This document shows positions 1 through 64,000 of a DNA stretch of 64,000 nt, in pieces. A model generated the notes under the pieces. That model saw only the letters and a list, made by a program, of their open reading frames with translations. It had not been told where the DNA came from and made no database searches. Location of the stretch: assembly GCF_016865485.1 (NCBI RefSeq), contig NZ_AP024452.1:5540501-5604500 (forward strand), given 5' to 3'. Both the position numbers and the translations under genes were made by a program. The stretch's first letter is position 1; each line of letters opens with the position of its first letter. The stretch comes from Luteitalea sp. TBR-22 (GTDB lineage: Bacteria; Acidobacteriota; Vicinamibacteria; Vicinamibacterales; Vicinamibacteraceae).

Positions 1-2215
1 CGACGACCGTCGGCGTGCCCGGGGCGATGGTGGCCTCGAGCTGCAGCCCCTTGGCCTGCGCCTGCACGCCGAGCAGCGTCACGACCTCCTGGGCCAGGGC
101 GCCGACGTCGCTCGACATCTGCTCCAGCACCACCCGGCCGGCCTCGATCTTCGAGAAGTCCAGGATGTCGTCGATCAGCCGCAGGAGCGCATGGCCCGAC
201 CGGCCGATCATCTCCAGGTACTCGCGCTGTTCCTCGGTGAGCGACGTGCTCGACAGCAGGTTGGTCATGCCGAGCACGCCGTTCATCGGGGTGCGCAGCT
301 CGTGGCTCATCATCGCCAGGAAGTCGCTCTTGCTGCGCGCGGCCTGCTCGGCCTGCTCGCGCGCGAACCGCAGGGTCTCCTCCGCCTGGCGTCGCTCGGT
401 GATGTCGGTGCAGGTGCCCACCATCCGCAGCGGCGCCCCGTCGGGGCTGCGCGAGATCACGCGGCCGCGGCCGAGCACCCAGCGGTACGAGCCGTCGGGC
501 ATGCGCGTGCGGTACTCGGACACATACTGCGCACGCGCGCCCGACAGGTGATCGTGAAGGTCCGCTCGCGCCGCCGCGACGTCGTCGGGGTGGATCAACC
601 CGTACCACTCGTCGTCGCGCATCGTCCCGTCGGCGGCCTCGTAGCCGAGCATCTCGAAGAGTCGCCGCGACCCGTGCAGCACGCCCGCCTCGATGTCCCG
701 GTCCCACACGCCGTCGTCGGTGCTCTCGATCGCGACCTTCCAGCGCGCCTCGGCCTCGAGCGCCGCGACCTCGGCGCGCACGCGCTCGGAGAGGTCGACG
801 ATGACGCCGGTGATGTACCGGGCGCCGGCGCTGTCGAACCACGAGAGCGCGACCTCGGCCGGGAACTCCTCACCCGAGGCGCGCAGGCCGGTGATCGGGG
901 TGGGGGCGCCCGCGGCGATGCGCCCCTGGCCGGCAAGGAACTTCTCCAGCCCCTCGCGGAAACGCTCGCGATCGGCCTCGGCCACGTACTGCATGCTGCT
1001 CGAGCCGACCAGCCGGGCGCGGGGCACGCCGAACATGGCCTCGGCAGCGGCGTTGGCGTAAGTGAAGCGGCCGTGGCTGTCGGTGAGCACGATGGCGACA
1101 CGCGCCGACTCGGTCACGGCGAGGAACGCGCCCTCGGACCGTGTCAGCGCGTCGTCCTTCTGCGCCACGAGGGCCTCGGCCTCGGAGCGCACGCGCCGCT
1201 GGGCGAGCAGCAGGAGGATGAGGCCGCCGTTGACGACGGCGGCGCCGAGTGCCACCGCGACCGGCATGGCTCGTTCGGCCGGCCGGTACCATCCGGGACC
1301 AGCAACCAGTTCCAGCGCCCACGACTGCCCCGCGGGGGCCAGCAGGCGCGACTCGTGGAAGGCACCGAGCGCCTGTCGGTCACGAGCGGCGCCGGCACGA
1401 TGCAGCACGGCACCGTCGCGCCCACGGAGGACGACCCCGAGGCCCTCGCGGTTGGCCGGTTCGGCCGCTGCCGCGAACTCGGAGACGTGGAACAGCAGGT
1501 AGACGAAGCCGACCAGTGAGGCACGGCGTTGTGCCACGCTGCCGAGGCTCTGCCCCGGAGCGTAGACCGGGAGAAACTGCACGAACACCGGGTCCGCGGC
1601 GCCATCGCCAGCCAGCCGCGCCGCCTCGACGACCACCGACTGGCCAGCTTCTGCCGCGAGCGAAAGCGTGGCCGCACGCGTCGCGTCGGTGGCGATGTCG
1701 AATCCGAGTGCCCGTTGATAGGCCGCCGACTCCGGCGCGAAGTAGGTGACCGGCAGGTGCTGGGGCAGGTTCGACGCCGGCGTGATCGCGAAGCCGGCCA
1801 TGCCCTCGCTGCGCAGCCTGGCCTCGAACGTCGCGACCTCGGCATGCGCGACGCGAGGCACGAAGCCGATGCCGACCACGCCGGGGACCTTGTCCCCGTT
1901 GCCCAGCGCGCCGACGTACTCGCGCCAGCGCTCGCGCGTGAGCTCGGGCGTGGCACGCACGAAGGCCGCCGCGCCGCGCAGCTCCGCCTCGTGGTCGCGA
2001 AGCCGCTCCTGCAGCAGTTCGGTCACGTCGTCGGCCGTGTGACGGAAGCGCTCGCGCGCATTCCGCTCGATGGCTCGGTCGCCGTGGTACCAGCCGAGCA
2101 CGCAGGCCAGCAGCGACGTGACGACGACCACGACCGGGAGCGCACGGTGACGCACCAGACGTCCCACCGCGGCGGGGGCGACGGAGCCGGGCACGGGCTG
2201 GACACGAGCGGTCAT
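1..2215 (-). CDS. CHASE-PAS-PAS sensor histidine kinase (3' end beyond the window)
   Basis: Membrane sensor kinase; 738 codons are visible and the C-terminus runs off the left edge. From the N-terminus I read a first membrane helix (about residues 23-45), a periplasmic CHASE-type region (about 60-290), a second helix (about 317-340), a PAS domain (about 355-475), a second PAS_3-like PAS/PAC domain (about 478-605) and a HisKA dimerisation helix containing SHELRTPMNG, with the phospho-acceptor at His638. The ATPase domain, and any receiver domain, lie outside the window. The start is the ATG at 2215, directly ahead of the basic N-terminus that precedes the first helix. The ligand cannot be told from sequence; CHASE domains in general bind small extracellular molecules. 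No partner regulator is visible. The next gene upstream on this strand is 135 bp away, so it is probably transcribed alone. Confidence 0.9.
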   Translation of the reverse strand, partial: MTARVQPVPGSVAPAAVGRLVRHRALPVVVVVTSLLACVLGWYHGDRAIERNARERFRHTADDVTELLQERLRDHEAELRGAAAFVRATPELTRERWREYVGALGNGDKVPGVVGIGFVPRVAHAEVATFEARLRSEGMAGFAITPASNLPQHLPVTYFAPESAAYQRALGFDIATDATRAATLSLAAEAGQSVVVEAARLAGDGAADPVFVQFLPVYAPGQSLGSVAQRRASLVGFVYLLFHVSEFAAAAEPANREGLGVVLRGRDGAVLHRAGAARDRQALGAFHESRLLAPAGQSWALELVAGPGWYRPAERAMPVAVALGAAVVNGGLILLLLAQRRVRSEAEALVAQKDDALTRSEGAFLAVTESARVAIVLTDSHGRFTYANAAAEAMFGVPRARLVGSSSMQYVAEADRERFREGLEKFLAGQGRIAAGAPTPITGLRASGEEFPAEVALSWFDSAGARYITGVIVDLSERVRAEVAALEAEARWKVAIESTDDGVWDRDIEAGVLHGSRRLFEMLGYEAADGTMRDDEWYGLIHPDDVAAARADLHDHLSGARAQYVSEYRTRMPDGSYRWVLGRGRVISRSPDGAPLRMVGTCTDITERRQAEETLRFAREQAEQAARSKSDFLAMMSHELRTPMNGVLGMTNLLSSTSLTEEQREYLEMIGRSGHALLRLIDDILDFSKIEAGRVVLEQMSSDVGALAQEVVTLLGVQAQAKGLQLEATIAPGTPTVV

Positions 2216-2350
2216 GGTCAACGCAGCGGGCAGACCGATGCACGTCGCCCGCACCCCGTATCGGCCTCCTTCAGGTCGACCATGAGTGTATGCGCAGGCA
2301 GCAGGCGACGGCCGACTTGCGTTGCTGCCGGCACCGGCGGCGGGTCGAGA

Positions 2351-3259
2351 TCAGGCGAGGGCCGACACCATGCGCCGGCGCAGGGCGTCGTCGGGCAGGG
2401 GACCGCTGCCGGCCCCGGCGTTCTCGCGCATGTGCTCGGGCCGGCTGGTGCCCGGGATCACGCACGTGACCGCGGGGTGCGCGACCACGTACTTGAGCAG
2501 TACCTGCGCCCAGGTGCGACAGCCGATCTCGGCTGCCCAGCCAGGCAAGGGTTTCCCCTGGACCTTGCGCAACAGCCCGCCGCCCCCGAACGGCAGGTTC
2601 ACGAGCACGGCGATGCCGCGATCGGCCGCGAGCGGAAGCAGTCGTCGTTCGGCCGCCCGGTTGTCGATCGAGTAGTTGAGCTGGACGCTGTCGATCACCT
2701 CCGCCGCCATGACGGCCTCGAGCGCCTCGTGGGCATCGTCGCGGTAGTGGGTGATGCCGAGGTGAGCGATGCGGCCCTCCTTCTTCCACGCGCGCAGCGT
2801 GCCCAGGTGGGTGCGCCAGTCCACCAGGTTGTGAATCTGCATCAGCTCGAGGCGGGGATGCTGCAACTTGCGCATCGAGGCCTCCATCTGCGCGATGCCG
2901 GCGTCGCGTCCCTCGGTCCAGACCTTGGTGGCCACAAACGCTGCGTCGTGCGCCCGGAGCGCGGTGAGCAGGTCACCCGCCACTTCCTCGGACGTGCCGT
3001 ACATCGGCGAGCTGTCGATCACCCGTCCGCCCGCCTCGAACAGCGCGCGCAGCACGTCGGCAAGTTGCTGCCGCTTCGTGCTGTCGGCGCCCACGTCGAA
3101 GCCGCGCCAGGTGCCGACGCCAATCACGGGCACGGCCACGCCGCTCGAGGGAATGGTGCGGGAAATCATGCGTGGACCTTTCTGAGCAGCGGCCGACGCC
3201 ACGGCTCCTGCCGCGGCGCCGGCGACGATGGACAGGAACTGCGCGCGGGTGAGCTCCAT
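2351..3259 (-). CDS. Aldo/keto reductase with N-terminal signal sequence
   Basis: A 302-residue (alpha/beta)8 NADPH-dependent aldo/keto reductase. The catalytic tetrad is recognisable: Asp82 and Tyr87 in DSSPMYG, Lys112 in ATKVW and His143 in MQIHN. The first 25 residues (TRAQFLSIVAG followed by an alanine-rich stretch) look like a degenerate Tat signal with only one arginine, so it may be exported or membrane-anchored, unlike textbook cytosolic members. It is last in a minus-strand unit after the flavin oxidase and the amidohydrolase; the gap to the amidohydrolase stop is 19 bp. The substrate is not predictable. Confidence 0.9.
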   Translation of the reverse strand: MELTRAQFLSIVAGAAAGAVASAAAQKGPRMISRTIPSSGVAVPVIGVGTWRGFDVGADSTKRQQLADVLRALFEAGGRVIDSSPMYGTSEEVAGDLLTALRAHDAAFVATKVWTEGRDAGIAQMEASMRKLQHPRLELMQIHNLVDWRTHLGTLRAWKKEGRIAHLGITHYRDDAHEALEAVMAAEVIDSVQLNYSIDNRAAERRLLPLAADRGIAVLVNLPFGGGGLLRKVQGKPLPGWAAEIGCRTWAQVLLKYVVAHPAVTCVIPGTSRPEHMRENAGAGSGPLPDDALRRRMVSALA

Positions 3260-3278
3260 GGCCCTAGCGTACCTGCGG

Positions 3279-4619
3279 TCAGCGCGCGGCGAGCCGAGCG
3301 CCCTCGATCATCGCGTCGAGTCGTGGCCTGTCGAGCCAGTGGCCGGACGCGAGCACGGCGTGCACGCGCGACAGCGCCCGGACGTCCTCGAGCGGGTTGC
3401 CATCGAGCACGACCAGATCGGCGGGCGCGCCGGCGCCGACGCGGCCCACGCGTGACGTCCTGCCCAGGAACGCGGCGGGCGCCGTCGTCGCCAACCGCAG
3501 GGCCTGCAGCGGCGTGAGGCCGGCGGCCACGAGCGCGGCCAACTCGTCGTGCAGGCCGGACCCCCAGTAGCTGAAGTCGGCCCCGGCGTCGGAGCCGGCC
3601 AGCATCAGCACGCCGCCGTCGTGCAGCCGCCGGGCCAGCGCTTCTTCGTGCGCGTACTCCGTCCGCATCCTCGCGTAGCCTGCGGCGCCCAGTCGCGCGA
3701 CCCGGTCGCGGCGCGTCGAGAGCCACTGCTCCCGCAACATCCGCGGCACGGTCGCCAGGCGGGGGTCGTCGACGTATGTCTCCTCGTTGCTGAAGGCGCG
3801 GGCGCGCCGCACGGCCAGCGTCGGCGTCTGCCAGGTACCCCGGCGACGAAACTCGTCGATGAGCGAGTCGCACTCCGCAGCCGACGCCGTGGTCGGGCAG
3901 AAGGTCCCGAGCTCGGCCTGCATGTGCTCGATGCTGTGCATGCCGGCGCGCGCGGCCTCGCGAGCCGTGACGTCGCCGGGCACGTGGCCGCTGACCCGCA
4001 ACCCGACGTGCGCGGCTTCATCCACGACCGCCGCGAACGCGGCGGCAGGCAGGAGCGTGTAGACCTTGAGGAAGTCGACGTGCGCCGCCGCGAGTCGACG
4101 GACGGCCGCGCGGCCCTCGTCGGCCGAGGCGATCGCGAACGAGATCGACGGATCGACGGGCCGTGCCCCGTCGAGGATCACGCCGGCGGCGAACAGGCGG
4201 GGGGCCAGCAGGTCGCCACGCGCGGCGCGCTCACGCACGTCCTGCAGGACCGCCAGCGAACCGCCCATGTCGCGGATGCCGGTGATGCCGTGCGCCAGCA
4301 GCAGGGGCAAGGCGGTGTCGATCGCGACGGGGTCCCACAGGGCATGGACGTGCATGTCCCACAGGCCCGGCACCACGAAGCGTCGACGCGCATCGATGAC
4401 CCGTGCGGTCGGCGCCGACGACGCGACCGTGGCATCGTCGCCCACCGCGACGATCGCATCGCCCTGGACCAGCACGGCCTGTTCGGGCCGCAGCCGACCT
4501 GCCGCGACGTCGACCACGGTGGCATGCCTGATCAGCAGCGCCGGCGTGTCGGCACGCAACGCGAGACCTGCGCAGAGCAGCAGGAGACCCGCCAGGCGTG
4601 ACGAGGGGCGCACGGGCAT
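3279..4619 (-). CDS. Exported amidohydrolase (imidazolonepropionase/prolidase-like)
   Basis: A 446-residue metal-dependent hydrolase of the amidohydrolase superfamily with an N-terminal signal sequence (about residues 1-22). The metal ligands are visible: His90 and His92 in DMHVH, the probably carboxylated Lys185 in FLKVYT, His212 in SGHVPG, His232 in SIEHMQ, and the catalytic Asp in AGSDAG near residue 345. Relatives hydrolyse cyclic amides or Xaa-Pro dipeptides; the substrate here is unknown. Its ATG follows the stop codon of the upstream flavin oxidase with no intervening base, so the two are almost certainly co-transcribed, with the aldo/keto reductase 19 bp downstream. Confidence 0.9.
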   Translation of the reverse strand: MPVRPSSRLAGLLLLCAGLALRADTPALLIRHATVVDVAAGRLRPEQAVLVQGDAIVAVGDDATVASSAPTARVIDARRRFVVPGLWDMHVHALWDPVAIDTALPLLLAHGITGIRDMGGSLAVLQDVRERAARGDLLAPRLFAAGVILDGARPVDPSISFAIASADEGRAAVRRLAAAHVDFLKVYTLLPAAAFAAVVDEAAHVGLRVSGHVPGDVTAREAARAGMHSIEHMQAELGTFCPTTASAAECDSLIDEFRRRGTWQTPTLAVRRARAFSNEETYVDDPRLATVPRMLREQWLSTRRDRVARLGAAGYARMRTEYAHEEALARRLHDGGVLMLAGSDAGADFSYWGSGLHDELAALVAAGLTPLQALRLATTAPAAFLGRTSRVGRVGAGAPADLVVLDGNPLEDVRALSRVHAVLASGHWLDRPRLDAMIEGARLAAR

Positions 4620-5792
4620 CTAGCGGTTCCCGAGCCTGAACTCCGGGGCGCTCTCGCCCTGCTCGAGCACGAGCCGGGTCACGTACTCGCCAATCGCCGG
4701 GCCCATCTTGAACCCGTGGCCCGACCCACCGCCGACGATCCAGGCGTTGCCGGCGTGCGGGTGGCGGTCGACAAGGAAGTGCGAATCGGAGGTGAGCTCG
4801 TACTGGCACACCTCCGAACCGAGCAGCGGCGCGTCGGCGAGGGCCGGGAAGCGGCGGCGCAGGAACGTCCGCGCCTCGGCGAGCATCTCCGGGGTGTGCG
4901 CGCGATCGCCGTGCGTCGGGTCGAAGGTGGCGCCGTACGTGTCGTCGGCGACCTTGAAGCCTCGGTTGGCGTTGCCGGGGATGCCGTAGTACATCCGGTC
5001 ACCGTAGTCGAGCCACACCGGCATGTCGGGCGGCAGCCACCGCGCGTCGCCGGCCGGCGTGCCGAAATAGAAGGACTCCTGCCGCGAGGGCCGCACCCGG
5101 CCGCCGACGACGTCGGGCAGCACGGTGCCCAGCCACGGGCCGCAGGCGAACACGAAGCCGTCGGCTTTCACCGAGGTGCCGTCCTCAAGGGCAAGGGCAC
5201 TGAGCGGGCCATCGAGGTCCTCCACGGGCCGCACCTGCGCGGTGACGTAGTGGCCGCCCTCGGCCACGAGGGTCTCGACGACGTGTTCGCACGCCCGGCG
5301 TGCGAGCGCGTAGCCGGCTCCGGGCTCCCAGAGCACGCGTGACACGCCCTCGACGTTGATGTGCGGCCAACGCGCACGTGCCTCGTCCGGGTCGAGCCAC
5401 TCGACGGCCAGCCCGGCGTCGCGCATCGGCCCGACGGAGGCCTCGCCGAACGACTCGTTGCCGCTGAAGATCCAGATCGCACCGACCGGGTGGAAGAACC
5501 GGCGCTGCGACGCTTCGTCGTGCGCCTGCCACAGCTGCATGGCGCGCGCGGCCATGTGCGTGTAGATGGCGCGGTCGCCGTAGGTGCCGCGAATCACGCG
5601 GGTCTCGCCGCTCGAACTCGCGCGTGCGTGGCCCGGGCCCCAGGCGTCGATCAGCGTCACCTCGGCGCCGGCGCGACGGAGCATGAGGGCCGTCCAGCCG
5701 CCGAACGCACCCGCACCGACGACGACGATGCGGGGAGCCCCCCCTGATGACGGGGACATGAGTGGTGTGCTGGAAGACGGGGCCGCGGTCAT
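4620..5792 (-). CDS. Monomeric sarcosine oxidase / N-methyl-tryptophan oxidase-like flavoenzyme
   Basis: A 390-residue FAD-dependent amine oxidase of the DAO superfamily. The dinucleotide-binding loop GAGAFGG lies at residues 26-32, followed by an acidic strand end (LIDAWGPGHARAS) and the SGETRVIRGTYGD segment typical of monomeric sarcosine oxidases. Cys329 in CQYELTSDSHF aligns with the cysteine that binds FAD covalently in that family, and the C-terminus carries GGGSGHGFKMGP. The reading frame is open upstream to 5942, but that stretch is repeat DNA. I chose ATG 5792; ATG 5801 or the internal ATG 5759 are possible. The enzyme would oxidise an N-methylated amino acid or secondary amine to give H2O2 and an aldehyde. 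The downstream amidohydrolase and reductase suggest a small catabolic unit. Confidence 0.88.
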   Translation of the reverse strand: MTAAPSSSTPLMSPSSGGAPRIVVVGAGAFGGWTALMLRRAGAEVTLIDAWGPGHARASSSGETRVIRGTYGDRAIYTHMAARAMQLWQAHDEASQRRFFHPVGAIWIFSGNESFGEASVGPMRDAGLAVEWLDPDEARARWPHINVEGVSRVLWEPGAGYALARRACEHVVETLVAEGGHYVTAQVRPVEDLDGPLSALALEDGTSVKADGFVFACGPWLGTVLPDVVGGRVRPSRQESFYFGTPAGDARWLPPDMPVWLDYGDRMYYGIPGNANRGFKVADDTYGATFDPTHGDRAHTPEMLAEARTFLRRRFPALADAPLLGSEVCQYELTSDSHFLVDRHPHAGNAWIVGGGSGHGFKMGPAIGEYVTRLVLEQGESAPEFRLGNR

Positions 5793-5816
5793 GGCACCCA
5801 TTCTGAACGCGAATCG

Positions 5817-5837
5817 GGGATCGCGGATCGCGGATCG
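5817..5837. repeat. Heptad repeat, unit CGGATCG (3 units)
   Basis: Three consecutive 7-bp units (GGGATCG, CGGATCG, CGGATCG) lie 16-25 bp upstream of the flavin oxidase start. The same unit recurs at 57041-57068. Confidence 0.85.
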
Positions 5838-5913
5838 GGCAGCGGGACGGGCGGGTGCAGGCGGAAGACACGAAAGGGCGCCCCCCTTGCGGAAAGCGCC
5901 CCTCGAGCACGAC

Positions 5914-5934
5914 GGCCGGCTCGGAGAGCCGGCC
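5914..5934. repeat. REP-like palindrome (GGCCGGCTC arms)
   Basis: Inverted repeat with 9-bp perfect arms (5914-5922 and 5926-5934) around GGA, followed by CTAC. It lies between pntB and the flavin oxidase, just ahead of a CCCTGAG heptad array. It belongs to the window-wide palindrome family whose flanks carry GTAG or CTAC. Confidence 0.7.
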
Positions 5935-5949
5935 CTACCCATTCGTCAG

Positions 5950-5974
5950 CCCTGAGCCCTGAGCCCTGAGCCCT
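5950..5974. repeat. Heptad repeat, unit CCCTGAG (3.6 units) abutting the pntB stop
   Basis: CCCTGAG occurs at 5950-5956, 5957-5963 and 5964-5970, followed by CCCT. The array touches the pntB stop codon (5975-5977, minus strand) with no spacer, so in the mRNA sense it reads as repeated GGCTCAG directly after the stop. Confidence 0.9.
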
Positions 5975-7369
5975 CTAGTGCATCCCGCTCTCGCCGGCGA
6001 GCGCCTTGGCGATGTCGCCCATCACGACCTTCGAGTCGCCGAAGATCATGAGCGTGTTGGGGGCGTAGTACAGCTCGTTCTCGATGCCCGCGAAGCCCGG
6101 GTTCATCGAGCGCTTGTTGGCCAGCACCGTGCGCGCCTTGTCGGCGTCGATGATCGGCATGCCGTAGATCGGGCTGCTCTTGTCGTGGCGCGCCGCCGGG
6201 TTGACGACGTCGTTGGCGCCGAGGATCACGCAGACGTCCACCTGGCTCATCTCGGGGTTGATGTCGTCCATCTCGACGAGCCGGTCGTACGGGATCTCGG
6301 CCTCGGCCAGCAGCACGTTCATGTGGCCGGGCATGCGGCCAGCGACCGGGTGGACGGCGAACCGCACGTTCACGCCCTTCTTGGTGAGGGCCTCGTACAC
6401 GTCGCGCACGCGGTGCTGCGCCTGTGCCACGGCCATGCCGTAGCCCGGGACGATGACCACGGTGTCGGCGTTCTCGAGGATCTGGGCCGCATCCTCGATG
6501 GTCGCCGACTTGGCGACCTTCTGCTCACCCGCGGCCGCGGCGGCCTGCACCTGACCGAAGGCACCGAACAGCACGTTGGTGAACGAGCGGTTCATCGCGC
6601 GGCACATGATGATCGACAGGATCAGGCCCGACGACCCGTCGAGCGCGCCGGCGACGATCAGCAGCTTGTTCTCGAGCACGAAGCCCATCGCGACGGCCGC
6701 GAGGCCGGCATACGAGTTCAACAGCGAGATCACCGTCGGCATGTCGGCGCCGCCGATCGGCATCACGAGCAGCACGCCGAAGACCAGCGCGAGCACGATG
6801 AGCGCCGGGAACAGGAACGTCCAGGCCGGGTTGACCACCAGCAGGATGCCGATGAGCACACCGGCGCCGATGAGCGAGAAGTTGACGACGTTCTGGCCCG
6901 GGTAGGTGACCGGCCGCGTCGGCAGCACTTCCTGCAGCTTGCCGGCCGCCACGAGGCTGCCGGTGCAGGTCATCAGGCCCAGCGCCACCTCGAAGACGAT
7001 GGCGCCGGTGCGGAACGCGGTGAGGTCGCCCTCGTGCATGAACAGGTAGAACTTGCCGATGCCGACCAGGCCGGCGGCCAGGCCGCCGAAGGCGTGCGAC
7101 AGCGCGGTCCGCTGCGGCACCGCGGTCAGCGGCACCCACGAGAGCGGGACGCCGACGATCGTGCCCAGCACGACGGCGACGCCGATCCACACGTAGCCGT
7201 TGGCGGTGATCTCGGGGCGCAGCAGCGTGCCGGCCACGGCCAGGGCCATCGCGGCGACGCCGGCGAAGACGCCGTTGCGGGCGGTCTTCGGGTCGCTCAT
7301 CCACTTCAGCGAGAAGATGAAGAGCGCGGCCGAGACGAGGTAGACGAGGTCGATGGTCTGCGGACTCAC
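5975..7369 (-). CDS. pntB: NAD(P) transhydrogenase subunit beta
   Basis: A 464-residue PntB, the usual length (about 460). The N-terminal half carries about nine membrane helices forming the proton channel. The C-terminal third is the soluble NADP(H)-binding dIII domain with VVIVPGYGMAVAQAQ, HPVAGRMPGHMNVLLAEA, GANDVVNPAA and KRSMNPGFAGIENELYY. The start is a GTG at 7369 overlapping the pntAB stop codon (GTGA), which is translational coupling. A longer frame to 8641 runs through pntAB and the isomerase gene and is not real. The enzyme couples proton entry to NADPH formation, but it needs the dI subunit (PntAA), which is not encoded nearby. Confidence 0.95.
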   Translation of the reverse strand: MSPQTIDLVYLVSAALFIFSLKWMSDPKTARNGVFAGVAAMALAVAGTLLRPEITANGYVWIGVAVVLGTIVGVPLSWVPLTAVPQRTALSHAFGGLAAGLVGIGKFYLFMHEGDLTAFRTGAIVFEVALGLMTCTGSLVAAGKLQEVLPTRPVTYPGQNVVNFSLIGAGVLIGILLVVNPAWTFLFPALIVLALVFGVLLVMPIGGADMPTVISLLNSYAGLAAVAMGFVLENKLLIVAGALDGSSGLILSIIMCRAMNRSFTNVLFGAFGQVQAAAAAGEQKVAKSATIEDAAQILENADTVVIVPGYGMAVAQAQHRVRDVYEALTKKGVNVRFAVHPVAGRMPGHMNVLLAEAEIPYDRLVEMDDINPEMSQVDVCVILGANDVVNPAARHDKSSPIYGMPIIDADKARTVLANKRSMNPGFAGIENELYYAPNTLMIFGDSKVVMGDIAKALAGESGMH

Positions 7370-7653
7370 TTGCCACCTTCCTTCGTCTTGAACATCTTCA
7401 GCATCCGGTCGGTGATGAGGAAGCCGCTGATGATGTTGGTGGTCGAGGCGAAGACGGCGATGGCGCCGAGGATGGTGCTCAGGCGGTCGTGCTGCGGACC
7501 GGCGAGGATGATGGCGCCGACGATCGCGATGGCGGAGATGGCGTTGGTGAGGGACATGAGCGGCGTGTGCAGCAGCCGCGACACGCGCCGGATGACGTCC
7601 ATGCCGATGAACGTCGCCAGCATGAACACGAACAGGGCAGTGATGAAGTCCAT
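7366..7653 (-). CDS. pntAB: NAD(P) transhydrogenase subunit alpha part 2 (membrane part)
   Basis: A 95-residue, three-helix membrane protein matching the small PntAB subunit of the three-gene (Rhodospirillum-type) transhydrogenase. The sequence around FVFMLATFIGMDVIRR and LMSLTNAISAIAIVGA is characteristic. The start is ATG 7653, six bases after the stop of the isomerase-like gene; its own stop overlaps the pntB start by four bases. The soluble NAD(H)-binding PntAA that normally precedes it is missing, and its usual place is taken by the Tat-signalled isomerase-like gene. Confidence 0.93.
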   Translation of the reverse strand: MDFITALFVFMLATFIGMDVIRRVSRLLHTPLMSLTNAISAIAIVGAIILAGPQHDRLSTILGAIAVFASTTNIISGFLITDRMLKMFKTKEGGK

Positions 7654-7659
7654 GGGTCC

Positions 7660-8574
7660 TCAGGCCTTGTGGATGGCGTCTCGCAGGGAGGCGAGGTGCT
7701 GCGGGATGGCTTCGTACGGATCGGGCGCGGACTCGTATTCGAGCACGACGTAGCCGCGGTAGCCCGCGTCCTTGAGCAGCTTGACGAATCGCGGCACGTC
7801 GGTGGGCACCTTCTGCTTGACCGGGCCCGTCTCCACCTTCAGCTGCACGTTGACCGCGTAGGGCACGATCTTCTGCAGCTGCGGGTAGACGTCGGTGTCG
7901 TCGACGTTGCCGGAGTCGAGGTTCACGCCGAACCAGGGCGAGTCGATCTCCTTGAGCGCCGGCAGCATCCGGTCGATCTTGGTCAGGTAGTCGTGGTTCT
8001 CGAGCCCGAGGATCACGCCGTGCTTCTCGGCGTACACCAGGGCCTTCTTCAGGTTCTTGATGCCGTTGGCGATGCCCTGCTCCTCGCTCATCCCCTTGGG
8101 CGGCACGCCGCTGAACACGCGCACCACCGGCGCGCCCAGCACCGCGTAGTGGCCCAGCCACGTGTCGGTGTGCTGCAGCCACTTCTGGAGCTCGGGATCC
8201 TCGTCGGGCAGCGTGAAGTTGTTGCGGATGGCGCCGCCCGAGATGTCGAGCCCGTTGACGTGGCAACGGCGCTTCACCTCGTTCAGGTACGCCCGGTCGA
8301 ACTTCTCGGGGAAGAAGTACGACGTCAGCTCCACCGCGTCCACGCCGAGCGTCGCCGCATAGTCGATTAAGCCGAGCAGGTCCATCGCGCCCCTGGTGCC
8401 GGGCTTGGCGGTGAGGTACTGCCGCATCGAGTAGGCCGCCAGCCCGACGCGCAGTTGCGTCTTGCCGGCGCGACGGATCGGGGCCGCGACGACCGGCGCC
8501 GCCGTGAAGGTCGAGGCCACGGCCGCAGAGGCCGTCGCCGAGAGGAACGCGCGTCGATTCAGGGGCATGGGCAT
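7660..8574 (-). CDS. Tat-exported sugar phosphate isomerase/epimerase-like TIM-barrel protein
   Basis: A 304-residue AP-endonuclease-2/xylose-isomerase-like TIM barrel with a clear twin-arginine signal (NRRAFLSATASAAVAS, cleavage near AAPVVAAP). Barrel strands ending in acidic metal ligands are visible in GLENHDY, GVNLDSGN and VVLEYES. The family isomerises or epimerises sugars, or acts on keto-sugars; a Tat signal implies folding before export and periplasmic action. It is first in a unit with pntAB (6 bp gap) and pntB, which is unexpected for a periplasmic protein. The product specificity is unknown. Confidence 0.88.
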   Translation of the reverse strand: MPMPLNRRAFLSATASAAVASTFTAAPVVAAPIRRAGKTQLRVGLAAYSMRQYLTAKPGTRGAMDLLGLIDYAATLGVDAVELTSYFFPEKFDRAYLNEVKRRCHVNGLDISGGAIRNNFTLPDEDPELQKWLQHTDTWLGHYAVLGAPVVRVFSGVPPKGMSEEQGIANGIKNLKKALVYAEKHGVILGLENHDYLTKIDRMLPALKEIDSPWFGVNLDSGNVDDTDVYPQLQKIVPYAVNVQLKVETGPVKQKVPTDVPRFVKLLKDAGYRGYVVLEYESAPDPYEAIPQHLASLRDAIHKA

Positions 8575-8751
8575 GGGAGTCGTGCAGAGTGTATCCCCGT
8601 TGCCGGATCATCGGCACACGGGAAACGCACCCCTGACGCATGGGCGCCCCTGCTGTCGGATTGGTCCTACAACAAAGCCATCAGGGCGAGGACGACTGAC
8701 GGACAGTCGGCAGTCGAATCAGGCGGGACCGCGTGCGCGCTGCGCCGCCTC

Positions 8752-8797
8752 GAGCCTTGAGCCCTGGGCCTTGAGCCCTGAGCCCTGAGCCCTGAGC
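8752..8797. repeat. Heptad repeat, unit GAGCCYT (6.6 units) next to the DUF5916 gene stop
   Basis: Six successive 7-bp units (GAGCCTT, GAGCCCT, GGGCCTT, then GAGCCCT three times) plus GAGC end one base before the stop codon (8799-8801) of the minus-strand DUF5916 gene. The rest of the 8575-8798 gap holds weaker heptads (CAGTCGG, CAGTCGA near 8705-8718) and presumably the promoter of the isomerase-pnt unit; I see nothing else there. Confidence 0.9.
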
Positions 8798-8798
8798 A

Positions 8799-11468
8799 TC
8801 ACCGCAGTCCGAACCAGTACGACACCTTCACGAGCAGCACGTCGTCGGCAGGCGCCGAGAAGACCCGTCCCGCGTCGTCGCCGAGGTCGAACGCGCCGGT
8901 GACCCCCGTGTCGCGGCGGTTCTGCGTCCACACCACGTACAGGGTGGAGCCGGGACGGAACTCCCAGCGGAAGACGGTGTTGGCGCGCAGCGACCGGACG
9001 TTGAAGTCGGGCTGCGCGATGACGAAGGGCGCCGCCGCCCCCGCGCCGTCGGGATCGATCACCAGTCCCTGCCCGGCCGGCCCCGGCCCGATGGTGCTGC
9101 CGCCGTCCTCGCCGTAGCGGGTGAACGCGAAGGTGCGCGGCGCCGCCACTTCCTTGATCGCGCCGTAGTCCCCGGCCGAGACGAGCGGCTGCAGGAACAC
9201 CTGCAATGACGTGCGCGGCGAGGTCGCCAGGCTCAGGCGCGCGATCATCGACACTTCGGTCTGATCGAGCTCGCCGAACACGTAGCGGCGCCCGTACGTG
9301 TGCGTGGCCAGCGGGTCGTCGACCGTCGCGAGATACTGCGCCGCGACGATGTTGCGTCGGTAGGCGGGCCCGACGCTCAGCGTGACGGCCGGCGCCGGCC
9401 GCACGGCGACGCTCACGCCGCCGGTGAGCGCCGACGCGTCGTACTGCCGCGCCGTGTAGCCGAGGTCGGCGGCGACCACGGCCACCTTGCGGTTGTCGCT
9501 CGCGACGCTGACCTGCGCGCCGACGCTGCCCGGGCGTATCACGGTGGGCCCGCCGCGCGTCAGCTTGTCGTCCCACACCCGGCGCGCGTGTGTCAGGGTG
9601 AGCGAGGTGCGCCAGAAGTTGCGCCACTGGGCGCTCGTCGCGCCCTGCCAGCCATCGCCCTGCAGCTCGGCGCCGTAGTTCCACGTCCACCACTTGGAGA
9701 CCCAGGCGGTGCGCTCGCGCGTCCAGCCCGACGGCACCAGCTTGCGCAGCTGCACCATCGCGTGGCCGCCGGCGCGATCGGTCTGCGTCGAGAAGCCGAG
9801 GTCGTTCACCTCGAGGCCCGGGCTCATCCCCCACACGCCGAAGTTCGCGGTGACGTTGCCGCCCTGCTTGTTCAGGTTCGCCTGGCCGGTCCACCCGGAC
9901 AGGCTGGTGGCCGTCGGGTCCAGCGACACGTGCGGCGCGTCGGGACGCTGGTAGTACCGCTGCTCGGCCCGCTGCAGGCGGGTGATCGCCGGCTGGGTGC
10001 CCTCGACACGACTGCCTGCGAGACCGCCGTGCAGCACCCAGCGACGGGAGGCATCGAGGTACCAGTGCCCGTCGACGCCGAGCATGTGCGCCCGGGAGGT
10101 GAGCGCGTTCTCCAGTTGCGGCTCGCGGCCCTCGCGGATCACCGACGTGCCGAGCAGGCCGATGCCGCCGCGCGCGCCGAGTTCGCGCTGCGCCCGCAGC
10201 ACCGCGTAGTTGGTGAGCGGCTCGACGTCGCGCGTCGTGGTGCCCAGCCCCGTCGACAGCCGCGCCTGTTCCCGTCCGGTCACCGCCTCGAGCGCCCCGA
10301 CCGTCCAGCCGTGACGCGTCCGCCCGACCAGCTTGGCCGCGCCGAGGATCGTCGTGGTCGCCGGCGCGTCCAGGTAGGGGCTGGCATACCGCCCCTGGGG
10401 CGCGCGGCCGATGCGGCGGCTGTAGAACAGCGTCGGCTCCGGACGGAAGAAGCCCCAGTACTCGCTGGCGCCGCTCCGGCCGAAGTTGCCGAACACCTTC
10501 GCGCCTTCGGTGAAGAACGGACGACGCTCCTCGAAGAACACCTCGAACTGCGTGAGGTTCACCACCGCGGGATCGACCTCGACCTGCCCGAAGTCCGGGT
10601 TGAACGTGGCATCCAGCGTGAGGTTGCTCGTCACGCCGTACTTGAGGTCCATGCCGGTGGCCGCGAAGCCGCGCACGCCGTCGTTGAAGGGATTGCCCGC
10701 CAGCGGCGGCTCGATGAACTCCGCGCGCGTTGTCGCGTACGGCATCAGCTCCAGCGTGCCGGGTGGCTCGATGCCGACGATGTCGGCCAGGTGCGCCATG
10801 CGCGAGGCCAGGCCGGGCTCGTTCTTGCCCACCAGCTGCAGCCAGTCCGACTCGTTGCGGCGCTGGATGACGCGCTGCACGTTGATGCCCCACGTGGCGC
10901 GATCGCTGGCCGTGAAGCGCAGCTGCGACAGCGGGATCCGCATCTCGACCGCCCAGCCCCGCTCGTCCAGGGTCACCGCCGAGGCCCACACCGCGTCCCA
11001 GGTCGGGTCGAGGAACTGGTCGTTGTAGATGAGCGCGTCACGCTGGACGCCGGCCGCCGACACGCCGAACTGCGCGCCCGTGAGGTGGTCGTGGTGCGCG
11101 TCGAGGTAGACGATGAAGGCGTCGGCCTCGACGGCGACGTCGCGCCGCGAGAGCTGGCGGACGATGGCGCCCGGCTGGCGGTCGTGCAGGCGAGCCGCGA
11201 CGTAGAGCGCGTGCTCGTCGTAGCCGACCCGCACCTCGGTGTCCTCGGAGGCCGGGTCGCCCTGCACGGGGTCGCGTTGCAGGAAACCGCCGGCCGGCTC
11301 GACCTGCCGCCACGCCTCATCGTCGAGGCGGCCGTCGATGACGGGGGGCGAAGGAAACCGGGCTGCGTGGAGCTCGCGGGTCTGCGCCTGGGCCAGCACG
11401 GAAGGCACGGCGCCGGCGGACGCCCAGGACAACAGGAAGGTCAGGGCGACACGCGCACGCGATCCCAC
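8799..11468 (-). CDS. DUF5916 outer-membrane beta-barrel protein with CBM9-like N-terminal domain
   Basis: An 889-residue exported protein. A signal peptide (about residues 1-26) is followed by a CBM9-like carbohydrate-binding fold (about 30-230, with PPVIDGRLDDEAW, VRVGYDEHALYVAARLHD and MRIPLSQLRF). A long DUF5916 region rich in alternating beta strands follows, with the conserved stretches VVNLTQFEVFFEERRPFF and LYVVWTQNRRDTG, and the protein ends in WFGLR, an aromatic/basic end typical of outer-membrane barrels. The start is GTG 11468, right before the signal sequence. Such proteins are abundant in Bacteroidota and Acidobacteriota near peptidases and TonB receptors; the exact role is unknown. 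It is divergent from the DUF1549/DUF1553 gene. Confidence 0.9.
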   Translation of the reverse strand: MGSRARVALTFLLSWASAGAVPSVLAQAQTRELHAARFPSPPVIDGRLDDEAWRQVEPAGGFLQRDPVQGDPASEDTEVRVGYDEHALYVAARLHDRQPGAIVRQLSRRDVAVEADAFIVYLDAHHDHLTGAQFGVSAAGVQRDALIYNDQFLDPTWDAVWASAVTLDERGWAVEMRIPLSQLRFTASDRATWGINVQRVIQRRNESDWLQLVGKNEPGLASRMAHLADIVGIEPPGTLELMPYATTRAEFIEPPLAGNPFNDGVRGFAATGMDLKYGVTSNLTLDATFNPDFGQVEVDPAVVNLTQFEVFFEERRPFFTEGAKVFGNFGRSGASEYWGFFRPEPTLFYSRRIGRAPQGRYASPYLDAPATTTILGAAKLVGRTRHGWTVGALEAVTGREQARLSTGLGTTTRDVEPLTNYAVLRAQRELGARGGIGLLGTSVIREGREPQLENALTSRAHMLGVDGHWYLDASRRWVLHGGLAGSRVEGTQPAITRLQRAEQRYYQRPDAPHVSLDPTATSLSGWTGQANLNKQGGNVTANFGVWGMSPGLEVNDLGFSTQTDRAGGHAMVQLRKLVPSGWTRERTAWVSKWWTWNYGAELQGDGWQGATSAQWRNFWRTSLTLTHARRVWDDKLTRGGPTVIRPGSVGAQVSVASDNRKVAVVAADLGYTARQYDASALTGGVSVAVRPAPAVTLSVGPAYRRNIVAAQYLATVDDPLATHTYGRRYVFGELDQTEVSMIARLSLATSPRTSLQVFLQPLVSAGDYGAIKEVAAPRTFAFTRYGEDGGSTIGPGPAGQGLVIDPDGAGAAAPFVIAQPDFNVRSLRANTVFRWEFRPGSTLYVVWTQNRRDTGVTGAFDLGDDAGRVFSAPADDVLLVKVSYWFGLR

Positions 11469-11512
11469 GGGGCGGCATTGTACGCGGGCCGGAACCCGTT
11501 CCCTGGCGGTCG

Positions 11513-11583
11513 GCCTTCGGCGTTCGACGTTCCCGCGTGCGGCGTGCGGCGTTCAAGAGCCGCGGCGGGTTCGGCGTTCGAGA
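11513..11583. repeat. Degenerate heptad region (CGGCGTT / CGGCGTG units)
   Basis: In the divergent 11469-11645 gap, units such as CGGCGTT, CGACGTT, CGGCGTG and CGGCGTT recur at 7-bp steps with some interruptions. This is the most degraded array in the window. Confidence 0.55.
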
Positions 11584-11588
11584 GATCA

Positions 11589-11617
11589 TTGCGCCGCCCG
11601 GACGCATCGCATAGGCT
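11589..11617 (+). promoter_or_regulatory. Candidate sigma-70-type promoter of the PSCyt/DUF1501 operon
   Basis: TTGCGC (11589-11594), a 17-bp spacer and TAGGCT (11612-11617), 28 bp before the ATG at 11646. The TAGGCT/TAGACT hexamer also precedes four other plus-strand genes in this window at similar distances. Confidence 0.45.
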
Positions 11618-11645
11618 GGACCTGTTCCTGGAGTGCGTCTCGCCG

Positions 11646-14600
11646 ATGGCCCCTGAGCCTTGCCCCGTCGTCGCGGGCCCGCTGCGCGTGGCGCGGCGCC
11701 CGGCGGCCCTGCTTTTCCTCGCCGCCGTCCTGGCCGGCGGCCTCGCGTGCCGCCCGGCGGCGCCACGGGTGGCCGGCGTGCCCGATCAGGTCGACTTCAA
11801 CTTCCACGTCCGGCCGATCCTGTCCGACAAGTGCTTCGCCTGCCACGGTCCCGACGACCGGGCCCGCAAGGGCGGTCTGAGCCTGCACACCAGGGAGGGC
11901 GCGTTCGCGACCCTGGCCGACGGCCGTCGCGCCGTCGTGCCTGGCAGCACGCGCAAGAGCGAGCTGGTGCGCCGCATCCTGAGCACGGATCCGGCGGTGA
12001 TGATGCCGGTGCCAGACTCGCACCTGTCGCTGACCGACGTCGAGAAGGCGACCCTCGTCCGCTGGATCGAGCAGGGGGCCACCTGGACGCCGCACTGGGC
12101 GTTCGTGGCGCCGAAGACGCCGGCGATTCCCACCGGCGCCGACCTGAAGTCGCCCGCCAATCCCATCGATGCCTTCGTGCGCGCCGGGCTGCGCGGCACC
12201 GGCCTCGCGCCGTCGCCGGAGGCCCCGAAGGAAACGCTGATCCGCCGCGTGTCGATCGACCTCACCGGCCTGCCCCCGACGGTGGCGGAGGTGGACGCCT
12301 TCCTTGCCGACACGAGTCCCGACGCCTACGAGAAGGTGGTCGATCGACTGCTCGCCTCGCCCGCCTTCGGTGAGCGCATGGCGGCCGATTGGCTCGACGT
12401 GGCGCGCTACGCCGACTCGCACGGCTACCAGGACGACGGGATGCGGCAGATGCATCCATGGCGCGACTGGGTGATCAAGGCGTTCAACCGGAACATGCCG
12501 GTGGACGAGTTCATCACCTGGCAGCTGGCCGGCGACCTGCTCCCGAACGCCACGGTGGAGCAACGCCTGGCCACCGCCTTCAACCGCAACCACATGCAGT
12601 CGCAGGAAGGCGGCATCGTCTCGGAGGAGTACCGGACCGAGTACGTCGCCGACCGCGTGAACACGTTCGGGTCGGCGTTCCTCGGGCTGACGCTGCAATG
12701 CGCGCGGTGCCACGACCACAAGTACGACCCGGTGCTGCAGCAGGACTACTTCAAGCTCTTCGCCTTCTTCAACAACGTCAACGAGACGGGCCAGATCCCG
12801 TACTCGGGGATGCCGAGCCCGACGGTCACGGTGAGCACGCCGGAGGCCGACGCCGAGCTCGCCGCGCTGCGGGCCGCCATCGGCCCGCTCGAGCAGGCGA
12901 CGCGCGTCGACAGGCTGGCCACCGGCCCGGCGTTCGAGGCGTGGCTGGCCAGGGCCGAGCAGGCCGCCGCGCCCGTGTCGCTGCCGCGCGCCATCGTGCA
13001 CCTGCCGCTCGACGCCATGAAGGACTACACCTTCGCCAACCTCGCCACGCCGCAGCGCAAGGGCACGGTGGGCAGCGAGGAGGAGCGCAAGAAGAAGACG
13101 GCGCGCGCGCCCGAGGTGGTGCCCGGCCGGGTCGGCAGCGCGGTGCGGCTGGTCGGCGACAGCCAGATCGACCTCGGTGGCCGCGACGAGAAGTTCGGCT
13201 TCTTCGAGCGCAACGAGCCGTTCTCGTTCGCGCTGTGGTTGCGCCGCGACAAGGACAAGGTCGGCGGCCCGATCGTCACGCGGTCGGGCGCGGTGATGAA
13301 CGGCCACCGCGGCTACGAGCTGATCCTGCGGCCCGACGGCACCCTGACGGCCGGCCTGCACCACGTGGCGCCCGACAACTCGCTCGAGCTCGAGACGCTC
13401 GATCCGTTCAAGGTCGGCACCTGGTACCACGTGGCGGTCACCTACGACGGCTCGAGTCGCGGCCCCGGGCTGCGCCTCTACATCGACGGCGCGCCGGCCC
13501 GCACGCGCCTGATGACCGACAACCTGGCGCGCAGCATCATCAGCGAGCCGCTGGGCGACTGGGGCGGGATCTCCGCGATCAGGCTCGGCCGTCGGGGCGA
13601 CGAGAACCTCGCCGACACGTCGATCGACGAGTTCATGGTGTTCCCGACGCAGCTCACGGCTCCCGAGGTTGCGACGCTGGCGACGCGCGGGGCCGATGGC
13701 GCAGGTGTAGGCGTCGGCCTTGGCCGACGCGCGTTCACTCGTGACGAGCTGGCCGAGCACTGGGTGCTCCGGGTGGCGAAGGCCGGCGAGCGCGAGCGTG
13801 CCCAGCTGCGCGCGCTGCGCGGCAAGGAGAACGCCATCATCACGAAGCTCCCCCAGGTGATGGTGATGCGCGACCTGCCTGCCGAGCGGGCGCGGCCGAC
13901 CTTCGTCCTCGCGCGCGGCGCCTACGACGCGCCGACGACCAGGGTCGAGGCCGACACGCCGGCGATGCTGCCGCGGTTCGACAAGGGGCTGCCGCGCAAC
14001 CGTCTCGGCCTGGCGCGCTGGCTCGTGTCGAAGGAGAACCCGCTGGCGACGCGCGTCCTCGTGAACCGTTACTGGGCGCTGCTGTTCGGCACCGGCCTGG
14101 TTGCGACCCCCGAGGACTTCGGCAACCAGGGCAAGCTGCCGACGCACCCGCAGCTGCTCGACTACCTGGCCGTGTCGTTCCGCGAGAGCGGCTGGAACCT
14201 CAAGGCCCTGTTGCGCCGGATCGTGACGTCGCAGACCTACCGCCAGTCGTCGGCGGCGACGCCGCAGGCCCTCGAGATCGACCCCGCGAACGAGAAGCTG
14301 GCGCGTGGGCCCGGCTACCGCCTGTCGGCCGAGCAGATCCGCGACAATGCGCTGGCGGCCAGCGGCCTGCTCGTGCGCACGATCGGCGGCCCCAGCGTGT
14401 ACCCGTACCAGCCGCCGGGCCTGTGGGAGGAACTGGCGACGCGCAATGCGACGACCTACGCGCAAGGCAAGGGCGACGACCTCCACCGCCGGAGCCTCTA
14501 CACGGTGTGGAAGCGCTCGACGCCGCCGCCATCGGCCATCAGCTTCGACGCGTCGGAGCGGCTGCTCTGCACGGTGAGGCGCCAGCGGACGAGCACGCCC

Positions 14601-14942
14601 CTGCAGGCGCTGGTGCTGCTCAACGACGTGCAGTACGTCGAGGCGGCACGGGTACTCGCCGAGCGGGTGTTGCTCGAGGGCGGCGACACGCCGGAGGCGC
14701 GGATCACGCTGGCCTGGCGCCTGCTCACCAGCCGGGCGCCGCGGCCGTCGGAGGTCGCCACGGTGCGCGCGTTGCACGACCGGGAACGGGCCCGGTTCGC
14801 CGGCAATCCCAAGGCGGCCCGGACGCTCGCGACCAGCGGCGAACACCCCCCGGCGCGGACGCTCGATCCCGTCGAGGTCGCGACGTGGACGGTGGTGGCC
14901 AGCACGATCATGAACACGGACGAAGCGGTGAACAAGCGATGA
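11646..14942 (+). CDS. PSCyt1-DUF1549-LamG-DUF1553 cytochrome protein
   Basis: A 1098-residue planctomycete/acidobacteria-type protein. After a signal or lipoprotein-like N-terminus (GGLAC near residue 38) come a PSCyt1 cytochrome c domain with a haem site CFACHGPD (about residues 50-115), a DUF1549/PSCyt2 domain (about 170-380, with CARCHDHKYDPV), a LamG/concanavalin-like jelly roll (about 440-680), and DUF1553/PSD1 (about 790-1060, with NRYWALLFGTGLV and RLSAEQIRDNALA). The true start is ATG 11646; the open frame extends back to 9300 across the antisense DUF5916 gene. The stop overlaps the DUF1501 start by 4 bp. In Planctomycetes this gene pair is linked to degradation of complex polysaccharides; the electron donor is unknown. 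A REP-like palindrome lies in the coding sequence at 13706-13730. Confidence 0.92.
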   Translation: MAPEPCPVVAGPLRVARRPAALLFLAAVLAGGLACRPAAPRVAGVPDQVDFNFHVRPILSDKCFACHGPDDRARKGGLSLHTREGAFATLADGRRAVVPGSTRKSELVRRILSTDPAVMMPVPDSHLSLTDVEKATLVRWIEQGATWTPHWAFVAPKTPAIPTGADLKSPANPIDAFVRAGLRGTGLAPSPEAPKETLIRRVSIDLTGLPPTVAEVDAFLADTSPDAYEKVVDRLLASPAFGERMAADWLDVARYADSHGYQDDGMRQMHPWRDWVIKAFNRNMPVDEFITWQLAGDLLPNATVEQRLATAFNRNHMQSQEGGIVSEEYRTEYVADRVNTFGSAFLGLTLQCARCHDHKYDPVLQQDYFKLFAFFNNVNETGQIPYSGMPSPTVTVSTPEADAELAALRAAIGPLEQATRVDRLATGPAFEAWLARAEQAAAPVSLPRAIVHLPLDAMKDYTFANLATPQRKGTVGSEEERKKKTARAPEVVPGRVGSAVRLVGDSQIDLGGRDEKFGFFERNEPFSFALWLRRDKDKVGGPIVTRSGAVMNGHRGYELILRPDGTLTAGLHHVAPDNSLELETLDPFKVGTWYHVAVTYDGSSRGPGLRLYIDGAPARTRLMTDNLARSIISEPLGDWGGISAIRLGRRGDENLADTSIDEFMVFPTQLTAPEVATLATRGADGAGVGVGLGRRAFTRDELAEHWVLRVAKAGERERAQLRALRGKENAIITKLPQVMVMRDLPAERARPTFVLARGAYDAPTTRVEADTPAMLPRFDKGLPRNRLGLARWLVSKENPLATRVLVNRYWALLFGTGLVATPEDFGNQGKLPTHPQLLDYLAVSFRESGWNLKALLRRIVTSQTYRQSSAATPQALEIDPANEKLARGPGYRLSAEQIRDNALAASGLLVRTIGGPSVYPYQPPGLWEELATRNATTYAQGKGDDLHRRSLYTVWKRSTPPPSAISFDASERLLCTVRRQRTSTPLQALVLLNDVQYVEAARVLAERVLLEGGDTPEARITLAWRLLTSRAPRPSEVATVRALHDRERARFAGNPKAARTLATSGEHPPARTLDPVEVATWTVVASTIMNTDEAVNKR
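13706..13730. repeat. REP-like palindrome inside the DUF1549/DUF1553 coding sequence
   Basis: TGTAG followed by GCGTCGGCC, TT, GGCCGACGC: 9-bp perfect arms identical in style to the intergenic elements at 50558-50625 and 57002-57026. It is translated as a glycine/valine-rich stretch (GVGVGLGRR) in the linker after the LamG domain. Confidence 0.75.
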
Positions 14943-16423
14943 AGGCCCTCGAGGATCTGAAGTTCAACGCGACGCGGCGACACTTCCTGTCGGCGGCCAG
15001 CCTGGGGATCGGCTCGGTCGCCCTCGGGTCGCTGCTCGACCCCTCGCGACTCTTCGGCGGCCCCTCGCCGACCCAGGCGCCGTTGGTGCCGGGGGCCGCG
15101 CCGGCCGGTGGGCCGGTGCTGCCGGCCACGCACCTGGTGCCGCGCGCCAAGCGCGTGATCTACCTGTTCCAGAGCGGTGGCCCCTCGCAGCTCGATCTCT
15201 TCGACGACAAGCCGCTGCTGCGGACCATGAACGGCGAGGAGCTGCCCGCGTCGGTGCGCATGGGCCAGCGCCTCACCGGCATGACCGCCCACCAGAAGCA
15301 GTTCCCGCTGGCCGGGTCGCACTTCACCTTCGCCCGCCACGGCCAGAGCGGCGCGATGGTGAGCGAGCTGATGCCGCACACCGCCGCCATCGCCGACAAG
15401 CTGTGCTTCGTCAAGTCGATGCACACCGAGGCGATCAACCACGACCCGGCGGTGACCTTCGTGCAGACCGGCACGCAGCAGGCCGGGCGGCCGTCGATCG
15501 GCTCGTGGCTGTCCTACGGGCTCGGATCGGACAACGCCAACCTGCCGGCATTCATCGTGTTGCTGTCGCGGGCGCGGGAGGGCGACCAGCCGCTGTACTC
15601 GCGGCTCTGGGGCAGCGGCTTCCTGCCCTCGCAGCACCAGGGCGTGCAGTTCCGGCGCGGCAAGGATCCCGTGCTGTACCTCGGCGACCCCGACGGCGTG
15701 AGCGCCGAGACGCGCCGCAGCATGCTCGATGCCTTCCGCGCGCTCGAGGAGGAACAGCACGCGCGGGTGCTCGATCCCGAGATCAACGCCCGCATCGCGC
15801 AGTACGAGATGGCCTACCGCATGCAGACGTCGGTGCCGGAGGTGATGGACTTCGCCGACGAACCCGACAGCGTGCTGAAGATGTACGGGCCCGACGTGAA
15901 GACGCCGGGGACGTTCGCGGCCAACTGCCTGCTGGCCCGCCGCCTCGCCGAGCGCGACGTGCGCTTCATCCAGCTCTATCACCAGGGCTGGGACCAGCAC
16001 GGCAACCTTCCCAAGGACATCCGGATCATGACCCAGTCGGTCGACCAGGCGTCGGCCGCGCTCGTCAAGGATCTCGAGCAGCGCGGATTGCTCGAGGACA
16101 CGCTGGTCATCTGGGGCGGCGAGTTCGGCCGCACGAACTACTCGCAGGGCAAGCTGACCAGGGACAACTACGGCCGCGATCACCACCCGCGCTCGTTCAC
16201 CATCTGGATGGCCGGCGGTGGCGTCAAGGCGGGCCTCACCTACGGCGAGACCGACGAGTTCGGCTACAACGTGGTGCGCGACCCGGTGCACGTCCACGAC
16301 TTCCAGGCCACGCTGATGTACCTGCTCGGCATCGAGCACGAGCGGCTCACGTTCAAGCACCAGGGCCGCCGCTACCGCCTCACCGACGTGCATGGGCACG
16401 TGGTGAAGGCCCTCCTGGCGTAA
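14939..16423 (+). CDS. DUF1501 domain-containing Tat-exported protein
   Basis: A 494-residue DUF1501 protein of the alkaline-phosphatase/sulfatase-like superfamily. The N-terminus has a twin-arginine motif (TRRHFLSAASLGIGS). The family signatures KRVIYLFQSGGPSQLDLFDDKP, LVIWGGEFGRTNYSQG, DHHPRSFTIWMAGGG and DEFGYNVVRDPVHVHDFQATLM span residues 65-480, and the conserved Asp/His residues are present. The start ATG overlaps the upstream stop (ATGA), so it is translationally coupled to the DUF1549/DUF1553 cytochrome gene, its usual partner. The reaction is unproven in this family; a role in exported polysaccharide or sulfated-substrate processing is inferred from Planctomycetes. Confidence 0.93.
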   Translation: MKALEDLKFNATRRHFLSAASLGIGSVALGSLLDPSRLFGGPSPTQAPLVPGAAPAGGPVLPATHLVPRAKRVIYLFQSGGPSQLDLFDDKPLLRTMNGEELPASVRMGQRLTGMTAHQKQFPLAGSHFTFARHGQSGAMVSELMPHTAAIADKLCFVKSMHTEAINHDPAVTFVQTGTQQAGRPSIGSWLSYGLGSDNANLPAFIVLLSRAREGDQPLYSRLWGSGFLPSQHQGVQFRRGKDPVLYLGDPDGVSAETRRSMLDAFRALEEEQHARVLDPEINARIAQYEMAYRMQTSVPEVMDFADEPDSVLKMYGPDVKTPGTFAANCLLARRLAERDVRFIQLYHQGWDQHGNLPKDIRIMTQSVDQASAALVKDLEQRGLLEDTLVIWGGEFGRTNYSQGKLTRDNYGRDHHPRSFTIWMAGGGVKAGLTYGETDEFGYNVVRDPVHVHDFQATLMYLLGIEHERLTFKHQGRRYRLTDVHGHVVKALLA

Positions 16424-16427
16424 GCGC

Positions 16428-17978
16428 GTGCTATCACGATTCCCTCGCGCCCGCTGGGTGGCGTCCGGCGAGCTGCTGCTGGCCGCGGTCGTGCTGGCGG
16501 TCGGTGTCCTCGGCCTGCGGAGCGCCGGCGGCGACCTGCAGGTGTTCGTCGGGCGGTTCCACCCGCTCATCGTCCACCTCCCGATCGGCGTCCTCCTGCT
16601 GGCCGGGATCGTCGAGGCGCTGTCGCGCACGCGTCGCTTCGCTGGCGCCGGCCTCGAGCGCCTCCTGCTGGTCATCGTCGGCATCGGCGCCCTGACCACG
16701 ATCGCCGCCATCCTCACCGGCCTGCTGCTCTCCTCGTCTGGCGAGTACGACGCCGCGCTGGTGGCACGGCACCAGCAATGGGGCCTGCTGCTCGGCCTGA
16801 CGGCACTCCTCGCGACCGTCGGCGCGTGGTGGCGCATCGGCGCTGCGGCGCGTGCACCGCACACGCTGTACGCCGCGTCGCTGGTCGGCGCGCTGGTGCT
16901 GGTGACGGTCACCGGGCACTACGGCGGCTCGCTCACCCACGGCGAGACCTACCTCACCGAGCACCTGCCGTTCCGTGCGCGTCAGGACGACGCTGCGCGA
17001 GGCGCCGTGGACCTGAGCACCACGAAGGTGTTCGCGACGCTGGTCGCGCCGACGATCGAGGCACGCTGCGTCGGCTGCCATGGTCCGGCGCGCCAGTCGG
17101 GCAAGCTGCGCCTCGACTCGCCGGAGGCCATCAGGAAGGGCGGCGAGTCGGGCGCCGCGGTCACACCGGGCAGCGCCGCCGGCAGCCTGATCGTGCGTCG
17201 CATCTTCCTGCCGACGTCGGACGCCAAGGTCATGCCGCCGAAGGGGCACCCGACGCCGTCGCATGCCGACGTCGCCCTGCTGCGCTGGTGGATCGATCAG
17301 GGCGCCTCCTTCGACCAGGTGCTGGCCGACGCCACCGTCACCCCCGACGTGGAGCCGGCCATCGCCGCCCGCCTCGGTCCGGTGGACTTCGCGGCGCCGG
17401 CGATCCTCTCCGTCCGTGTCCAGCCAGGCGATCCGAAGGCGATCGCGGCAGCGCGGGCCCTGAAGCTGCGCGTGGAGCCGCTGCGCGACGACTCGTCGTT
17501 GCTGGTCATCAAGGCGCCACCCGCCGCGCGTGGGTTCGACGACGCGGCGCTGAAGACGCTGGAACCGCTGGCGACGCAGATCGCGTGGCTCGATCTCGGG
17601 GGCACGCAGGTCACCGACGCGGGCCTCTCCGTCCTGCTGCCGCGCCTCGTGAACCTCTGGCGCCTGTCGCTCGATCGCACGGCCATCACCGACCGCGCGC
17701 TGCTCCCGCTGGAGAAGTTGCCGCGCCTCGAGACGGTGAACGTGTACGCGACGCAGGTCACCGACGCGGGGCTCAAGCCCTTGGAGAAGCTGCCGCGCCT
17801 GCGCGCCGTGTATGCCTGGCAGACGCAAGTGACCTCCGCGGGTGCCGAGTCGCTGAAGGCCGCCGCCAGGAAGGTCCAGGTCAACGTCGGCGCCCCGCCG
17901 GAGCCCGAGCCGCTGATGACCGCCGAGGGGGATGGCGGCAAGGCCGGCGGGGGGGCCGTGAAGAAGGCCGCCCGCTAG
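16428..17978 (+). CDS. DUF2231 membrane / cytochrome c / leucine-rich repeat protein
   Basis: A 516-residue three-part protein. The N-terminal DUF2231 domain has four to five membrane helices and the conserved FHPLIVHLPIG start (about residues 10-185). A PSCyt1-like cytochrome domain follows with haem site CVGCHGPA (about 195-300). The C-terminus contains three short leucine-rich repeats (GTQVTDAGL, RTAITDRAL, ATQVTDAGL; about 385-490). The start is GTG 16428, four bases after the DUF1501 stop, so this is the third gene of the operon. The N-terminal domain probably anchors the haem domain in the membrane, offering an electron-transfer route for the exported cytochrome encoded upstream. That function is inference. 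Confidence 0.9.
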   Translation: MLSRFPRARWVASGELLLAAVVLAVGVLGLRSAGGDLQVFVGRFHPLIVHLPIGVLLLAGIVEALSRTRRFAGAGLERLLLVIVGIGALTTIAAILTGLLLSSSGEYDAALVARHQQWGLLLGLTALLATVGAWWRIGAAARAPHTLYAASLVGALVLVTVTGHYGGSLTHGETYLTEHLPFRARQDDAARGAVDLSTTKVFATLVAPTIEARCVGCHGPARQSGKLRLDSPEAIRKGGESGAAVTPGSAAGSLIVRRIFLPTSDAKVMPPKGHPTPSHADVALLRWWIDQGASFDQVLADATVTPDVEPAIAARLGPVDFAAPAILSVRVQPGDPKAIAAARALKLRVEPLRDDSSLLVIKAPPAARGFDDAALKTLEPLATQIAWLDLGGTQVTDAGLSVLLPRLVNLWRLSLDRTAITDRALLPLEKLPRLETVNVYATQVTDAGLKPLEKLPRLRAVYAWQTQVTSAGAESLKAAARKVQVNVGAPPEPEPLMTAEGDGGKAGGGAVKKAAR

Positions 17979-17998
17979 TAAGGAAATACCTCCCGACA

Positions 17999-18023
17999 GC
18001 TGAGCTTTGGGCGTAGGCTGTGG
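17999..18023 (+). promoter_or_regulatory. Conserved upstream element of the first SBP-kinase paralog
   Basis: Twenty-five bases beginning GCTGAGCT and containing GCGTAGGCTG match 22140-22164, upstream of the second paralog, at 21 of 25 positions. The element includes a TAGGCT -10-like hexamer (18014-18019) and lies 46-70 bp before the ATG. It is either a shared promoter or a shared operator. Confidence 0.5.
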
Positions 18024-18069
18024 CTGACGGCTCGGGCGGGTCGGACTCCCTGCCACGCGCCCGGGTCCG

Positions 18070-20151
18070 ATGGCTCCCCCTTCACGTCGACGGTTGCTGA
18101 CGCTCCTGCTGTGCGGCCTCGCACTGGCCGCCGCCATCGGGGGCGCCGCGTGGGTCCGTGGGCCTGCGCCCCCCGCCGGTGCGCCCGTCCGCGCCGGATA
18201 CCTGCACGACCCGCCGTACATGTTCCGCGCCCCCGACGGCACGGCCGCAGGGCTGGACATCGACGTGCTCGACGAAGCGGCGCGACGGGCCCGCATCGAG
18301 CTGACGTGGAACTACGTGGAGCGCGACGGGGATCCGGACGTCGCCCTCGCCGAGGGCACCATCGACGTCTGGCCCGCGCTGACGGTGCTCGAGCATCGCC
18401 GCCGCCGCTTGCACCTCACCGCCCCCTGGCTGCGCACCGAGGTGCTGCTGGTCGTCCGCGACGGCGGCGCACGACCGCCGCGCGACCACGCCGGCCCGCT
18501 CGGGGTCGTGAGCCTCCCGGTCACCGCCTACCTGATCGAGCAGAACTTCCCCCACGCGCAGCGCGTGTCGTACAAGGACGGCCCCGAGCTGGCCCAGGCC
18601 GTGTGCGAGGGCCGCGTGCCGATGGGCCTGATCTCTGCCGGCACGCTGGCCATGGCGTTGTCGACGGTCGACGGGCCTTGCCGCGCTGCGCACCTGCGCT
18701 CGTACGCGCTGCAGGGCGCGACGCTGGACATCGCCGTGGCCGGGCGCGTGGGCTTCGAGGGCGTCGCCGACCGGCTTCGCGCCGGCATCGACGCGATGGC
18801 CGCCGATGGCTCGATCCGCGCGCTGGTGCAGCCGTACTCGTTGCAGGCCGCCAGCGAGGTGCTCGCCGTGTACGAGCTGCTGCAGGAGCGCGCCCGGACG
18901 CGCCTGTTCACCTGGGTCACCGTCATCCTCTCGGTGGCGCTCGTCGGGTCCACGACGCTCTTCCTGGCGCTGCTGCGCGCCAACCGGCGCACCAGGCAAT
19001 CACTGGTCGAGAAGGCGGCCCTCGAGGCCCGGCTGCAGGGCGCACAGCGGCTCGAGCTGGTCGGGCAGTTCACGGGCGGGGTGGCGCACGACTTCAACAA
19101 TCTCGTGACGGTCATCCTGGGCCACGCCGACGTCGCGGCCGGGGAGGGTCCGCTCGCGCCGGCGACCGCCGAATCGCTCGACGAGATCCGCAAGGCGGGC
19201 GAACGCGCCAGCGACCTGGTCAAGCACCTGCTGGCGTTGGGACGCGAACAGCCGGCGACCCCGCGCGTGGTGGCCGTGCACGCGGAACTGCAGGGACTGC
19301 TGCCGATGCTGCGGCGACTGCTGCCGCCGCAGGTGCGGGTGGCGTGCGAGCCGGGGGCCCGGGACGACCGCGTGTTCATGGACCCCGGGCAGTTCTCCCG
19401 CGTGCTGCTCAACCTGGCCGCCAACGCCGGCGACGCGATGCCCGACGGCGGCCAACTGCGCCTCACCACCAGGAACGCCGAGGACGAGCGACTGGGCGGG
19501 CAGGTGCTGTGCCTGGCCATCGAGGACACCGGCTGCGGCATGCCGGCCGAGGTGCAGGCCCACGCGTTCGAGCCCTTCTTCACCACGAAGGACCCGGGGC
19601 GAGGCACGGGGCTGGGCCTGTCGGTGGTCCACGGCATCGTGCAGGACGCCGGCGGCACGATCGCCGTCGTCAGCGCCCCAGGGCGCGGCACGCGGTTCGA
19701 GATCCGGTGGCCTCTGGCCGGGGCGGCCGAGGCGGTCACCGAATCGCGGCAGCCGGACCCGCCGTCGACGCTGGCGCCGCCACCGACGACGAGCCTGGTG
19801 CTCGTCGTCGACGATCGACCCGAGTTGCGCGAGCTGGTGAGGCGCGTCCTCAGCGCCGCCGGCCATCAGGTGCTCACCGCCGAGGGTGGGCCGGAGGGAT
19901 TGGCGCTCCTGCAGGCGCACGGCTCGCGGATCGGCCTGGTCGTCAGCGACATTGTGATGCCGCGCATGTCCGGTGTCACGTTGCTCGAGCAGGCGCGAGC
20001 CGCCGGAGTGACGGCACCGTTCCTCTTCACCAGCGGGCACGCCGAGGAGCACGCGGCCGCCGTCGAGGCGAGCGGCGCGCACCTGCTCGCCAAGCCCTTC
20101 GCGACCGCGCAGCTGCTCGAGGCCGTCAATCGCCTGATCGCCGCTCGCTGA
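18070..20151 (+). CDS. Hybrid histidine kinase with periplasmic solute-binding (SBP_bac_3) sensor, paralog 1
   Basis: A 693-residue hybrid kinase. A first helix (about residues 8-28) precedes an SBP_bac_3 amino-acid-binding-like periplasmic domain (about 38-270, [15 protein letters not shown] and TIDVWPALTV). A second helix (about 285-305) follows, then a HisKA domain with acceptor His340 in AHDFNNL, an HATPase domain with N box NLAANAGDAM, DTGCGMP and GTGLGLS (about 435-555), and a C-terminal receiver with Asp627 in SDIVMPR. The ligand is predicted to be a small polar molecule bound in the periplasm. The second copy at 22217 has the same architecture; an amidohydrolase lies between them on the other strand. 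No output regulator is adjacent. Confidence 0.93.
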   Translation: MAPPSRRRLLTLLLCGLALAAAIGGAAWVRGPAPPAGAPVRAGYLHDPPYMFRAPDGTAAGLDIDVLDEAARRARIELTWNYVERDGDPDVALAEGTIDVWPALTVLEHRRRRLHLTAPWLRTEVLLVVRDGGARPPRDHAGPLGVVSLPVTAYLIEQNFPHAQRVSYKDGPELAQAVCEGRVPMGLISAGTLAMALSTVDGPCRAAHLRSYALQGATLDIAVAGRVGFEGVADRLRAGIDAMAADGSIRALVQPYSLQAASEVLAVYELLQERARTRLFTWVTVILSVALVGSTTLFLALLRANRRTRQSLVEKAALEARLQGAQRLELVGQFTGGVAHDFNNLVTVILGHADVAAGEGPLAPATAESLDEIRKAGERASDLVKHLLALGREQPATPRVVAVHAELQGLLPMLRRLLPPQVRVACEPGARDDRVFMDPGQFSRVLLNLAANAGDAMPDGGQLRLTTRNAEDERLGGQVLCLAIEDTGCGMPAEVQAHAFEPFFTTKDPGRGTGLGLSVVHGIVQDAGGTIAVVSAPGRGTRFEIRWPLAGAAEAVTESRQPDPPSTLAPPPTTSLVLVVDDRPELRELVRRVLSAAGHQVLTAEGGPEGLALLQAHGSRIGLVVSDIVMPRMSGVTLLEQARAAGVTAPFLFTSGHAEEHAAAVEASGAHLLAKPFATAQLLEAVNRLIAAR

Positions 20152-20196
20152 CGGCACGTCGGCAGTCCCGGATGTCGAGGGACCGCCTGCCCGGCG

Positions 20197-21942
20197 TCAC
20201 CGGCGCGTGTAGATGCGCTTCCCTTCCTTGATCGTCTCGACCACCCGCACGTCCTTGATGGCGGCCGGGGCGACCTTCAGCGGGTTCCTGTCCAGGATCA
20301 CGAGGTCGGCCAGCTTCCCGGGGGCGAGCGAGCCCTTGAGGTCCTGCTCGCCGTACTGGTAGGCGACGTTGATCGTCTGCGCCTCGAGGGCCTCGAGCGG
20401 CGTGATGCGCTGATCGGGACCGATCGACTGGCCGCCGCGCGACTCGCGGTTGACGGCCGACCACATCATGAACAGCTGGTCGAGCGGCGCCACCACGAAG
20501 TCGGTGTGGTTGGTGGGCCGCAGGCCCCGCGCCAGCGCGTCGCGCATCGGGCTGATGTAGGCCGCGGCGGCGGCGCCGCGGTTGGCGACGTGGGCGTCGG
20601 CGAAGTAGTAGGTGTGCAGCGTGTAGAACGAAGGCACCAGCTTGTATTTCGCGAACTTGTCGAGGTGATCCTTGCGCGTGAACTGCGCGTGGATCAGCGT
20701 CACGTGGCGGTCCCTGGTGAGATCGGGGCCGGCCACGGCCTCGTGCACCCTCAGGAAGGCGTCGATTGCGGCGTCGCCGTTGGCGTGCAGGTTCAGCGGC
20801 ACGCCCAGCGCGTACACCCGCCTGACCATCTGCGTGATGGTGGCCTCGGGGAACGTGAGCTCGCCCTTCCAGTTCTTCTCGCCACCGGGGCCACCGGTCA
20901 GGTACGGCGTGGTGAACGCGGCGGTGCGGCCCTGCGGCGACCCGTCGATCGTGATCTTCACGCCGCCGATCTTGAGGCGCTGTTCGTACGTGCCCCACGT
21001 GCCCACCGGGTAGGCCTTCAGCACCTCGTCGAGATCGGTGATGAACGGATAGGCGATGACGTCGATGCTGTTGGCGCCGGCCGCGGCCGCGCGCTTCATC
21101 ACGGCGAGGTCGCCGGCGTGCGTGGCGCCCTCGTGCGCCGTGGTCACGCCGTGACTGGCGTAGAGCTGCTGCGCCGCCTTCGTCCAGTCGACCGCCTGCT
21201 CGGCCGTCGGCTTGGGCAACGACGCGAAGATCGGCAGGAACGCCGTCTCCATCAGCAGTCCGTACGGCTCCTGCGTACCCGGCTTGCGCACGATCACGCC
21301 GCCCGGCGGCGTCCGGGTGGCCGCGGAGATGTTCCACTTCTTCAAGGCCGCCGAGTTGAGCACCGCGCCGTGCATCGACACGTGCTGCACGAGCACGGGG
21401 TTGTCGGGGAACGCGGCGTCGAGGTGATCGCGGTTCAGCAGGTCGCCCTTCGGCATGGCGGTGTCGTCGTAGCCGTAGGCCTGGATGACCTCGCCTGCCG
21501 GGATCTTCCGCTCGTCCCGGAACTTCACGAGCGCCGCGACGATGCTGGCCGGGTCCTTCCCGGGTCCGGCCGGCGGCGGGTAGACGTTGGCCTGGTTGGC
21601 CACGCCGAGCGCGCTGTAGTAATGGCTGTGCGCGTCGAGAAAGGCCGGGATGAGGGTCCTGCCGGCAAGGTCCACCACCTGCGTGGCCGCGCCCTTGTGG
21701 GCCGCCTCCACCTGCGCGCGCGACCCGACGGCGACGATGCGGCCGTCCTTCACGGCCAGGGCCTCGGCCTCGGGCTGGTTGCGGTCGACGGTCACGATGT
21801 CGCCGCCGGTGTAGATGGTGTCGGCGGCCTGCCGCTCGTCGACAGGGACCGGGGACGCAGGGGACGACTGGGATTGCCGGCAGCCCGAGACCAGGGAAGC
21901 CAGGGCGAGACCGACGACACACGCACGCACACGACGGGACAT
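20197..21942 (-). CDS. YtcJ-like amidohydrolase lipoprotein
   Basis: A 581-residue amidohydrolase-superfamily protein (amidohydro_3, YtcJ type). The signal ends in a good lipobox (LASLVSGC), so it should be lipid-anchored. Metal-site elements are FLDAHSHYYSALG, LIHAQFT and HANGDAAIDAFLR. I chose ATG 21942 because GGAGAGG sits six bases upstream and it gives a proper lipoprotein signal; an in-frame start at 21996 has neither. Members hydrolyse N-acyl or formyl bonds, but the substrate is unknown here. It lies between the two SBP-sensor kinases, convergent with the first (45 bp gap without an obvious terminator) and divergent from the second. Confidence 0.9.
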   Translation of the reverse strand: MSRRVRACVVGLALASLVSGCRQSQSSPASPVPVDERQAADTIYTGGDIVTVDRNQPEAEALAVKDGRIVAVGSRAQVEAAHKGAATQVVDLAGRTLIPAFLDAHSHYYSALGVANQANVYPPPAGPGKDPASIVAALVKFRDERKIPAGEVIQAYGYDDTAMPKGDLLNRDHLDAAFPDNPVLVQHVSMHGAVLNSAALKKWNISAATRTPPGGVIVRKPGTQEPYGLLMETAFLPIFASLPKPTAEQAVDWTKAAQQLYASHGVTTAHEGATHAGDLAVMKRAAAAGANSIDVIAYPFITDLDEVLKAYPVGTWGTYEQRLKIGGVKITIDGSPQGRTAAFTTPYLTGGPGGEKNWKGELTFPEATITQMVRRVYALGVPLNLHANGDAAIDAFLRVHEAVAGPDLTRDRHVTLIHAQFTRKDHLDKFAKYKLVPSFYTLHTYYFADAHVANRGAAAAAYISPMRDALARGLRPTNHTDFVVAPLDQLFMMWSAVNRESRGGQSIGPDQRITPLEALEAQTINVAYQYGEQDLKGSLAPGKLADLVILDRNPLKVAPAAIKDVRVVETIKEGKRIYTRR

Positions 21943-22139
21943 GAACCTCTCCGGGAGCAAGAAGCTCAGCCTAGCGACGCATGCGCGCGCGGGCATCTAG
22001 ACCTTGGTTGGGGCCACACCGACAGCGCTCCCGCCGCCTCCCGTCCTCCGCCCCGCCTGCGCCTCCGAGGGGGGCCCGAACGGGGCGAGTCCGCCGGATC
22101 CGGCGTGAGTAGAACGACCCCAACATTTCACTTTATGCG

Positions 22140-22164
22140 GCTGAGCTATTGACGTAGGCTGAGG
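22140..22164 (+). promoter_or_regulatory. Conserved upstream element of the second SBP-kinase paralog
   Basis: Counterpart of 17999-18023 (21 of 25 identical), with TAGGCT at 22155-22160 and TTGAC immediately before it. It lies in the 21943-22216 divergent gap, which otherwise shows only GC-rich sequence. Confidence 0.5.
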
Positions 22165-22216
22165 CCGTCTGCCTCGGCGTGGATGCCGCTGGTCCGCTCC
22201 ACGTCCGACTCGCGCG

Positions 22217-24301
22217 ATGCCACGCCCCTCTTCCCATTGGTGGGCCGTCTCGGCCGGTGCGGTGGTCGCCAGCATCGGCCTGGTGTTCTGGGTCGGGCGC
22301 GGCAGCGCCGCGACGACGAGCACGTCCGGCCCGCTGCGCATCGGCTACACGCACGACCCGCCCTACATGTTCCGGGCCGCCGACGGCCGGCCGAGCGGCC
22401 TCGACGTCGACGTCGTCGCCGAAGCGGCGCGCCGGGCCGCAGTGGACGTGCGGTGGGTCTACGTGACCGGCCGCGGCGGCGCCGACGCGGCTCTGGCCGC
22501 GGGACAGGTCGACGTCTGGCCGGCGCTGACGATCCTCGAATCGCGCCGACGCGTGCTGCACTTCACCGACCCGTGGCTGCGCACCGAGATCCTGCTCATG
22601 GTGCGCGACGACGGTCCGCGCCCCTCCGGCTCGTACTCGGGTCGCGTCGGCGCCGTGGCGCTGCCGGTCACCGAGTTGATGGTGACCAACAACTTCCCCC
22701 GGGCGACGCTGGTGCCCTACCGCGACGGCCCCATGCTGGCGAGGGGCCTCTGCGCGGGTGAGGTGCCGATGGGGCTGGTCTCGGCGGCCGATCTCGCCAA
22801 GGCGATGGCCAGCCCCGGCGAGGCCTGCCGCCAGGCGCGCCTGCGCTCGTACCCGCTGCAGGGGTCGACCCTGAACATCGCCATCGCCGCCCGCAGCGGG
22901 CACGAAACCGCAGCCGACCTCCTGCGCCAGCGCATCGACGACATGGCCGCCGACGGCTCCATCCGCACGCTGGTGCAGCCGTACTCCTTCCACGCGGCCA
23001 GCGAGGTCCTCGGCGTCTACGAACTGCTGCAGGAGCGCGCACGCACGCGGCTGTTCACGTGGGGCACCATGGTCCTCGGCGCGGCGCTGGTCGGCTCGAG
23101 CGCGCTCTTCGGCGCCCTGCTGCGCGCCAACCGGCGGGCCCGTCGTTCGCTCGTGGAGAAGGCGGCGCTCGAGGAACGCCTGCGAGCGGCGCAGCGCCTC
23201 GAACTGGTCGGGCAGTTCACCGGCGGCGTCGCCCACGACTTCAACAACCTGGTCACGATCATCGTCGGCTATGCCTCGGTGGCGGCCGACCGCGCCCATG
23301 CCGATCCGCTCGTCAACGACGCCCTGCAGCAGATCCGCAAGGCGGGCGAGCGGGCCAGCGACCTGGTGCGCCACCTGCTCGCCCTCGGGCGGAAGGAGGT
23401 GACCGAGCCGCGCGAGCTGGCCGTGCACGCGCAGGTCGAGAACCTGCAGCCGATGCTCCGGCAGTTGCTGGGGGAGCCGGTCCGCATCACGCTCGACCTG
23501 CAGGCGGGCGACGCGCGGATCTTCATGGACCCGGGACAGTTCTCCCGCGTGCTGCTCAACCTGGCGGCCAACGCGCGGGATGCGATGCCGGAGGGCGGCA
23601 GCATCCGCATCGCCACGTTCCGCGAGTCTGCGGCCGATGCGGCGTCGGTGGTGTGCCTCGCCTTCGAGGACTGCGGCGCCGGCATGCCGCAGGACGTGTG
23701 CGCGCGCGTGTTCGAGCCCTTCTTCACCACCAAGGGACCCGCGCGCGGCACCGGACTCGGGCTGTCGGTCGTGCGCGACATCGTCGCCGAGTCGGGAGGC
23801 ACGATCGGCGTGAGCAGCGAGATCGGCCGGGGCACGCGCTTCGAGATCCGCTGGCCGCTGGTCACCGGCGCCGACCTCTCCCCGTCGCGCGACGACGCGG
23901 CCGGGACTGCCGCGGCCACGCACACCGTGCTCGTCGTCGAGGACCGCGAGGAACTCCGCACGCTGATGACCCGGGTGCTCGCCGGCGCCGGCTACCACGT
24001 CCTGAGCGCCGCCGACGGCGGCGAGGCGCTGACCCTGCTGCAGGCCCGCGGCGAGCAGGTGTCGCTCGTGGTGAGCGACGTGCTGATGCCGCGCGTCTCC
24101 GGGCCGTCACTGCTGGCGCAGGCGCGCCAACTGGGGCTGGCCGTGCCGTTCCTGTTCACCTCGGGCCACGCCGACGACGTCGACGCTGCTGGCGATCTCT
24201 CGGGCACGCGGATGCTGCCCAAGCCGTTCACGCCGACGCAGTTGCTCGAGGCCGTGGGCGCCCTGACCGGGCGCCCGCCGACTACCCCTCCCCGAGCGTG
24301 A
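22217..24301 (+). CDS. Hybrid histidine kinase with periplasmic solute-binding (SBP_bac_3) sensor, paralog 2
   Basis: A 694-residue paralog of the kinase at 18070 with identical domain order: helix, SBP_bac_3 domain ([19 protein letters not shown]; about residues 35-270), helix, HisKA with His340 in AHDFNNL, HATPase ([24 protein letters not shown]) and receiver with Asp621 in SDVLMPR. The kinase core and the linker around [25 protein letters not shown] are near-identical, while the sensor domain is more divergent, suggesting related but different ligands. The final 20 bp overlap, tail to tail, the 3' end of the cyclic glucan synthase gene on the other strand. Confidence 0.93.
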
Positions 24302-27300
24302 CGACCACCCGATGGGCCTGCCCGTCGTCGAGGATCGGGATGCGCCCCTGCTCGACCGGCACGCCGTCGAGCGTCACCGACGCCACCCCGGTGCTGCGAT
24401 GCTCCGGGTTGTCCACCGCGATGTGGTAGCGGCACGAGCCGATTCGCCAGTCGATCGTGTACCCGGGCCAGGCCGAGGGGATGCACGGCGAGACGGTGAA
24501 GACGTCTCCGTGTCGCTGCAGCCCGAGGATGCTCTCCAGCCCGGTGCGGTACATCCATCCGGCGGCCCCGGTGTACCACGACCAACCGCCGCGCCCCATG
24601 TGCTCGGGATGCGCGTAGACGTCGCCATCGAGGACGTAGGGCTCGGTGACGTAGCGCTCGACGCCGGTCGCGTCACGCGTGTGGTTCACGGGGTTGAGGA
24701 GGTGGAACAGCTCGACGACCTCGTCGCCGTACCCCATGCGCGACAGCGCCATGAGCGTCCACAGCGCCGCGTGCGTGTACTGCCCGCCGTTCTCGCGGAT
24801 GCCGGGGATGTAGCCCTTGATGTACCCCGGATCCTTGGCGGCGTGGTCGAAGGGCGGCGTCAGCAGCAGGATCAGGCCCGCATCGCGCCGCACCAGGTGG
24901 GTGCGGACGGCGTCCATGGCGCGCGCCGCCCGGCGCGGCGAGGCGGCGCCAGACAGCACGGCCCACGACTGGCTGATCGAGTCGATGCGACATTCCTCGC
25001 TGCTCGATGAGCCGAGCGGCGTGCCGTCGTCGTAGTAGCCGCGCCGGTACCACTGTCCGTCCCAGGAGAGCTCGAGCGCCCTGACGAGACGATGCGCCTC
25101 GGCCTGGTACCGCGAGGCGCGCGCGTCGTCACCACTCTGGCTCGCCACGGCACCGAAGCGCGTCAGCACGGCGTGCAGGAACCACCCCAGCCACACGCTC
25201 TCGCCACGACCCTCGTGGCCGACGCGGTTCATCCCGTCGTTCCAGTCGCCGATGCCCATCAGCGGCAGGCCGTGCACCCCCGACGAGAGGCCGCGATCGA
25301 CGGCACGCACGCAGTGCTCGTACAGCGATCCCTCGACCCGCGACACGGCCGGCAGGTCGTAGAGCTCGTGCTGTCCCGGGGCGAGGGGCGGGGCCTCGAG
25401 GAACGGCACCCGCTCGTCGAGGATGGCCCGATCGCCGGTCGCCTCGACGTACTGCGCCACGACGTAGGGCAACCAGAGCAGGTCGTCGGAGCACCGCGTG
25501 CGCGTGCCCCGGCCGGTCGGCGGATGCCACCAGTGCTGCACGTCGCCCTCGACGAACTGGCGGCTCGCGGCGAGCAGGATCTGCTGCCGGTACAGGTCGG
25601 TGCGGCTGAAGGCCAGCGCCATCACGTCCTGCAACTGGTCGCGGAAGCCGAAGGCGCCACCGGGCTGGTGGAACCCGGTGCGCCCCCACAGCCGCGAGGC
25701 GACGGCCTGGTACAGCAGCCAGTGGTTCAGCACCAGGTCGAGCGAGTCGTCGGGCGTCTGCACGTGCACGGCGCCCAGCAGGTCCTCCCACAGGGTGTGC
25801 ACTCGTCGGAGGCGCTCGGCGGCGCTGGCCACATCGCCGCAGCGGGCGACCAGGGCGTGCACCTCCTCGACCGACGCGCCCTCGCCCAGGAGGAACACGA
25901 CGCGACGGGTCTCCCCGGGCTCGAGGCGGATCCCGGCGTGCAGGGCGGCGCATGGATCGAGCCCGGCGCCGAGACGGTTGGAGAGCGCATCGGTGGCCAG
26001 CCCGGCGGGGGCCGAGATCGAGCCGTTGCGGCCGATGAACTCGCCACGATCGCCGGTCATCGATCGCACCGGCTCGCTGCACCACGCAAAGGCGACGCGG
26101 GTCGCGTACTCGGCGACCCAGGGATTGGCGGCGACGATCGCCCCGGTGGTCACGTCGCGGCCGGTGACCACGGTCCGCTGCATGCCGGGACGTGGCGGCC
26201 CGAGCACCCACGCGTTGTACCCGAAGAGGCTCAGCCGCCGTGGGCGCGCCGACGTGTTGGTGAGCGTGAGCACCGACGTCTTCACCGGCGCCGCGGCATC
26301 CACGAAGACCTCGAGCCGCTGCCGCAGACGCGCGGTCACCCGCTCGAAGGTGCTCACGCCGGCGCCGTGCCTGACCTGCCAGGCGTCACCCGGCCGGCGC
26401 GGCAACGGCGCAGGCGTCGCGCCCCAGCACGCGCCGGTGTCGTCGTCGCGGATGAAGATCGCCTCCGAGGTCCCTTCCGACACCGCATCGTTGTCGAACG
26501 GCGTCAGCCGATGCTCGCGGCTGTTGATCGACCACGTGAACGACGCACCCGACGCGGTGACCAGCGTGCCGAAGTCCGGGTTGGCGAGGATGTTGGACCA
26601 CGGCGCCGGCGTCTCCACCTCGTCGCGCAGCGCGATCACGTACTCCCGGCCGTCATCGCTGAAACCGCCGAGGCCGTTGAACATGAGCAACGGCGGCAGC
26701 CCCGGCGACAGCGGCACATCGTCCTCCTCAGGCACGTCGAGCGGCGTCGTCCGACGCCGCGGCGGGGTCGGTGGCGGCGACGGGCGGTCGAGCTGCTCGG
26801 AGAGTTCCCCGCGGCTGCCCACCAGCACGGCGCGCGCCACGGCGATGAGCAGCGCGCGGTCGGCAGCCGCGAGCGCCTCGGCGCGCAGGAGGAACACGCC
26901 GCCGGCCTTGTCGCGCCACGCGCCCCACGACCCGCCGGCGATGAGGCTCGAGAGCCCCTCGTGCACCTGATCGAGATAGTCGGCGGGATGCTCGTTCAGG
27001 ATCACCACGTCGGCGCGGAGTCCCTTCACGCGCCAGTACTCCTGCGCCTGCAGTACCTGTCGCACCAGCCGGAGATCGTCGGCCTCCTGCACCCGCACGA
27101 GCAGCACCGGCAGGTCGCCGGAGATGCCGTGCGCCCAGAGCCCGGACTGCCCGAGCGTGTTCTCCGCCAGCGCCTCGGGCGTCGCGCGCAGGGACTGATC
27201 GAGGTACAGCACCCGCGAGGCGAGGCGATCGTACTGGCGCGCGAGGTCGCTCGAGATGCCGAGGTGCCGTACCAGCATCTGGCTGTGCGTGAAGGCCATC

Positions 27301-30300
27301 GACCCGGCCCGGGTCGCCGCGCCGCGGTCGTGGTAGCGGCGAGCGAGCGCCAGCGCGCCCTCGCGCGTGTCGGCCGCGCCGGTCGCGAACGCGAGCCGGG
27401 CGAAGCCACCGGGCTCGAGGCGCACCCGCTGGCGCAGGCTGACGACCGGATCGAGCACCGCGCCGGTCGTGCCGCTCAGCGATCGCCCGTCGAGCGCCCG
27501 TGGCGCCGCCATCGTGCGTCCCCGTCCGAGGAAGCGCGCGCGGCTGGTCTCCCACTCGGTCTGCGACGAGCTGTGGCCGTCGAGGCTCAGCACGTGGAAC
27601 ACCCAGACGCGCGGCTCGTCCTCGGCGCGCGGCCGGCGGCTGCAGATCAGCGTCGTGGTCTCGGGCAGGTACTCGGTCTGCACGAACAGCTTGCCGAACG
27701 CCGGGTGGGCGAAGTCGTCCTCGGCGCGACCGAGCACGATCTCGGCGTAGCTGGTCACCTCGATCTCGCGGACGCGGTCGCTGCGATTGGTGAGCGACAG
27801 CCGACGCACCTCGACATCGTCGCCGGCGGCCACGACCACCTCGAGCATCGACTCGATGTCCTCGTCCGAGCCGCGGTAGACCGCCTTGTCGGAGGCGAAG
27901 GTGACGAAGCAGTCGTCCGGCTCGCGCATCGTCGGGAACCAGGTCGGCGACCACACGACACCGGACCTGACGTCGCGCAGGTAGACGCACTCGCTGCCGA
28001 CGTCCGTCGTCCGGTCCTCGCGGGCCCGCGTGATGGCCAGATCGCGCCAGCGGCTGTACCCGCCCCCGGCGGCGGTGACCACCGTGACGAACGAGCCGTT
28101 GGACAGGAACTGCGCGTGCGGATCGAACGTGTGCGGCGACCGGAACCGCCGCAGCGGGATGCTCGGCGGCGTCCAGGGGGTGCGGGTCAGGTCGGCCGGG
28201 CGGGGCGGCGCGGAGGCGGCCTGGCGGGGCACGCGCTCCTGCAGCAGCAGTTCGGTGGCCTTGACGCGCGAGTCGGCGTGGAAGCGTTCCACCATGACGT
28301 CGTCGAGCAGCGCGTTGGTGGCGGCCAGCAGCGTCATGCCCTGGTGATGCGCCATGTACGTGCGGACGACGACGCCCTGCGGCGCAGTGGTGGCGGCCGC
28401 CTCGTCGAGCGCGGGACCGCGGTGCGTGTAGTCGATCGCCTCGTAGTACCCGAAGCCCCCGTCGGCGCCCGCGGCCGACAGGCGCGCGAGGTTGCGCAGC
28501 GCTGCCTCCGGCGCCAGCGGGAGCGCGAGCGCGGTCGCGTACGGCGCGACGACGAGGTCGTCGGCCAGGCCCCGCTTGAAGCCCAGGCCCGGCACGCCGA
28601 ACGCCTTGTACTGGTAGGTGTCGTGTCGATCGCGGACGTTGTAGGCCGATTCCGAGATGCCCCAGGGCACGCCCCGCTGGCGCCCGTACTGCACCTGGCG
28701 CGCGATCGCCCCCGTGTTGGTGGTGTCGAGCAGGGTGCCCGGGAACGAGCGCATCAACAGCGACGGCATCAGGTACTCGAACATCGTCGCGCTCCACGAC
28801 AGCAGCGTCGGCTCGCCCTCGACGCTCACCGCGCGACGACCCAGGTGGAACCAGTGCCGTTGCGGCACGTCGCCCCGGGCAATCGCGTGGAAGCTCGCCA
28901 GCCGCGATTCGGAGGCCAGCAGGTCGTAGAAGGAGACGTCGAGCTGTCCTGGACCTTCCGTGTCGGCCAGGCGGTACCCGATGGCGAAGAGGTGGCGCGT
29001 GCGGTCGTAGAGGAAGCCGAAGGCCATGCCGTCGGCCAGGGCGCGGCAGCGGGCCGCGAGGACGCGCAGTTGCTCGTCCTGCTGACGCTGGTCGTCGCTG
29101 GCCGTGCCGCCCGAACGCGTCGCCGCCACGCGCGCCAGCGCCGCGCGCAAGGCGTCGGCCCAGGTGCGCAGCATCCCCTCGGTGTCGTCGGCGTCCTGCC
29201 CCGACTCGGTGGGGATGCCGGCGAGCACCACCTCGAGGTCCGCGAGGATCGCCTGGGCCGCCGATGCCAGGCGGTCGCCCTCCGGCGCGTCGCGCAGCAT
29301 GGCCAGCACCCGGGACGCCAGCGGCTCGAGGACCCCGCGGATGGCCCGCCGCGCCGACGTCGTTCCCGCGCCACCCGACGCGAGCTCGCGCACGACCGCC
29401 GCGGTGTCGGCGAGTCCTTCCCGCAGGTGGGCGTCACGATCCGGTCGCGCGGCGAGCTGGTCCAGGCCCGAGGCGAGCGTCGACAGCGCCGTCGCCAGGT
29501 TGCCACTGTCCACCGTCGACACGTACCGCGGCGACAGCGGGGAGAGCGTGGCGGTGTCGTACCAGTTGAGGAGGTGTCCCTCGTGGCGCTCGAGCCGATC
29601 GCACGTGTCGAGGGTGTGCCCCGTGCGCTCGATGAGCTCGGCCGTCGTGATGAAGCCCAGGTCGTGTGCCGCCAGCGCCGACAGCAGGCTCATGCCGATG
29701 TTGGTCGGCGACGTGCGGCGGGCCAGTTGGCGGCTCGGATCCTCCTGCAGGTTGTCGGGTGGCAGCCAGTGGTCCGCGGGCCCCACCAGCACCTCGAAGT
29801 AATGCCACGTCTTGCGGGCCAGCCGCCTCACCTGTGCCCGCTCGTGCGAGGCCAGGACCCGGCGCCGCTTGGCGCGCGGCTGGCTGAGTGCCCACGCGAT
29901 GATCGGCGCCGCCAGCCATCCGAGCAGGAACGGTGAGGCCGCCGCCCAGCCCCGACGCGGCGAGGCGCCGATCGCCATCGCCGCGATCAGGGCAGCCACC
30001 GGGCTCGACGCCATCTGCACCAGGAACGAGCGCAGCATCGCCCGCCCGCCCAGCGCCGCGGACGCCGCCGCGACGCTCGACGCGGTCTCCCACTCCAGCA
30101 GGCGCCGCTGCGTGATCGCCAGCCGCGCCAGCGTGAGGATGATGGCCCTCACCATCTCCCACGCGTGGAAGGGCAACAGCATCAGGGCCAGCAGCGCCTG
30201 CGCCGCGGCCGTGCGGACATCGTCGTTCACCGCCCGCAGGAAGACCCCCACCGACAGGCCATGGAGGGGCGCCGCAACGAAGCGCGCCAGCGCCAGCAGC

Positions 30301-32810
30301 GTGGCCGCGCCCACCACGCCCAGCGCCATGGCCGTCCACACGACCGGCCGTCCCGGCAGCACCGTCCAGCCGGCGACCAGGAGGGCGAGCAGGGCCGGCG
30401 GCACCAGACTGCGACGGAGGTTGTCGAAGATCTTCCACCGACTGATCAGGGGAAGCTGGTTGCGAGCCATCCCGGTCGTCGTCGGGACCCACGGGAACAG
30501 CCACAACAGGATCTGCCAGTCACCCCGCACCCAGCGGCGCTGTCGCCGGACGTGCGCGAGCACGGTCGACGGATAGTCGTCCACCAGCTCGATGTCGCTC
30601 ACCAGCGCGGCACGCGCGTGCAACCCCTCGAACAGGTCGTGCGACAGCAGCGCGTTCTCCGGCACGCGTCCGGCCAGTGTCGCCATGAACGCGTCGACGT
30701 GGTACAGCCCCTTGCCGGCGAAGATGCCCTCGCCGAACAGGTCCTGGTAGATGTCGGAGACCGCGGTCGTGTACGGGTCCACACCCGTGTGCCCGGCGTA
30801 GACGCGCGCGAAGAGCGATCCGGCCGCGCTCGACATCGTCACGCTGACGCGCGGCTGCAGGATGCCGTAGCCCAGCGTCACGCGACGCGACACCGGGTCG
30901 ACCTCGGGCTGGTTCAGCGGGTGCAGGATGATGCCGAGCAGCTCGCGCGCGGCATCGCGCGGGAGACGCGTGTCGCTGTCGAGGGTGAGGCAGTAGCGGA
31001 CCGCCGGCAGCACCGACCGGTCGCCGACAACGTGGTGGAAGCTGGTGTCGGTGGCGCCGCGGAGGAGCCGGTTGAACTCCTCGAGCTTGCCGCGCTTGCG
31101 CTCCCATCCCATCCAGCGCGATTCCTTGTCGTTCCACAGCCGATCGCGATGGAAGAGATAGAAGCGGTCCTGGCGGGGGCATCCGTGGCGGAGGTTGAGT
31201 TCGTCGATGCCGGCGCGCGCCTCGGCGATGATCGCCTCGTCGCCGGGCAGGTGCTGGGCATCGGCGTCGGTGAAGTCCGACAGCAGCGCGAAGTGCAGGC
31301 GCGGGTCGGGGTTGGCCAGCGCATGCACCTCCAGGTGCCCCAGCAGCTCGCGCACCGCGTCGACGCTGCCGAAGAGCGTGGGCACGATGACCATCGTGCG
31401 GCCCTCTTCGGGGATGCCGTGCTCGAGGTCGAGGCGCGGCAATCGCCGCGGGCGACTGAGCCGGGCTGCCACCCGATGCACCGCCGCGGTGGCCAGGTCG
31501 CTCGCCGGGACGAGTGCCAGCAGGGCGGCCAGGACGACCAGGCCTGCGGTGCCTCCGGCGCTCGACGCATACGCCGACGCGAGCGCGACCAGCGTCGCGG
31601 TGACCACCGCGAGGCTGCCGAGGTACAGCGCTGTGGGATGCCGGTAGAGCCAGCGACGGGCGCGCCCGCGGAGTCCCGGATACGTGTCGAGTTGGCCCTC
31701 GAGGTAGGAGCGTCCGGGGCCGATCAGGTAGTACCCGACGTGGGCGTCGCGGCCGTTCCGGAACCCGGCGCCGGATCGCCGGGCCGCCTCGACGCTCTGC
31801 CGCGCCACCAGGAGTTGCCCCTCGCCGGTGCCGTCGGCGAGCGCCTCGAGCGACCGGCGATACCGATCGCGGCTGGCGAAGTCCATCCGGCCGTACATGC
31901 CGGCCGGGTCGTGATGCAGCACGCGCTCGACAAGGCTGACGCTCTCGACGAACCGGCTCCAGTCGTTGGCGGCGCAGAAGCGCAGGCTGGTGATGGCATT
32001 GGCCATCGAGACCTGATCGGCGGCCTCCCGGTGTCCCTCGACGCGGATGGCGTCCTCCGGGGACATGTCGTGGGCCGCCAGCCACTCGTCGAGTTCCCGG
32101 CGGACCGACGCCGCATGCGGACCGTATTCCCTGATGCGCTGCAGCAGGCGCACGACGAACGGGAAGCTGCTGCGACTGTCGAGGCCTACGGTGACCGGGT
32201 CGGCGCGCCCCGCGTCGAGCGCCGTGAGGCAGGCATCGGCGCGCGCCACCTCGTCGCGGGCCCGCCTGAGGCCCTCGGCAATCTCGGACACGTAGGCGAT
32301 CACCGCCGCCTTGAGCAGGCTCGGCCAGGCCCACAGCTCGCCGATGGTCAGCGGCGCCACCGACTGGAACGCCTCGATGAACTCCCGCAACCGCTCGGCG
32401 TCGAGCCGGCCGTCGCTGTGGCGGACGGCCTCGATCGCCATGACCTCGATGCGCGCCGGACGCGGCGCATCGCCCCAGCGTGCCTTCGGGAGCCGGCGAT
32501 AGTAGCCCTGCGGCAGGTCGTGGTGGATGCTGCGCACCTCGTTGGCGATGAGGTGGAAGTTGTCCAGCAGCCACTCGCCCGCCGGCGACACCGGCTCGGC
32601 GCGACGGGCGTCGTCGGCGACGACCTGATAGGCGTGGGCGAGCGCGCGCGCCTGCCGATCGAGGCGTCGCAGGTGGGTCGCGCGCTGCCATGGACGACTG
32701 CGCGGGGTGACGGGACGCAGCTCTGCCGCGAGTTGCCTGGCCGCGGCCTGCAACCCTCCGAGATCGAGCGAGTCGCCTCGTACGGGGGTGGCCAAGACGG
32801 CCATTGTCAC
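24282..32810 (-). CDS. ndvB: Cyclic beta-1,2-glucan synthase
   Basis: A 2842-residue enzyme, matching the length of rhizobial NdvB and Brucella Cgs (about 2830-2870). After an N-terminal helical region come membrane helices near residues 395-455, the GT84 glycosyltransferase with [11 protein letters not shown] near 608 and the [12 protein letters not shown] motif, further helices near 797-850 and 923-975, and a glucoamylase-like region (about 1070-1500). Two glycosyltransferase-36/GH94 modules follow, the last with the phosphorylase signature [13 protein letters not shown] near 2521. The protein initiates, elongates and cyclises periplasmic beta-1,2-glucan from UDP-glucose and trims chains by phosphorolysis. 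The start is GTG 32810 or ATG 32804. No exporter gene (NdvA/ChvA type) is adjacent. Confidence 0.95.
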
Positions 32811-32840
32811 ACGCGCCGTTCATCGGCGACGCGAAACTCA

Positions 32841-33038
32841 TCATCTACGCATCGTGCGACGTCGATACGTGGGGCGGACTGGTCGCACGCCGTGCAGCGA
32901 CACGGCAGGCCTGGCGTCAATCAAGCTGAGCAGCGCAGACATCGACTTCACCTGCCCCGTCAGCAGCGCGTACGCCAGCCACGCCAGGTCGAGATGACTC
33001 CAATCCTCGCGCATCGACGGACGTCCGCCGTCAGCCAT
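32841..33038 (-). CDS. Possible small protein (65 aa) downstream of creD
   Basis: A 65-codon frame whose ATG (33038) overlaps the last eight bases of creD. Its first half (DWSHLDLAWLAYALLTGQVKSM) has strongly GC-rich third positions and reads like real helical protein; the arginine-rich second half does not. I recognise no family. It could be a translationally coupled small protein or the remnant of a longer gene. The rest of the 32811-33030 gap holds nothing else I can name. Confidence 0.3.
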   Translation of the reverse strand: MADGGRPSMREDWSHLDLAWLAYALLTGQVKSMSALLSLIDARPAVSLHGVRPVRPTYRRRTMRR

Positions 33039-34392
33039 GGCTCGTGGGCTCCGGTGCCTCCGGCAGGATGGGGTCGAGTCGCGCGCGGAACCAGTCGACG
33101 CGGCGCGTCATCGCCATGACGACCGCCAGCATCACGAAGAGCCCGGACGCGCCCGCCAGGAGCGCGAGGTCCTCGAGCCGCAACAGCAGGTAGAGGTAGC
33201 CGTACAGCACGCAGAGCGCGGCGCCCATCGAGAGCCCGGCGCGCCACGCACGCAGGACGCCGCTCCAGTACCAGGACAGCAACAGCACGGTCGAGGCGGA
33301 CGCGATGAGATAGGCGCGCCCGAAGGCGAGGTGCTCGGCCAGCGACACGAGAAGCAGGTAGAAGAGGCACAACCCGAAGCCGATGAACAGGTACTGCACC
33401 GGGTGCACCAACCCCCGGCTGGTGACCTCGCGGATGAACGCCACGGCAAGCGTGAGCACGATGAACAGCGCCCCGTACTTCACGGCACGCTCGGCCTGCT
33501 GGTAGACGTCCACCGGCTGCACGAGGTCGACGCCGATCGCCGATGCCTCGGCACGCGCCCGACGCGAGCGATCATCGTCCTGGCCACGCACCCACGCGGC
33601 CGGGAATCCCCTCGCGAACCAGCCCGACTGCCAGCGCGCCTCGAAGCCGTCGCGCCCCACCTCGTGCGATACCGGAAGCTGCCCGCCCGAGAAGCCCGGG
33701 TGCGGCCACGACGACGACAGGCGCAGCGTCGTCTCGTTGCCCACGGGCACGATCGAAAGGGTGCGCGTGCCACGCAGGTCGATGGTCACCTCGAACGTCG
33801 ACGGCTGCCCCTCGAGAAGGGCCACGCGCCTCGCCCTGACCCCGGTGGCGGCGAGCGCCACGTCGTCGATGCCGGGCACGACGTCGACCGGGCGGCCGTT
33901 CCAGGCGAGCCGCAGGCCCGGGGCGATGCCACGCGGGTCGGTGACACCAAGGCTCACGGTGGCATCCTCCCAGGCGACGGCGGCGGCCTCGGGGATGACC
34001 GACGTGTCGATCGAGGCGAACCTGCCGCGCAGCACGAGGCGGGCGGTGTAGACGACGGCGGAGAACGGTCCCCGCGCGCGCACCTCGGGGTCGAGGCGCC
34101 CACTCGCCTCGAGGGTGGCCGGCAGGACCATGAGCCGGCCGACGCGGACGACGTCGCGGGGGAGGCGGTCGACCTCGCGCGCCTCGCGGACCACGAAACG
34201 GTACGGCACCGACAGGATCGGCCCCACGAGCACCTGCCGATCGCCCCAGGTGCGGCTGATGTCCGCGGCGACCTCGTCGCGGCGGACCGTGCGCTCCACG
34301 ATGATGCCGCGCGTCATCGCCAGCGGCACCATCAGCACGAGCAGCAACGCGCCCATCACGACCATCCTGGCCAGCACCGACCGTTGCAGCAT
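33031..34392 (-). CDS. creD: Inner membrane protein CreD
   Basis: A 453-residue CreD-family protein (E. coli CreD is about 450). It has an N-terminal helix (about residues 8-28), a large periplasmic beta-rich domain with the family motif GDRQVLVGPILSVPY, and five C-terminal helices beginning near VKYGALFIVLTLAVAFI and including GLVHPVQYLFIGFGLCLFYL. The start is ATG 34392, preceded by AAGGAGA at ideal distance; the frame is open further upstream to 34671 without support. CreD responds to envelope stress and beta-lactams in gamma-proteobacteria under the CreBC two-component system. Here the divergent neighbour is also a response regulator/kinase pair, so the same logic may apply. Confidence 0.92.
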   Translation of the reverse strand: MLQRSVLARMVVMGALLLVLMVPLAMTRGIIVERTVRRDEVAADISRTWGDRQVLVGPILSVPYRFVVREAREVDRLPRDVVRVGRLMVLPATLEASGRLDPEVRARGPFSAVVYTARLVLRGRFASIDTSVIPEAAAVAWEDATVSLGVTDPRGIAPGLRLAWNGRPVDVVPGIDDVALAATGVRARRVALLEGQPSTFEVTIDLRGTRTLSIVPVGNETTLRLSSSWPHPGFSGGQLPVSHEVGRDGFEARWQSGWFARGFPAAWVRGQDDDRSRRARAEASAIGVDLVQPVDVYQQAERAVKYGALFIVLTLAVAFIREVTSRGLVHPVQYLFIGFGLCLFYLLLVSLAEHLAFGRAYLIASASTVLLLSWYWSGVLRAWRAGLSMGAALCVLYGYLYLLLRLEDLALLAGASGLFVMLAVVMAMTRRVDWFRARLDPILPEAPEPTSHG

Positions 34393-34409
34393 GCGATCTC
34401 CTTGCTCAC

Positions 34410-34430
34410 GGCGCGGTGGGACACCGCGCC
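34410..34430. promoter_or_regulatory. Perfect inverted repeat in the creD leader
   Basis: GGCGCGGTG, GGA, CACCGCGCC: 9-bp perfect arms 18 bp upstream of the creD ATG in the creD/response-regulator divergent gap. It could be an operator for the divergent regulator or an mRNA hairpin. I see no TTCAC direct repeat of the enterobacterial cre-tag type. Confidence 0.45.
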
Positions 34431-34563
34431 CTCTCCCTTGTGCTTCCTCCTCGAGCGTCGGCGACGACGATGACCGCGTGAGGGCGGCACCGGGATCTCT
34501 CGAGGCAGATCGTGGCCAAAGGAAGGCAGTGGGGCTGGCACCCTGCTGCGCTACAGTCACGGC

Positions 34564-35271
34564 ATGCCCGATCCGGTGCCGGCGTTGGTGGCGGTGGTCG
34601 AGGACGAGGACACCATCAGGGAGGCCGTGGGCATCGCCCTGCGCCGCGAGGGTCACCGCGTGGAGATGCACCCGGATGGCGCCTCGGCATGGCGCGCCTT
34701 CGATGCCGCGCTACCCGACCTGGCCGTTCTCGACATCGGCCTGCCGCTGATGGACGGCCTCGAGCTGTGCCGGCGGCTGCGGGCGCGGAGCGAGGTGCTG
34801 CCGATCATCTTCGTCACGTCGCGAGAGGACGAGTTCGACCGCGTGCTCGGCCTCGAGATCGGTGCCGACGACTACCTCTGCAAGCCGTTCTCGATGCGCG
34901 AGCTGATGGCGCGCATCAAGGTGCTGCTGCGTCGCGCCGCGCTCTCGGCCGCCGCCGAGACGCCCGACGCCGACACGATCACCGCCGGCCCGCTCGTGCT
35001 CGACGGGCTGCGGCTGGCGGCCCAGTGGCGCGGACGGGCCGTCCCGCTCACCGTCACCGAGTTCATGCTCGTGCAGTTCCTGGCGCGGCGGCCCGGCGTC
35101 GTGCGCACGCGCGACCAGTTGATGGATGCCGCATACCCCGATCGCGTGTCGGTGAGCGACAGGACGATCGACAGCCACGTCAAGCGGATCCGCCGCAAGT
35201 TCGCCCTCGTCGATCCCGGCTTCGAGGCGATCGAGGCGGTCTACGGCGCCGGCTACCGCTACCGCACGTGA
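34564..35271 (+). CDS. OmpR/CreB-type response regulator
   Basis: A 235-residue response regulator with an N-terminal receiver (acidic pocket E13/D14, phospho-acceptor Asp57 in VLDIGLPLMDG, conserved Lys in YLCKPFSMREL) and a C-terminal OmpR winged helix (about residues 135-235, VRTRDQLMDAAYP, ISHVKRIRRKF-like region and YGAGYRYRT). No Shine-Dalgarno is apparent before the ATG, so the transcript may be leaderless. It overlaps the following kinase gene by one base (TGATG). The divergent creD and the kinase architecture suggest a CreBC- or ChvI/ChvG-like envelope-sensing pair; I cannot decide between these from sequence. Confidence 0.92.
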   Translation: MPDPVPALVAVVEDEDTIREAVGIALRREGHRVEMHPDGASAWRAFDAALPDLAVLDIGLPLMDGLELCRRLRARSEVLPIIFVTSREDEFDRVLGLEIGADDYLCKPFSMRELMARIKVLLRRAALSAAAETPDADTITAGPLVLDGLRLAAQWRGRAVPLTVTEFMLVQFLARRPGVVRTRDQLMDAAYPDRVSVSDRTIDSHVKRIRRKFALVDPGFEAIEAVYGAGYRYRT

Positions 35272-36887
35272 TGGACACGCCCGGCTCTGGACGGGAGCTG
35301 CGGACGCACCGCACGCTGCGGGCACGGCTCTCGCGCATCGGCATCCGCCTGCTCCTGTTCAACGTACTGGCGGTGGTGATGCCGGTGGCCGGCATCCTCT
35401 ACCTCGACGTCTACGAACAGGAGCTGCTGCACGAGCAGGAGCGCGCGATGGTGCAGGAGGCGCGCCTGGTCGCCGGTGCCCTCGGCGGTGGCGCCACACT
35501 CGACGAGGCCGGTGCGCGGGCCCTGCTGGCCCGCACGATCCCTGGCGATACCCGCGTGCGTGTGTACGACAGGATGGGCCGGCTGGTCGCCGACTCGGCG
35601 CGGCTGGCGGCGCGCGTCGAGCCGGCGCGGACCGCCTCCTACGACGCGGTGGTGCCGACCCGCGACTTCTGGCTGTACCGGCTGGGCGCCTGGCTGGCGG
35701 GGCTGCGGCAGCGCGCCGGAGCGTGGCTACGCGACATCGCGTCGCCGAGGCCTCCGGCGGGGGCGAGCGCTGGCAACGGCGCAGACGGACGCCTGCCCGA
35801 GGTCGACGCGGCGCTGGCCGGGCGCTACGGCGCGGCGACCCGACCGACGCCGGGCCAGCGCTCTCTCACGCTCACCGTGGCGCTGCCAGTGCTCGGGGCG
35901 ATTGGCGCGGAGGCGCCCGCGACGCGCGTCGGGGCCGTCACGGTGTCGCAGTCCACCTTCCGCGTCCTGCAGGCGCTGTACGCCGTCCGCCTTCACATCT
36001 TCCGCATCGTCGTCGGCACGCTGGGACTGTCGGCGCTGCTCAGTGCGCTGCTCACATGGACGATCGTCCGCCCGATCAGGCGGCTGCGGCGATCGGCGCT
36101 GTCGCTGGCGCGCGGCGAGCGCGCGATGTCCACCACGTTCCCGGGGACCGAGCGGCGTGACGAGGTGGGCGACCTCGCGAGGGCACTCGAGGAACTGACG
36201 CGCCGGCTGCAGTCGCACGTGGCGCTGCTCGAGGCGTTCGCAGGCGACGTGGCGCACGAGGTGCGCAACCCGCTGGCGTCGATCAGGACGGCAGTCGACG
36301 TGCTCGCCCAGTCCACCGACCCCGACGAGCGGGCGAGGTTCGCGCAGTTGCTGGCGCGCGACGTCGAGCGACTGGACCGGCTCGTCGTCGGCATGCGGGA
36401 CCTGGCGCGGGTGGACAGCGCGATCGAGCGCGAGGCGGTGAGGCCGGTCTCGGTGAGCGGCCTGGTGTCCGAGTTCGTGCGCCACCGGGCGCCGGCACAG
36501 GCACTGGTGCTCGACGTCGGGCCGGGCGACGCCCTGGTGCGCGCCCAGCCGGAGCGCGTCGCGCAGGTGGTGGAGAACCTCGTGGACAATGCGATCGCGT
36601 TCTCGCCGGCACCCGGATCGGTGGTGATCGGCGTACGCGAAGACGGCGGCGCGGTGGTCCTCACGGTGGGCGATCGCGGTCCGGGCATCCCCGAGGAACA
36701 CCGCGACCGCGTGTTCGAGCGCTTCTTCAGCTATCGCCCGGGCGCCAACACCGGCCGACACGAACACGCCGGCCTCGGCCTCGCCATAGTGAAGGCCATC
36801 GTCGACGCCTACGGCGGCAGCATCACCACGCGCGCCCGTGACGGCGGCGGCGGCGCGCTGTTCGAGGTTCGCCTGCCGCGGGCGTGA
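35271..36887 (+). CDS. Envelope-sensing histidine kinase (CreC/ChvG-like)
   Basis: A 538-residue kinase with a first helix (about residues 25-45), a periplasmic sensing loop (about 46-240), a second helix (about 245-268), a HAMP domain (about 265-320, RPIRRLRRSALSLARGER), a HisKA domain with acceptor His329 in VAHEVRNPL and an HATPase domain (about 410-535, NLVDNAIAFSP, DRGPGIP, GLGLAIV). The length and the HAMP-HisKA layout fit ChvG/ExoS or CreC. The start at 35271 shares one base with the response-regulator stop, so the two are co-translated. A heptad-repeat region begins a few bases after its stop. Confidence 0.92.
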   Translation: MDTPGSGRELRTHRTLRARLSRIGIRLLLFNVLAVVMPVAGILYLDVYEQELLHEQERAMVQEARLVAGALGGGATLDEAGARALLARTIPGDTRVRVYDRMGRLVADSARLAARVEPARTASYDAVVPTRDFWLYRLGAWLAGLRQRAGAWLRDIASPRPPAGASAGNGADGRLPEVDAALAGRYGAATRPTPGQRSLTLTVALPVLGAIGAEAPATRVGAVTVSQSTFRVLQALYAVRLHIFRIVVGTLGLSALLSALLTWTIVRPIRRLRRSALSLARGERAMSTTFPGTERRDEVGDLARALEELTRRLQSHVALLEAFAGDVAHEVRNPLASIRTAVDVLAQSTDPDERARFAQLLARDVERLDRLVVGMRDLARVDSAIEREAVRPVSVSGLVSEFVRHRAPAQALVLDVGPGDALVRAQPERVAQVVENLVDNAIAFSPAPGSVVIGVREDGGAVVLTVGDRGPGIPEEHRDRVFERFFSYRPGANTGRHEHAGLGLAIVKAIVDAYGGSITTRARDGGGGALFEVRLPRA

Positions 36888-36892
36888 GGTGC

Positions 36893-36980
36893 CGGCCTTC
36901 GTCATGCGGCCTTCGGCCTTTGCCTCTTCCGCGCCCCTCGCCTCTTCCCTTCTGTCCGAACCCTGAGCCCTGAGCCCTGA
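36893..36980. repeat. Heptad repeats, units CGGCCTT and CCCTGAG, before blaI
   Basis: Degenerate CGGCCTT units (36893-36920) are followed by a C/T-rich stretch and then CCCTGAG at 36961-36967 and 36968-36974 plus CCCTGA. The array ends 12 bp before the BlaI operator. Confidence 0.75.
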
Positions 36981-36992
36981 AGAAATGCCTTG

Positions 36993-37025
36993 TGCTACTT
37001 TTCTAGCAGTGCTACTTTCCTAGCA
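36993..37025. promoter_or_regulatory. Tandem palindromic operator of the BlaI-type repressor
   Basis: Two copies of TGCTA-N6-TAGCA (36993-37008 and 37010-37025) repeat with a 17-bp period and differ only at one spacer base. The second copy ends three bases before the blaI ATG. Perfect 5-bp arms in tandem immediately at the start codon are what a dimeric BlaI/MecI autorepressor would bind. No ribosome-binding site is visible, so the mRNA may be leaderless. Confidence 0.75.
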
Positions 37026-37028
37026 GCC

Positions 37029-37409
37029 ATGGCACCGCCGCCGACGCTCGCCCGCCGCGAACGCGAGATTCTCGACATCCTGTACCGACGTGGCCGCGCT
37101 ACCGCCGCCGAGGTGATGGAGGAGCTCGGCAGCGATCGCTCCTACTCCACCGTGCGAGCGCAACTGCGCGTGCTCGAGCAGAAGGGGCACGTCCGGCACC
37201 AGGTGGACGGCACGCGTTACGTGTACCTGCCGGCGGTGCCGCGCCATGCGGCGCGACGATCGGCACTCAGGCACATGGTGGAGACGTTCTTCGACGGATC
37301 GCGCGAGCAGGTGGTGGCGGCGCTGCTCGGCGACGCCGCGTCGCTGAGCGACGAGGAACTCGATCGCATCGCGCAGCTCGTGGACAAGGCGCGGGAGGAG
37401 GGCCGATGA
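37029..37409 (+). CDS. blaI: BlaI/MecI/CopY-family transcriptional repressor
   Basis: A 126-residue repressor. An N-terminal winged helix (about residues 8-75, REREILDILYRRGRATAAEVMEEL, SYSTVRAQLRVLEQKG) is followed by a dimerisation helix region (RRSALRHMVETFFDGS to DKAREEGR). The start is ATG 37029; the in-frame TTG at 36990 would make the operator coding and is less likely. The stop overlaps the downstream M56 peptidase gene (ATGA). In BlaI/BlaR1 systems the membrane peptidase triggers repressor cleavage on sensing a signal; the operator just upstream implies autoregulation of both genes. Confidence 0.93.
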   Translation: MAPPPTLARREREILDILYRRGRATAAEVMEELGSDRSYSTVRAQLRVLEQKGHVRHQVDGTRYVYLPAVPRHAARRSALRHMVETFFDGSREQVVAALLGDAASLSDEELDRIAQLVDKAREEGR

Positions 37410-39007
37410 CGACGATCCTGGTGCTCGCGCTGAAGGTGACGCTGGTGCTCGCGGCCGGCCTGATGCTCGCGCGGGCCCTGCGAGGTCGGGCCGCCGCGCT
37501 GCGGCACGCCGTGCTGGCCACGACGGTCGTGGCCGCCCTCCTGCTGCCGCTCGTCGCGCTCGTGGCCCCGGCATGGGGCCCGGTGGTGGGACCGCAGGCC
37601 TCGTCGGCTGACGAGGGGCGAATCGTCGTGACCACCACCGCCGCGGCGACAGTTGCGGCGCCGGCGCGGGAGCCGACCGCACGACCGGCGCTGCCCGTGA
37701 TGACGGCCGCGCGCGTGCTCGGGGCCGCCTGGCTCGTCGTGGCGACGCTGGCCCTGGCGCGCCTCGCCCGCGACGTGTGGCGCCTGCGCACGCTGGCGCG
37801 GGTCAGCGCGCCGCTCGCCGACGCGCGCTGGATCGCGTCCCTGGAGGCGGCACGCGCCCGCGCGCGGGTCGATGCCCCCGTCGAGTTGCGCGTCGGCCCG
37901 GCCCGGGCGCCCGTCGTCACGTGGGGCCTGCGTCGCCCGCGGGTGCTCCTGCCACCCGAGGCGCTCGCCTGGCCGGACGAGCGCGTGCAGCACGTACTCG
38001 CGCACGAGCTGGCGCACATCGCCCGCCGAGACTGGGCGCTGCACCTGCTGCTGGCCGCGGCTGGCGCAGTCCACGCGTGGCACCCGCTGATGCGGCGCGC
38101 CGTGCGCGATGCGCGTCGCGAGGCCGAGCGCGCCTGTGACGATGCGGTGCTGGCCACCGGCGCGGCAGCCAGTGCCTACGCTTCCACCCTGCTCGACGTC
38201 GCCCGAACGAGCCGGCCTCCGGCCGCCGTCGCCACGCTGGCGATGGCCGAACCCACCGCCCTCGAACGGAGAATCGCCGCCATGCTCGACGCCACCCTCG
38301 ATCACTCGCACGCGCCCCGTCACGCCCGCCTGCTCGGCGCTGGCCTGGTGTGGGCCTTCACTGCCGCCATCGCCGGGCTCTCCGCGCAGGGCACTGGCAC
38401 CGTCACCGGCACGGTGCTGCCGTCGGGTGGCACGCCACTGGCCGGCGTCACGGTGACGTTCAGCGGCGCCACCACGGTGCAGGCGATCACCGACGGTCAG
38501 GGAGCATTCGCTGCGCAACTGCCCGCCGGCACCTATCGCGCCTCGGTCAAGCAGCCCGGCTTCAAGCCGTTCACGGCGCGCGTCGACGTGGCCCCGGGAG
38601 ACACGGTGAGCCGCGACTTCGCCCTCGCGCTCGGCACGGTGCGGGAGCAGATCACGGTCTCGGCCGCACCGGCGCCACCACCGGCCGGCGCGAGCTTCAG
38701 CCGTCCGGCGCCGCCGCAGTCGACCGCCGCGTTCGGCCCGCTCGAGCCGCCACGCAAGCTGAAGGACGTCAAGCCGGTCTATGCCGACGAGGTGAAGGCG
38801 GCCGGTGTCGCCGGCCAGGTCGTCCTCGAGGCGCGCATCGGCGCCGACGGCTACGTGACCGACACACGCGTCGTGTCGTCGCCGGACGAGCGATTGACCG
38901 CGGCCGCGATCGAGGCCGTCGAACAGTGGAAGTTCGCGCCAACGGTACTGCAGGGCAGGCCGGTGGCCACCGACATGACCGTCACCATCGCGTTCGCGCT
39001 GAAGTAG
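37406..39007 (+). CDS. BlaR1-like M56 metallopeptidase fused to carboxypeptidase-regulatory and TonB C-terminal domains
   Basis: A 533-residue membrane peptidase. Residues 1-325 resemble the BlaR1/M56 membrane protease, with about four helices and the zinc motif HELAH (His200-Glu201-His204), plus the downstream EAERACDDAVL segment. In place of the penicillin-binding sensor of BlaR1 it carries a carboxypeptidase-regulatory-like beta-sandwich (about 330-415, GTVTGTVLPSGG to DFALALGTV) and a TonB C-terminal-type domain (about 450-533, AGVAGQVVLEARIGADGYV). It is translationally coupled to blaI. The sensing module is therefore not a beta-lactam binder; the ligand is unknown. Its stop lies 12 bp from that of the convergent pyruvyl-transferase gene. 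Confidence 0.9.
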   Translation: MTTILVLALKVTLVLAAGLMLARALRGRAAALRHAVLATTVVAALLLPLVALVAPAWGPVVGPQASSADEGRIVVTTTAAATVAAPAREPTARPALPVMTAARVLGAAWLVVATLALARLARDVWRLRTLARVSAPLADARWIASLEAARARARVDAPVELRVGPARAPVVTWGLRRPRVLLPPEALAWPDERVQHVLAHELAHIARRDWALHLLLAAAGAVHAWHPLMRRAVRDARREAERACDDAVLATGAAASAYASTLLDVARTSRPPAAVATLAMAEPTALERRIAAMLDATLDHSHAPRHARLLGAGLVWAFTAAIAGLSAQGTGTVTGTVLPSGGTPLAGVTVTFSGATTVQAITDGQGAFAAQLPAGTYRASVKQPGFKPFTARVDVAPGDTVSRDFALALGTVREQITVSAAPAPPPAGASFSRPAPPQSTAAFGPLEPPRKLKDVKPVYADEVKAAGVAGQVVLEARIGADGYVTDTRVVSSPDERLTAAAIEAVEQWKFAPTVLQGRPVATDMTVTIAFALK

Positions 39008-39019
39008 GCGGCGGCAGCG

Positions 39020-40276
39020 CTATCCCTTGCGCACTGCGGCAGCGACGACGCCCATCGTGTCGCGCTGCCGCTCGTGCACCACGCCCATCGCCCGCTCGAC
39101 CACGGCGCGGGCCGCCGTCCGATCGGCGGCGATCGCCAGGGCGCGCGTCGCAATCGCCTCGCCCTGCACCTGGTCGATCTCGAACAACCACTCCCCCAGC
39201 CCGATGTCGCGCCACATCTGACCCTTGCGCGTGTCGGTCGGCTGGCGCACGTGGATGGCCGGCGTGCCGTTGGCCAGCGCGATGATCGGCGAGTGCATCT
39301 CGCAGCTCACCACCAGCGCTGCGCGCGCGTACGTCGAGGCGGCCTCGTCGGTGCGCCAGTACCGATCGCGCACCACCACGGCCTTCTTCACGTCGCCGGG
39401 CAACCCGTCGAACAGCAGGGGCCGCAGCAGCGGCACCTGGTAGGTCATCTCCGGGCAGGCCAGCACCTTGCCGTGTCCGCCGCGCACCCAGGCGACGATC
39501 ACCTCACGGAGCTTGGCGTGATCGGCTGCCGCGAACTGATCGTTCACCTGCAGCCGCCGACGCGGCTCGGCCTCGCCCCGCGCCGCTCCCTCGGTGACCC
39601 AGGGGTACGGCGTGTACCGCAGCCGCGGCACGACGCACAGGAACCGCCCGGCCTCGAGGCCATGGCGACGACAGAACGCTTCGGCCGTCTCGTCGTCGCG
39701 GATGTCGAGCGCGAAGGTGCCGTCGGGCGCGAACGCCTGCGAGGGCGCACGGAGGGCCAGCGACCGCACGTACTCGAGTGACGACGTCTCGCGCGTGAAC
39801 ACGAAGGCGGCGCCCGACAGCAGGTCCTGCAGCGGCGCGTCGACCGTGTCGAGCGTGACCCCGTACACCCCGTAGGGCGTGCCGAGCGTCCGCGCCAGGC
39901 GCAGCGCCGCCGGGGCGACGATGCTGGGGCCCGACCCGTGAATCAGCAGGTCCGCCTCGCGTACCACCGGCTCGAGGGGAGTGCCGGCAGGATCGGCATG
40001 CTCGGCGAGTTCGAGCACGCGCACCCGGGGGAACCGCCGGCGCAGCAACTCGCGCACCGGCTCGTCGAGCGTCGAGGCCCAGAGCGTCACCTCGGCCCCG
40101 GGCAGGTGCTGCTCCAGCAGGCGCAGCACACCCGGCGTATGCGCGATGTCGCCGATGTTGATCGTCTGCCAGGAGGATCGCAGGACGATACGGCGGGGCC
40201 GCGCCTGTCCCCAGGCACTCGGGCGAGCCGCGATCACTGCCGCGGCGGTGGCGAGGAACGAGCGGCGGCTGTTCAT
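39020..40276 (-). CDS. Polysaccharide pyruvyl transferase family protein with Tat-like signal
   Basis: A 418-residue protein of the polysaccharide pyruvyl transferase family (motifs NIGDIAHTPGVLRLLEQHLP, LIHGSGPSI, GVYGVTLDT, SCEMHSPIIALANGTPAIHVRQP). The N-terminus is a convincing twin-arginine signal (NSRRSFLATAAAVIAARP), which is unusual because PEP-dependent pyruvylation is normally cytoplasmic. Either the protein is exported and does something else, or the signal is vestigial. It is separated from the upstream glutamate dehydrogenase gene by a heptad-repeat region with a hairpin. Confidence 0.85.
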   Translation of the reverse strand: MNSRRSFLATAAAVIAARPSAWGQARPRRIVLRSSWQTINIGDIAHTPGVLRLLEQHLPGAEVTLWASTLDEPVRELLRRRFPRVRVLELAEHADPAGTPLEPVVREADLLIHGSGPSIVAPAALRLARTLGTPYGVYGVTLDTVDAPLQDLLSGAAFVFTRETSSLEYVRSLALRAPSQAFAPDGTFALDIRDDETAEAFCRRHGLEAGRFLCVVPRLRYTPYPWVTEGAARGEAEPRRRLQVNDQFAAADHAKLREVIVAWVRGGHGKVLACPEMTYQVPLLRPLLFDGLPGDVKKAVVVRDRYWRTDEAASTYARAALVVSCEMHSPIIALANGTPAIHVRQPTDTRKGQMWRDIGLGEWLFEIDQVQGEAIATRALAIAADRTAARAVVERAMGVVHERQRDTMGVVAAAVRKG

Positions 40277-40321
40277 GGCCGCCCATGCTACCGCGTGAGC
40301 GGGCAGGAGCCCACGGCCGAA

Positions 40322-40446
40322 CGGCTCAGTATCGAGGGCTCAGTATCGAGGGCTCAGGACCCAGGACCAGGCTCAGGGCCCAGGGCGCAGGGCTCAGAGA
40401 GCTTTCTGAGCCTTGAGCCGTGAGCCTTGTGCCGTGCGCCGTGACG
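40322..40446. repeat. Large heptad array that inverts at a hairpin
   Basis: About fifteen 7-bp units. The left half reads GGCTCAG, TATCGAG, GGCTCAG and variants; the right half reads GAGCCTT, GAGCCGT, GAGCCTT and variants, the opposite strand of the same motif. The orientation changes at GGCTCAGA (40391-40398), a six-base loop and TCTGAGCC (40405-40412), a perfect 8-bp stem that could act as a transcription terminator for the glutamate dehydrogenase gene. Confidence 0.85.
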
Positions 40447-40462
40447 CAGACGATCGCCCGGG

Positions 40463-43400
40463 TCAGCCGCGGGCTTCGACCGTGCCGAGCCTGGCCACGA
40501 CCGTCTGCTCGAGCTGGTGCTCGATGGTCAGCAACTGCCGCCGCTCGGCGTCGGCCGGGAGCCCCGCCGCGATCACCTCGGCGCGCCGCGTCGACGCCCC
40601 GGTGGAATGGTCGGCCTCGATGTAGGCCTGCACGATGGCGCCGAAGTCGGCGCCGGTGCGCTCGGCCATCGTCGGCAGGAACGTGATGCCGGCGTGGTTG
40701 ATCACGTGGTTGATCGCCACCGTCGCGATGATCTCGCGCTTGAGCGGATGCTTGCCGAACGTGTCGGCGTACCGCTCCTGCATCAGCGCCGGGAAGTAGC
40801 GGCGCAGCAGGGGCAGGCCGGCCGGCGAGTCCGGGAAGCTCGACGCGAGCACGACGTCGTAGGCGTGCATCTTCGCCTGCCCCAGCACCACGGCGAGCAG
40901 GGGGCGTGGCAGGCCCCGCACGCGCAGCGGGCTGGCCAGCAGGCTCTCCCGGCTCGGGATGGCCTGGTCCTCGCGGCTGAAGACGCGGTTGACGATCATC
41001 TGCTCGATGACCTCGACGAACGTCTCGTACTCGACGACGCTTCGCACGCTGTCGAGCGTGATGGCGCGCGCCTGGTTCCGGTTGTCGTCGAGCACCAGCT
41101 CGGACACGTCGTCGGTCATCTGCTTGAGGACGACGTTGCGCGCCTCCTTGCTGGCGATCACCTTCTCGCGTACCAGGATGTCGAGCAGGATCTTGAGGTT
41201 GACCTCGTGGTCGGACATGTCGACGCCGCCCGAGTTGTCGATCGCGTCGGTGTTGCACAGGCCGCCGCGTTCCCAGTACTCGATGCGCGCCTTCTGCGTC
41301 ATCCCGAGGTTGCCGCCCTCGCCGATGACGCGCGCCTGCACGTCGCGGGCGTCGACGCGCACGCGGTCGTTGGCGCGATCGCCGACCTCGGAGTCGTCCT
41401 CGGTGCTCGCCTTCACGTAGGTGCCGATGCCGCCGTTGTAGAGCAGGTCGACCTTCGCCGTCAGCAGCCGGCGGATCATCTCCTCGCCGGTCACCTCGTC
41501 CTGCTCGATGCCGAACAGCGCCTTCATCTGCGGCGACACCGGAATCGCCTTGGCCGAGCGGTCGAAGATGCCGCCGCCCTCGCTGATCAGCGACGTGTCG
41601 TAGTCGCGCCACGTCGAGCGTGGCAGCTTGAAGAGGCGCTCGCGCTCGGCGAACGTCTTCTCCATGTCGGGATCGGGGTCGACGAAGATGTGCGCGTGGT
41701 TGAACGCCGCCACCAGCTTCGTCACGCGGCTGCGCAGCGCGCCGTTGCCGAACACGTCGCCCGACATGTCACCGATGCCGATCATCGTGAACGGCTCGAC
41801 CTGGATGTCCTGGCCCATGTTGCGGAAGTGGTGCAGCACGCACTCCCAGGCGCCACGCGCGGTGATGCCCTCGACCTTGTGGTCGTAGCCGTTCGATCCG
41901 CCCGACGCGAACGCATCGCCCAGCCAGAAGCCGTACTGCGCCGACACGGAGTTGGCCGTGTCGGAGAGGTGCGCCGTGCCCTTGTCGGCGGCGACGACCA
42001 GGTACGGATCCGGCTGGTCGTACCGGACGACGTCCGGCGGATGCACGACCTGCCCGTCGACGATGTTGTCGGTGATGTCGAGCAGCCCGGAGATGAACTG
42101 GCGGTAGCGATCGATCAGGTACTGGTCGAGCGCCGGCCGCTGCGGCAGCTGGCCCTTGAGCACGAAGCCGCCCTTGGACCCGACGGGCACGATGATCGAG
42201 TTCTTGACCATCTGCGTCTTCATCAGGCCGAGGACCTCGGTGCGGAAGTCGTCGTGGCGGTCGCTCCAGCGCAGGCCGCCGCGGGCGACCTTGCCGCCGC
42301 GCAGGTGGATGCCCTCGAGGTGCGGCGAGTGCACGTAGATCTCGTACAGCGGGCGCGGCGACACCATGCCGGCCACCTTCGCGCACTCGACCTTCATCGA
42401 CACCACGGGACGCTCGGGCGTCTGGTACGCGTTGGTGCGCACGACCGCGAGCAGCAGGTTCTCGACGCCGCGCAGGATCTCGTCGTCGAGCAGGCTCCCG
42501 ACCTGCTGCAGTGCCTTGCGCAGCGCGCCGTCTGCCTGATCGACCGCCGCGTCGCGATCGCCGTCGACGACGGGGTTGAAGCGCGCGTCGAACAGCCGGA
42601 ACAGGGCCGCGGCGGCGGCGCCGTTGCGGACCATCACGCTCGTGATCGTGTCGGCGTTGTAGTTGGGGCGGATCTGGATCAGGTGGTTGCGCAGCGTGCG
42701 CAGCACCTCCACCTGCCGCCACGTCAGCCCCTCGCTGGTGATGAGGCTGTTGAGCGCGTCGTCGGTGGCGCGCTTCTCGTGCAGCGCGCGGAGCGCGTCG
42801 AGCAACCGGTCCGGCGCGTTGACCACCGAGGCGATCACCCTGGGCGACGCCTGGATCCGCAGCCGCTCCACGAAGCCGGTGCGGTTCTCGGGCAGGATGA
42901 GCGGCAGCGACAGCTCGTCGACGACCGGCAGCCCGAGGTTCTGCAGCGTGCGCAGCGTGGCCGTCAGGCCGAGCGGCTTGGGCGCGAACAGCTTGATGGT
43001 GACCTGCTCGGCGTGCTCGGGCAGGACGTTCATCTCGAGCCGACCCTCGAGCGCCTCGAGGCGGGCGAGATCGGCCGGTACCTCCTGCGGGGTCGTGGAC
43101 TCGCGGTACAGGCCGCTGCGGCTCTCGAGCCGCACGTACTTGTTGAACAGCCGCCGGCCCTCGAGCGTGCCGTATGCCCGCTCGAGCTCGATCGCCGCCT
43201 GGTCCTCCCACGTGGTCAGGCCCTGCCGCGTCAGCGTACGCACCGTCTCCACGTCGATCGGCGCTTCCATCTCCGCGGTGTCGAAGTAGAAGACGATCAC
43301 CGCCTTGGTGCCCAGGTCGGCCCACTCGCTGAACAGGATCGGCCCGAAGGCCTCCTGCAGCGACGCGCGCAGCGTCGCCTCGGCCTTCGGCGAGTACCGC

Positions 43401-44707
43401 ACGTCGGAGAAGCCGACCGTCACCGCCGCATAGCCGGTGCCCTGCCGCACGCCGACGGCGATCTCGTCGTCGCCGACCATGTTGACCATCTGCTCGACGA
43501 TCGTGCAGAGGTCCTCGCGCCGGGCGTAGAACAGCTCGCGCTTCGGGAAGTGGTTGAAGATGGCGCGCGCCTCGCGCCAGGCGTGCGAGTTCGGCGTGAC
43601 GTGCAGGCCGTCGAGGATGTAGGTGAGCTTGCCGTCCAGCACCGGGATGTCGGCGGCCTTGCTCGCGAACGCGCTCTTGGCGAAGCGGCCGATGAGCAGC
43701 GTCATGCCGGCGAGGGCGCCCTCGGGCGTCCACTCGCGCACGAACACGTCCTCGAGCGGACCGAGGTGGTGGATGGCGCGGCCGTTGACGCAGTAGTCGA
43801 CGTCGATGGTCCGGGGGTCGTCGGCGGCCGGCGCGAGGTTGCGCGTGATGTCGGCCGGCAGGCCCGGGAACACCGTCTCGAGCAGCGAGGGGTCGCGGAA
43901 CGCGCCGAGCGCGCTGTCGTCCTGGGGCTGCAGGTCGCCGTCGGCGCCGGGCACGTAGCGCATCACGCCCATCAGCACGAAGTTGTCGTCGACGAGCCAT
44001 TGCAGGAGCCGCGCGGAGGCCTCCGCGGCCGGGGCGTCGCCGTCGCGCCCGCGCAGGCGACCGGCCGCCGCGCCGACCGCCGCCTTCATCGCCGCGAAGT
44101 CGCCGACCGCGAGGAACACGCTCTTGAGGAGGCTGAAGATCTGGTGCTCGAGGCGCCGCATCCGCTCGGTGCGCTCGATGCGCTCGATGCGGAACTGGCA
44201 GAACAGCTCCTGCGAGCCCTCCTCGCCGTGCGGGCCGACATGCACCACCCGCTCCCACTGCCGGCGCACCGTCAGGCGCGGGTGGATCGCGGAGAAGACG
44301 CGCAGCCCCTCGTTCTTGAAGAAGTTGGTGAGGCTCTCGAAGATGAACGGCGCGTCGGGCGTGTGGGTCTCGACGATCGTCACCTCGTGCGGCCCGCCGT
44401 CGTGGCCCGCCATCGCCCGGTCTTCCGCGTCGTCGCAGTTGCGGACCGCCACGTGCAGGCCCGGGAGGCCTCGATACAGCTGCACGTCGGGCGGCATCGT
44501 GTGCGCGACGAACCTGAAGTACTCTCCGAGGCGCGCCGCCAGGGCCGCCGCCGGGAGGCGGAACACCACGCTGTCGGGCATCTCGGCCAGCACCACGCCG
44601 GCGAAGGCGCGGCGCAGGTCACGGTCGCCCTCGGGCGCCGTGTCGGCGACGATGCGTTGCACCTCATCGAGGATCTGGGCTCGCTTGGTCGGGTCGGCTG
44701 TGATCAT
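40463..44707 (-). CDS. NAD-specific glutamate dehydrogenase, large type
   Basis: A 1414-residue member of the large bacterial NAD-glutamate dehydrogenase family (usually about 1550-1650, so this is a short version, mainly at the N-terminus). The catalytic region, around residues 800-850, holds KVARGGLRWSDRHDDFRTEV and PVGSKGGFVLKG; the nucleotide-binding part includes GIGDMSGDVFGNG and VIGEGGNLGMTQ. It oxidatively deaminates glutamate to 2-oxoglutarate and ammonium with NAD+, generally in amino-acid catabolism. The start is ATG 44707, divergent from the TPR-like gene with about 70 bp between them. Confidence 0.94.
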   Translation of the reverse strand: MITADPTKRAQILDEVQRIVADTAPEGDRDLRRAFAGVVLAEMPDSVVFRLPAAALAARLGEYFRFVAHTMPPDVQLYRGLPGLHVAVRNCDDAEDRAMAGHDGGPHEVTIVETHTPDAPFIFESLTNFFKNEGLRVFSAIHPRLTVRRQWERVVHVGPHGEEGSQELFCQFRIERIERTERMRRLEHQIFSLLKSVFLAVGDFAAMKAAVGAAAGRLRGRDGDAPAAEASARLLQWLVDDNFVLMGVMRYVPGADGDLQPQDDSALGAFRDPSLLETVFPGLPADITRNLAPAADDPRTIDVDYCVNGRAIHHLGPLEDVFVREWTPEGALAGMTLLIGRFAKSAFASKAADIPVLDGKLTYILDGLHVTPNSHAWREARAIFNHFPKRELFYARREDLCTIVEQMVNMVGDDEIAVGVRQGTGYAAVTVGFSDVRYSPKAEATLRASLQEAFGPILFSEWADLGTKAVIVFYFDTAEMEAPIDVETVRTLTRQGLTTWEDQAAIELERAYGTLEGRRLFNKYVRLESRSGLYRESTTPQEVPADLARLEALEGRLEMNVLPEHAEQVTIKLFAPKPLGLTATLRTLQNLGLPVVDELSLPLILPENRTGFVERLRIQASPRVIASVVNAPDRLLDALRALHEKRATDDALNSLITSEGLTWRQVEVLRTLRNHLIQIRPNYNADTITSVMVRNGAAAAALFRLFDARFNPVVDGDRDAAVDQADGALRKALQQVGSLLDDEILRGVENLLLAVVRTNAYQTPERPVVSMKVECAKVAGMVSPRPLYEIYVHSPHLEGIHLRGGKVARGGLRWSDRHDDFRTEVLGLMKTQMVKNSIIVPVGSKGGFVLKGQLPQRPALDQYLIDRYRQFISGLLDITDNIVDGQVVHPPDVVRYDQPDPYLVVAADKGTAHLSDTANSVSAQYGFWLGDAFASGGSNGYDHKVEGITARGAWECVLHHFRNMGQDIQVEPFTMIGIGDMSGDVFGNGALRSRVTKLVAAFNHAHIFVDPDPDMEKTFAERERLFKLPRSTWRDYDTSLISEGGGIFDRSAKAIPVSPQMKALFGIEQDEVTGEEMIRRLLTAKVDLLYNGGIGTYVKASTEDDSEVGDRANDRVRVDARDVQARVIGEGGNLGMTQKARIEYWERGGLCNTDAIDNSGGVDMSDHEVNLKILLDILVREKVIASKEARNVVLKQMTDDVSELVLDDNRNQARAITLDSVRSVVEYETFVEVIEQMIVNRVFSREDQAIPSRESLLASPLRVRGLPRPLLAVVLGQAKMHAYDVVLASSFPDSPAGLPLLRRYFPALMQERYADTFGKHPLKREIIATVAINHVINHAGITFLPTMAERTGADFGAIVQAYIEADHSTGASTRRAEVIAAGLPADAERRQLLTIEHQLEQTVVARLGTVEARG

Positions 44708-44775
44708 GACGTTTGCTGATGGCCCCTATAACAATCGCTCATGCTATCGCGCTCCCTGAGGGGAGACAAGCCGGG
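44708..44775. promoter_or_regulatory. Short divergent promoter region
   Basis: The only AT-rich patch between the glutamate dehydrogenase and TPR-like genes contains TATAAC (plus, 44727-44732) and its overlapping minus-strand reading TATAGG. Both divergent promoters must lie here if the chosen starts are right. No clear -35 element is seen. Confidence 0.3.
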
Positions 44776-45957
44776 GTGGGATGCTCGCATCGCGGGGTCG
44801 TTATCGATGCGACGCCGCCCCGCCGACGGCGGTCGCGCGCCGCCGTTCTGGGCGCGCTCTGGCTCGTCGCCGTGGCGGGCGCGGTCCCGGCGCGGGCGGC
44901 CGGCGTGGCCTGGGAAGCGGCCGTCGATCGGTACCTGGCCGGGGATCGTGCCGGGGCAGGCCAGGTGCTGCTCCAGGCGCCGGCCCGGGAGGTCACGCAA
45001 GGGGCCCGCGACGCGTACCAGTCGTGGCGCATCCCGCCAGGGTCCGGCGACGACGTCCGCCGGTTGGTGATCAGGCGGCTCGAGGCGTCGGCGCTGCTGC
45101 CCCTCGAGGTGCTGATCGTGTCGGGCCGGTCGATGTCGGCCACCCACGAGACCGCGCTCGAGGACGCCGCGCGCGATGCGATCGACCGGTTGGACCCGTT
45201 CGACGAGGGCGAGGAGGCCCGGGCGGTCAGCGTGCGGGCATTCCGTGAGTGGGCGCGCCTGGCGTGGCTGCAGTACCTCGTCGGGGCGAGCCGGTTCCTC
45301 GACTTCCAGCGCGAGCAGAAGAACACCCGCCCCCCGGCCGGCGCCGACGGCGTCGCGGCACTCTCACTGCTGCGCGGCGTGGCGATCGAGACCCGGGCCC
45401 GGCTCGCCGACGAGGCGCCGTCGGCCTCGGTGGCGATGAGCCAGCGCCGCCTGCCGCCGACCTCGCGCGTCCCCGGCATGCTGATCGCCTTCGAGGAGGC
45501 CGGCCGGCACTTCCAGAAGGCCCTCGACGCGCGTCCCGAGGACCGCGAGGCAGTGCTGCACCTCGGACGCCTGGCATTCGAGCGTGAGCGCCACGACGAG
45601 GCCGAGCGCGTGCTCGCGCCGCTGCTCGAGCAACCGTGCCGCGACGCGATCTGCGGCCTGGCGCACCTGTTCATGGGCGAGGTCGCCGAGGCGCGCAAGC
45701 AACCCGATCGCGCCGCGGGGTTCTACGCGAAGGCATCGGCCGTCGCCGCCGTGCGGCAGACGGCGCTGGTGGCGATGATGCAGTCGTCGATGCGCCGCGG
45801 GCAGGCGGGCGGCGCCTACGACCTCACGCGGCAGTTCGCCAGCCCGGCAGCCCTCGCGCCCCGGCAGCCCGCCGACGCGTGGAGCCAGTACATCGGCGGG
45901 CGCCTCGCGCAGGCCGACCTCGTGCTCGTCCACCTGCTGACCGGGGTGTTGCCATGA
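44776..45957 (+). CDS. Exported TPR-like protein, pair partner of VWFA protein 1
   Basis: A 393-residue exported protein. A signal sequence (about residues 20-43) follows a basic N-terminus; the rest is all-helical with TPR-like repeats near the C-terminus (ALDARPEDREAVLHLGRLAFERERHDEA, AGFYAKASAVAAV). Two cysteines in the motif PCRDAICGLAHLFMGE are conserved in the paralog at 48105 and may form a disulfide. I chose GTG 44776, preceded by a GGGGAGA stretch; TTG 44713 or ATG 44719 are alternatives. Its stop overlaps the start of the VWFA gene by four bases. The function is unknown; the pairing suggests the two products act together in the periplasm. Confidence 0.85.
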   Translation: MGCSHRGVVIDATPPRRRRSRAAVLGALWLVAVAGAVPARAAGVAWEAAVDRYLAGDRAGAGQVLLQAPAREVTQGARDAYQSWRIPPGSGDDVRRLVIRRLEASALLPLEVLIVSGRSMSATHETALEDAARDAIDRLDPFDEGEEARAVSVRAFREWARLAWLQYLVGASRFLDFQREQKNTRPPAGADGVAALSLLRGVAIETRARLADEAPSASVAMSQRRLPPTSRVPGMLIAFEEAGRHFQKALDARPEDREAVLHLGRLAFERERHDEAERVLAPLLEQPCRDAICGLAHLFMGEVAEARKQPDRAAGFYAKASAVAAVRQTALVAMMQSSMRRGQAGGAYDLTRQFASPAALAPRQPADAWSQYIGGRLAQADLVLVHLLTGVLP

Positions 45958-46904
45958 GCCGCAGCACGGGAGCCGTGCATCGCCTCGCGGCGCGAGCCGT
46001 GCTCACGGCCCTCGCGGCTGGCGCGGGTGCAGGCGTGGCGCGCGCGCAGGACCAACCGACCTTCCGCGCGTCGGTCGACGTGGTGACCATCGATGCGTAC
46101 GCGCATCGCGATCGCAAGCCGATCCCCGGTCTGACGGCCCGGGACTTCGTGGTCCGCGACAACGGCGTCGAGCAGCCCGTCGACTCGCTCGGCACGACCG
46201 ACAGCGCGCACGTCATCATCGGCCTCGACCTGAGCGGCAGCGTCGACGGTCCGACGCTCGAACGGCTCAAGGCGGCCGTGCGCACGCTGGCGGCGCAACT
46301 GACCGCGCAGGACCGGGTGTCGTTGTTCACGTTCTCGGACCGGTTGCGCCTGCTGATCCGGGCGGCGACGCCCGGCGGCGACATCGAGACGACACTCGCG
46401 CGGTTTGCGGCCGGCGGCGCCACGCCGCTGCAGGACGCGATCGTGCTCGGCGCGGCGCTGTCGCACGCCGACCAGCGGCCGTCCGTGTTCCTGCTGTTCA
46501 CCGACGGCCAGGACACGACCAGCTGGACCTCCGCCGCACGCGCGCTCGACGTCCTGCGCCGCACCAACGTCGTCGTCTTTCCCGTCGGCGCGGGCCTGCC
46601 GGTGGCGATGACGTCGGCGCCGTTTGCCGACGCGCTGACGCGGCAGCCGTGGATGGCCGCGACGCCGGGCGATGGCCTGCGTTTGCTGCAGTCGGCAGCC
46701 GAGGTGACCGGCGGCGAGTTCCTGCGCGTGGAGAAGGACGCGAAGCTCTCGGAGACCTTCCAGGGCATCCTCGGGCAGTACCGCCAGCGCTACCTGCTGA
46801 CCTACACGCCGGCGACGACGGCGCCGGGCTTCCACAAGCTGGAGGTGCGCCTGCGCGGGCGCCCAGGCACCGTCGTGGCGCGAGAGGGATACGTGGCGCG
46901 GTAG
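45954..46904 (+). CDS. VWFA-related acidobacterial-domain protein 1
   Basis: A 316-residue exported protein of the family known as VWFA-related Acidobacterial domain (TIGR03436). A signal peptide (about residues 1-32) is followed by FRASVDVVTIDAYAHRD and GLTARDFVVRDNG, then a von Willebrand A fold with metal-ion-dependent adhesion site Asp92-x-Ser94-x-Ser96 (DLSGS), a Thr in GGATPLQDA and an Asp in LLFTDGQD. It ends YLLTYTP...VRLRGRPGTVVAREGYVAR, an extra beta domain. Such proteins probably bind protein partners or surfaces in a metal-dependent way; no function is established. It is translationally coupled to the preceding TPR-like gene. A heptad array begins at its stop codon. Confidence 0.92.
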   Translation: MSRSTGAVHRLAARAVLTALAAGAGAGVARAQDQPTFRASVDVVTIDAYAHRDRKPIPGLTARDFVVRDNGVEQPVDSLGTTDSAHVIIGLDLSGSVDGPTLERLKAAVRTLAAQLTAQDRVSLFTFSDRLRLLIRAATPGGDIETTLARFAAGGATPLQDAIVLGAALSHADQRPSVFLLFTDGQDTTSWTSAARALDVLRRTNVVVFPVGAGLPVAMTSAPFADALTRQPWMAATPGDGLRLLQSAAEVTGGEFLRVEKDAKLSETFQGILGQYRQRYLLTYTPATTAPGFHKLEVRLRGRPGTVVAREGYVAR

Positions 46905-47002
46905 GGATCGGGAGTCGGGAGTCGGGAGTCGGGACGTCGGGAGTCGGGAGTCGGGAGTCGGGAATCGGGCACCGGGCACCGGGCACCGGGCACCGGGCAC
47001 CG
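46905..47002. repeat. Heptad array GGAGTCG then GGCACCG (about 14 units), starting at the VWFA1 stop
   Basis: Directly after the TAG (46902-46904) come GGATCG, then GGAGTCG seven times with one 8-bp variant among them, GGAATCG, and GGCACCG five times (46968-47002). The unit sequence changes but the 7-bp phase is kept across the switch. Confidence 0.95.
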
Positions 47003-47017
47003 GAACGTCCAACGCCG

Positions 47018-47053
47018 AACTCGCCGCGCGCCGCAGGCGCACATCGGCGAGTC
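47018..47053. repeat. 36-bp dispersed repeat, copy 1 (hairpin-forming)
   Basis: Identical over 36 bp to 57270-57305. Outer arms ACTCGCCG and CGGCGAGT and an inner GCGCC/GGCGC stem allow a nested hairpin. It lies between the two VWFA genes. Confidence 0.9.
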
Positions 47054-47062
47054 CTGAACGCC

Positions 47063-47083
47063 GCATGACGCATGACGCATGAC
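47063..47083. repeat. Heptad repeat, unit GCATGAC (3 units)
   Basis: Three perfect 7-bp units, followed by degenerate 7-bp steps (CGAAGGC-type) to about 47115, ahead of the second VWFA gene. Confidence 0.85.
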
Positions 47084-47160
47084 GAACGAAGGCCGACGGC
47101 CGAATGACGAAGGCCGTCTCGCTTCGGCAACGGAGTAGACTGCGGCGCACGGGGACGGCG

Positions 47161-48108
47161 ATGCCTCTCGAGCTCATGCGTCGGCTCTCGCTCATCGTCG
47201 CGCTCTCGGCAGCGGCGGTGTGTCCGCAAGCGCCACGCGCACAGGAGTCCACGTTCCGTGCGTCGGTCGATGTCGTGAGGATCGACGCCTTCGCGCACCG
47301 CGACCAGCAGCCCGTCACTGGCCTGACCGCTCGGGACTTCGTGGTGCGCGACAACGGCGTCGAGCAACAGGTCGATGCCATCGGCACGACCGACAGCGCT
47401 CACGTCGTCGTCGGCCTCGACGTCAGCGCCAGCGTGGACGGCGAGACGCTGGCGCAGCTCAGGGCTGGCGTCGCCGCCGTCCTGGCGACGTTGACGCCGC
47501 GCGATCGCGTGTCCGTGTTCACGTTCGCCGACCAGGTGCGGATCCTGGCGCGGGTGGCGCAGCCGCAGGCCGGGCTGGACGCACGCATCGGCGACTTGGC
47601 GGCCGCCGGCTCGACCTCGCTGCACGATGCGCTGGTGGTGGGCAGCGTGCTGGCGCGCGCCGACGAGCGCCCCTGCGTGTTCCTGCTGTTCACCGACGGC
47701 CACGACACGGGGAGCTGGAGCAGCACGCCGCGTGTCTTCGACATCCTCCGACGCACGAACGTGGTGGTGTTCCCGGTGGGCGCGGGCCTGCCACGCGACG
47801 GAGTCCCGACGCGGGAGTCGACCTACTTCTACAAGTGGACGTGGACGGCTCCCGCACCTTCCGACACGCGGCTGCTGCTCGAGCGGGTGGCCGACACGAC
47901 CGGGGGCGCCTTCCTGCGCATCGGGCGCGGCGACCGACTTGCCGACACCTTCGCACGCATCCTCGCGAGCTACCGGCAGCGTTACCTGATCTCGTACACG
48001 CCGACCGGCGTCAGGACCGACGACGGCTGGCACCGCCTGGAGGTCCGCCTGCGGAGCCGCCCCGGCGCCGTCGTGGCGCGCGAGGGCTACATGGCGAGGC
48101 AGCCATGA
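47161..48108 (+). CDS. VWFA-related acidobacterial-domain protein 2
   Basis: A 315-residue paralog of the protein at 45954, with the same signal, FRASVDVVRIDAFAHRD and GLTARDFVVRDNG, MIDAS residues Asp87, Ser89 and Ser91 (DVSAS), LLFTDGHD and C-terminus YLISYTP...VVAREGYMARQP. It has a longer insert (STYFYKWTW) before the last helix. I chose ATG 47161, with GGGGAC upstream and a TAGACT -10-like hexamer at 47136-47141; ATG 47176 is an alternative. Its stop overlaps the start of the second TPR-like gene by four bases, so the partner order is reversed relative to copy 1. Confidence 0.92.
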   Translation: MPLELMRRLSLIVALSAAAVCPQAPRAQESTFRASVDVVRIDAFAHRDQQPVTGLTARDFVVRDNGVEQQVDAIGTTDSAHVVVGLDVSASVDGETLAQLRAGVAAVLATLTPRDRVSVFTFADQVRILARVAQPQAGLDARIGDLAAAGSTSLHDALVVGSVLARADERPCVFLLFTDGHDTGSWSSTPRVFDILRRTNVVVFPVGAGLPRDGVPTRESTYFYKWTWTAPAPSDTRLLLERVADTTGGAFLRIGRGDRLADTFARILASYRQRYLISYTPTGVRTDDGWHRLEVRLRSRPGAVVAREGYMARQP

Positions 48109-49349
48109 TGCACGGCGAAGCGCGCGGGCATCGTCGACTCGGGACCATGGCGGCGGCGTGGCTGGCCGTGTCGGTCGGGCTCGGGCTGACCACACCTGCG
48201 GCCCGCATCGGACAGGCGCCGGCCGTCGACCTGACCGCGGCTGTAGACGCATGGCTCGCCGGTGATGAAGCCGGTGTCATCGGCGCGTCGCGCCTGCCCG
48301 CCGCGGAGGTGCGCGCCAGGGTCGCGCGCCTGCTGACCGCATGGGGAGCAGGCGATGAGGAGGCACCCGCCTATCCGACCGCGCCCTCGGCAGGCATGGC
48401 GCCCGACCGCAGCCTCCATGCGCGCAGGCAGGGGGTTCGCCGCACGCAGGCGCTTGCCTCCCTGGCACTCCAGGTCCTGCTGGAGACGCGCGTGGCGAAG
48501 GCGGAAGCGACGGCATGGGAGGAGGTCACACGCGCCGCCGACACCAGGCTCGCGCGGGTCACGCAGGCGCATCTCCAGGAGCCCGCCGATCGGCGGCAGC
48601 TGGCGACCTACCGCGGCTGGTGGCTCGTGACGTACCTGCAGTTCCTGCACGAGGCGAGGCGGACCGATTTCGATGCGGTGGTTGGCCGGACGTCGCTCGA
48701 AGGCGTCGACGAGGAGATCCGGGCGGAGTTCCACGCCATACGCGGCCTGCGCGCCGAGTACATGTCGCGCCTCGCGCCGTCAGGCAGGCCGGTGCCCGAG
48801 GTGGACCTGATCGGCGGCGAACCGGTGAACGCGGCGACGCAGGGCGCACGCGGACGTTGGCTGCGGCGCTGGCTGGGCACGGCCGACGGCCTGTTCGCGG
48901 AGGCGGTCAGGCGCGATCCCGCACACGAGGAGGCACGCCTGCACTGGGGACGCGTGGCCCTCGAACGTGACCGTGCCGACGATGCGATTGAGCGGCTGTC
49001 GCCGCTGGTGCGGGTACCGTGCGCCGACACGGCGTGCGGCCTGGCCGCGCTGTTCACCGGGGAGGCGCACGAGCAGGCGGGGCGGCTGGCCGAGGCCGAC
49101 CGCGCGTACGCGCAGGCGTCGAGCGCACCGACCGTGCGCCCGCATGCCCTCATCGCGCTCATGGGGCTCGCCGTACGCCGCGGCGAGTCGTCAGGCACGG
49201 CACTCACGCGTCACCTGGAGTCGGGAACGATGGCGCCATCGACGACGACCGCGTGGAACGCCTACCTGAACGGGAAGCGCCTGGATCCCGGTGCCGTGAT
49301 CATGCGGCTGCGGGCGGCGGTCGTCGGGCCGCCGAAAAATGGCGGATGA
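48105..49349 (+). CDS. Exported TPR-like protein, pair partner of VWFA protein 2
   Basis: A 414-residue exported, mostly helical protein, paralogous to that at 44776. A signal segment (about residues 14-37) is followed by DLTAAVDAWLAGDEAGV (compare WEAAVDRYLAGDRAGA in copy 1), a helical middle and a TPR-like C-terminal part with the shared cysteine motif PCADTACGLAALFTGE and YAQASSAPTVRPHALIALMGLAVRRGESSG. The start ATG overlaps the VWFA2 stop (ATGA). The function is unknown; the co-duplication with VWFA proteins argues for a physical or regulatory partnership. Confidence 0.87.
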   Translation: MMHGEARGHRRLGTMAAAWLAVSVGLGLTTPAARIGQAPAVDLTAAVDAWLAGDEAGVIGASRLPAAEVRARVARLLTAWGAGDEEAPAYPTAPSAGMAPDRSLHARRQGVRRTQALASLALQVLLETRVAKAEATAWEEVTRAADTRLARVTQAHLQEPADRRQLATYRGWWLVTYLQFLHEARRTDFDAVVGRTSLEGVDEEIRAEFHAIRGLRAEYMSRLAPSGRPVPEVDLIGGEPVNAATQGARGRWLRRWLGTADGLFAEAVRRDPAHEEARLHWGRVALERDRADDAIERLSPLVRVPCADTACGLAALFTGEAHEQAGRLAEADRAYAQASSAPTVRPHALIALMGLAVRRGESSGTALTRHLESGTMAPSTTTAWNAYLNGKRLDPGAVIMRLRAAVVGPPKNGG

Positions 49350-49407
49350 AATGCCTGCGACCCGCGTAGACTGACGGGCGCGCCCTTACTCCCCCTGGAG
49401 CCTTCCC

Positions 49408-50502
49408 GTGTCAGTCCCGACCTCCCGCCGCGCCTTTCTCTCCACCGCCGCCGCCGCGGTCGCCGTCGCCACCGTGCACGGCCAGGGCACCGCGAAGGCG
49501 CCCGCCAGCCTTCCCAGGCCGGTCCCCCTCGGCTTGGACAACTTCGCCGTCCGCGCCAGCAACTGGAAGGCGACGCGGCTGCTGGAGTACGCGACGACGG
49601 TCGGCGCCGACTCGGTGTTCATCAGCGACCTCGACGCCTTCGAGTCCCTCGAGGACGCGGCGCTGAAGAAGCTGCGCGAGGACGCGGCCGCCCGTAGCCT
49701 CACCATCCACGTCGGCACGTGGAGCGTATGCCCCACCAGCAAGGCGTTCCGCCCGGCCAACGGCACGGCGCAGGAGCAGCTGGCGAAGGTGATCCGGGTG
49801 GCGCAGCAGGTGGGCTCGCCCGTCGCGCGCGTCGTGCTCGGCACGTGGGAGGACCGGCTGACGCCCGGTGGCATCGGCCGCCACATGGACAGCCTGGTGG
49901 CCGTGCTCAAGGGCGGGCGGTCGCAGGCGCTCGATGCCGGCGTGAAGATCGCCGTCGAGAACCACGCCGGCGACATGCGCGCCGACGAGCTCGCCGCGCT
50001 CGTCGAGATGGCGGGCCGCGACTTCGTGGGCGTGAACTACGACTCGGGCAACTCGCTCTGGACCCTCGAGAACCCGCTCGACGCCCTCGAGGCCCTCGCC
50101 CCCTACATCGTGACGACCAGCCTCCGCGATGGCGTGGTCACCGAGATCCCCACCGGCTGCCGCGTCAAGTGGACCGCGATGGGCGATGGGCAGGTCGACT
50201 TCGCGCGCTTCATGCCGCGCTTCGCGGAGCTGTGTCCCGGCATCCCGGTGCACATCGAGACGATCTCCGGCGTCGGCCGCGACATCCCGTTCCTCGACGA
50301 CGCGTTCTGGGCCGCGTGGCCGCGGCTCGAGGGCCAGAGCCTCGCGCGCTTCCTGCGGATCATGCGGCGCAAGGCGCCGATGGCGACCACGACGAGCAAG
50401 CCGAACGACCCGCTCGAGCAGCGCCGCGAGCTCGAGCGCAGCCTGGCGTATTGCAAGACACTCGGCCTCGGCCTGCGGGTGGCGAAGATCAGCCAGGGGT
50501 AG
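49408..50502 (+). CDS. Tat-exported sugar phosphate isomerase/epimerase-like TIM-barrel protein
   Basis: A 364-residue xylose-isomerase-like TIM barrel with a twin-arginine signal (TSRRAFLSTAAAAVAVA). Putative metal-ligand strands are VAVENHAGD-like IAVENHAGD, VGVNYDSGNS and VHIETISG. The start is GTG 49408 with GGAG seven bases upstream, and a TAGACT hexamer at 49367-49372 is a likely -10. Only weakly similar to the isomerase-like protein at 7660. The sulfatase gene follows after 145 bp of repeats, so co-transcription is possible but uncertain. The substrate is unknown. Confidence 0.87.
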   Translation: MSVPTSRRAFLSTAAAAVAVATVHGQGTAKAPASLPRPVPLGLDNFAVRASNWKATRLLEYATTVGADSVFISDLDAFESLEDAALKKLREDAAARSLTIHVGTWSVCPTSKAFRPANGTAQEQLAKVIRVAQQVGSPVARVVLGTWEDRLTPGGIGRHMDSLVAVLKGGRSQALDAGVKIAVENHAGDMRADELAALVEMAGRDFVGVNYDSGNSLWTLENPLDALEALAPYIVTTSLRDGVVTEIPTGCRVKWTAMGDGQVDFARFMPRFAELCPGIPVHIETISGVGRDIPFLDDAFWAAWPRLEGQSLARFLRIMRRKAPMATTTSKPNDPLEQRRELERSLAYCKTLGLGLRVAKISQG

Positions 50503-50518
50503 GCCGACGACGGGCTCG

Positions 50519-50546
50519 GGCTTACGGCTTACGGCTTACGGCTTAC
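50519..50546. repeat. Heptad repeat, unit GGCTTAC (4 units)
   Basis: Four perfect 7-bp units, 16 bp after the isomerase-like gene's stop; the intervening bases are G/C-rich with degenerate 7-bp steps. Confidence 0.9.
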
Positions 50547-50557
50547 GAACAGCATCG

Positions 50558-50625
50558 TGTAGGCGTCGGGCTCGCCCGACGCTCAGCGAATCAGCACTGA
50601 CCGTCGGCCAAGGCCGACGCCTACA
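50558..50625. repeat. REP/BIME-like double palindrome upstream of the sulfatase
   Basis: A 68-bp element whose ends are inverted (TGTAGGC and GCCTACA). The left palindrome is GCGTCGGGC/GCCCGACGC (50563-50582) and the right is GTCGGCC/GGCCGAC (50603-50618), joined by TCAGCGAATCAGCACTGACC. Variants of this joint occur at 57026-57034 and 57241-57266. It ends 22 bp before the sulfatase ATG. Confidence 0.85.
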
Positions 50626-50647
50626 TCTCGTGAGTGATGGAGGACGG

Positions 50648-52159
50648 ATGGCACGGATCGGCCGGATGGGTAGGTGGGTGTGGTTGGCTGCGGTTGTTGC
50701 GTTGCTCCTGAGCGCCCCACTCGCGCGGGCGCAGGCGAGCAAGCCGCGCAACATCGTCTTCATCCTCACCGACGACCATCGCTACGACGCGCTCGGCGTG
50801 ATCAACCACCCGCTGGCGCGGACGCCGAACATGGACACGCTCGCCAGGGGCGGCGCGCACATGCGCAACGCCTTCGTGACGACCGCGCTCTGCTCGCCGT
50901 CGCGCGCCTCGATCCTCACCGGCACCTACGCGCACACGCACGGCGTGGTGGACAACTTCACGCCGATCCCGCCGGCGCTCCCCAACGTCGGCCAGTTGCT
51001 GAAGGCCGCCGGCTACCAGACGGCGCTCGTCGGCAAGTGGCACATCGGCAACGAGGACGACAAGCCGCAGCCCGGGTTCGACCGCTGGGTGAGCTTCCGT
51101 GGCCAGGGCGAGTACCTGCCGCGCGCCGGCGCCACGATGCTCAACGTCGACGGCACCCGCGTGCCGCAGAAGGGCTACATCACCGACGAACTCACCGACT
51201 ACGCGGTGCAGTGGCTCGAGCAGACCTCGCGCGACAAGCCGTTCTTCCTGTATCTCTCGCACAAGGGCGTGCACGCCGAATTCGTGCCCGCCGACCGCCA
51301 CAAGGGGTCGCTGAAGGACGTGCCGGTGCCTGCCCCGGCGACGATGTCCCCGGAGGCCGCCGTGTCGGGGCGGTTCCCGACGTGGGTGCGCAACCAACGC
51401 AACAGCTGGCATGGGGTGGAGTTCCCGTACCACTCGACGCTCGATGTCGCCGAGTACTACCGCCGCTACATGGAGACGTTGCGCGCCGTGGACGACAGTG
51501 TCGGCCGCGTGCTCGACTGGCTGAAGAAGACCGGCCAGATGGAGAACACGCTGGTCATCTACATGGGCGACAACGGCTTCGCGTTCGGCGAGCACGGCCT
51601 GATCGACAAGCGCACGGCGTTCGATTGGTCGATGCGCGTGCCGATGCTGGTGTACGCGCCCGGCCTCGTCAAGCCGGGCCAGCAGATCGACCGCGTGGTG
51701 GCCAACATCGACATCGCCCCGACGATGCTCGACCTCGCGGGGGCGGCGCGACCGACGCACATGCAGGGCGAGAGCATGCTGCCGATCCTGCGCGACGCGA
51801 AGGCGCCGTGGCGGACGTCGCTGCTCTACGAGTACTACTGGGAATGGAGCTTCCCGCAGACGCCGACGCAGTTCGCGCTGCGCGGCGAGCGCTACAAGTA
51901 CGTCTTCACGCACGGCGTCTGGGACGTCGACATGTTCTTCGACCTGCAGGCCGACCCGCAGGAAGCGCACAACCTGGCCGAGGATCCCGCGCACCAGAAG
52001 ACGATCCAGGCGATGCGCGCCGAGCTGTTCGGGATGCTCGAGAAGACCGGCGGCCTGAAGATCCCGCTCTACATGCCGCGCATGGGCCAGAGCCGCCTGC
52101 GCAACCCGGCGGGCTCGCCAGCCGCGCCGTTTCCCGACGCGTTGATCAGGAAGCCGTAG
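50648..52159 (+). CDS. Exported sulfatase (formylglycine type)
   Basis: A 503-residue arylsulfatase-family enzyme with a signal peptide (about residues 1-29). Metal ligands lie in TDDHRYD (Asp42, Asp43). The formylglycine signature is CSPSRASILTG with Cys82 as the residue oxidised by a maturase, and later active-site elements are GKWHIG, YLSHKGVH and YMGDNGF. The C-terminus ends in PEDPA-type sulfatase features (YDLQADPQE-like FFDLQADPQEAHNL). The start is ATG 50648, behind GGAGG. It probably removes sulfate esters from a glycan in the periplasm; no maturase (FGE or anSME) gene is in the window. A heptad array starts directly after the stop. Confidence 0.93.
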   Translation: MARIGRMGRWVWLAAVVALLLSAPLARAQASKPRNIVFILTDDHRYDALGVINHPLARTPNMDTLARGGAHMRNAFVTTALCSPSRASILTGTYAHTHGVVDNFTPIPPALPNVGQLLKAAGYQTALVGKWHIGNEDDKPQPGFDRWVSFRGQGEYLPRAGATMLNVDGTRVPQKGYITDELTDYAVQWLEQTSRDKPFFLYLSHKGVHAEFVPADRHKGSLKDVPVPAPATMSPEAAVSGRFPTWVRNQRNSWHGVEFPYHSTLDVAEYYRRYMETLRAVDDSVGRVLDWLKKTGQMENTLVIYMGDNGFAFGEHGLIDKRTAFDWSMRVPMLVYAPGLVKPGQQIDRVVANIDIAPTMLDLAGAARPTHMQGESMLPILRDAKAPWRTSLLYEYYWEWSFPQTPTQFALRGERYKYVFTHGVWDVDMFFDLQADPQEAHNLAEDPAHQKTIQAMRAELFGMLEKTGGLKIPLYMPRMGQSRLRNPAGSPAAPFPDALIRKP

Positions 52160-52215
52160 GACTTACGGCTTGCGGCTCAGGGCTCAGGGCTCAGGGCTCA
52201 GGGCTCAGGGCTCAG
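52160..52215. repeat. Heptad array GGCTCAG (8 units) starting at the sulfatase stop
   Basis: Immediately after TAG (52157-52159) come GACTTAC, GGCTTGC and then GGCTCAG six times in perfect register (52174-52215). It is the cleanest array in the window. Confidence 0.95.
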
Positions 52216-52277
52216 AAAGCAGACTGAGCAGGGATCTCGCGGGTGGCGCACGTCAGCGTAGCCGCGCGCTTCGCTGA

Positions 52278-52297
52278 CTGCCGGCCAAGGCCGGCAG
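52278..52297. repeat. REP-like palindrome (CTGCCGGCC arms)
   Basis: CTGCCGGCC, AA, GGCCGGCAG followed by CTAC, with TTCGCTGA just before it; a variant of the 50558-50625 element, between the convergent sulfatase and immunity genes. Confidence 0.8.
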
Positions 52298-52310
52298 CTA
52301 CAGGATCCAA

Positions 52311-52338
52311 CGTCAGGCGTCAGGCGTAGGGCGTCAGG
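52311..52338. repeat. Heptad repeat, unit CGTCAGG (4 units), containing the immunity-gene stop
   Basis: CGTCAGG, CGTCAGG, CGTAGGG, CGTCAGG. The TCA of the last unit (52334-52336) is the stop codon of the minus-strand immunity gene, so the array runs into coding sequence. Confidence 0.85.
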
Positions 52339-52642
52339 CGCGCCAGGCGTTCAGCAGCAGCGCCGACACCACCTCGAACTCGAGCTCGTTGGCCGGCGCC
52401 CATGACCCGCCGGCCAGCTCGCGCAGCGCCGCGGCGCGCGCCTCCAGGCTCATGCCGTGCGTCACGTTGAGGAACGAGCGCCACTCCGACGACAACTCCA
52501 TCGCGTCGTCGCGGCTCGCCTCGGCCAGCCAGGCCTGCACCGCCTTCTGGGCCGAGCCGTGCTCGGCGACGAAATCCTGGTGCAGGTGGCCGCCGCACAG
52601 CGACGCGAGCTGTTCCCACTCCATCGGCCCCTTCAGGCTCAT
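52334..52642 (-). CDS. CdiI-type contact-dependent inhibition immunity protein
   Basis: A 102-residue acidic protein resembling the CdiI_2 immunity family, whose members begin with a short helix and the motif FxHQDxxxEYGS. Here it reads GGHLHQDFVAEHGSAQKAVQAWLAE, followed by three helices and ending in LLLNAWRA. It has no signal sequence, as expected for a cytoplasmic antidote. Its ATG overlaps the stop codon of the RNase-like toxin gene (ATGA), the usual toxin-then-immunity order. It would bind and block the toxin. The family call is from recognised motifs, without a profile search. Confidence 0.75.
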   Translation of the reverse strand: MSLKGPMEWEQLASLCGGHLHQDFVAEHGSAQKAVQAWLAEASRDDAMELSSEWRSFLNVTHGMSLEARAAALRELAGGSWAPANELEFEVVSALLLNAWRA

Positions 52643-53391
52643 CGCACGTCCTCCGGGTACGACGTCAGCACGTACCAGTCCTCGCCCCGCCAGCGCAGCA
52701 CCACCACCGCCCCCTCTGTCGCCTCCGATGCCTCGGCGCCGCGGCGCAACACGCGACCGGTCGGCAAGCCGTCGCGGGCGCGGTAGCGGATCGCGAGGTT
52801 CGATCGCGCGCCGCGCTTGTCGATCCAGCGCCGGACACGCGCCTCGTTGTCGGCCAGGGCGCGCGCGATGATCCGCTCGGCGGTCTCCCGATCGAAGTAG
52901 GTCGAGGCCGCTGAAATCGACTCACGGGCGAGCCGGGCCTTCAGCTGCGCATCAGTGCGGCCGACGTGGCGGGCCAGCGTGTGGCCGCCACGCTGCTCGT
53001 CGCGCTCGAGATCGACCGTCCAGGCGGCCTCGGGCTGCACGCCGCTGCGCGGTTCGACGGCTCGCGGAGCCGTGCGTTCCTGTGGTGGCGCGGCGCCGTC
53101 GCCGCGCGGCACGCTTGCCACCGGCGGCGTCGCCGGCGCGGGTGGCGACGAGGGTTGCGACGAGCACGCGCCGGCCAGCGACAGCACGATGAGCAACAGC
53201 GCGCCGAAGACGGCCCGGGTACCTCCCCTGTGGTGCCCTGACCGTCGAGCACGCTCGACAGCTACATCAGGAAAGGCCGTGGTCCAGGCGTTGGTCCCGA
53301 TCCGCCAATCCCGATCCGCGGTCCGCACCCTGCGGTCTGTGGCCTGCCCGGTGCCCGGTGCCAGCAACCCGGTGCCCGGCCGACTACGCAT
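52639..53391 (-). CDS. Stand-alone exported RNase A-like (CdiA-CT/YkrI-type) toxin
   Basis: A membrane or lipoprotein-like leader (LLLIVLSLAGACSS, about residues 63-78) and a proline-rich linker precede a C-terminal domain (about 132-250) resembling the RNase A-fold CdiA toxin family: GGHTLARHVGRTDAQLKAR, ISAASTYFDRETAERI, GRVLRRG and a final YVLTSYPED. Candidate active-site residues His142, Arg153, Thr243 and Tyr245 have the same spacing (11, 101, 103) as I recall for the Yersinia YkrI toxin (His175, Arg186, Thr276, Tyr278). The start is uncertain: ATG 53391, overlapping the nanE end, is the only good in-frame ATG, but then residues 1-32 are encoded by heptad repeats. It is not fused to a CdiA exoprotein. 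The immunity gene follows with a 4-bp overlap. Confidence 0.75.
   Translation of the reverse strand: MRSRPGTGLLAPGTGQATDRRVRTADRDWRIGTNAWTTAFPDVAVERARRSGHHRGGTRAVFGALLLIVLSLAGACSSQPSSPPAPATPPVASVPRGDGAAPPQERTAPRAVEPRSGVQPEAAWTVDLERDEQRGGHTLARHVGRTDAQLKARLARESISAASTYFDRETAERIIARALADNEARVRRWIDKRGARSNLAIRYRARDGLPTGRVLRRGAEASEATEGAVVVLRWRGEDWYVLTSYPEDVR
53296..53379. repeat. Heptad-phased region (12 units), units CCCGATC and TGCCCGG
   Basis: Eighty-four bases parse as twelve 7-bp blocks: CCCGATC, CGCCAAT, CCCGATC, CGCGGTC, CGCACCC, TGCGGTC, TGTGGCC, TGCCCGG twice, TGCCAGC, AACCCGG, TGCCCGG. It lies four bases from the nanE stop and covers the presumed start region of the toxin gene. Confidence 0.8.
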
Positions 53392-54100
53392 CGCGCGTCT
53401 CGGCCAGTGCGGACGGCGTGGCCTGGACGAAATGCTCCACCATCGCATCGATGCCGGTGATCGCGCCGCCGACCACCACGGCGTAGGCCCCGGCGCGGAA
53501 CGCCTGGCGCACGTCGTTGGCGGTGCGAAGGCGTCCCTCGGCGATGACCGGCAGCCGGGTGCCCGTCGCGAGCCGCTCCACCAGCGTGAGGTCGGGACCC
53601 GGGTGTCGCACGCTGTCCTCGGTGTACCCGGAGAGCGTCGTGGCGATGAGATCGACCCCGAGGTCGGCCGCCGCCAGGCCCTGCGCTTCGGTGGCCACGT
53701 CGGCCATCACGAGGCGACCGTGGGCGCGGATGATGCCGATGATGTCGGCCAGGCGCTCGCCGTGCGGCCGGTGCCGCTGCGTCGCGTCGACCGCGATGAT
53801 GTCGGCGCCGGCCTCGATCACGCCGGCCGCGGCGCTGCAGGTCGGCGTGATGTACACCGAAGAGCCGTCGTGCACCTGCTTGTGGATGCCGATGATCGGC
53901 ACGCTCACGAGCGCGCGTGTGGCCGCCACGTGGCTCGGCGAATCGATCCGGACGCCGCCGGCGCCGTGCCGCTCTGCCGCCAGCGCCAGCCGCGCAATCA
54001 CGTACGGATCGTGAAGGGGCGACTCGGCAGGCGCCTGGCACGAGACGATCAGGCGGTTGCGCAGGTGGGCGATCAGTTGCTGGGCATGGGCGTTGGTCAC
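53384..54100 (-). CDS. nanE: Putative N-acetylmannosamine-6-phosphate 2-epimerase
   Basis: A 238-residue TIM-barrel NanE. Family motifs are LIVSCQAPAESPLHDP, GAGGVRIDSP, PIIGIHKQ, DIIAVDATQRHRP, TTLSGYT, PVIAEGRLRT and VVVGGAITG. It converts ManNAc-6-P to GlcNAc-6-P in the cytoplasm, linking sialic acid or ManNAc to amino-sugar catabolism. It lies 78 bp downstream of the BadF-type amino-sugar kinase, which could supply its substrate. No nanA lyase or deacetylase is in the window. Confidence 0.93.
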   Translation of the reverse strand: MTNAHAQQLIAHLRNRLIVSCQAPAESPLHDPYVIARLALAAERHGAGGVRIDSPSHVAATRALVSVPIIGIHKQVHDGSSVYITPTCSAAAGVIEAGADIIAVDATQRHRPHGERLADIIGIIRAHGRLVMADVATEAQGLAAADLGVDLIATTLSGYTEDSVRHPGPDLTLVERLATGTRLPVIAEGRLRTANDVRQAFRAGAYAVVVGGAITGIDAMVEHFVQATPSALAETRDA

Positions 54101-54126
54101 GAACGATCCTCGACGTAGCTGGCTAC

Positions 54127-54188
54127 AGGCTCAGGGCTCAGGAACATTGGTCAAGGCTCGGGGCTCAAGGCTCGAGGCTCAGGGCTCG
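54127..54188. repeat. Heptad array (AGGCTCA/GGGCTCG) containing the kinase stop codon
   Basis: AGGCTCA, GGGCTCA, a 13-bp break, then AGGCTCG, GGGCTCA, AGGCTCG, AGGCTCA and GGGCTCG. The kinase stop (54179-54181, minus strand) and its last codons (PEP) are repeat sequence, so an array has replaced or created the 3' end of the gene. Confidence 0.85.
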
Positions 54189-55252
54189 GGAAGCACCCGG
54201 GACGAATTCACCAGGGCAGCCCGCAGCGCATCGGTCAGCGGTCGCCCGGCGGCCCTTAACGCCAGCAGCGCGGCCCCTTCCGCGGGGCTCAGGCTCGCCG
54301 GTTCGACCGTTGCGCCGGGCAGCTGCGACACGACCGCGACCCGGAACGCCTCGGCATAGGCGCCCGATCTGAACACGCCCCCTGACAGGCAGACGCGCGG
54401 CGCGACCAGCGCCAGTCGCTCGGCGATCGAGCGCACCCGTGACGCCAGCGCCTCGATGCCGGACGCGACCACGCGCCCGGCCACGCCATCGCCGGCCTGC
54501 CACGTGTCGAGCACGTCGCGGGCGGCGGCAGCCACGCCATCGCGGCTCACGTGGCCGTTGTACATCACCATGGGGAGCAGGCGCAGATCCGCCAACGCAA
54601 AGCGCCTGGTCAAGACCGGCACGAGCGCTGTCTGGGGGCCGACGCCGTCGAGCGCCTCGAGCCCCGCGCGAATACCTTCCCGCGCCAGCCCGAAGCCGCT
54701 GCCTTCGTCGCCGAACACGTAGCCCCAGCCGCCAGCCCGCGCCGACCGTCCCTCGGCATCCTCGCCGTACACCACCGACCCGGTGCCCGCGATCACGATG
54801 ATTCCGGGATCCCCCAGCGTGCCGCCGGCGAGAGCCGCCGGGGCGTCATGCTCCACCCGCACGACGCGCGATTGGAAGATCGGCGTGATGATCTCCGTCT
54901 TGAAGTCGGCCTCGCCCGTCATCGCGCAGTAGACGGCCTCGAAGGCCACGGCGTCGACGCGTCCGAGACCGGCGGCCGAGAGAGCCCCGTTGGAACTGTC
55001 GATGACCGCCGCCCGCAGCCGCTCGCGCCCGCCCGGCATCTCCACGTGATTGGACGGCCCGGCCGCGCCACGCCCGAGGACGCGTCCTGTGCCGTCCACC
55101 AGCACGGCCTGCGTGCCGGTCTGCCCGCCGTCGATGCCGAGGAAGAGCTCACGCGTACCGGGAGTCGGGAGTCGGGAGTCGGGAGTCGGTCGGGAGTCGG
55201 GAGTCTGACGGGTGGGAGTCAGCTGTCGGTCAGCGTCCCGGATGCTCGACAT
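54179..55252 (-). CDS. BadF/BadG-type ATPase, probable N-acetylhexosamine kinase
   Basis: A 357-residue ASKHA-fold kinase of the BadF/BadG/BcrA family, as in N-acetylglucosamine kinase: phosphate-1 loop GIDGGQTGTQAV (residues 39-50), VIAGTGSVVYGED and GDEGSGFGLAREGI in the middle, and adenosine motif VCLSGGVFRSGAYAEAF. Adjacent nanE suggests phosphorylation of ManNAc or GlcNAc. The N-terminus is odd: the only usable in-frame ATG (55252) gives a 34-residue extension, of which about 18 residues (TPDSRPTPDSRLPTP) are the translation of a GGGAGTC heptad array. The C-terminal PEP and the stop codon also lie in a heptad array, so both ends of the gene are bounded by repeats. Confidence 0.88.
   Translation of the reverse strand: MSSIRDADRQLTPTRQTPDSRPTPDSRLPTPGTRELFLGIDGGQTGTQAVLVDGTGRVLGRGAAGPSNHVEMPGGRERLRAAVIDSSNGALSAAGLGRVDAVAFEAVYCAMTGEADFKTEIITPIFQSRVVRVEHDAPAALAGGTLGDPGIIVIAGTGSVVYGEDAEGRSARAGGWGYVFGDEGSGFGLAREGIRAGLEALDGVGPQTALVPVLTRRFALADLRLLPMVMYNGHVSRDGVAAAARDVLDTWQAGDGVAGRVVASGIEALASRVRSIAERLALVAPRVCLSGGVFRSGAYAEAFRVAVVSQLPGATVEPASLSPAEGAALLALRAAGRPLTDALRAALVNSSRVLPEP
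55160..55220. repeat. Heptad array GGGAGTC (7 units) within the kinase 5' end
   Basis: GGGAGTC four times in register (55160-55187), then three more copies with short breaks (55192-55198, 55199-55205, 55214-55220). On the minus strand this is translated as repeats of DSRLPTP type. Confidence 0.92.
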
Positions 55253-55280
55253 GGAACGCTCTGCGGGCCCGGCACCCTGT

Positions 55281-55315
55281 CCCGATTCCCCATTCCCGAT
55301 TCCCGACTCCCGTCC
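55281..55315. repeat. Heptad repeat, units CCCGATT / CCCGACT (5 units)
   Basis: CCCGATT, CCCCATT, CCCGATT, CCCGACT, CCCGTCC, ending eight bases from the stop of the 101-residue small protein gene. Confidence 0.85.
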
Positions 55316-55323
55316 TGGCGCAC

Positions 55324-55629
55324 TCATACCCACGCCCCCGCGAGGACCTCGTCGATGTGGGCGACGACCTCGGCGCCTGCCGCCTCGGCCGCGGCAGCGC
55401 GGGCCCGGAGTTCCTCCTCGTGCGGCAGCGCCTCTGGCGTCGAGCACACGTGCACCTGCTCGTGCGCGACGATCGCCGCGACGACGACGGCGCGGTCGTG
55501 GCCGAAGCGCGCGACCACCTCGTCGACGACGGTGAGGTTGACCGAGACCTTCCGGAGGCGCCGGTCGTATTCGCCCGCGGAGACGGGCGCCCAGCGGTCC
55601 TGCTCGATGGTGACGGGTTGGTCGTTCAC
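55324..55629 (-). CDS. Small protein of unknown function (101 aa)
   Basis: I do not recognise this family. The 101-residue product has a beta-like start (NDQPVTIEQDRWAPVSAGEYDRRLRKVSVNLTVVDEVVARFG), then GHDRAVVVAAIVAHEQVHV, and two acidic/alanine-rich helices (PHEEELRARAAAAEAAGAEVVAHIDEVL). There is no signal or membrane segment, so it is probably cytoplasmic. Its GTG start overlaps the stop of the FAD oxidoreductase gene (GTGA), and it precedes the kinase and nanE, so it is likely part of the amino-sugar unit. The overlap and clean GC3 bias make it a real gene. Confidence 0.8.
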   Translation of the reverse strand: MNDQPVTIEQDRWAPVSAGEYDRRLRKVSVNLTVVDEVVARFGHDRAVVVAAIVAHEQVHVCSTPEALPHEEELRARAAAAEAAGAEVVAHIDEVLAGAWV

Positions 55630-56993
55630 GTGGCGGACGGCTCGGGGCGGCGCAGGTCCACACCCTGCGCCACCAGCGAGGCACGCAGGGCGTCGGTGTC
55701 CACGCGCCGGGGAGGGACGCCCGCCTGCAGCCCCTGCACCGCGGCGGTCGCGGCAGCCTGGCCGAGCGTCATGATCGTCGGGGTGAGTCGCGTCGAGGCG
55801 AGCGCCTCGTGCGTCACCGAGATGCAGCGCCCGGCCACCAGCAGGTCGTCCACCCGCAGGGGCACCAGGCAGCGGTAAGGAATCTCGTACGTCTTCCCGG
55901 CCTGGAGCCGCACCGTGGTGGTGCCCGACCCCTTCGGGTTGTGGATGTCGATGGGATAGGCGCTGCGGGCCACCGCGTCGGGGAAGGCGCGGGCGTGCAG
56001 CAGGTCGTCGCCGGTGAGCTGGTACTCGCCGACGATGCGCCGGCTCTCGCGCACGCCGACCTGGGCGGGCGTCGCGGCCAGGCGGCAGTGCCCGAAGCCG
56101 GGCACCCGCGACCTGAAGAACCGCACCAGCTGCATCACCTGGCGCCGCGTCTCCACCTCGGCGCGCGTGAGGTCGTCGGCATCGAGCGGATCGAGCCCGG
56201 TGACCCGCGTCATGTTGACGCTCACCTCGTCGGCGTACGCGCCACGGAACACGCTGACGATCTCGCGCGGGATGTCCACCTCTCCGGCCGCCTGCGCCGC
56301 CTTCCAGGCGTCCCAGAAGCCGGCGATGGCGGTGAGCGAGTCGGCCGAGAACTGCGCCGGCGGCAGGCTCGTGCGCACCTGGTCCGGATGCTCCCGCAGC
56401 CAGGCCGCGGTCTCGTCGAGGCGCACGTGGCTCAGCCGGAACATCATCGTCATCGGCTGCACGAGGCCCTCGGCATTGCCCTGCTCGCACGGCACGCCGG
56501 CGGCATGCGACACGAGCGCATCGGCCGTGCAATCGATGACGCGCGTCGCGAGCAGCTCGCGCGGCCCGGACACCGTCTGCACCCGGATGCCGGCGATGCG
56601 CGGGCCGTCCATGACCGCATCGAGGAAGGTCGCGTGCAGCAGCAACTGCACGCCGGCCTCCTCGCACATGGCCATGAGCAGCCACTTGTGCGCCTCGGGG
56701 TCGAAGGGCGTGATGGTGGGGACGTAATCGGAGGCGTCGGGGATGTGCCCTGGCGAGGCGCCCATCGCGACGAGCCGTTCGACGAACTCCTGCGCGAGTC
56801 CACCCGTGACGCGGCCCTCCTCGCCGGCCACGCCGGCGTGGTAGGTCATCCAGGGCGCCACCAGCGCCGCCGTCGCCGTGCCGCCGAGGAACCCGTAGCG
56901 CTCGACGAGGCGCACGCGCGCGCCCAGCCGCGCCGCCGCGATGGCGGCGGTGCACCCGGCGTTGCCGCCGCCGACGACGAGCACGTCATCCAC
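55626..56993 (-). CDS. FAD-dependent oxidoreductase (FAD_oxidored family)
   Basis: A 455-residue flavoprotein of the FAD_oxidored (PF12831-type) family. An N-terminal Rossmann motif GGGNAGCTAAIAAARLGARV is followed by GFLGGTATAALVAPWMTYH, VIDCTADALVSHAAGVPCEQG, ESRRIVGEYQLTGDDLL and LLVAGRCISVTHEALASTR. These enzymes often sit with sugar-uptake and amino-sugar genes and probably oxidise a sugar or polyol derivative; the substrate is unknown. The start is ATG 56993, with a REP-like palindrome nine bases upstream in the leader. It is first of the unit with the small protein, kinase, nanE, toxin and immunity genes. Confidence 0.9.
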   Translation of the reverse strand: MDDVLVVGGGNAGCTAAIAAARLGARVRLVERYGFLGGTATAALVAPWMTYHAGVAGEEGRVTGGLAQEFVERLVAMGASPGHIPDASDYVPTITPFDPEAHKWLLMAMCEEAGVQLLLHATFLDAVMDGPRIAGIRVQTVSGPRELLATRVIDCTADALVSHAAGVPCEQGNAEGLVQPMTMMFRLSHVRLDETAAWLREHPDQVRTSLPPAQFSADSLTAIAGFWDAWKAAQAAGEVDIPREIVSVFRGAYADEVSVNMTRVTGLDPLDADDLTRAEVETRRQVMQLVRFFRSRVPGFGHCRLAATPAQVGVRESRRIVGEYQLTGDDLLHARAFPDAVARSAYPIDIHNPKGSGTTTVRLQAGKTYEIPYRCLVPLRVDDLLVAGRCISVTHEALASTRLTPTIMTLGQAAATAAVQGLQAGVPPRRVDTDALRASLVAQGVDLRRPEPSAT

Positions 56994-57001
56994 GAGGACA
57001 G

Positions 57002-57026
57002 TGTAGCCGCCGGCCTTGGCCGGCGG
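57002..57026. repeat. REP-like palindrome (CCGCCGGCC arms)
   Basis: TGTAG, CCGCCGGCC (57007-57015), TT, GGCCGGCGG (57018-57026), then TCAGTGATC, the same joint as at 57241-57250. It falls in the leader of the FAD oxidoreductase gene. Confidence 0.85.
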
Positions 57027-57040
57027 TCAGTGATCTTTCG

Positions 57041-57096
57041 CGGATCGGGGATCGCGGATCGGGGATCGGGCACCAGGTACCGGGCACCGGGGGACG
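57041..57096. repeat. Heptad array (CGGATCG, GGGATCG, GGCACCG; 8 units)
   Basis: CGGATCG, GGGATCG, CGGATCG, GGGATCG, GGCACCA, GGTACCG, GGCACCG, GGGGACG, all in 7-bp register. It shows the same GGATCG-to-GGCACCG switch as the array at 46905-47002. Confidence 0.9.
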
Positions 57097-57112
57097 CAAC
57101 GTCGTCGACGTC

Positions 57113-57225
57113 GCCTGCCTCAGTCGTAGCCGTCGCCCGCCTCAGTCGTAGCCGGCGCCCGCACTATGCCGTGGACGTCTCCCGCCCTCTGCCGTAGCCG
57201 TCGCCTGCCCTCTGCCGTAGCCGTC
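57113..57225. repeat. 22/23-bp tandem repeat (5 units)
   Basis: Five units of 22, 22, 23, 23 and 23 bp, each of the form GCCYGCC-N4-6-TCGTAGCCGTC or TGCCGTAGCCGTC. Each unit ends in GTAGCCGTC, the flank of the adjacent palindrome (57221-57242), so the array looks like serial duplication of a REP-element end. Together with the neighbouring repeats this accounts for nearly all of the 340-bp gene-free stretch 56994-57339; I see no gene in it. Confidence 0.85.
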
Positions 57226-57266
57226 GACCTTCAGGTCGACGGTCAGTGATCCTTCGCTGAGCGCCG
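57221..57266. repeat. REP-like palindrome (CCGTCGACCT arms) with joint
   Basis: CCGTCGACCT (57221-57230), TC, AGGTCGACGG (57233-57242), followed by TCAGTGATCCTTCGCTGAGC, the reverse complement of the joint in the 50558-50625 element. Confidence 0.85.
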
Positions 57267-57269
57267 GGC

Positions 57270-57305
57270 AACTCGCCGCGCGCCGCAGGCGCACATCGGC
57301 GAGTC
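57270..57305. repeat. 36-bp dispersed repeat, copy 2 (hairpin-forming)
   Basis: Perfect 36-bp copy of 47018-47053, again with outer arms ACTCGCCG/CGGCGAGT. It is followed by a half-palindrome ending GCCTAC at 57312-57324. Confidence 0.9.
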
Positions 57306-57339
57306 TTCAAGCCCGACGCCTACGCCGCTGCAGGCGTCG

Positions 57340-59493
57340 TCACCGCCGCGCCGTGGCGATGATGACCACCGGTGCGTCGTCCTCGCGGCCGCGCACCTCG
57401 ACGGCAGCGAGGCCCAGGATCTGCCCTTCGTCAGCCAGTCCCGCGAGGTTGACGATGCGCGGGCCGACGAGGAGGTGGACGTCGGGAATCGTGCGGCCGG
57501 CATCGCCGAAGTCGGCCAGCGCGTCGAGCACGCCGCGCAGATCCGCCTCGAGCGCCGACGCCGTCGACACCCGCACGGTCGCGTCCTGGCGCTGCAACCG
57601 GACCACGCCCGTGGCATCGACGACGCGCAGCTCCGAAGCGGCGTGGCGCCAGGGCGCCCACCAGAGGCCGGACGGTGGCTCGCCCGCGAAGACGTCGAAC
57701 GCTGCCGTGGAGGCGACGACGCGCACGTCGCCGACCGGCCGATGCATCGATCGGGCCGCGGCCGCCCGGCGCGTGGTCGCATCGCCCTGCCGATCGGCGG
57801 CGCCGCCCCGCCGCAGCTCCGCCGAGCCCGCCGCGACGGCACGCACGAGATTGCGGCGCGCATCCACCTCGACCTGCACGTCGATGGTCTCGGCAAGCGC
57901 GCCATTGCGCACGGCCGCGTCGACGGCCTCCTGCCGCACGCGCAGGACGTCGGCCGGGGTGGGGTCGACGATCGTGCGCTCGATGGTGTCGCGCACCATC
58001 GCGAGCGCGACGCCGAGCGGCGAGATCACCTCGGCCTGGCGGGCCAGCCGCCACGGCACGCCCATCAACGCGCCCGTGTGCGGCACCAACGAGGCGGCGC
58101 CTCCCCCACCGCCCACCAGGTCCACGGCCGACGCAGACAGCCGGTACTCCTCCACCAGGGCCCTGACCTGCGCCACCACCTTCCCGCACGCGCGGTCGAG
58201 CACGGCGCGCGCCAGGGCAGCGCCGTCCTGGCCTATCGACGCGGCGAGCACTGCGAACGCGCGCTCCGCCGTCGATCGATCGGCCTTCGCGAAGGCGTCA
58301 GCGGGCACCACGCCAGCCGCATTGGCCGCACAGGTCGGCGTCAGCGCGTAGCGGGCGCCGCCGGCCACCAGCACCACGTAGTCGGCCGGATCGCCCTCGA
58401 GCGGGCACACCGACGTCACCTCGACGGGCCCGTCGAAGGCGCCCGCTGGCGCGAAGCAGGCATAGCCGACGCCCGCGATGTGCGCCGACCTCGGCCCGAC
58501 GTCGACGAGCGCCCCCCCGCTCACCCGGACCATGCTGCCGCCGGCGATCGCCAGCGTCCGGACGTCGAGCGTGTTCAGGAACGTGCGGTGGCCGCCGACC
58601 CGCGCCGGCCGCATCTGTGGTTGCCCGTCGCGGATCACCGAGATGTCGGCGCTCGTGCCGCCCACCTCGATGAAGATGCCGTCGGACACCTGCTCGTGCA
58701 TCAGGGCGCCGGCGATGCCCGCCGCCGGCCCCGAGAGCATCGTCTGGATGGGGCGTCGCGCCACCTCGTCGACGGTCATCACGCCGCCGTCGGACCGCAT
58801 GATCATCAGGGGCGCGGCGATGCCCGCCTCCTCCACCGATCGTGCCGTCATCGTCGCGGTGCCGACCATCCGCGGCAGGACCGCGGCGTTGAGCAGGGCG
58901 GTGCGGGTGCGGGTGCGCAATCCGTAGAGCGATGCGACCTCGTGTCCGGCCGTCGCCCAGAGTCCACGGGCCCGGGCGGCGTCGGCAATCGCGACCTCCA
59001 CCGAGGGATCGTCGACCGCGAACGGCTCGCTCGCCACGATGACCTCGACCCCGGCCGCCTGCAGGGTGTCGAGGGCCGCACCGATGGCCGCCCCCGGCGC
59101 CGCGGGATCGTCGATCGGCGCGAACGCGTGCACGGCTCGCAGCGCCTTGCCGGGCGCGAGCGGCACGGGTGGGACGCGCGTGTCGATCCGCGCCTTCCAG
59201 CGCTCGCCGTGGCGACCGGCGCCGACGATGCCGACGCGGGCGACGTCGCCCTCGAGCAGCGCGTTGGTGGCCTGCGTGGTCGAGTGCGCGATGAAGACCA
59301 CGTCGGCTGGCCGGGCGGCGAGTTGCCGGAGCATCTGCTGCAGGCCGTCGACGATGCCGCGCGCCACGCCCTCGGGGGCGTGATGCGTCGTCGGCACCTT
59401 CAGCTGCGCGACCAGCGCGAACGTGTCGGCGTCGACCGCGACCACGTCGGTGAACGTGCCGCCGACGTCGATGCCGATGCGCAGCCGGCTCAC
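57340..59493 (-). CDS. HyuA-like hydantoinase/oxoprolinase family protein
   Basis: A 717-residue member of the hydantoinase/oxoprolinase A family. The N-terminal ATP-binding motif is GIDVGGTFTDVV (residues 6-17), followed by FIAHSTTQATNALLEG, GLRTRTRTALLNAAVLP, IMRSDGGVMTVDEVARRPIQTMLSGPAAG, FIEVGGTSADISVI and LVGGGGGAASLVPHTG. The C-terminal domain (about 560-717) is more divergent. These ATPases open cyclic amides such as 5-oxoproline or hydantoins, or carboxylate ketones, usually with a B subunit; no hyuB gene is visible here. The start is GTG 59493, overlapping the transporter stop by four bases (GTGA). Confidence 0.88.
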   Translation of the reverse strand: MSRLRIGIDVGGTFTDVVAVDADTFALVAQLKVPTTHHAPEGVARGIVDGLQQMLRQLAARPADVVFIAHSTTQATNALLEGDVARVGIVGAGRHGERWKARIDTRVPPVPLAPGKALRAVHAFAPIDDPAAPGAAIGAALDTLQAAGVEVIVASEPFAVDDPSVEVAIADAARARGLWATAGHEVASLYGLRTRTRTALLNAAVLPRMVGTATMTARSVEEAGIAAPLMIMRSDGGVMTVDEVARRPIQTMLSGPAAGIAGALMHEQVSDGIFIEVGGTSADISVIRDGQPQMRPARVGGHRTFLNTLDVRTLAIAGGSMVRVSGGALVDVGPRSAHIAGVGYACFAPAGAFDGPVEVTSVCPLEGDPADYVVLVAGGARYALTPTCAANAAGVVPADAFAKADRSTAERAFAVLAASIGQDGAALARAVLDRACGKVVAQVRALVEEYRLSASAVDLVGGGGGAASLVPHTGALMGVPWRLARQAEVISPLGVALAMVRDTIERTIVDPTPADVLRVRQEAVDAAVRNGALAETIDVQVEVDARRNLVRAVAAGSAELRRGGAADRQGDATTRRAAAARSMHRPVGDVRVVASTAAFDVFAGEPPSGLWWAPWRHAASELRVVDATGVVRLQRQDATVRVSTASALEADLRGVLDALADFGDAGRTIPDVHLLVGPRIVNLAGLADEGQILGLAAVEVRGREDDAPVVIIATARR

Positions 59494-60755
59494 AGGAACC
59501 ACCACGCGCCGAGCAGCAACCCGCCGAGGCAGACCAGCATCATCGCCGGCAGTGTCGCGCGCGAGATGTCCTCGACGCGCACGCCCGTGTAGGTCGCCAC
59601 CCACACGTTGTGCGTGTTGGTGGGGTCGCACACGTTCTGCACCTGCACGATCGACATGATCGCGGCCAGCAGCGCGTAGGCGGGAAGCACGCCCGACGTG
59701 AACATCAGGCTGTACACGCCGACGCCGACGCCGTACGGGTTCAGCGGCCCGCGGTAGAGCGCCAGCGGTGACAGCAGCGTGAAGAACAGGACGTACCCGA
59801 GCGGCGACTGCACGGGCAACTGCGCGACGACCGGGGCCAGCGCGGTGCGCACCGTCGGCAGCGTCAGCGCGTTCAGCAGCATGCCGATGCCGACGAGCAG
59901 GATCGCGGCGGGGGCTGCGTCCTCGACGCCCTTGATCATCGACGACAGCAGCGTCTGCACGACGGCGCGCGGGCGCGTCCAGAGGATCCCGTAGAGGGCG
60001 CCGGCGAGGAACGCCGGCACCTCGCGCCAGCCGAAGCCGACGTACAGCACCAGCGGCACGATCGGCGTAAGGTAGGCGGGCCACGGCACGCCGGGCTTGC
60101 GCGCTGGTCGTGCGGGCGCGGACCAGAGGCGCAATTCGGGGGCGCGTCGTGCGGCCCACGTGGCGTAGCCGGCGACGGCGGCCGTCATCACGACGGCCAG
60201 CGACGACGCGAACCTGATGACCTCGGCCGGCAGCGGCGCGCCGGGGGAGAGCTGCAGCAGCTCCCGGTACAACCGCCACAGCGCGATATTGAAGATGAAC
60301 CCGGTTGCGAAGGCGAGCAGGAACAGGATGGCCGTCAGCCGTCTCGGCACGCCGAGGCTCATCATGATCGGCAGCACCAGCGATCCCACCATGATGATGG
60401 CGCCCAGGCCGGTCAGCGAGGTGAACAGCACGGCCGTGACCGCCATCAGCACGCCGGCGATCACCATCGGCCTGTCGCCGCCGAACTCCGCCGCCTTCCG
60501 GATCACGTCCTCGGCGATGCCGGTGGCCATCATCACGCGACCGAGCATGGCGCCGGCGCACACGGCGACGTAGGCCGGCGCCAGCCGCACCGCGCCGTCG
60601 GCCATCACGGTGGACAGCCACTGCGTCCACGGCTCGCGCACGACTATCGCGATCGCCGCGGCCATCGCCGGCAGCGCGAGCAGCGCCGGCAGGCGGCGCA
60701 GGAACATCAGCGTCGCGAACAGCGCGAACACGGCGAGCAGGAGGACGGCGGTCAC
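59490..60755 (-). CDS. Ion-transporter-superfamily permease (CitMHS/GntP/Dcu-like)
   Basis: A 421-residue integral membrane protein with about eleven helices. The repeated half-structure (LGAIIMVGSLVLPIMMSLGVP in the first half, VQVQNVCDPTNTHNVWVATY in the second) resembles citrate/gluconate/C4-dicarboxylate transporters of the ion-transporter superfamily. The start is GTG 60755, overlapping the DUF4127 stop (GTGA), and its own stop overlaps the HyuA start; all three genes are translationally coupled. It most likely imports the organic-acid or lactam substrate handled by the HyuA-like protein. The exact family is not certain. Confidence 0.82.
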   Translation of the reverse strand: MTAVLLLAVFALFATLMFLRRLPALLALPAMAAAIAIVVREPWTQWLSTVMADGAVRLAPAYVAVCAGAMLGRVMMATGIAEDVIRKAAEFGGDRPMVIAGVLMAVTAVLFTSLTGLGAIIMVGSLVLPIMMSLGVPRRLTAILFLLAFATGFIFNIALWRLYRELLQLSPGAPLPAEVIRFASSLAVVMTAAVAGYATWAARRAPELRLWSAPARPARKPGVPWPAYLTPIVPLVLYVGFGWREVPAFLAGALYGILWTRPRAVVQTLLSSMIKGVEDAAPAAILLVGIGMLLNALTLPTVRTALAPVVAQLPVQSPLGYVLFFTLLSPLALYRGPLNPYGVGVGVYSLMFTSGVLPAYALLAAIMSIVQVQNVCDPTNTHNVWVATYTGVRVEDISRATLPAMMLVCLGGLLLGAWWFL

Positions 60756-62446
60756 GGTGTCGGCACGCAGGCGGGCAGGCGCCGGGCCGGCCCCATCAAG
60801 GCCGAGACCGGCACGTCGAAGGTGATGGCCGCCTCGAAGGTGCGGTCCCAGGGCAGGCGCACCTCGAGGTCGCGCGGGGCGCCGACGCTCACGCCGAGAT
60901 CGGTCACGCGCGGCGCGGGCGGCATGTAGCCGGGCATGAAGGCGCGCGCGTACTCGGCCAGCTTCGGCGCCAGCGCCTCACGCAGGCGCGCCGCGACCTC
61001 CGGTGCGTGGTCCTTCAGCCAGAGCGACGTGCGGCCGGCCTTGCGCAGGTCGGCGTTGACCTCGGGCCGCAACACGCCCTGATAGGCGTAGTCGTTGACG
61101 AGGCGATGCAGCATGAAGGTGACCTGGGCATCGCCGAGGGCCGTGAACGCGGGGCTCGTGCAGCGGGTGGCCAGCGTGGCCCCGGCCCACGCGAGCAGGC
61201 CGTGGGGGATCGCGGTGCCGATGGTGTTGCCTGCCGTGTTCCAGGACGCGTACCCGTACAGCTTCGGGAAGACCCTGGCCTCGAGAAGCGCCTCGGTGAA
61301 CGCGGGCGACGCGCCCTGCACGTCGCCCTTCGGATCCACGTCGGCGACGATCACCCGGTCTCCCGCCGCGACGGCCTTGACGATGTCGGAGGCGAACTGC
61401 CGGGGCGCGCCCGCGTCATGGCGAGAGGCGAAGACGAACAGGTGCAGGTCGGCGGGATCGCCGAGGCGCGAGCGCCGGGCGCCCGCAGCCACCAACTGGA
61501 AATCGACGGTCTCGTGCAACTGGCGGTCCTCGAACGGCGCCACCATGGTGCGCGCCGCCTCCGACGAGAACGTCGCGCGCATGGTCGGCGTGAGGTGGCG
61601 GGCCTCGAGCACGGCGCGCGCGAGCAGCAGCATCGCGACCTCATCGGCGCCCGGCTGAATTCCGACACGGCCCACCAGGTTGCGCCCCGACGCCGCCGTC
61701 GTCACCGCCGCCCGGTCCGCCAGGTGCACGCCGCGCGGCTTGGCGTCGTCCTGCGACACGACCAGGTAATCGATCACGCCTGACGCCGTGCGCTGCACGG
61801 ATGCCAGGTTCACGGCGCGATTGCGGGCGCGGGCGCGGCGGTAGTCGGCCAGCGCCGCGGCGGGAACGGCCGACTCGAGCGCCGCGACCTCGTCGCGCTC
61901 GGCCGGCGAGCGCGGGTCGGCAGAGACCTCGGCCCAGCGCGCCAACTTCTCACGGTACGCCTCGTTGAGGCCGTCGGCGGTCGGCGCCAGGCGCATCAGC
62001 GTGCTGAAGGCGTACACGGGCAGGTCGGGATGGGCCCTGGCGATCTCGTCGAGCACGGCGAGCCGCGCGAGCGCCGTCGGCTCGTCGACGCCGTGCACGC
62101 GCGAGGCGACCAGCCCCCCGTACGCCAGCATGTCGATGGAGACGATCAGCGCGTCGACCCGCGACCAGTCCTGCGCGCGCAGCCAGCGCGCCACGGCGAC
62201 AGTGTCCCCGGGCGTGGTGAACCGGCCCAGCGTCCCGATCGGCGGCGCGACCACCTCCGCGTACGCGAGCGGCGCCATCATCTGCGGGTACTGCAGGCAC
62301 ACCGGCCGGTCGTCGAGCGGGACCAGCGCGATGCGCAGCTTCTTCGGCATCGGCGGCGCCTCGGTCGGCTGCGCCGCGAGGGGCCACGCCCACAGCAGCG
62401 CCAACAGGAGCCACGCGACGCGCCCCACGCGCTGCAGTGTCGGCAT
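60752..62446 (-). CDS. DUF4127 family exported protein
   Basis: A 564-residue DUF4127 protein with a signal peptide (about residues 1-24, WLLLALLWAWPLAAQ). Family hallmarks are KLRIALVPLDDRPVCLQYP, ARWLRAQDWSRVDALIVSIDMLAYGGLVASR, DYLVVSQDDAKPRG, GADEVAMLLLAR, VIVADVDPKGDVQ and YASWNTAGNTIGTAIPHGLL. The function is unknown, although it tends to be found with amino-sugar and carbohydrate genes. The start is ATG 62446, directly before the signal; the frame is open to 62494 through a CCCGGTG heptad. It is the first gene of the DUF4127-permease-HyuA unit, with 4-bp overlaps. Confidence 0.9.
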   Translation of the reverse strand: MPTLQRVGRVAWLLLALLWAWPLAAQPTEAPPMPKKLRIALVPLDDRPVCLQYPQMMAPLAYAEVVAPPIGTLGRFTTPGDTVAVARWLRAQDWSRVDALIVSIDMLAYGGLVASRVHGVDEPTALARLAVLDEIARAHPDLPVYAFSTLMRLAPTADGLNEAYREKLARWAEVSADPRSPAERDEVAALESAVPAAALADYRRARARNRAVNLASVQRTASGVIDYLVVSQDDAKPRGVHLADRAAVTTAASGRNLVGRVGIQPGADEVAMLLLARAVLEARHLTPTMRATFSSEAARTMVAPFEDRQLHETVDFQLVAAGARRSRLGDPADLHLFVFASRHDAGAPRQFASDIVKAVAAGDRVIVADVDPKGDVQGASPAFTEALLEARVFPKLYGYASWNTAGNTIGTAIPHGLLAWAGATLATRCTSPAFTALGDAQVTFMLHRLVNDYAYQGVLRPEVNADLRKAGRTSLWLKDHAPEVAARLREALAPKLAEYARAFMPGYMPPAPRVTDLGVSVGAPRDLEVRLPWDRTFEAAITFDVPVSALMGPARRLPACVPTP

Positions 62447-62493
62447 CGGCGCGATTGTACGAGATCGAAAAGGACGCCAGTCGGTCATCGTCA

Positions 62494-62507
62494 CCCGGTG
62501 CCCGGTG
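62494..62507. repeat. Short heptad repeat, unit CCCGGTG (2 units)
   Basis: Two CCCGGTG units in the divergent gap between the DUF4127 and dehydrogenase genes; the unit is the reverse complement of the GGCACCG-type heptads at 46968-47002 shifted by phase. Confidence 0.6.
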
Positions 62508-62526
62508 CCCTGATAGCATCATCCCC

Positions 62527-63393
62527 ATGCGCATCGCCTTTCTCGGCCTCGGCATCATGGGCGGCCCGATGGCTGGCCACCTCCAGCGCGCCGGGCACGA
62601 CGTCACCGTCTTCAATCGCACCGCGGCGAAGGCCGAGGCCTGGGTCGCCGAGTACGGCGGGCGCGCCGCTGCGACCCCGCGCGAGGCAGCCGCCGGTTGC
62701 GACGTCGTGTGCGCCTGCGTCGGCGCCGACCACGACGTCCGCGAGGTGACCATCGGGCCCGACGGCGCGTTCCACGGCATGAAGCCCGGCGCGATCTTCG
62801 TCGACCACACCACGGCCTCGGCCGCCGTCGCGCGCGAGCTGCACGCCGACGCGAAGGCACGTGGACTGCACTTCATCGACGCACCGGTGTCGGGTGGACA
62901 GGCCGGCGCGCAGAAGGGGCAGCTGAGCGTGATGTGTGGCGGCGACGCCGAACCGTTCGCGACGGTCGAGCCGGTGCTGCAGGCCTACGGCAGGATGGTG
63001 GCCCGCATCGGCGACAGCGGCGCCGGCCAGTTGTGCAAGATGGTCAACCAGTTGTGCATCGCGGGGCTCGTGCAGGGGCTGGCCGAGGCGCTGCACTTCG
63101 CGCAGCGCGCCGACCTCGACGTTCCCGCCGTGATCTCGGTCATCTCCAAGGGCGCGGCGCAATCGTGGCAGATGGAGAACCGCTGGCAGACGATGGTCGA
63201 CGGCAAGTTCGACTTCGGCTTCGCGGTCGACTGGATGCGCAAGGACCTCGGCATCGTGATGGACGAGGCGCGCCGCAACGGCGCGCGCCTGCCCGTCGCC
63301 GCGCTGGTCGATCAGTTCTACGCGCAGGTGCAGGCCCGCGGCGGCAACCGCTGGGACACGTCGAGCCTCATCGCGCTGCTCGACGACAAGTGA
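62527..63393 (+). CDS. 3-Hydroxyisobutyrate dehydrogenase-like NAD(P)-dependent oxidoreductase
   Basis: A 288-residue beta-hydroxyacid dehydrogenase. The N-terminal Rossmann motif is GLGIMGGPMAGHL (residues 7-19), the substrate-binding DAPVSGGQAGA is at 118-128, and the catalytic Lys171 is in GQLCKMVNQ. The length is typical (about 290). The start is ATG 62527, preceded by an AT-containing GATAGCATC. Members oxidise 3-hydroxyisobutyrate, tartronate semialdehyde or gamma-hydroxybutyrate; the substrate cannot be fixed. Divergent from the DUF4127 unit, so possibly part of the same pathway but on its own promoter. Confidence 0.92.
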   Translation: MRIAFLGLGIMGGPMAGHLQRAGHDVTVFNRTAAKAEAWVAEYGGRAAATPREAAAGCDVVCACVGADHDVREVTIGPDGAFHGMKPGAIFVDHTTASAAVARELHADAKARGLHFIDAPVSGGQAGAQKGQLSVMCGGDAEPFATVEPVLQAYGRMVARIGDSGAGQLCKMVNQLCIAGLVQGLAEALHFAQRADLDVPAVISVISKGAAQSWQMENRWQTMVDGKFDFGFAVDWMRKDLGIVMDEARRNGARLPVAALVDQFYAQVQARGGNRWDTSSLIALLDDK

Positions 63394-63516
63394 GTGATGG
63401 TGGGTGACCCGACGTCCTGACGTTTAGGGGGCAGACGTCACCGGTCCGGCTTGCGGTGCGAGGCCTCGTGCGGTACTGTACGACGCTCTCCTCGGGGTCT
63501 CGCCACTCCCTTCGCC

Positions 63517-64000
63517 ATGCATGAGCCTCCAGAGGCACCTCCGTTCGCGCAGCTCCCCGTGTCCCTGGACCGGGACGTCTTCCTGCGCAAGCTGATCCGC
63601 CACCTGGCCGGCGCCCTGCAGGACGTGGTCGGGCTGGAGGAAGCCGCAGGGTTCGTCTCGATCGTCGGACAGCGGATGGGCGACGAGATCGGCGACGCCT
63701 ACAAGGCCGCCCTCGACACGTCACACCTCGACCGCAACGCCGTGCGCGACGTCTGCCTCGACCTCAAGCGCCGAATCGAGGGCGATTTCTACGTGATCGA
63801 GGAAGACGACGAGAAGATCGTCTTCGGCAACCGCGCCTGTCCCTTCTCGGAGCAGGTGATCGGGCGCGGCGCCCTCTGCATGATGACCAGCAACGTGTTC
63901 GGCACCATCGCCGCCCAGAACCTCGGCTACGGCAAGGTGGTGCTCGAAGAGACGATCGCCAACGGGGATGGTCGCTGCCGGGTCGTGCTCTACCTTCAGC
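63517..64000 (+). CDS. Methanogen output domain 1 (MetOD1)-containing protein (3' end beyond the window)
   Basis: 161 codons are visible, running off the right edge. The sequence [40 protein letters not shown]-type N-terminus, [43 protein letters not shown] and CRVVLYL matches the MetOD1 domain, a V4R/haem-NO-like sensory or output module often attached to kinases or cyclases. The cysteines in ACPF, LCMM and RCRV could bind a metal or cluster, as suggested for this family. The start is ATG 63517; ATG 63521 is in the wrong frame. The remaining domains are outside the window. The 123-bp gap upstream holds no repeats that I can name. Confidence 0.82.

Follow-up and report, generated by a model that had tools for sequence, protein, structure and literature searches.

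Directional heptad arrays lie against gene ends in the genome of Luteitalea sp. TBR-22

Results

Heptad arrays at gene edges in a 64-kb window

The window described here is a 64-kb stretch of the genome of Luteitalea sp. TBR-22 in which direct repeats of 7-bp units lie at the edges of genes. Array coordinates, given in window positions, were checked by TRF, the ORF list and the sequence. Pfam agrees with the gene names for seven of the genes concerned (VWA, sulfatase, pntB, DUF5916, CdiI-like, nanE and BadF-type), and an Rfam scan of the window at gathering thresholds returned no family.

On the plus strand, an array of GGGAGTC followed by CGGGCAC units (46905..47003) abuts the TAG that ends the VWA-domain gene (45954-46904; stop at 46902-46904). 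A previous sequence-only reading had placed its start at the first base after the TAG, and the sequence agrees: the array runs from 46905 if a partial unit is included, or from 46908 with its first full unit. The corresponding claim for the sulfatase array (52160..52215, plus strand) stands when two degenerate units preceding in register, GACTTAC and GGCTTGC, are counted, which puts the start of the array at the first base after the TAG (52157-52159), while the perfect part, six copies of GGCTCAG at 52174-52215, begins 14 bp after the stop. GAAAGCA then follows, likewise in other arrays of this family, and the sulfatase ortholog of relative G004 has a 10-bp spacer without an array. Four copies of GGCTTAC (50519..50547, plus strand) are found 16 bp after the stop of a TIM-barrel gene (49408-50502), which in relatives G001 and G004 overlaps its neighbour by 4 bp, leaving no spacer.

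On the minus strand, arrays touch or come within four bases of the stops of pntB, the DUF5916 gene and nanE, just as had been described. An array of GGGCTCA, read in pntB sense (5948..5974), touches the pntB stop (5975-5977), where G001 also has an array, made of CGCCTGA, with a stop codon that differs from that of TBR-22. A GGCTCAG-type array (8752..8797) lies 1 bp after the stop of the DUF5916 gene (8799), a gene edge at which G001 has an array with other units and G004 has none, and a weak array with a 71% match (53345..53379), below the score cut of our sample-wide count, lies downstream of nanE, 4 bp from its stop (53384). The coordinates likewise bear out that two stops lie inside arrays: that of the CdiI-like immunity gene (52334), within a CGCCTGA-type array (52311..52340, minus strand) whose TGA is in register, and that of the BadF-type ATPase gene (54179), within a TGAGCCT-type array (54151..54190, minus strand) that is absent from G004, where the neighbouring genes overlap by 4 bp. 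A degenerate GGCTCAG-type array (40407..40444, minus strand) follows 18 bp after the stop of a large minus-strand ORF (40463-44707). Upstream of the BadF-type gene start, a CGGGAGT array (55159..55212, plus strand) forms the left arm of a convergent pair; an inverted arm of TCCCGAT (55280..55312, minus strand) lies 11 bp after a minus-strand stop, and a TCGCGGA/CGGGCAC array (57038..57091, plus strand) is located upstream of a minus-strand start.

Position and polarity of arrays in a sample of the genome

Heptad arrays are confirmed as real and extend beyond the window. A 2.064-Mb sample of the 6.47-Mb genome of TBR-22, a member of the Acidobacteriota, contains 203 arrays of period 7, compared with 0-19 for the other periods between 4 and 15, the harmonic 14 (137) excepted. 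Most of them (183/203) lie mainly in non-coding DNA, which makes up 13.7% of the sampled bases. The commonest unit family is GGGAGTC, with 42 of the 203 arrays (GGGAATC has 4), and it is accompanied by several other families, some without runs of G, each with its own direction. Among the open-licence PMC papers listed for repeats in Luteitalea, heptameric repeats, and tandem or heptamer repeats in Acidobacteria, we found no report of these arrays.

Gene calls were our own, from a hexamer model, with firm stops and uncertain starts. The arrays form 186 clusters, and 161 remained after dropping 18 inside ORFs and 7 without a flanking gene in the stretch; 12 of the 161 have equal G and C and were assigned no orientation. 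Convergent regions are rich in arrays (43/161 arrays vs 173/970 spacers) and divergent regions are poor in them (21/161 vs 199/970).

Comparison of array-edge distances with random intergenic placement reveals an excess at stops, as the sequence-only reading had anticipated: 50 of 183 stop edges lie within 4 bp, where uniform placement in the same spacers gives 21.5 ± 2.8, with a maximum of 33 in 5000 simulations. Start edges within 4 bp number 8 of 139 against 8.3 expected, with the uncertainty of the start calls. When the null model bars the 50 bp upstream of starts, the tandem excess nearly disappears (16 vs 13.3; 10 vs 9.6) and the convergent excess stays (24 vs 14.3).

Array placement at stops is strongly directional. 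Arrays whose G-rich strand runs in gene sense number 38 within 4 bp of a stop against 10.7 expected, compared with 8 against 10.0 in antisense (Fisher p=4e-7 for the asymmetry). Within 30 bp upstream of starts the orientation is mirrored, with 30 antisense arrays (17.3 expected) and 11 sense arrays (19.3 expected), which makes this a rule of ORF edges, wider than a 3'-UTR rule. Of the earlier suggestion that the position bias reflects either a 3'-UTR function or an insertion or expansion mechanism tied to gene ends, the tie to gene ends is upheld, and the arrays on the start side are left uncovered by a pure 3'-UTR function. As a separate and weak lead, TANNNT (-10 box) occurs near the edge of 7 of 30 start-side arrays, against 2.8 in shuffled sequence (P=0.0135).

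Polarity was also counted by family, as sense:antisense within 10 bp of stops and antisense:sense within 30 bp of starts, giving 11:1 and 12:0 for GGGAGTC, 12:0 and 7:0 for GGGCTCA, and 5:1 and 3:0 for GGCAGTC; GGCGTTC is opposite at stops (0:3). Units with GGG are more polar (67/85) than those without (42/64), though GGCAGTC is polar without GGG (10/11). Lone arrays in convergent regions show weak polarity (20/29, p=0.06; 18/29 and 19/32 at lower cut-offs), and in divergent regions polarity is absent (9/19 arrays). Neighbouring arrays are convergent rather than divergent at a ratio of 12:3 for scores of at least 14 and 26:7 for scores of at least 9. No clear purity gradient, which would be a sign of growth from one end, was seen along the arrays.

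Stop codons, terminators and protein ends

Where units contain a stop triplet, it falls on the gene stop in 16 of 24 cases against 3.4 expected (p=7e-9), and in 5 of 7 against 1.0 in G001. TAA is over-used at array stops (14/65 with a gap of at most 3, vs 97/1481 genes). The proposal that a stop-bearing unit, repeated three times, sets stops in all three frames applies to just 19 of the 65 stop-edge arrays; 41 of the 65, read in gene sense, are free of stops in every frame, so we rejected three-frame stops as a general function. The complement strands of the same 65 arrays give 41 without a stop and 22 with stops in all three frames.

Terminator-like sites, defined as a hairpin followed by a U run, are found at 8 of 60 convergent gene ends with an array and 7 of 168 others (p=0.03), and in tandem arrangements at 5 of 83 with arrays and 27 of 349 without. 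Most gene ends with an array have no such site, but there is no depletion of these sites relative to other gene ends, and arrays do not replace intrinsic terminators. We also rejected the idea that arrays truncate or change proteins, since C-termini are altered no more often than elsewhere: among the 19 comparisons in which an array lies at the stop, and in which two TBR-22 genes appear twice, against two relatives, 4 show tails of at least 3 aa, compared with 35 of 125 comparisons without an array. For this comparison 144 of 171 reciprocal hits were kept, leaving out those with less than 60% identity, less than 120 aa or no called stop.

Replication strand and inverted arms

Some GGG-bearing families show a replication-strand bias, taking dnaA at 340 bp as the reference: 43 of 53 GGCTCAG arrays (p=5.6e-6) and 24 of 31 GGGAGTC arrays of G001 lie in one orientation. 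For GGTCTCA such a bias is absent, with 21 of the 42 arrays listed falling below 3.74 Mb, among 100 of 132 matches listed.

An inverted arm scoring at least 12 is present on the 3' side of 26 of 116 arrays in all families together (11/25 for GGGCTCA, 5/5 for AATTTGA, 5/28 for GGGAGTC and 0/10 for GGCAGTC), compared with 2 of 50 on the 5' side. These rates are only slightly higher than those scored against targets from other members of the same family (44% vs 36% for GGGCTCA, 100% vs 76% for AATTTGA, 18% vs 14% for GGGAGTC), because other members carry arms too. AATTTGA arrays flank a repeated double-hairpin core, delimited by inspection, with 8 matches, and GARAGC follows 11 of 34 GGGCTCA arrays, as counted by eye. 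Transposase-like matches of the Y1 type (Y1_Tnp) number 2 in TBR-22, 4 in G001 and 2 in G004. Some arrays, of the GGGCTCA and AATTTGA families, also appear to be arms of dispersed inverted-repeat elements. As the full cause of polarity we rejected this architecture, which fits AATTTGA and part of GGGCTCA and does not fit GGGAGTC or GGCAGTC.

Array sites in relatives and other phyla

Orthologous spacers of TBR-22 and its relatives G001 and G004 gave 81 comparisons, some TBR-22 spacers being counted against both relatives. An array is present in both genomes in 14 of them (13 with G001, 1 with G004), in TBR-22 only in 9, in the relative only in 12 and in neither in 46, so that arrays recur at orthologous sites (Fisher p=0.0011; p=0.04 with both spacers at least 80 bp long). 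At none of the 14 shared sites do the two genomes have a dominant unit in common, and by their best similarity (4.64 of 7) the units are no more alike than in shuffled pairs (4.46, P=0.21); spacers at such divergence may be unalignable anyway, which would make unit replacement less telling than it appears. Where TBR-22 alone has the array (9 pairs), its spacer has a median of 154 bp vs 49 bp in the relative, and where the relative alone has it (12 pairs), the medians are 136 bp in TBR-22 and 315.5 bp in the relative.

The genomes also differ in unit dialect, with (GGTCTCA)3 occurring 0 times in TBR-22 and 132 times in G001, and (GGCTCAG)3 91 and 14 times, respectively. G001 as a whole has the stop-edge excess (within 4 bp of stops, 11 antisense arrays vs 2.2 expected and 6 sense arrays vs 2.7) and lacks the G-strand polarity, 23 of its 53 arrays having their 5' side nearer. 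For GGGAGTC arrays the rule recurs, among the matches listed, in pooled records of other phyla, from which at least 79 intergenic arrays were used and at least 38 lie inside crudely called ORFs; this set pools phyla and draws many loci from Moorena, so its arrays are not independent.

Discussion

Expansion halting at gene ends fits these data better than a pure 3'-UTR function, because units differ at shared sites and protein C-termini are altered no more often than elsewhere. We tentatively favour, at a little short of an even chance, an explanation in which the arrays are fast-turnover, directional slippage arrays anchored at the point where coding sequence comes under purifying selection. 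The arrays would be fast-evolving satellites of 7-bp units in intergenic DNA, arising and renewing through strand slippage at replication, in unit families with an intrinsic direction. On the 5' side of the G-rich (or family-specific) strand, an array would reach the first base under purifying selection, the protected limit being the last sense codon if the unit can supply a stop and the stop codon if it cannot; towards starts it would halt some 20-30 bp before the start, and on its opposite side it would fade into ordinary spacer. Three of these steps we infer: that slippage drives the arrays, that growth or loss on one side produces the polarity, and that selection on the coding sequence brings them to a halt. 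The strand bias of GGCTCAG and of the G001 GGGAGTC arrays is as orientation-dependent slippage would give.

Several observations speak against the slippage explanation. Slippage alone does not give polarity towards ORF edges, and if polarity were purely mutational, neither its weakness in lone arrays of convergent regions nor its absence in divergent ones would be expected. The lack of a clear purity gradient, of G-strand polarity in G001 and of a replication bias for GGTCTCA, together with the reversed GGCGTTC, also counts against it, as does the report by Rehm et al. (2015, PMC4692102) of no leading/lagging preference in Xanthomonas. A broader proposal, which we regard as possible if rather doubtful, is that a polar process acting across phyla actively renews arrays outward from ORF edges, by one-end growth or one-sided loss. 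It would rewrite the spacer as far as the stop, which is included, and spare the final sense codon, and each genome would use a unit dialect throughout, one that may change between members of a genus. The alternative form of this proposal is that arrays are one-way barriers shielding ORFs from incoming transcription.

Taken by itself, the barrier explanation is unlikely. It holds that transcription entering an ORF, which is antisense at stops and upstream read-through at starts, is stopped just before it by a quadruplex roadblock or by Rho; with the 5' end of the G-rich strand facing the ORF, incoming transcription would meet a G-rich template or make C-rich RNA. This offers a single reason for both orientations, sense near stops and antisense near starts, and it agrees with the convergent enrichment, with the stronger polarity of GGG units and with divergent regions, where no transcription enters, arrays are depleted and polarity is absent. 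Yet the divergent set holds 19 arrays and its scarcity also fits promoter avoidance, GGCAGTC is polar without GGG, and G001 has no overall G-strand polarity. Cyanobacteria may lack Rho, in which case the Rho version would fail for Nostoc. That the arrays are arms of mobile, MITE- or REP-like intergenic inverted-repeat elements, amplified per genome and with outward arm ends facing ORFs, seems to us quite unlikely as a general account, even though the AATTTGA cores, the GARAGC motif, the 3'-side arms, the convergent neighbours and the Y1 transposase-like matches all argue for it, since GGGAGTC and GGCAGTC are strongly polar all the same and arm scores barely exceed those for targets from same-family members.

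Insertion aimed at stop codons, by an enzyme or through microhomology with TGA or TAA, would account for the in-register stop triplets and the over-use of TAA; however, the majority of arrays at stop edges lack a stop triplet when read in gene sense, and start-side arrays are mirrored, so we give it a small chance. Fail-safe translation termination by three-frame stops after a gene is hardly credible: the 19 arrays with such stops, and the note of three-frame stops for forward TAACTGA repeats in the available text of MacGregor (2015, PMC4679880), are set against the stop-free majority, the alike complement strands, which indicate that the stop-bearing strand is not chosen, and GGGCTCA, whose stop-less strand lies in gene sense (12:0). 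Plain random intergenic placement is refuted across the 2.064 Mb sampled and appears extremely improbable overall, for although the tandem excess largely goes when the 50 bp ahead of starts are barred, the convergent excess remains and the sense/antisense asymmetry is untouched.

REP/BIME or MITE-like elements are intergenic palindromes with inverted arms around a conserved core. The AATTTGA arrays and part of the GGGCTCA arrays seem to share with them inverted arms around hairpin cores, whereas most GGGAGTC and all ten GGCAGTC arrays have no partner arm. E. coli inverted repeats downstream of stops, described as mostly intrinsic terminators in the available text of Miura et al. (2018, PMC6060812), resemble the TBR-22 arrays in being structured repeats with an enrichment just after stops; the latter differ in being direct repeats and in not replacing terminator-like sites. 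The TAACTGA direct repeats of Beggiatoaceae, cyanobacteria and Bacteroidetes, as the accessible portions of MacGregor (2015, PMC4679880) present them, are likewise intergenic heptads, some over the stop of the upstream ORF, with stops in all frames and scattered among phyla. They consist of one unit, placed forward and mostly a few nt upstream of starts, whereas in TBR-22, with its uncertain start calls, start edges within 4 bp are not enriched; the unit TAACTGA is absent among the 45 of 47 TBR-22 unit families listed.

The closest likeness is to the G-rich heptad repeats of GGGNATC type in Xanthomonas and Nostoc, which the available passages of Rehm et al. (2015, PMC4692102) report with the same polarity, mostly in non-coding DNA, on the sense strand up to 50 bp from stops or in antisense ahead of ORFs, closer to the 5' ORF, in convergent pairs, scarce in divergent regions, at sites common to relatives, with a preference for four units, quadruplex formation in vitro and, in Xanthomonas, no leading/lagging preference. 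The TBR-22 arrays match these in having G-rich heptads, with a GGGANTC-type unit as the commonest family, in lying mostly in non-coding DNA, in sense near stops and in antisense near starts, closer to the 5' ORF, in convergent pairs, few between divergent ORFs, and at sites shared with relatives. They differ in coming from another phylum with many directional families, some without G runs, in their replication-strand bias, in having no unit common to the 14 shared sites and in having units whose stop triplets keep register with the stop of the gene; directional families, in-register stop triplets, replication-strand bias and shared sites without a shared unit do not figure in the text of Rehm et al. 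or MacGregor as available. The rule described in 2015 for two bacterial groups is seen again in a member of the Acidobacteriota and in records pooled from further phyla. Our data give it a sharper form, in which the main unit families are directed away from the edge of the ORF and related species retain arrays at a given gene end while the units change. Place is thereby separated from sequence, which turns the role and origin of heptad arrays into a testable question.

Heptad arrays lie mostly between genes

The Luteitalea sp. TBR-22 genome is a single contig of 6,468,984 bp (the window being G000:C1:5540501-5604500), from which we took 100 evenly spread 20-kb stretches plus the window, 2,064,000 bp altogether, in which hexamer-based gene calling gave 1547 genes, with 86% of the sequence coding. 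Non-coding DNA makes up 13.7% of this sample, yet it houses most of the array length for 183 of the 203 period-7 arrays. Other periods from 4 to 15 gave 0-19 arrays over the same 2,064,000 bp, the harmonic 14 excepted (137). Clustering of the arrays yielded 186 clusters, 18 inside ORFs and 161 with both flanking genes. The arrays named in the sequence-only reading of the window were located where it had placed them, and Pfam agrees with the seven gene names that were compared.

Period 8 was the runner-up in the non-coding sample (12/16 arrays intergenic), and was conspicuous in 360 kb of the same-genus relative G001 (14 arrays, where periods 5, 6, 9 and 10 each gave 0-1). Six heptad arrays of several families lie at 7365-8264 of one sampled stretch (L072), in sequence called coding, where the gene call may be spurious. 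In the window, a 23-bp tandem repeat of 5.2 copies (57109-57226) stands beside a heptad array (57038-57091).

Most arrays point away from reading frames

The sequence-only reading had held that heptad arrays start at, overlap or adjoin stop codons, and their positions bear this out: edges lie within 4 bp of a stop in 50 of 183 cases, against 21.5 ± 2.8 expected from 5000 random placements in the same spacers, the maximum being 33. Starts show no such excess (8/139 within 4 bp vs 8.3 expected). The excess at stops is limited to one orientation of arrays, with 38 of 87 edges within 4 bp where G-rich and coding strand coincide (10.7 expected, or 14.8 once the 30 bp before starts are barred) and 8 of 83 in the antisense orientation (10.0 expected; Fisher p=4e-7 for the asymmetry). 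Within 30 bp of starts the picture is a mirror image, with antisense arrays in 30/62 cases vs 17.3 expected and sense arrays in 11/66 vs 19.3. As a rule, therefore, arrays have their G-rich strand with its 5' end towards the ORF, regardless of gene direction.

The median distance to the ORF is 18 bp on the 5' side of the G-rich strand and 93 bp on the other, and the 5' side is the closer in 109/149 arrays. The same holds for 83/114 lone arrays, for just 20/29 of those within convergent regions (p=0.06), and for 9/19 arrays in divergent regions. Barring the 50 bp before starts nearly abolished the tandem stop-edge excess and left the convergent excess unchanged (24 vs 14.3). By family, counting stops within 10 bp as sense:antisense and starts within 30 bp as antisense:sense, the ratios are 11:1 and 12:0 for GGGAGTC, 12:0 and 7:0 for GGGCTCA, and 5:1 and 3:0 for GGCAGTC; TTTGACG gives 6:2 at stops, and GGCGTTC runs in the reversed direction (0:3 and 0:2).

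Unit stop triplets are phased onto gene stops

Among arrays whose unit carries a stop triplet in gene sense, and which were delimited from sequence beyond the stop codon only, began within 4 bp of it and scored at least 9, the triplet is in phase with the stop of the gene itself in 16 of 24 (3.4 expected, p=7e-9), other cut-offs agreeing; G001 shows the same in 5/7. TAA terminates 14 of 65 genes at array stops, being rare sample-wide (97/1481). Part of the array-stop cases are ORFs running into the array. In several orthologous pairs the final residue is conserved and the sequence beyond differs, as in AAG-TGA|CGGTTGA (TBR-22) vs AAG-TAA|CGCCTAA (G001), or CAC-TAG|AGGGCTC vs CAT-TGA|CGCCTGA for pntB. 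The stop codon differs between orthologues in 10/19 comparisons of array-bearing stops vs 39/125 of stops lacking an array, and unaligned tails of at least 3 aa occur in 4/19 vs 35/125.

At 52334-53040 on the minus strand of the window, Pfam places a small gene pair, one member coding for a bacterial CdiA-CT RNase A domain protein and the other for a CdiI-type immunity protein, the stop of the latter gene falling inside a heptad array.

Relatives share sites and differ in units

Reciprocal best hits with relatives G001 and G004 numbered 171 (median identity 79-84%), giving 81 comparisons of spacers with conserved neighbours: arrays in both at 14 (13 with G001, one with G004), in TBR-22 only at 9, in the relative only at 12 and in neither at 46. 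Arrays thus co-occur at orthologous spacers (Fisher p=0.0011; p=0.04 with both spacers at least 80 bp). None of the 14 shared sites has a common dominant unit, and the best-matching units there agree in 3 to 6 of their 7 letters, with an average of 4.64 that is not higher than in shuffled pairs (4.46, P=0.21). Genome-wide counts show unit dialects among TBR-22, G001 and G004: respectively 0, 132 and 2 for (GGTCTCA)3, 91, 14 and 22 for (GGCTCAG)3, and 217, 49 and 70 for three copies of CGGGAGT(C), a pattern that occurs in 7/60 relatives (2 in G003, 0 in G002). These last two, same-genus drafts, have 0 to 2 matches to each of three tested units; arrays may be absent from them, or other units used.

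G001, examined over 360 kb, shows the stop-edge excess too (17/58 within 4 bp vs 4.9 expected, both strands summed) and lacks the G-strand polarity, the 5' side being closer in 23/53, which counts against a simple G-rich rule.

Replication strand, inverted arms and other phyla

The position of dnaA, at 340 bp in both TBR-22 and G001, puts the origin close to position 1; in the sampled TBR-22 stretches, cumulative GC skew has its peak near 3.2 Mb and a broad minimum. With the terminus taken near 3.23 Mb, the G-rich strand is the lagging-sense strand in 43/53 distinct GGCTCAG arrays (p=5.6e-6), as in 24/31 GGGAGTC arrays of G001 (23-26 with other assumed termini). GGTCTCA shows no such bias among the arrays listed (21/42). 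Gene orientation does not obviously explain the bias, because 59% of genes (912/1547) are leading.

AATTTGA arrays and part of the GGGCTCA arrays appear to form the arms of inverted elements. AATTTGA arrays flank a double-hairpin core (8 matches), and GARAGC follows 11/34 GGGCTCA arrays. An inverted arm is present for AATTTGA in 5/5, GGGCTCA in 11/25 and GGGAGTC in just 5/28; when the target is taken from a different array of that family, scores are almost as high, because such arrays also carry arms. The AATTTGA element, of ~120 bp, comprises an AATTTGA array, two G+C-rich hairpins and an inverted TCAAATT array, and recurs with a similar core across several spacers (L034, L038, L045, L050, L072, L075). 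Palindromes of type GTCGACCTTCAGGTCGAC recur between genes in TBR-22 and G001 (e.g. L041 near 11169), some adjoining heptad arrays.

A pattern scan for (GGGAGTC)4 gave, among the matches listed, cyanobacteria, Xanthomonadaceae, Acidobacteria, Chloroflexales, Akkermansiaceae, Bacteroidales and others; in 120 stretches of these, 79 arrays were intergenic. With genes called crudely from ORF length and codon-position GC, and arrays pooled over phyla with Moorena predominant, the 5' side was closer in 41/52 at GC <0.5 (stops within 20 bp: 20 on the 5' side, 1 on the 3' side) and in 21/27 at GC >=0.5 (10 and 4).

Origin of the arrays

A one-way transcription barrier would account most directly for the ORF-edge polarity and for its absence in divergent regions, but it leaves uncovered both the units without G runs and the G001 result, and we consider it an unlikely candidate. 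We tentatively favour arrays that would be renewed by slippage and held in place by the border of purifying selection, a possibility somewhat short of even that does not account for their direction.

Comparison with known heptads

A mixture of unit families that each have a direction, retained sites whose units differ, in-register stop triplets and a replication bias were not found in the covered parts of Rehm et al. 2015 (PMC4692102), MacGregor 2015 (PMC4679880), a survey mentioning over-represented longer repeats (PMC4060949) and a satellite overview including heptamer satellites (PMC6749651); the portions covered of the last two do not give the ORF-edge polarity rule. Rehm et al. described G-rich heptads of Xanthomonas and Nostoc that share this polarity and also form convergent pairs, leaving function open, and MacGregor remarked that TAACTGA heptads supply stops in every frame and can overlap the stop of the upstream ORF. 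The array phenomenon is therefore of an already known kind.
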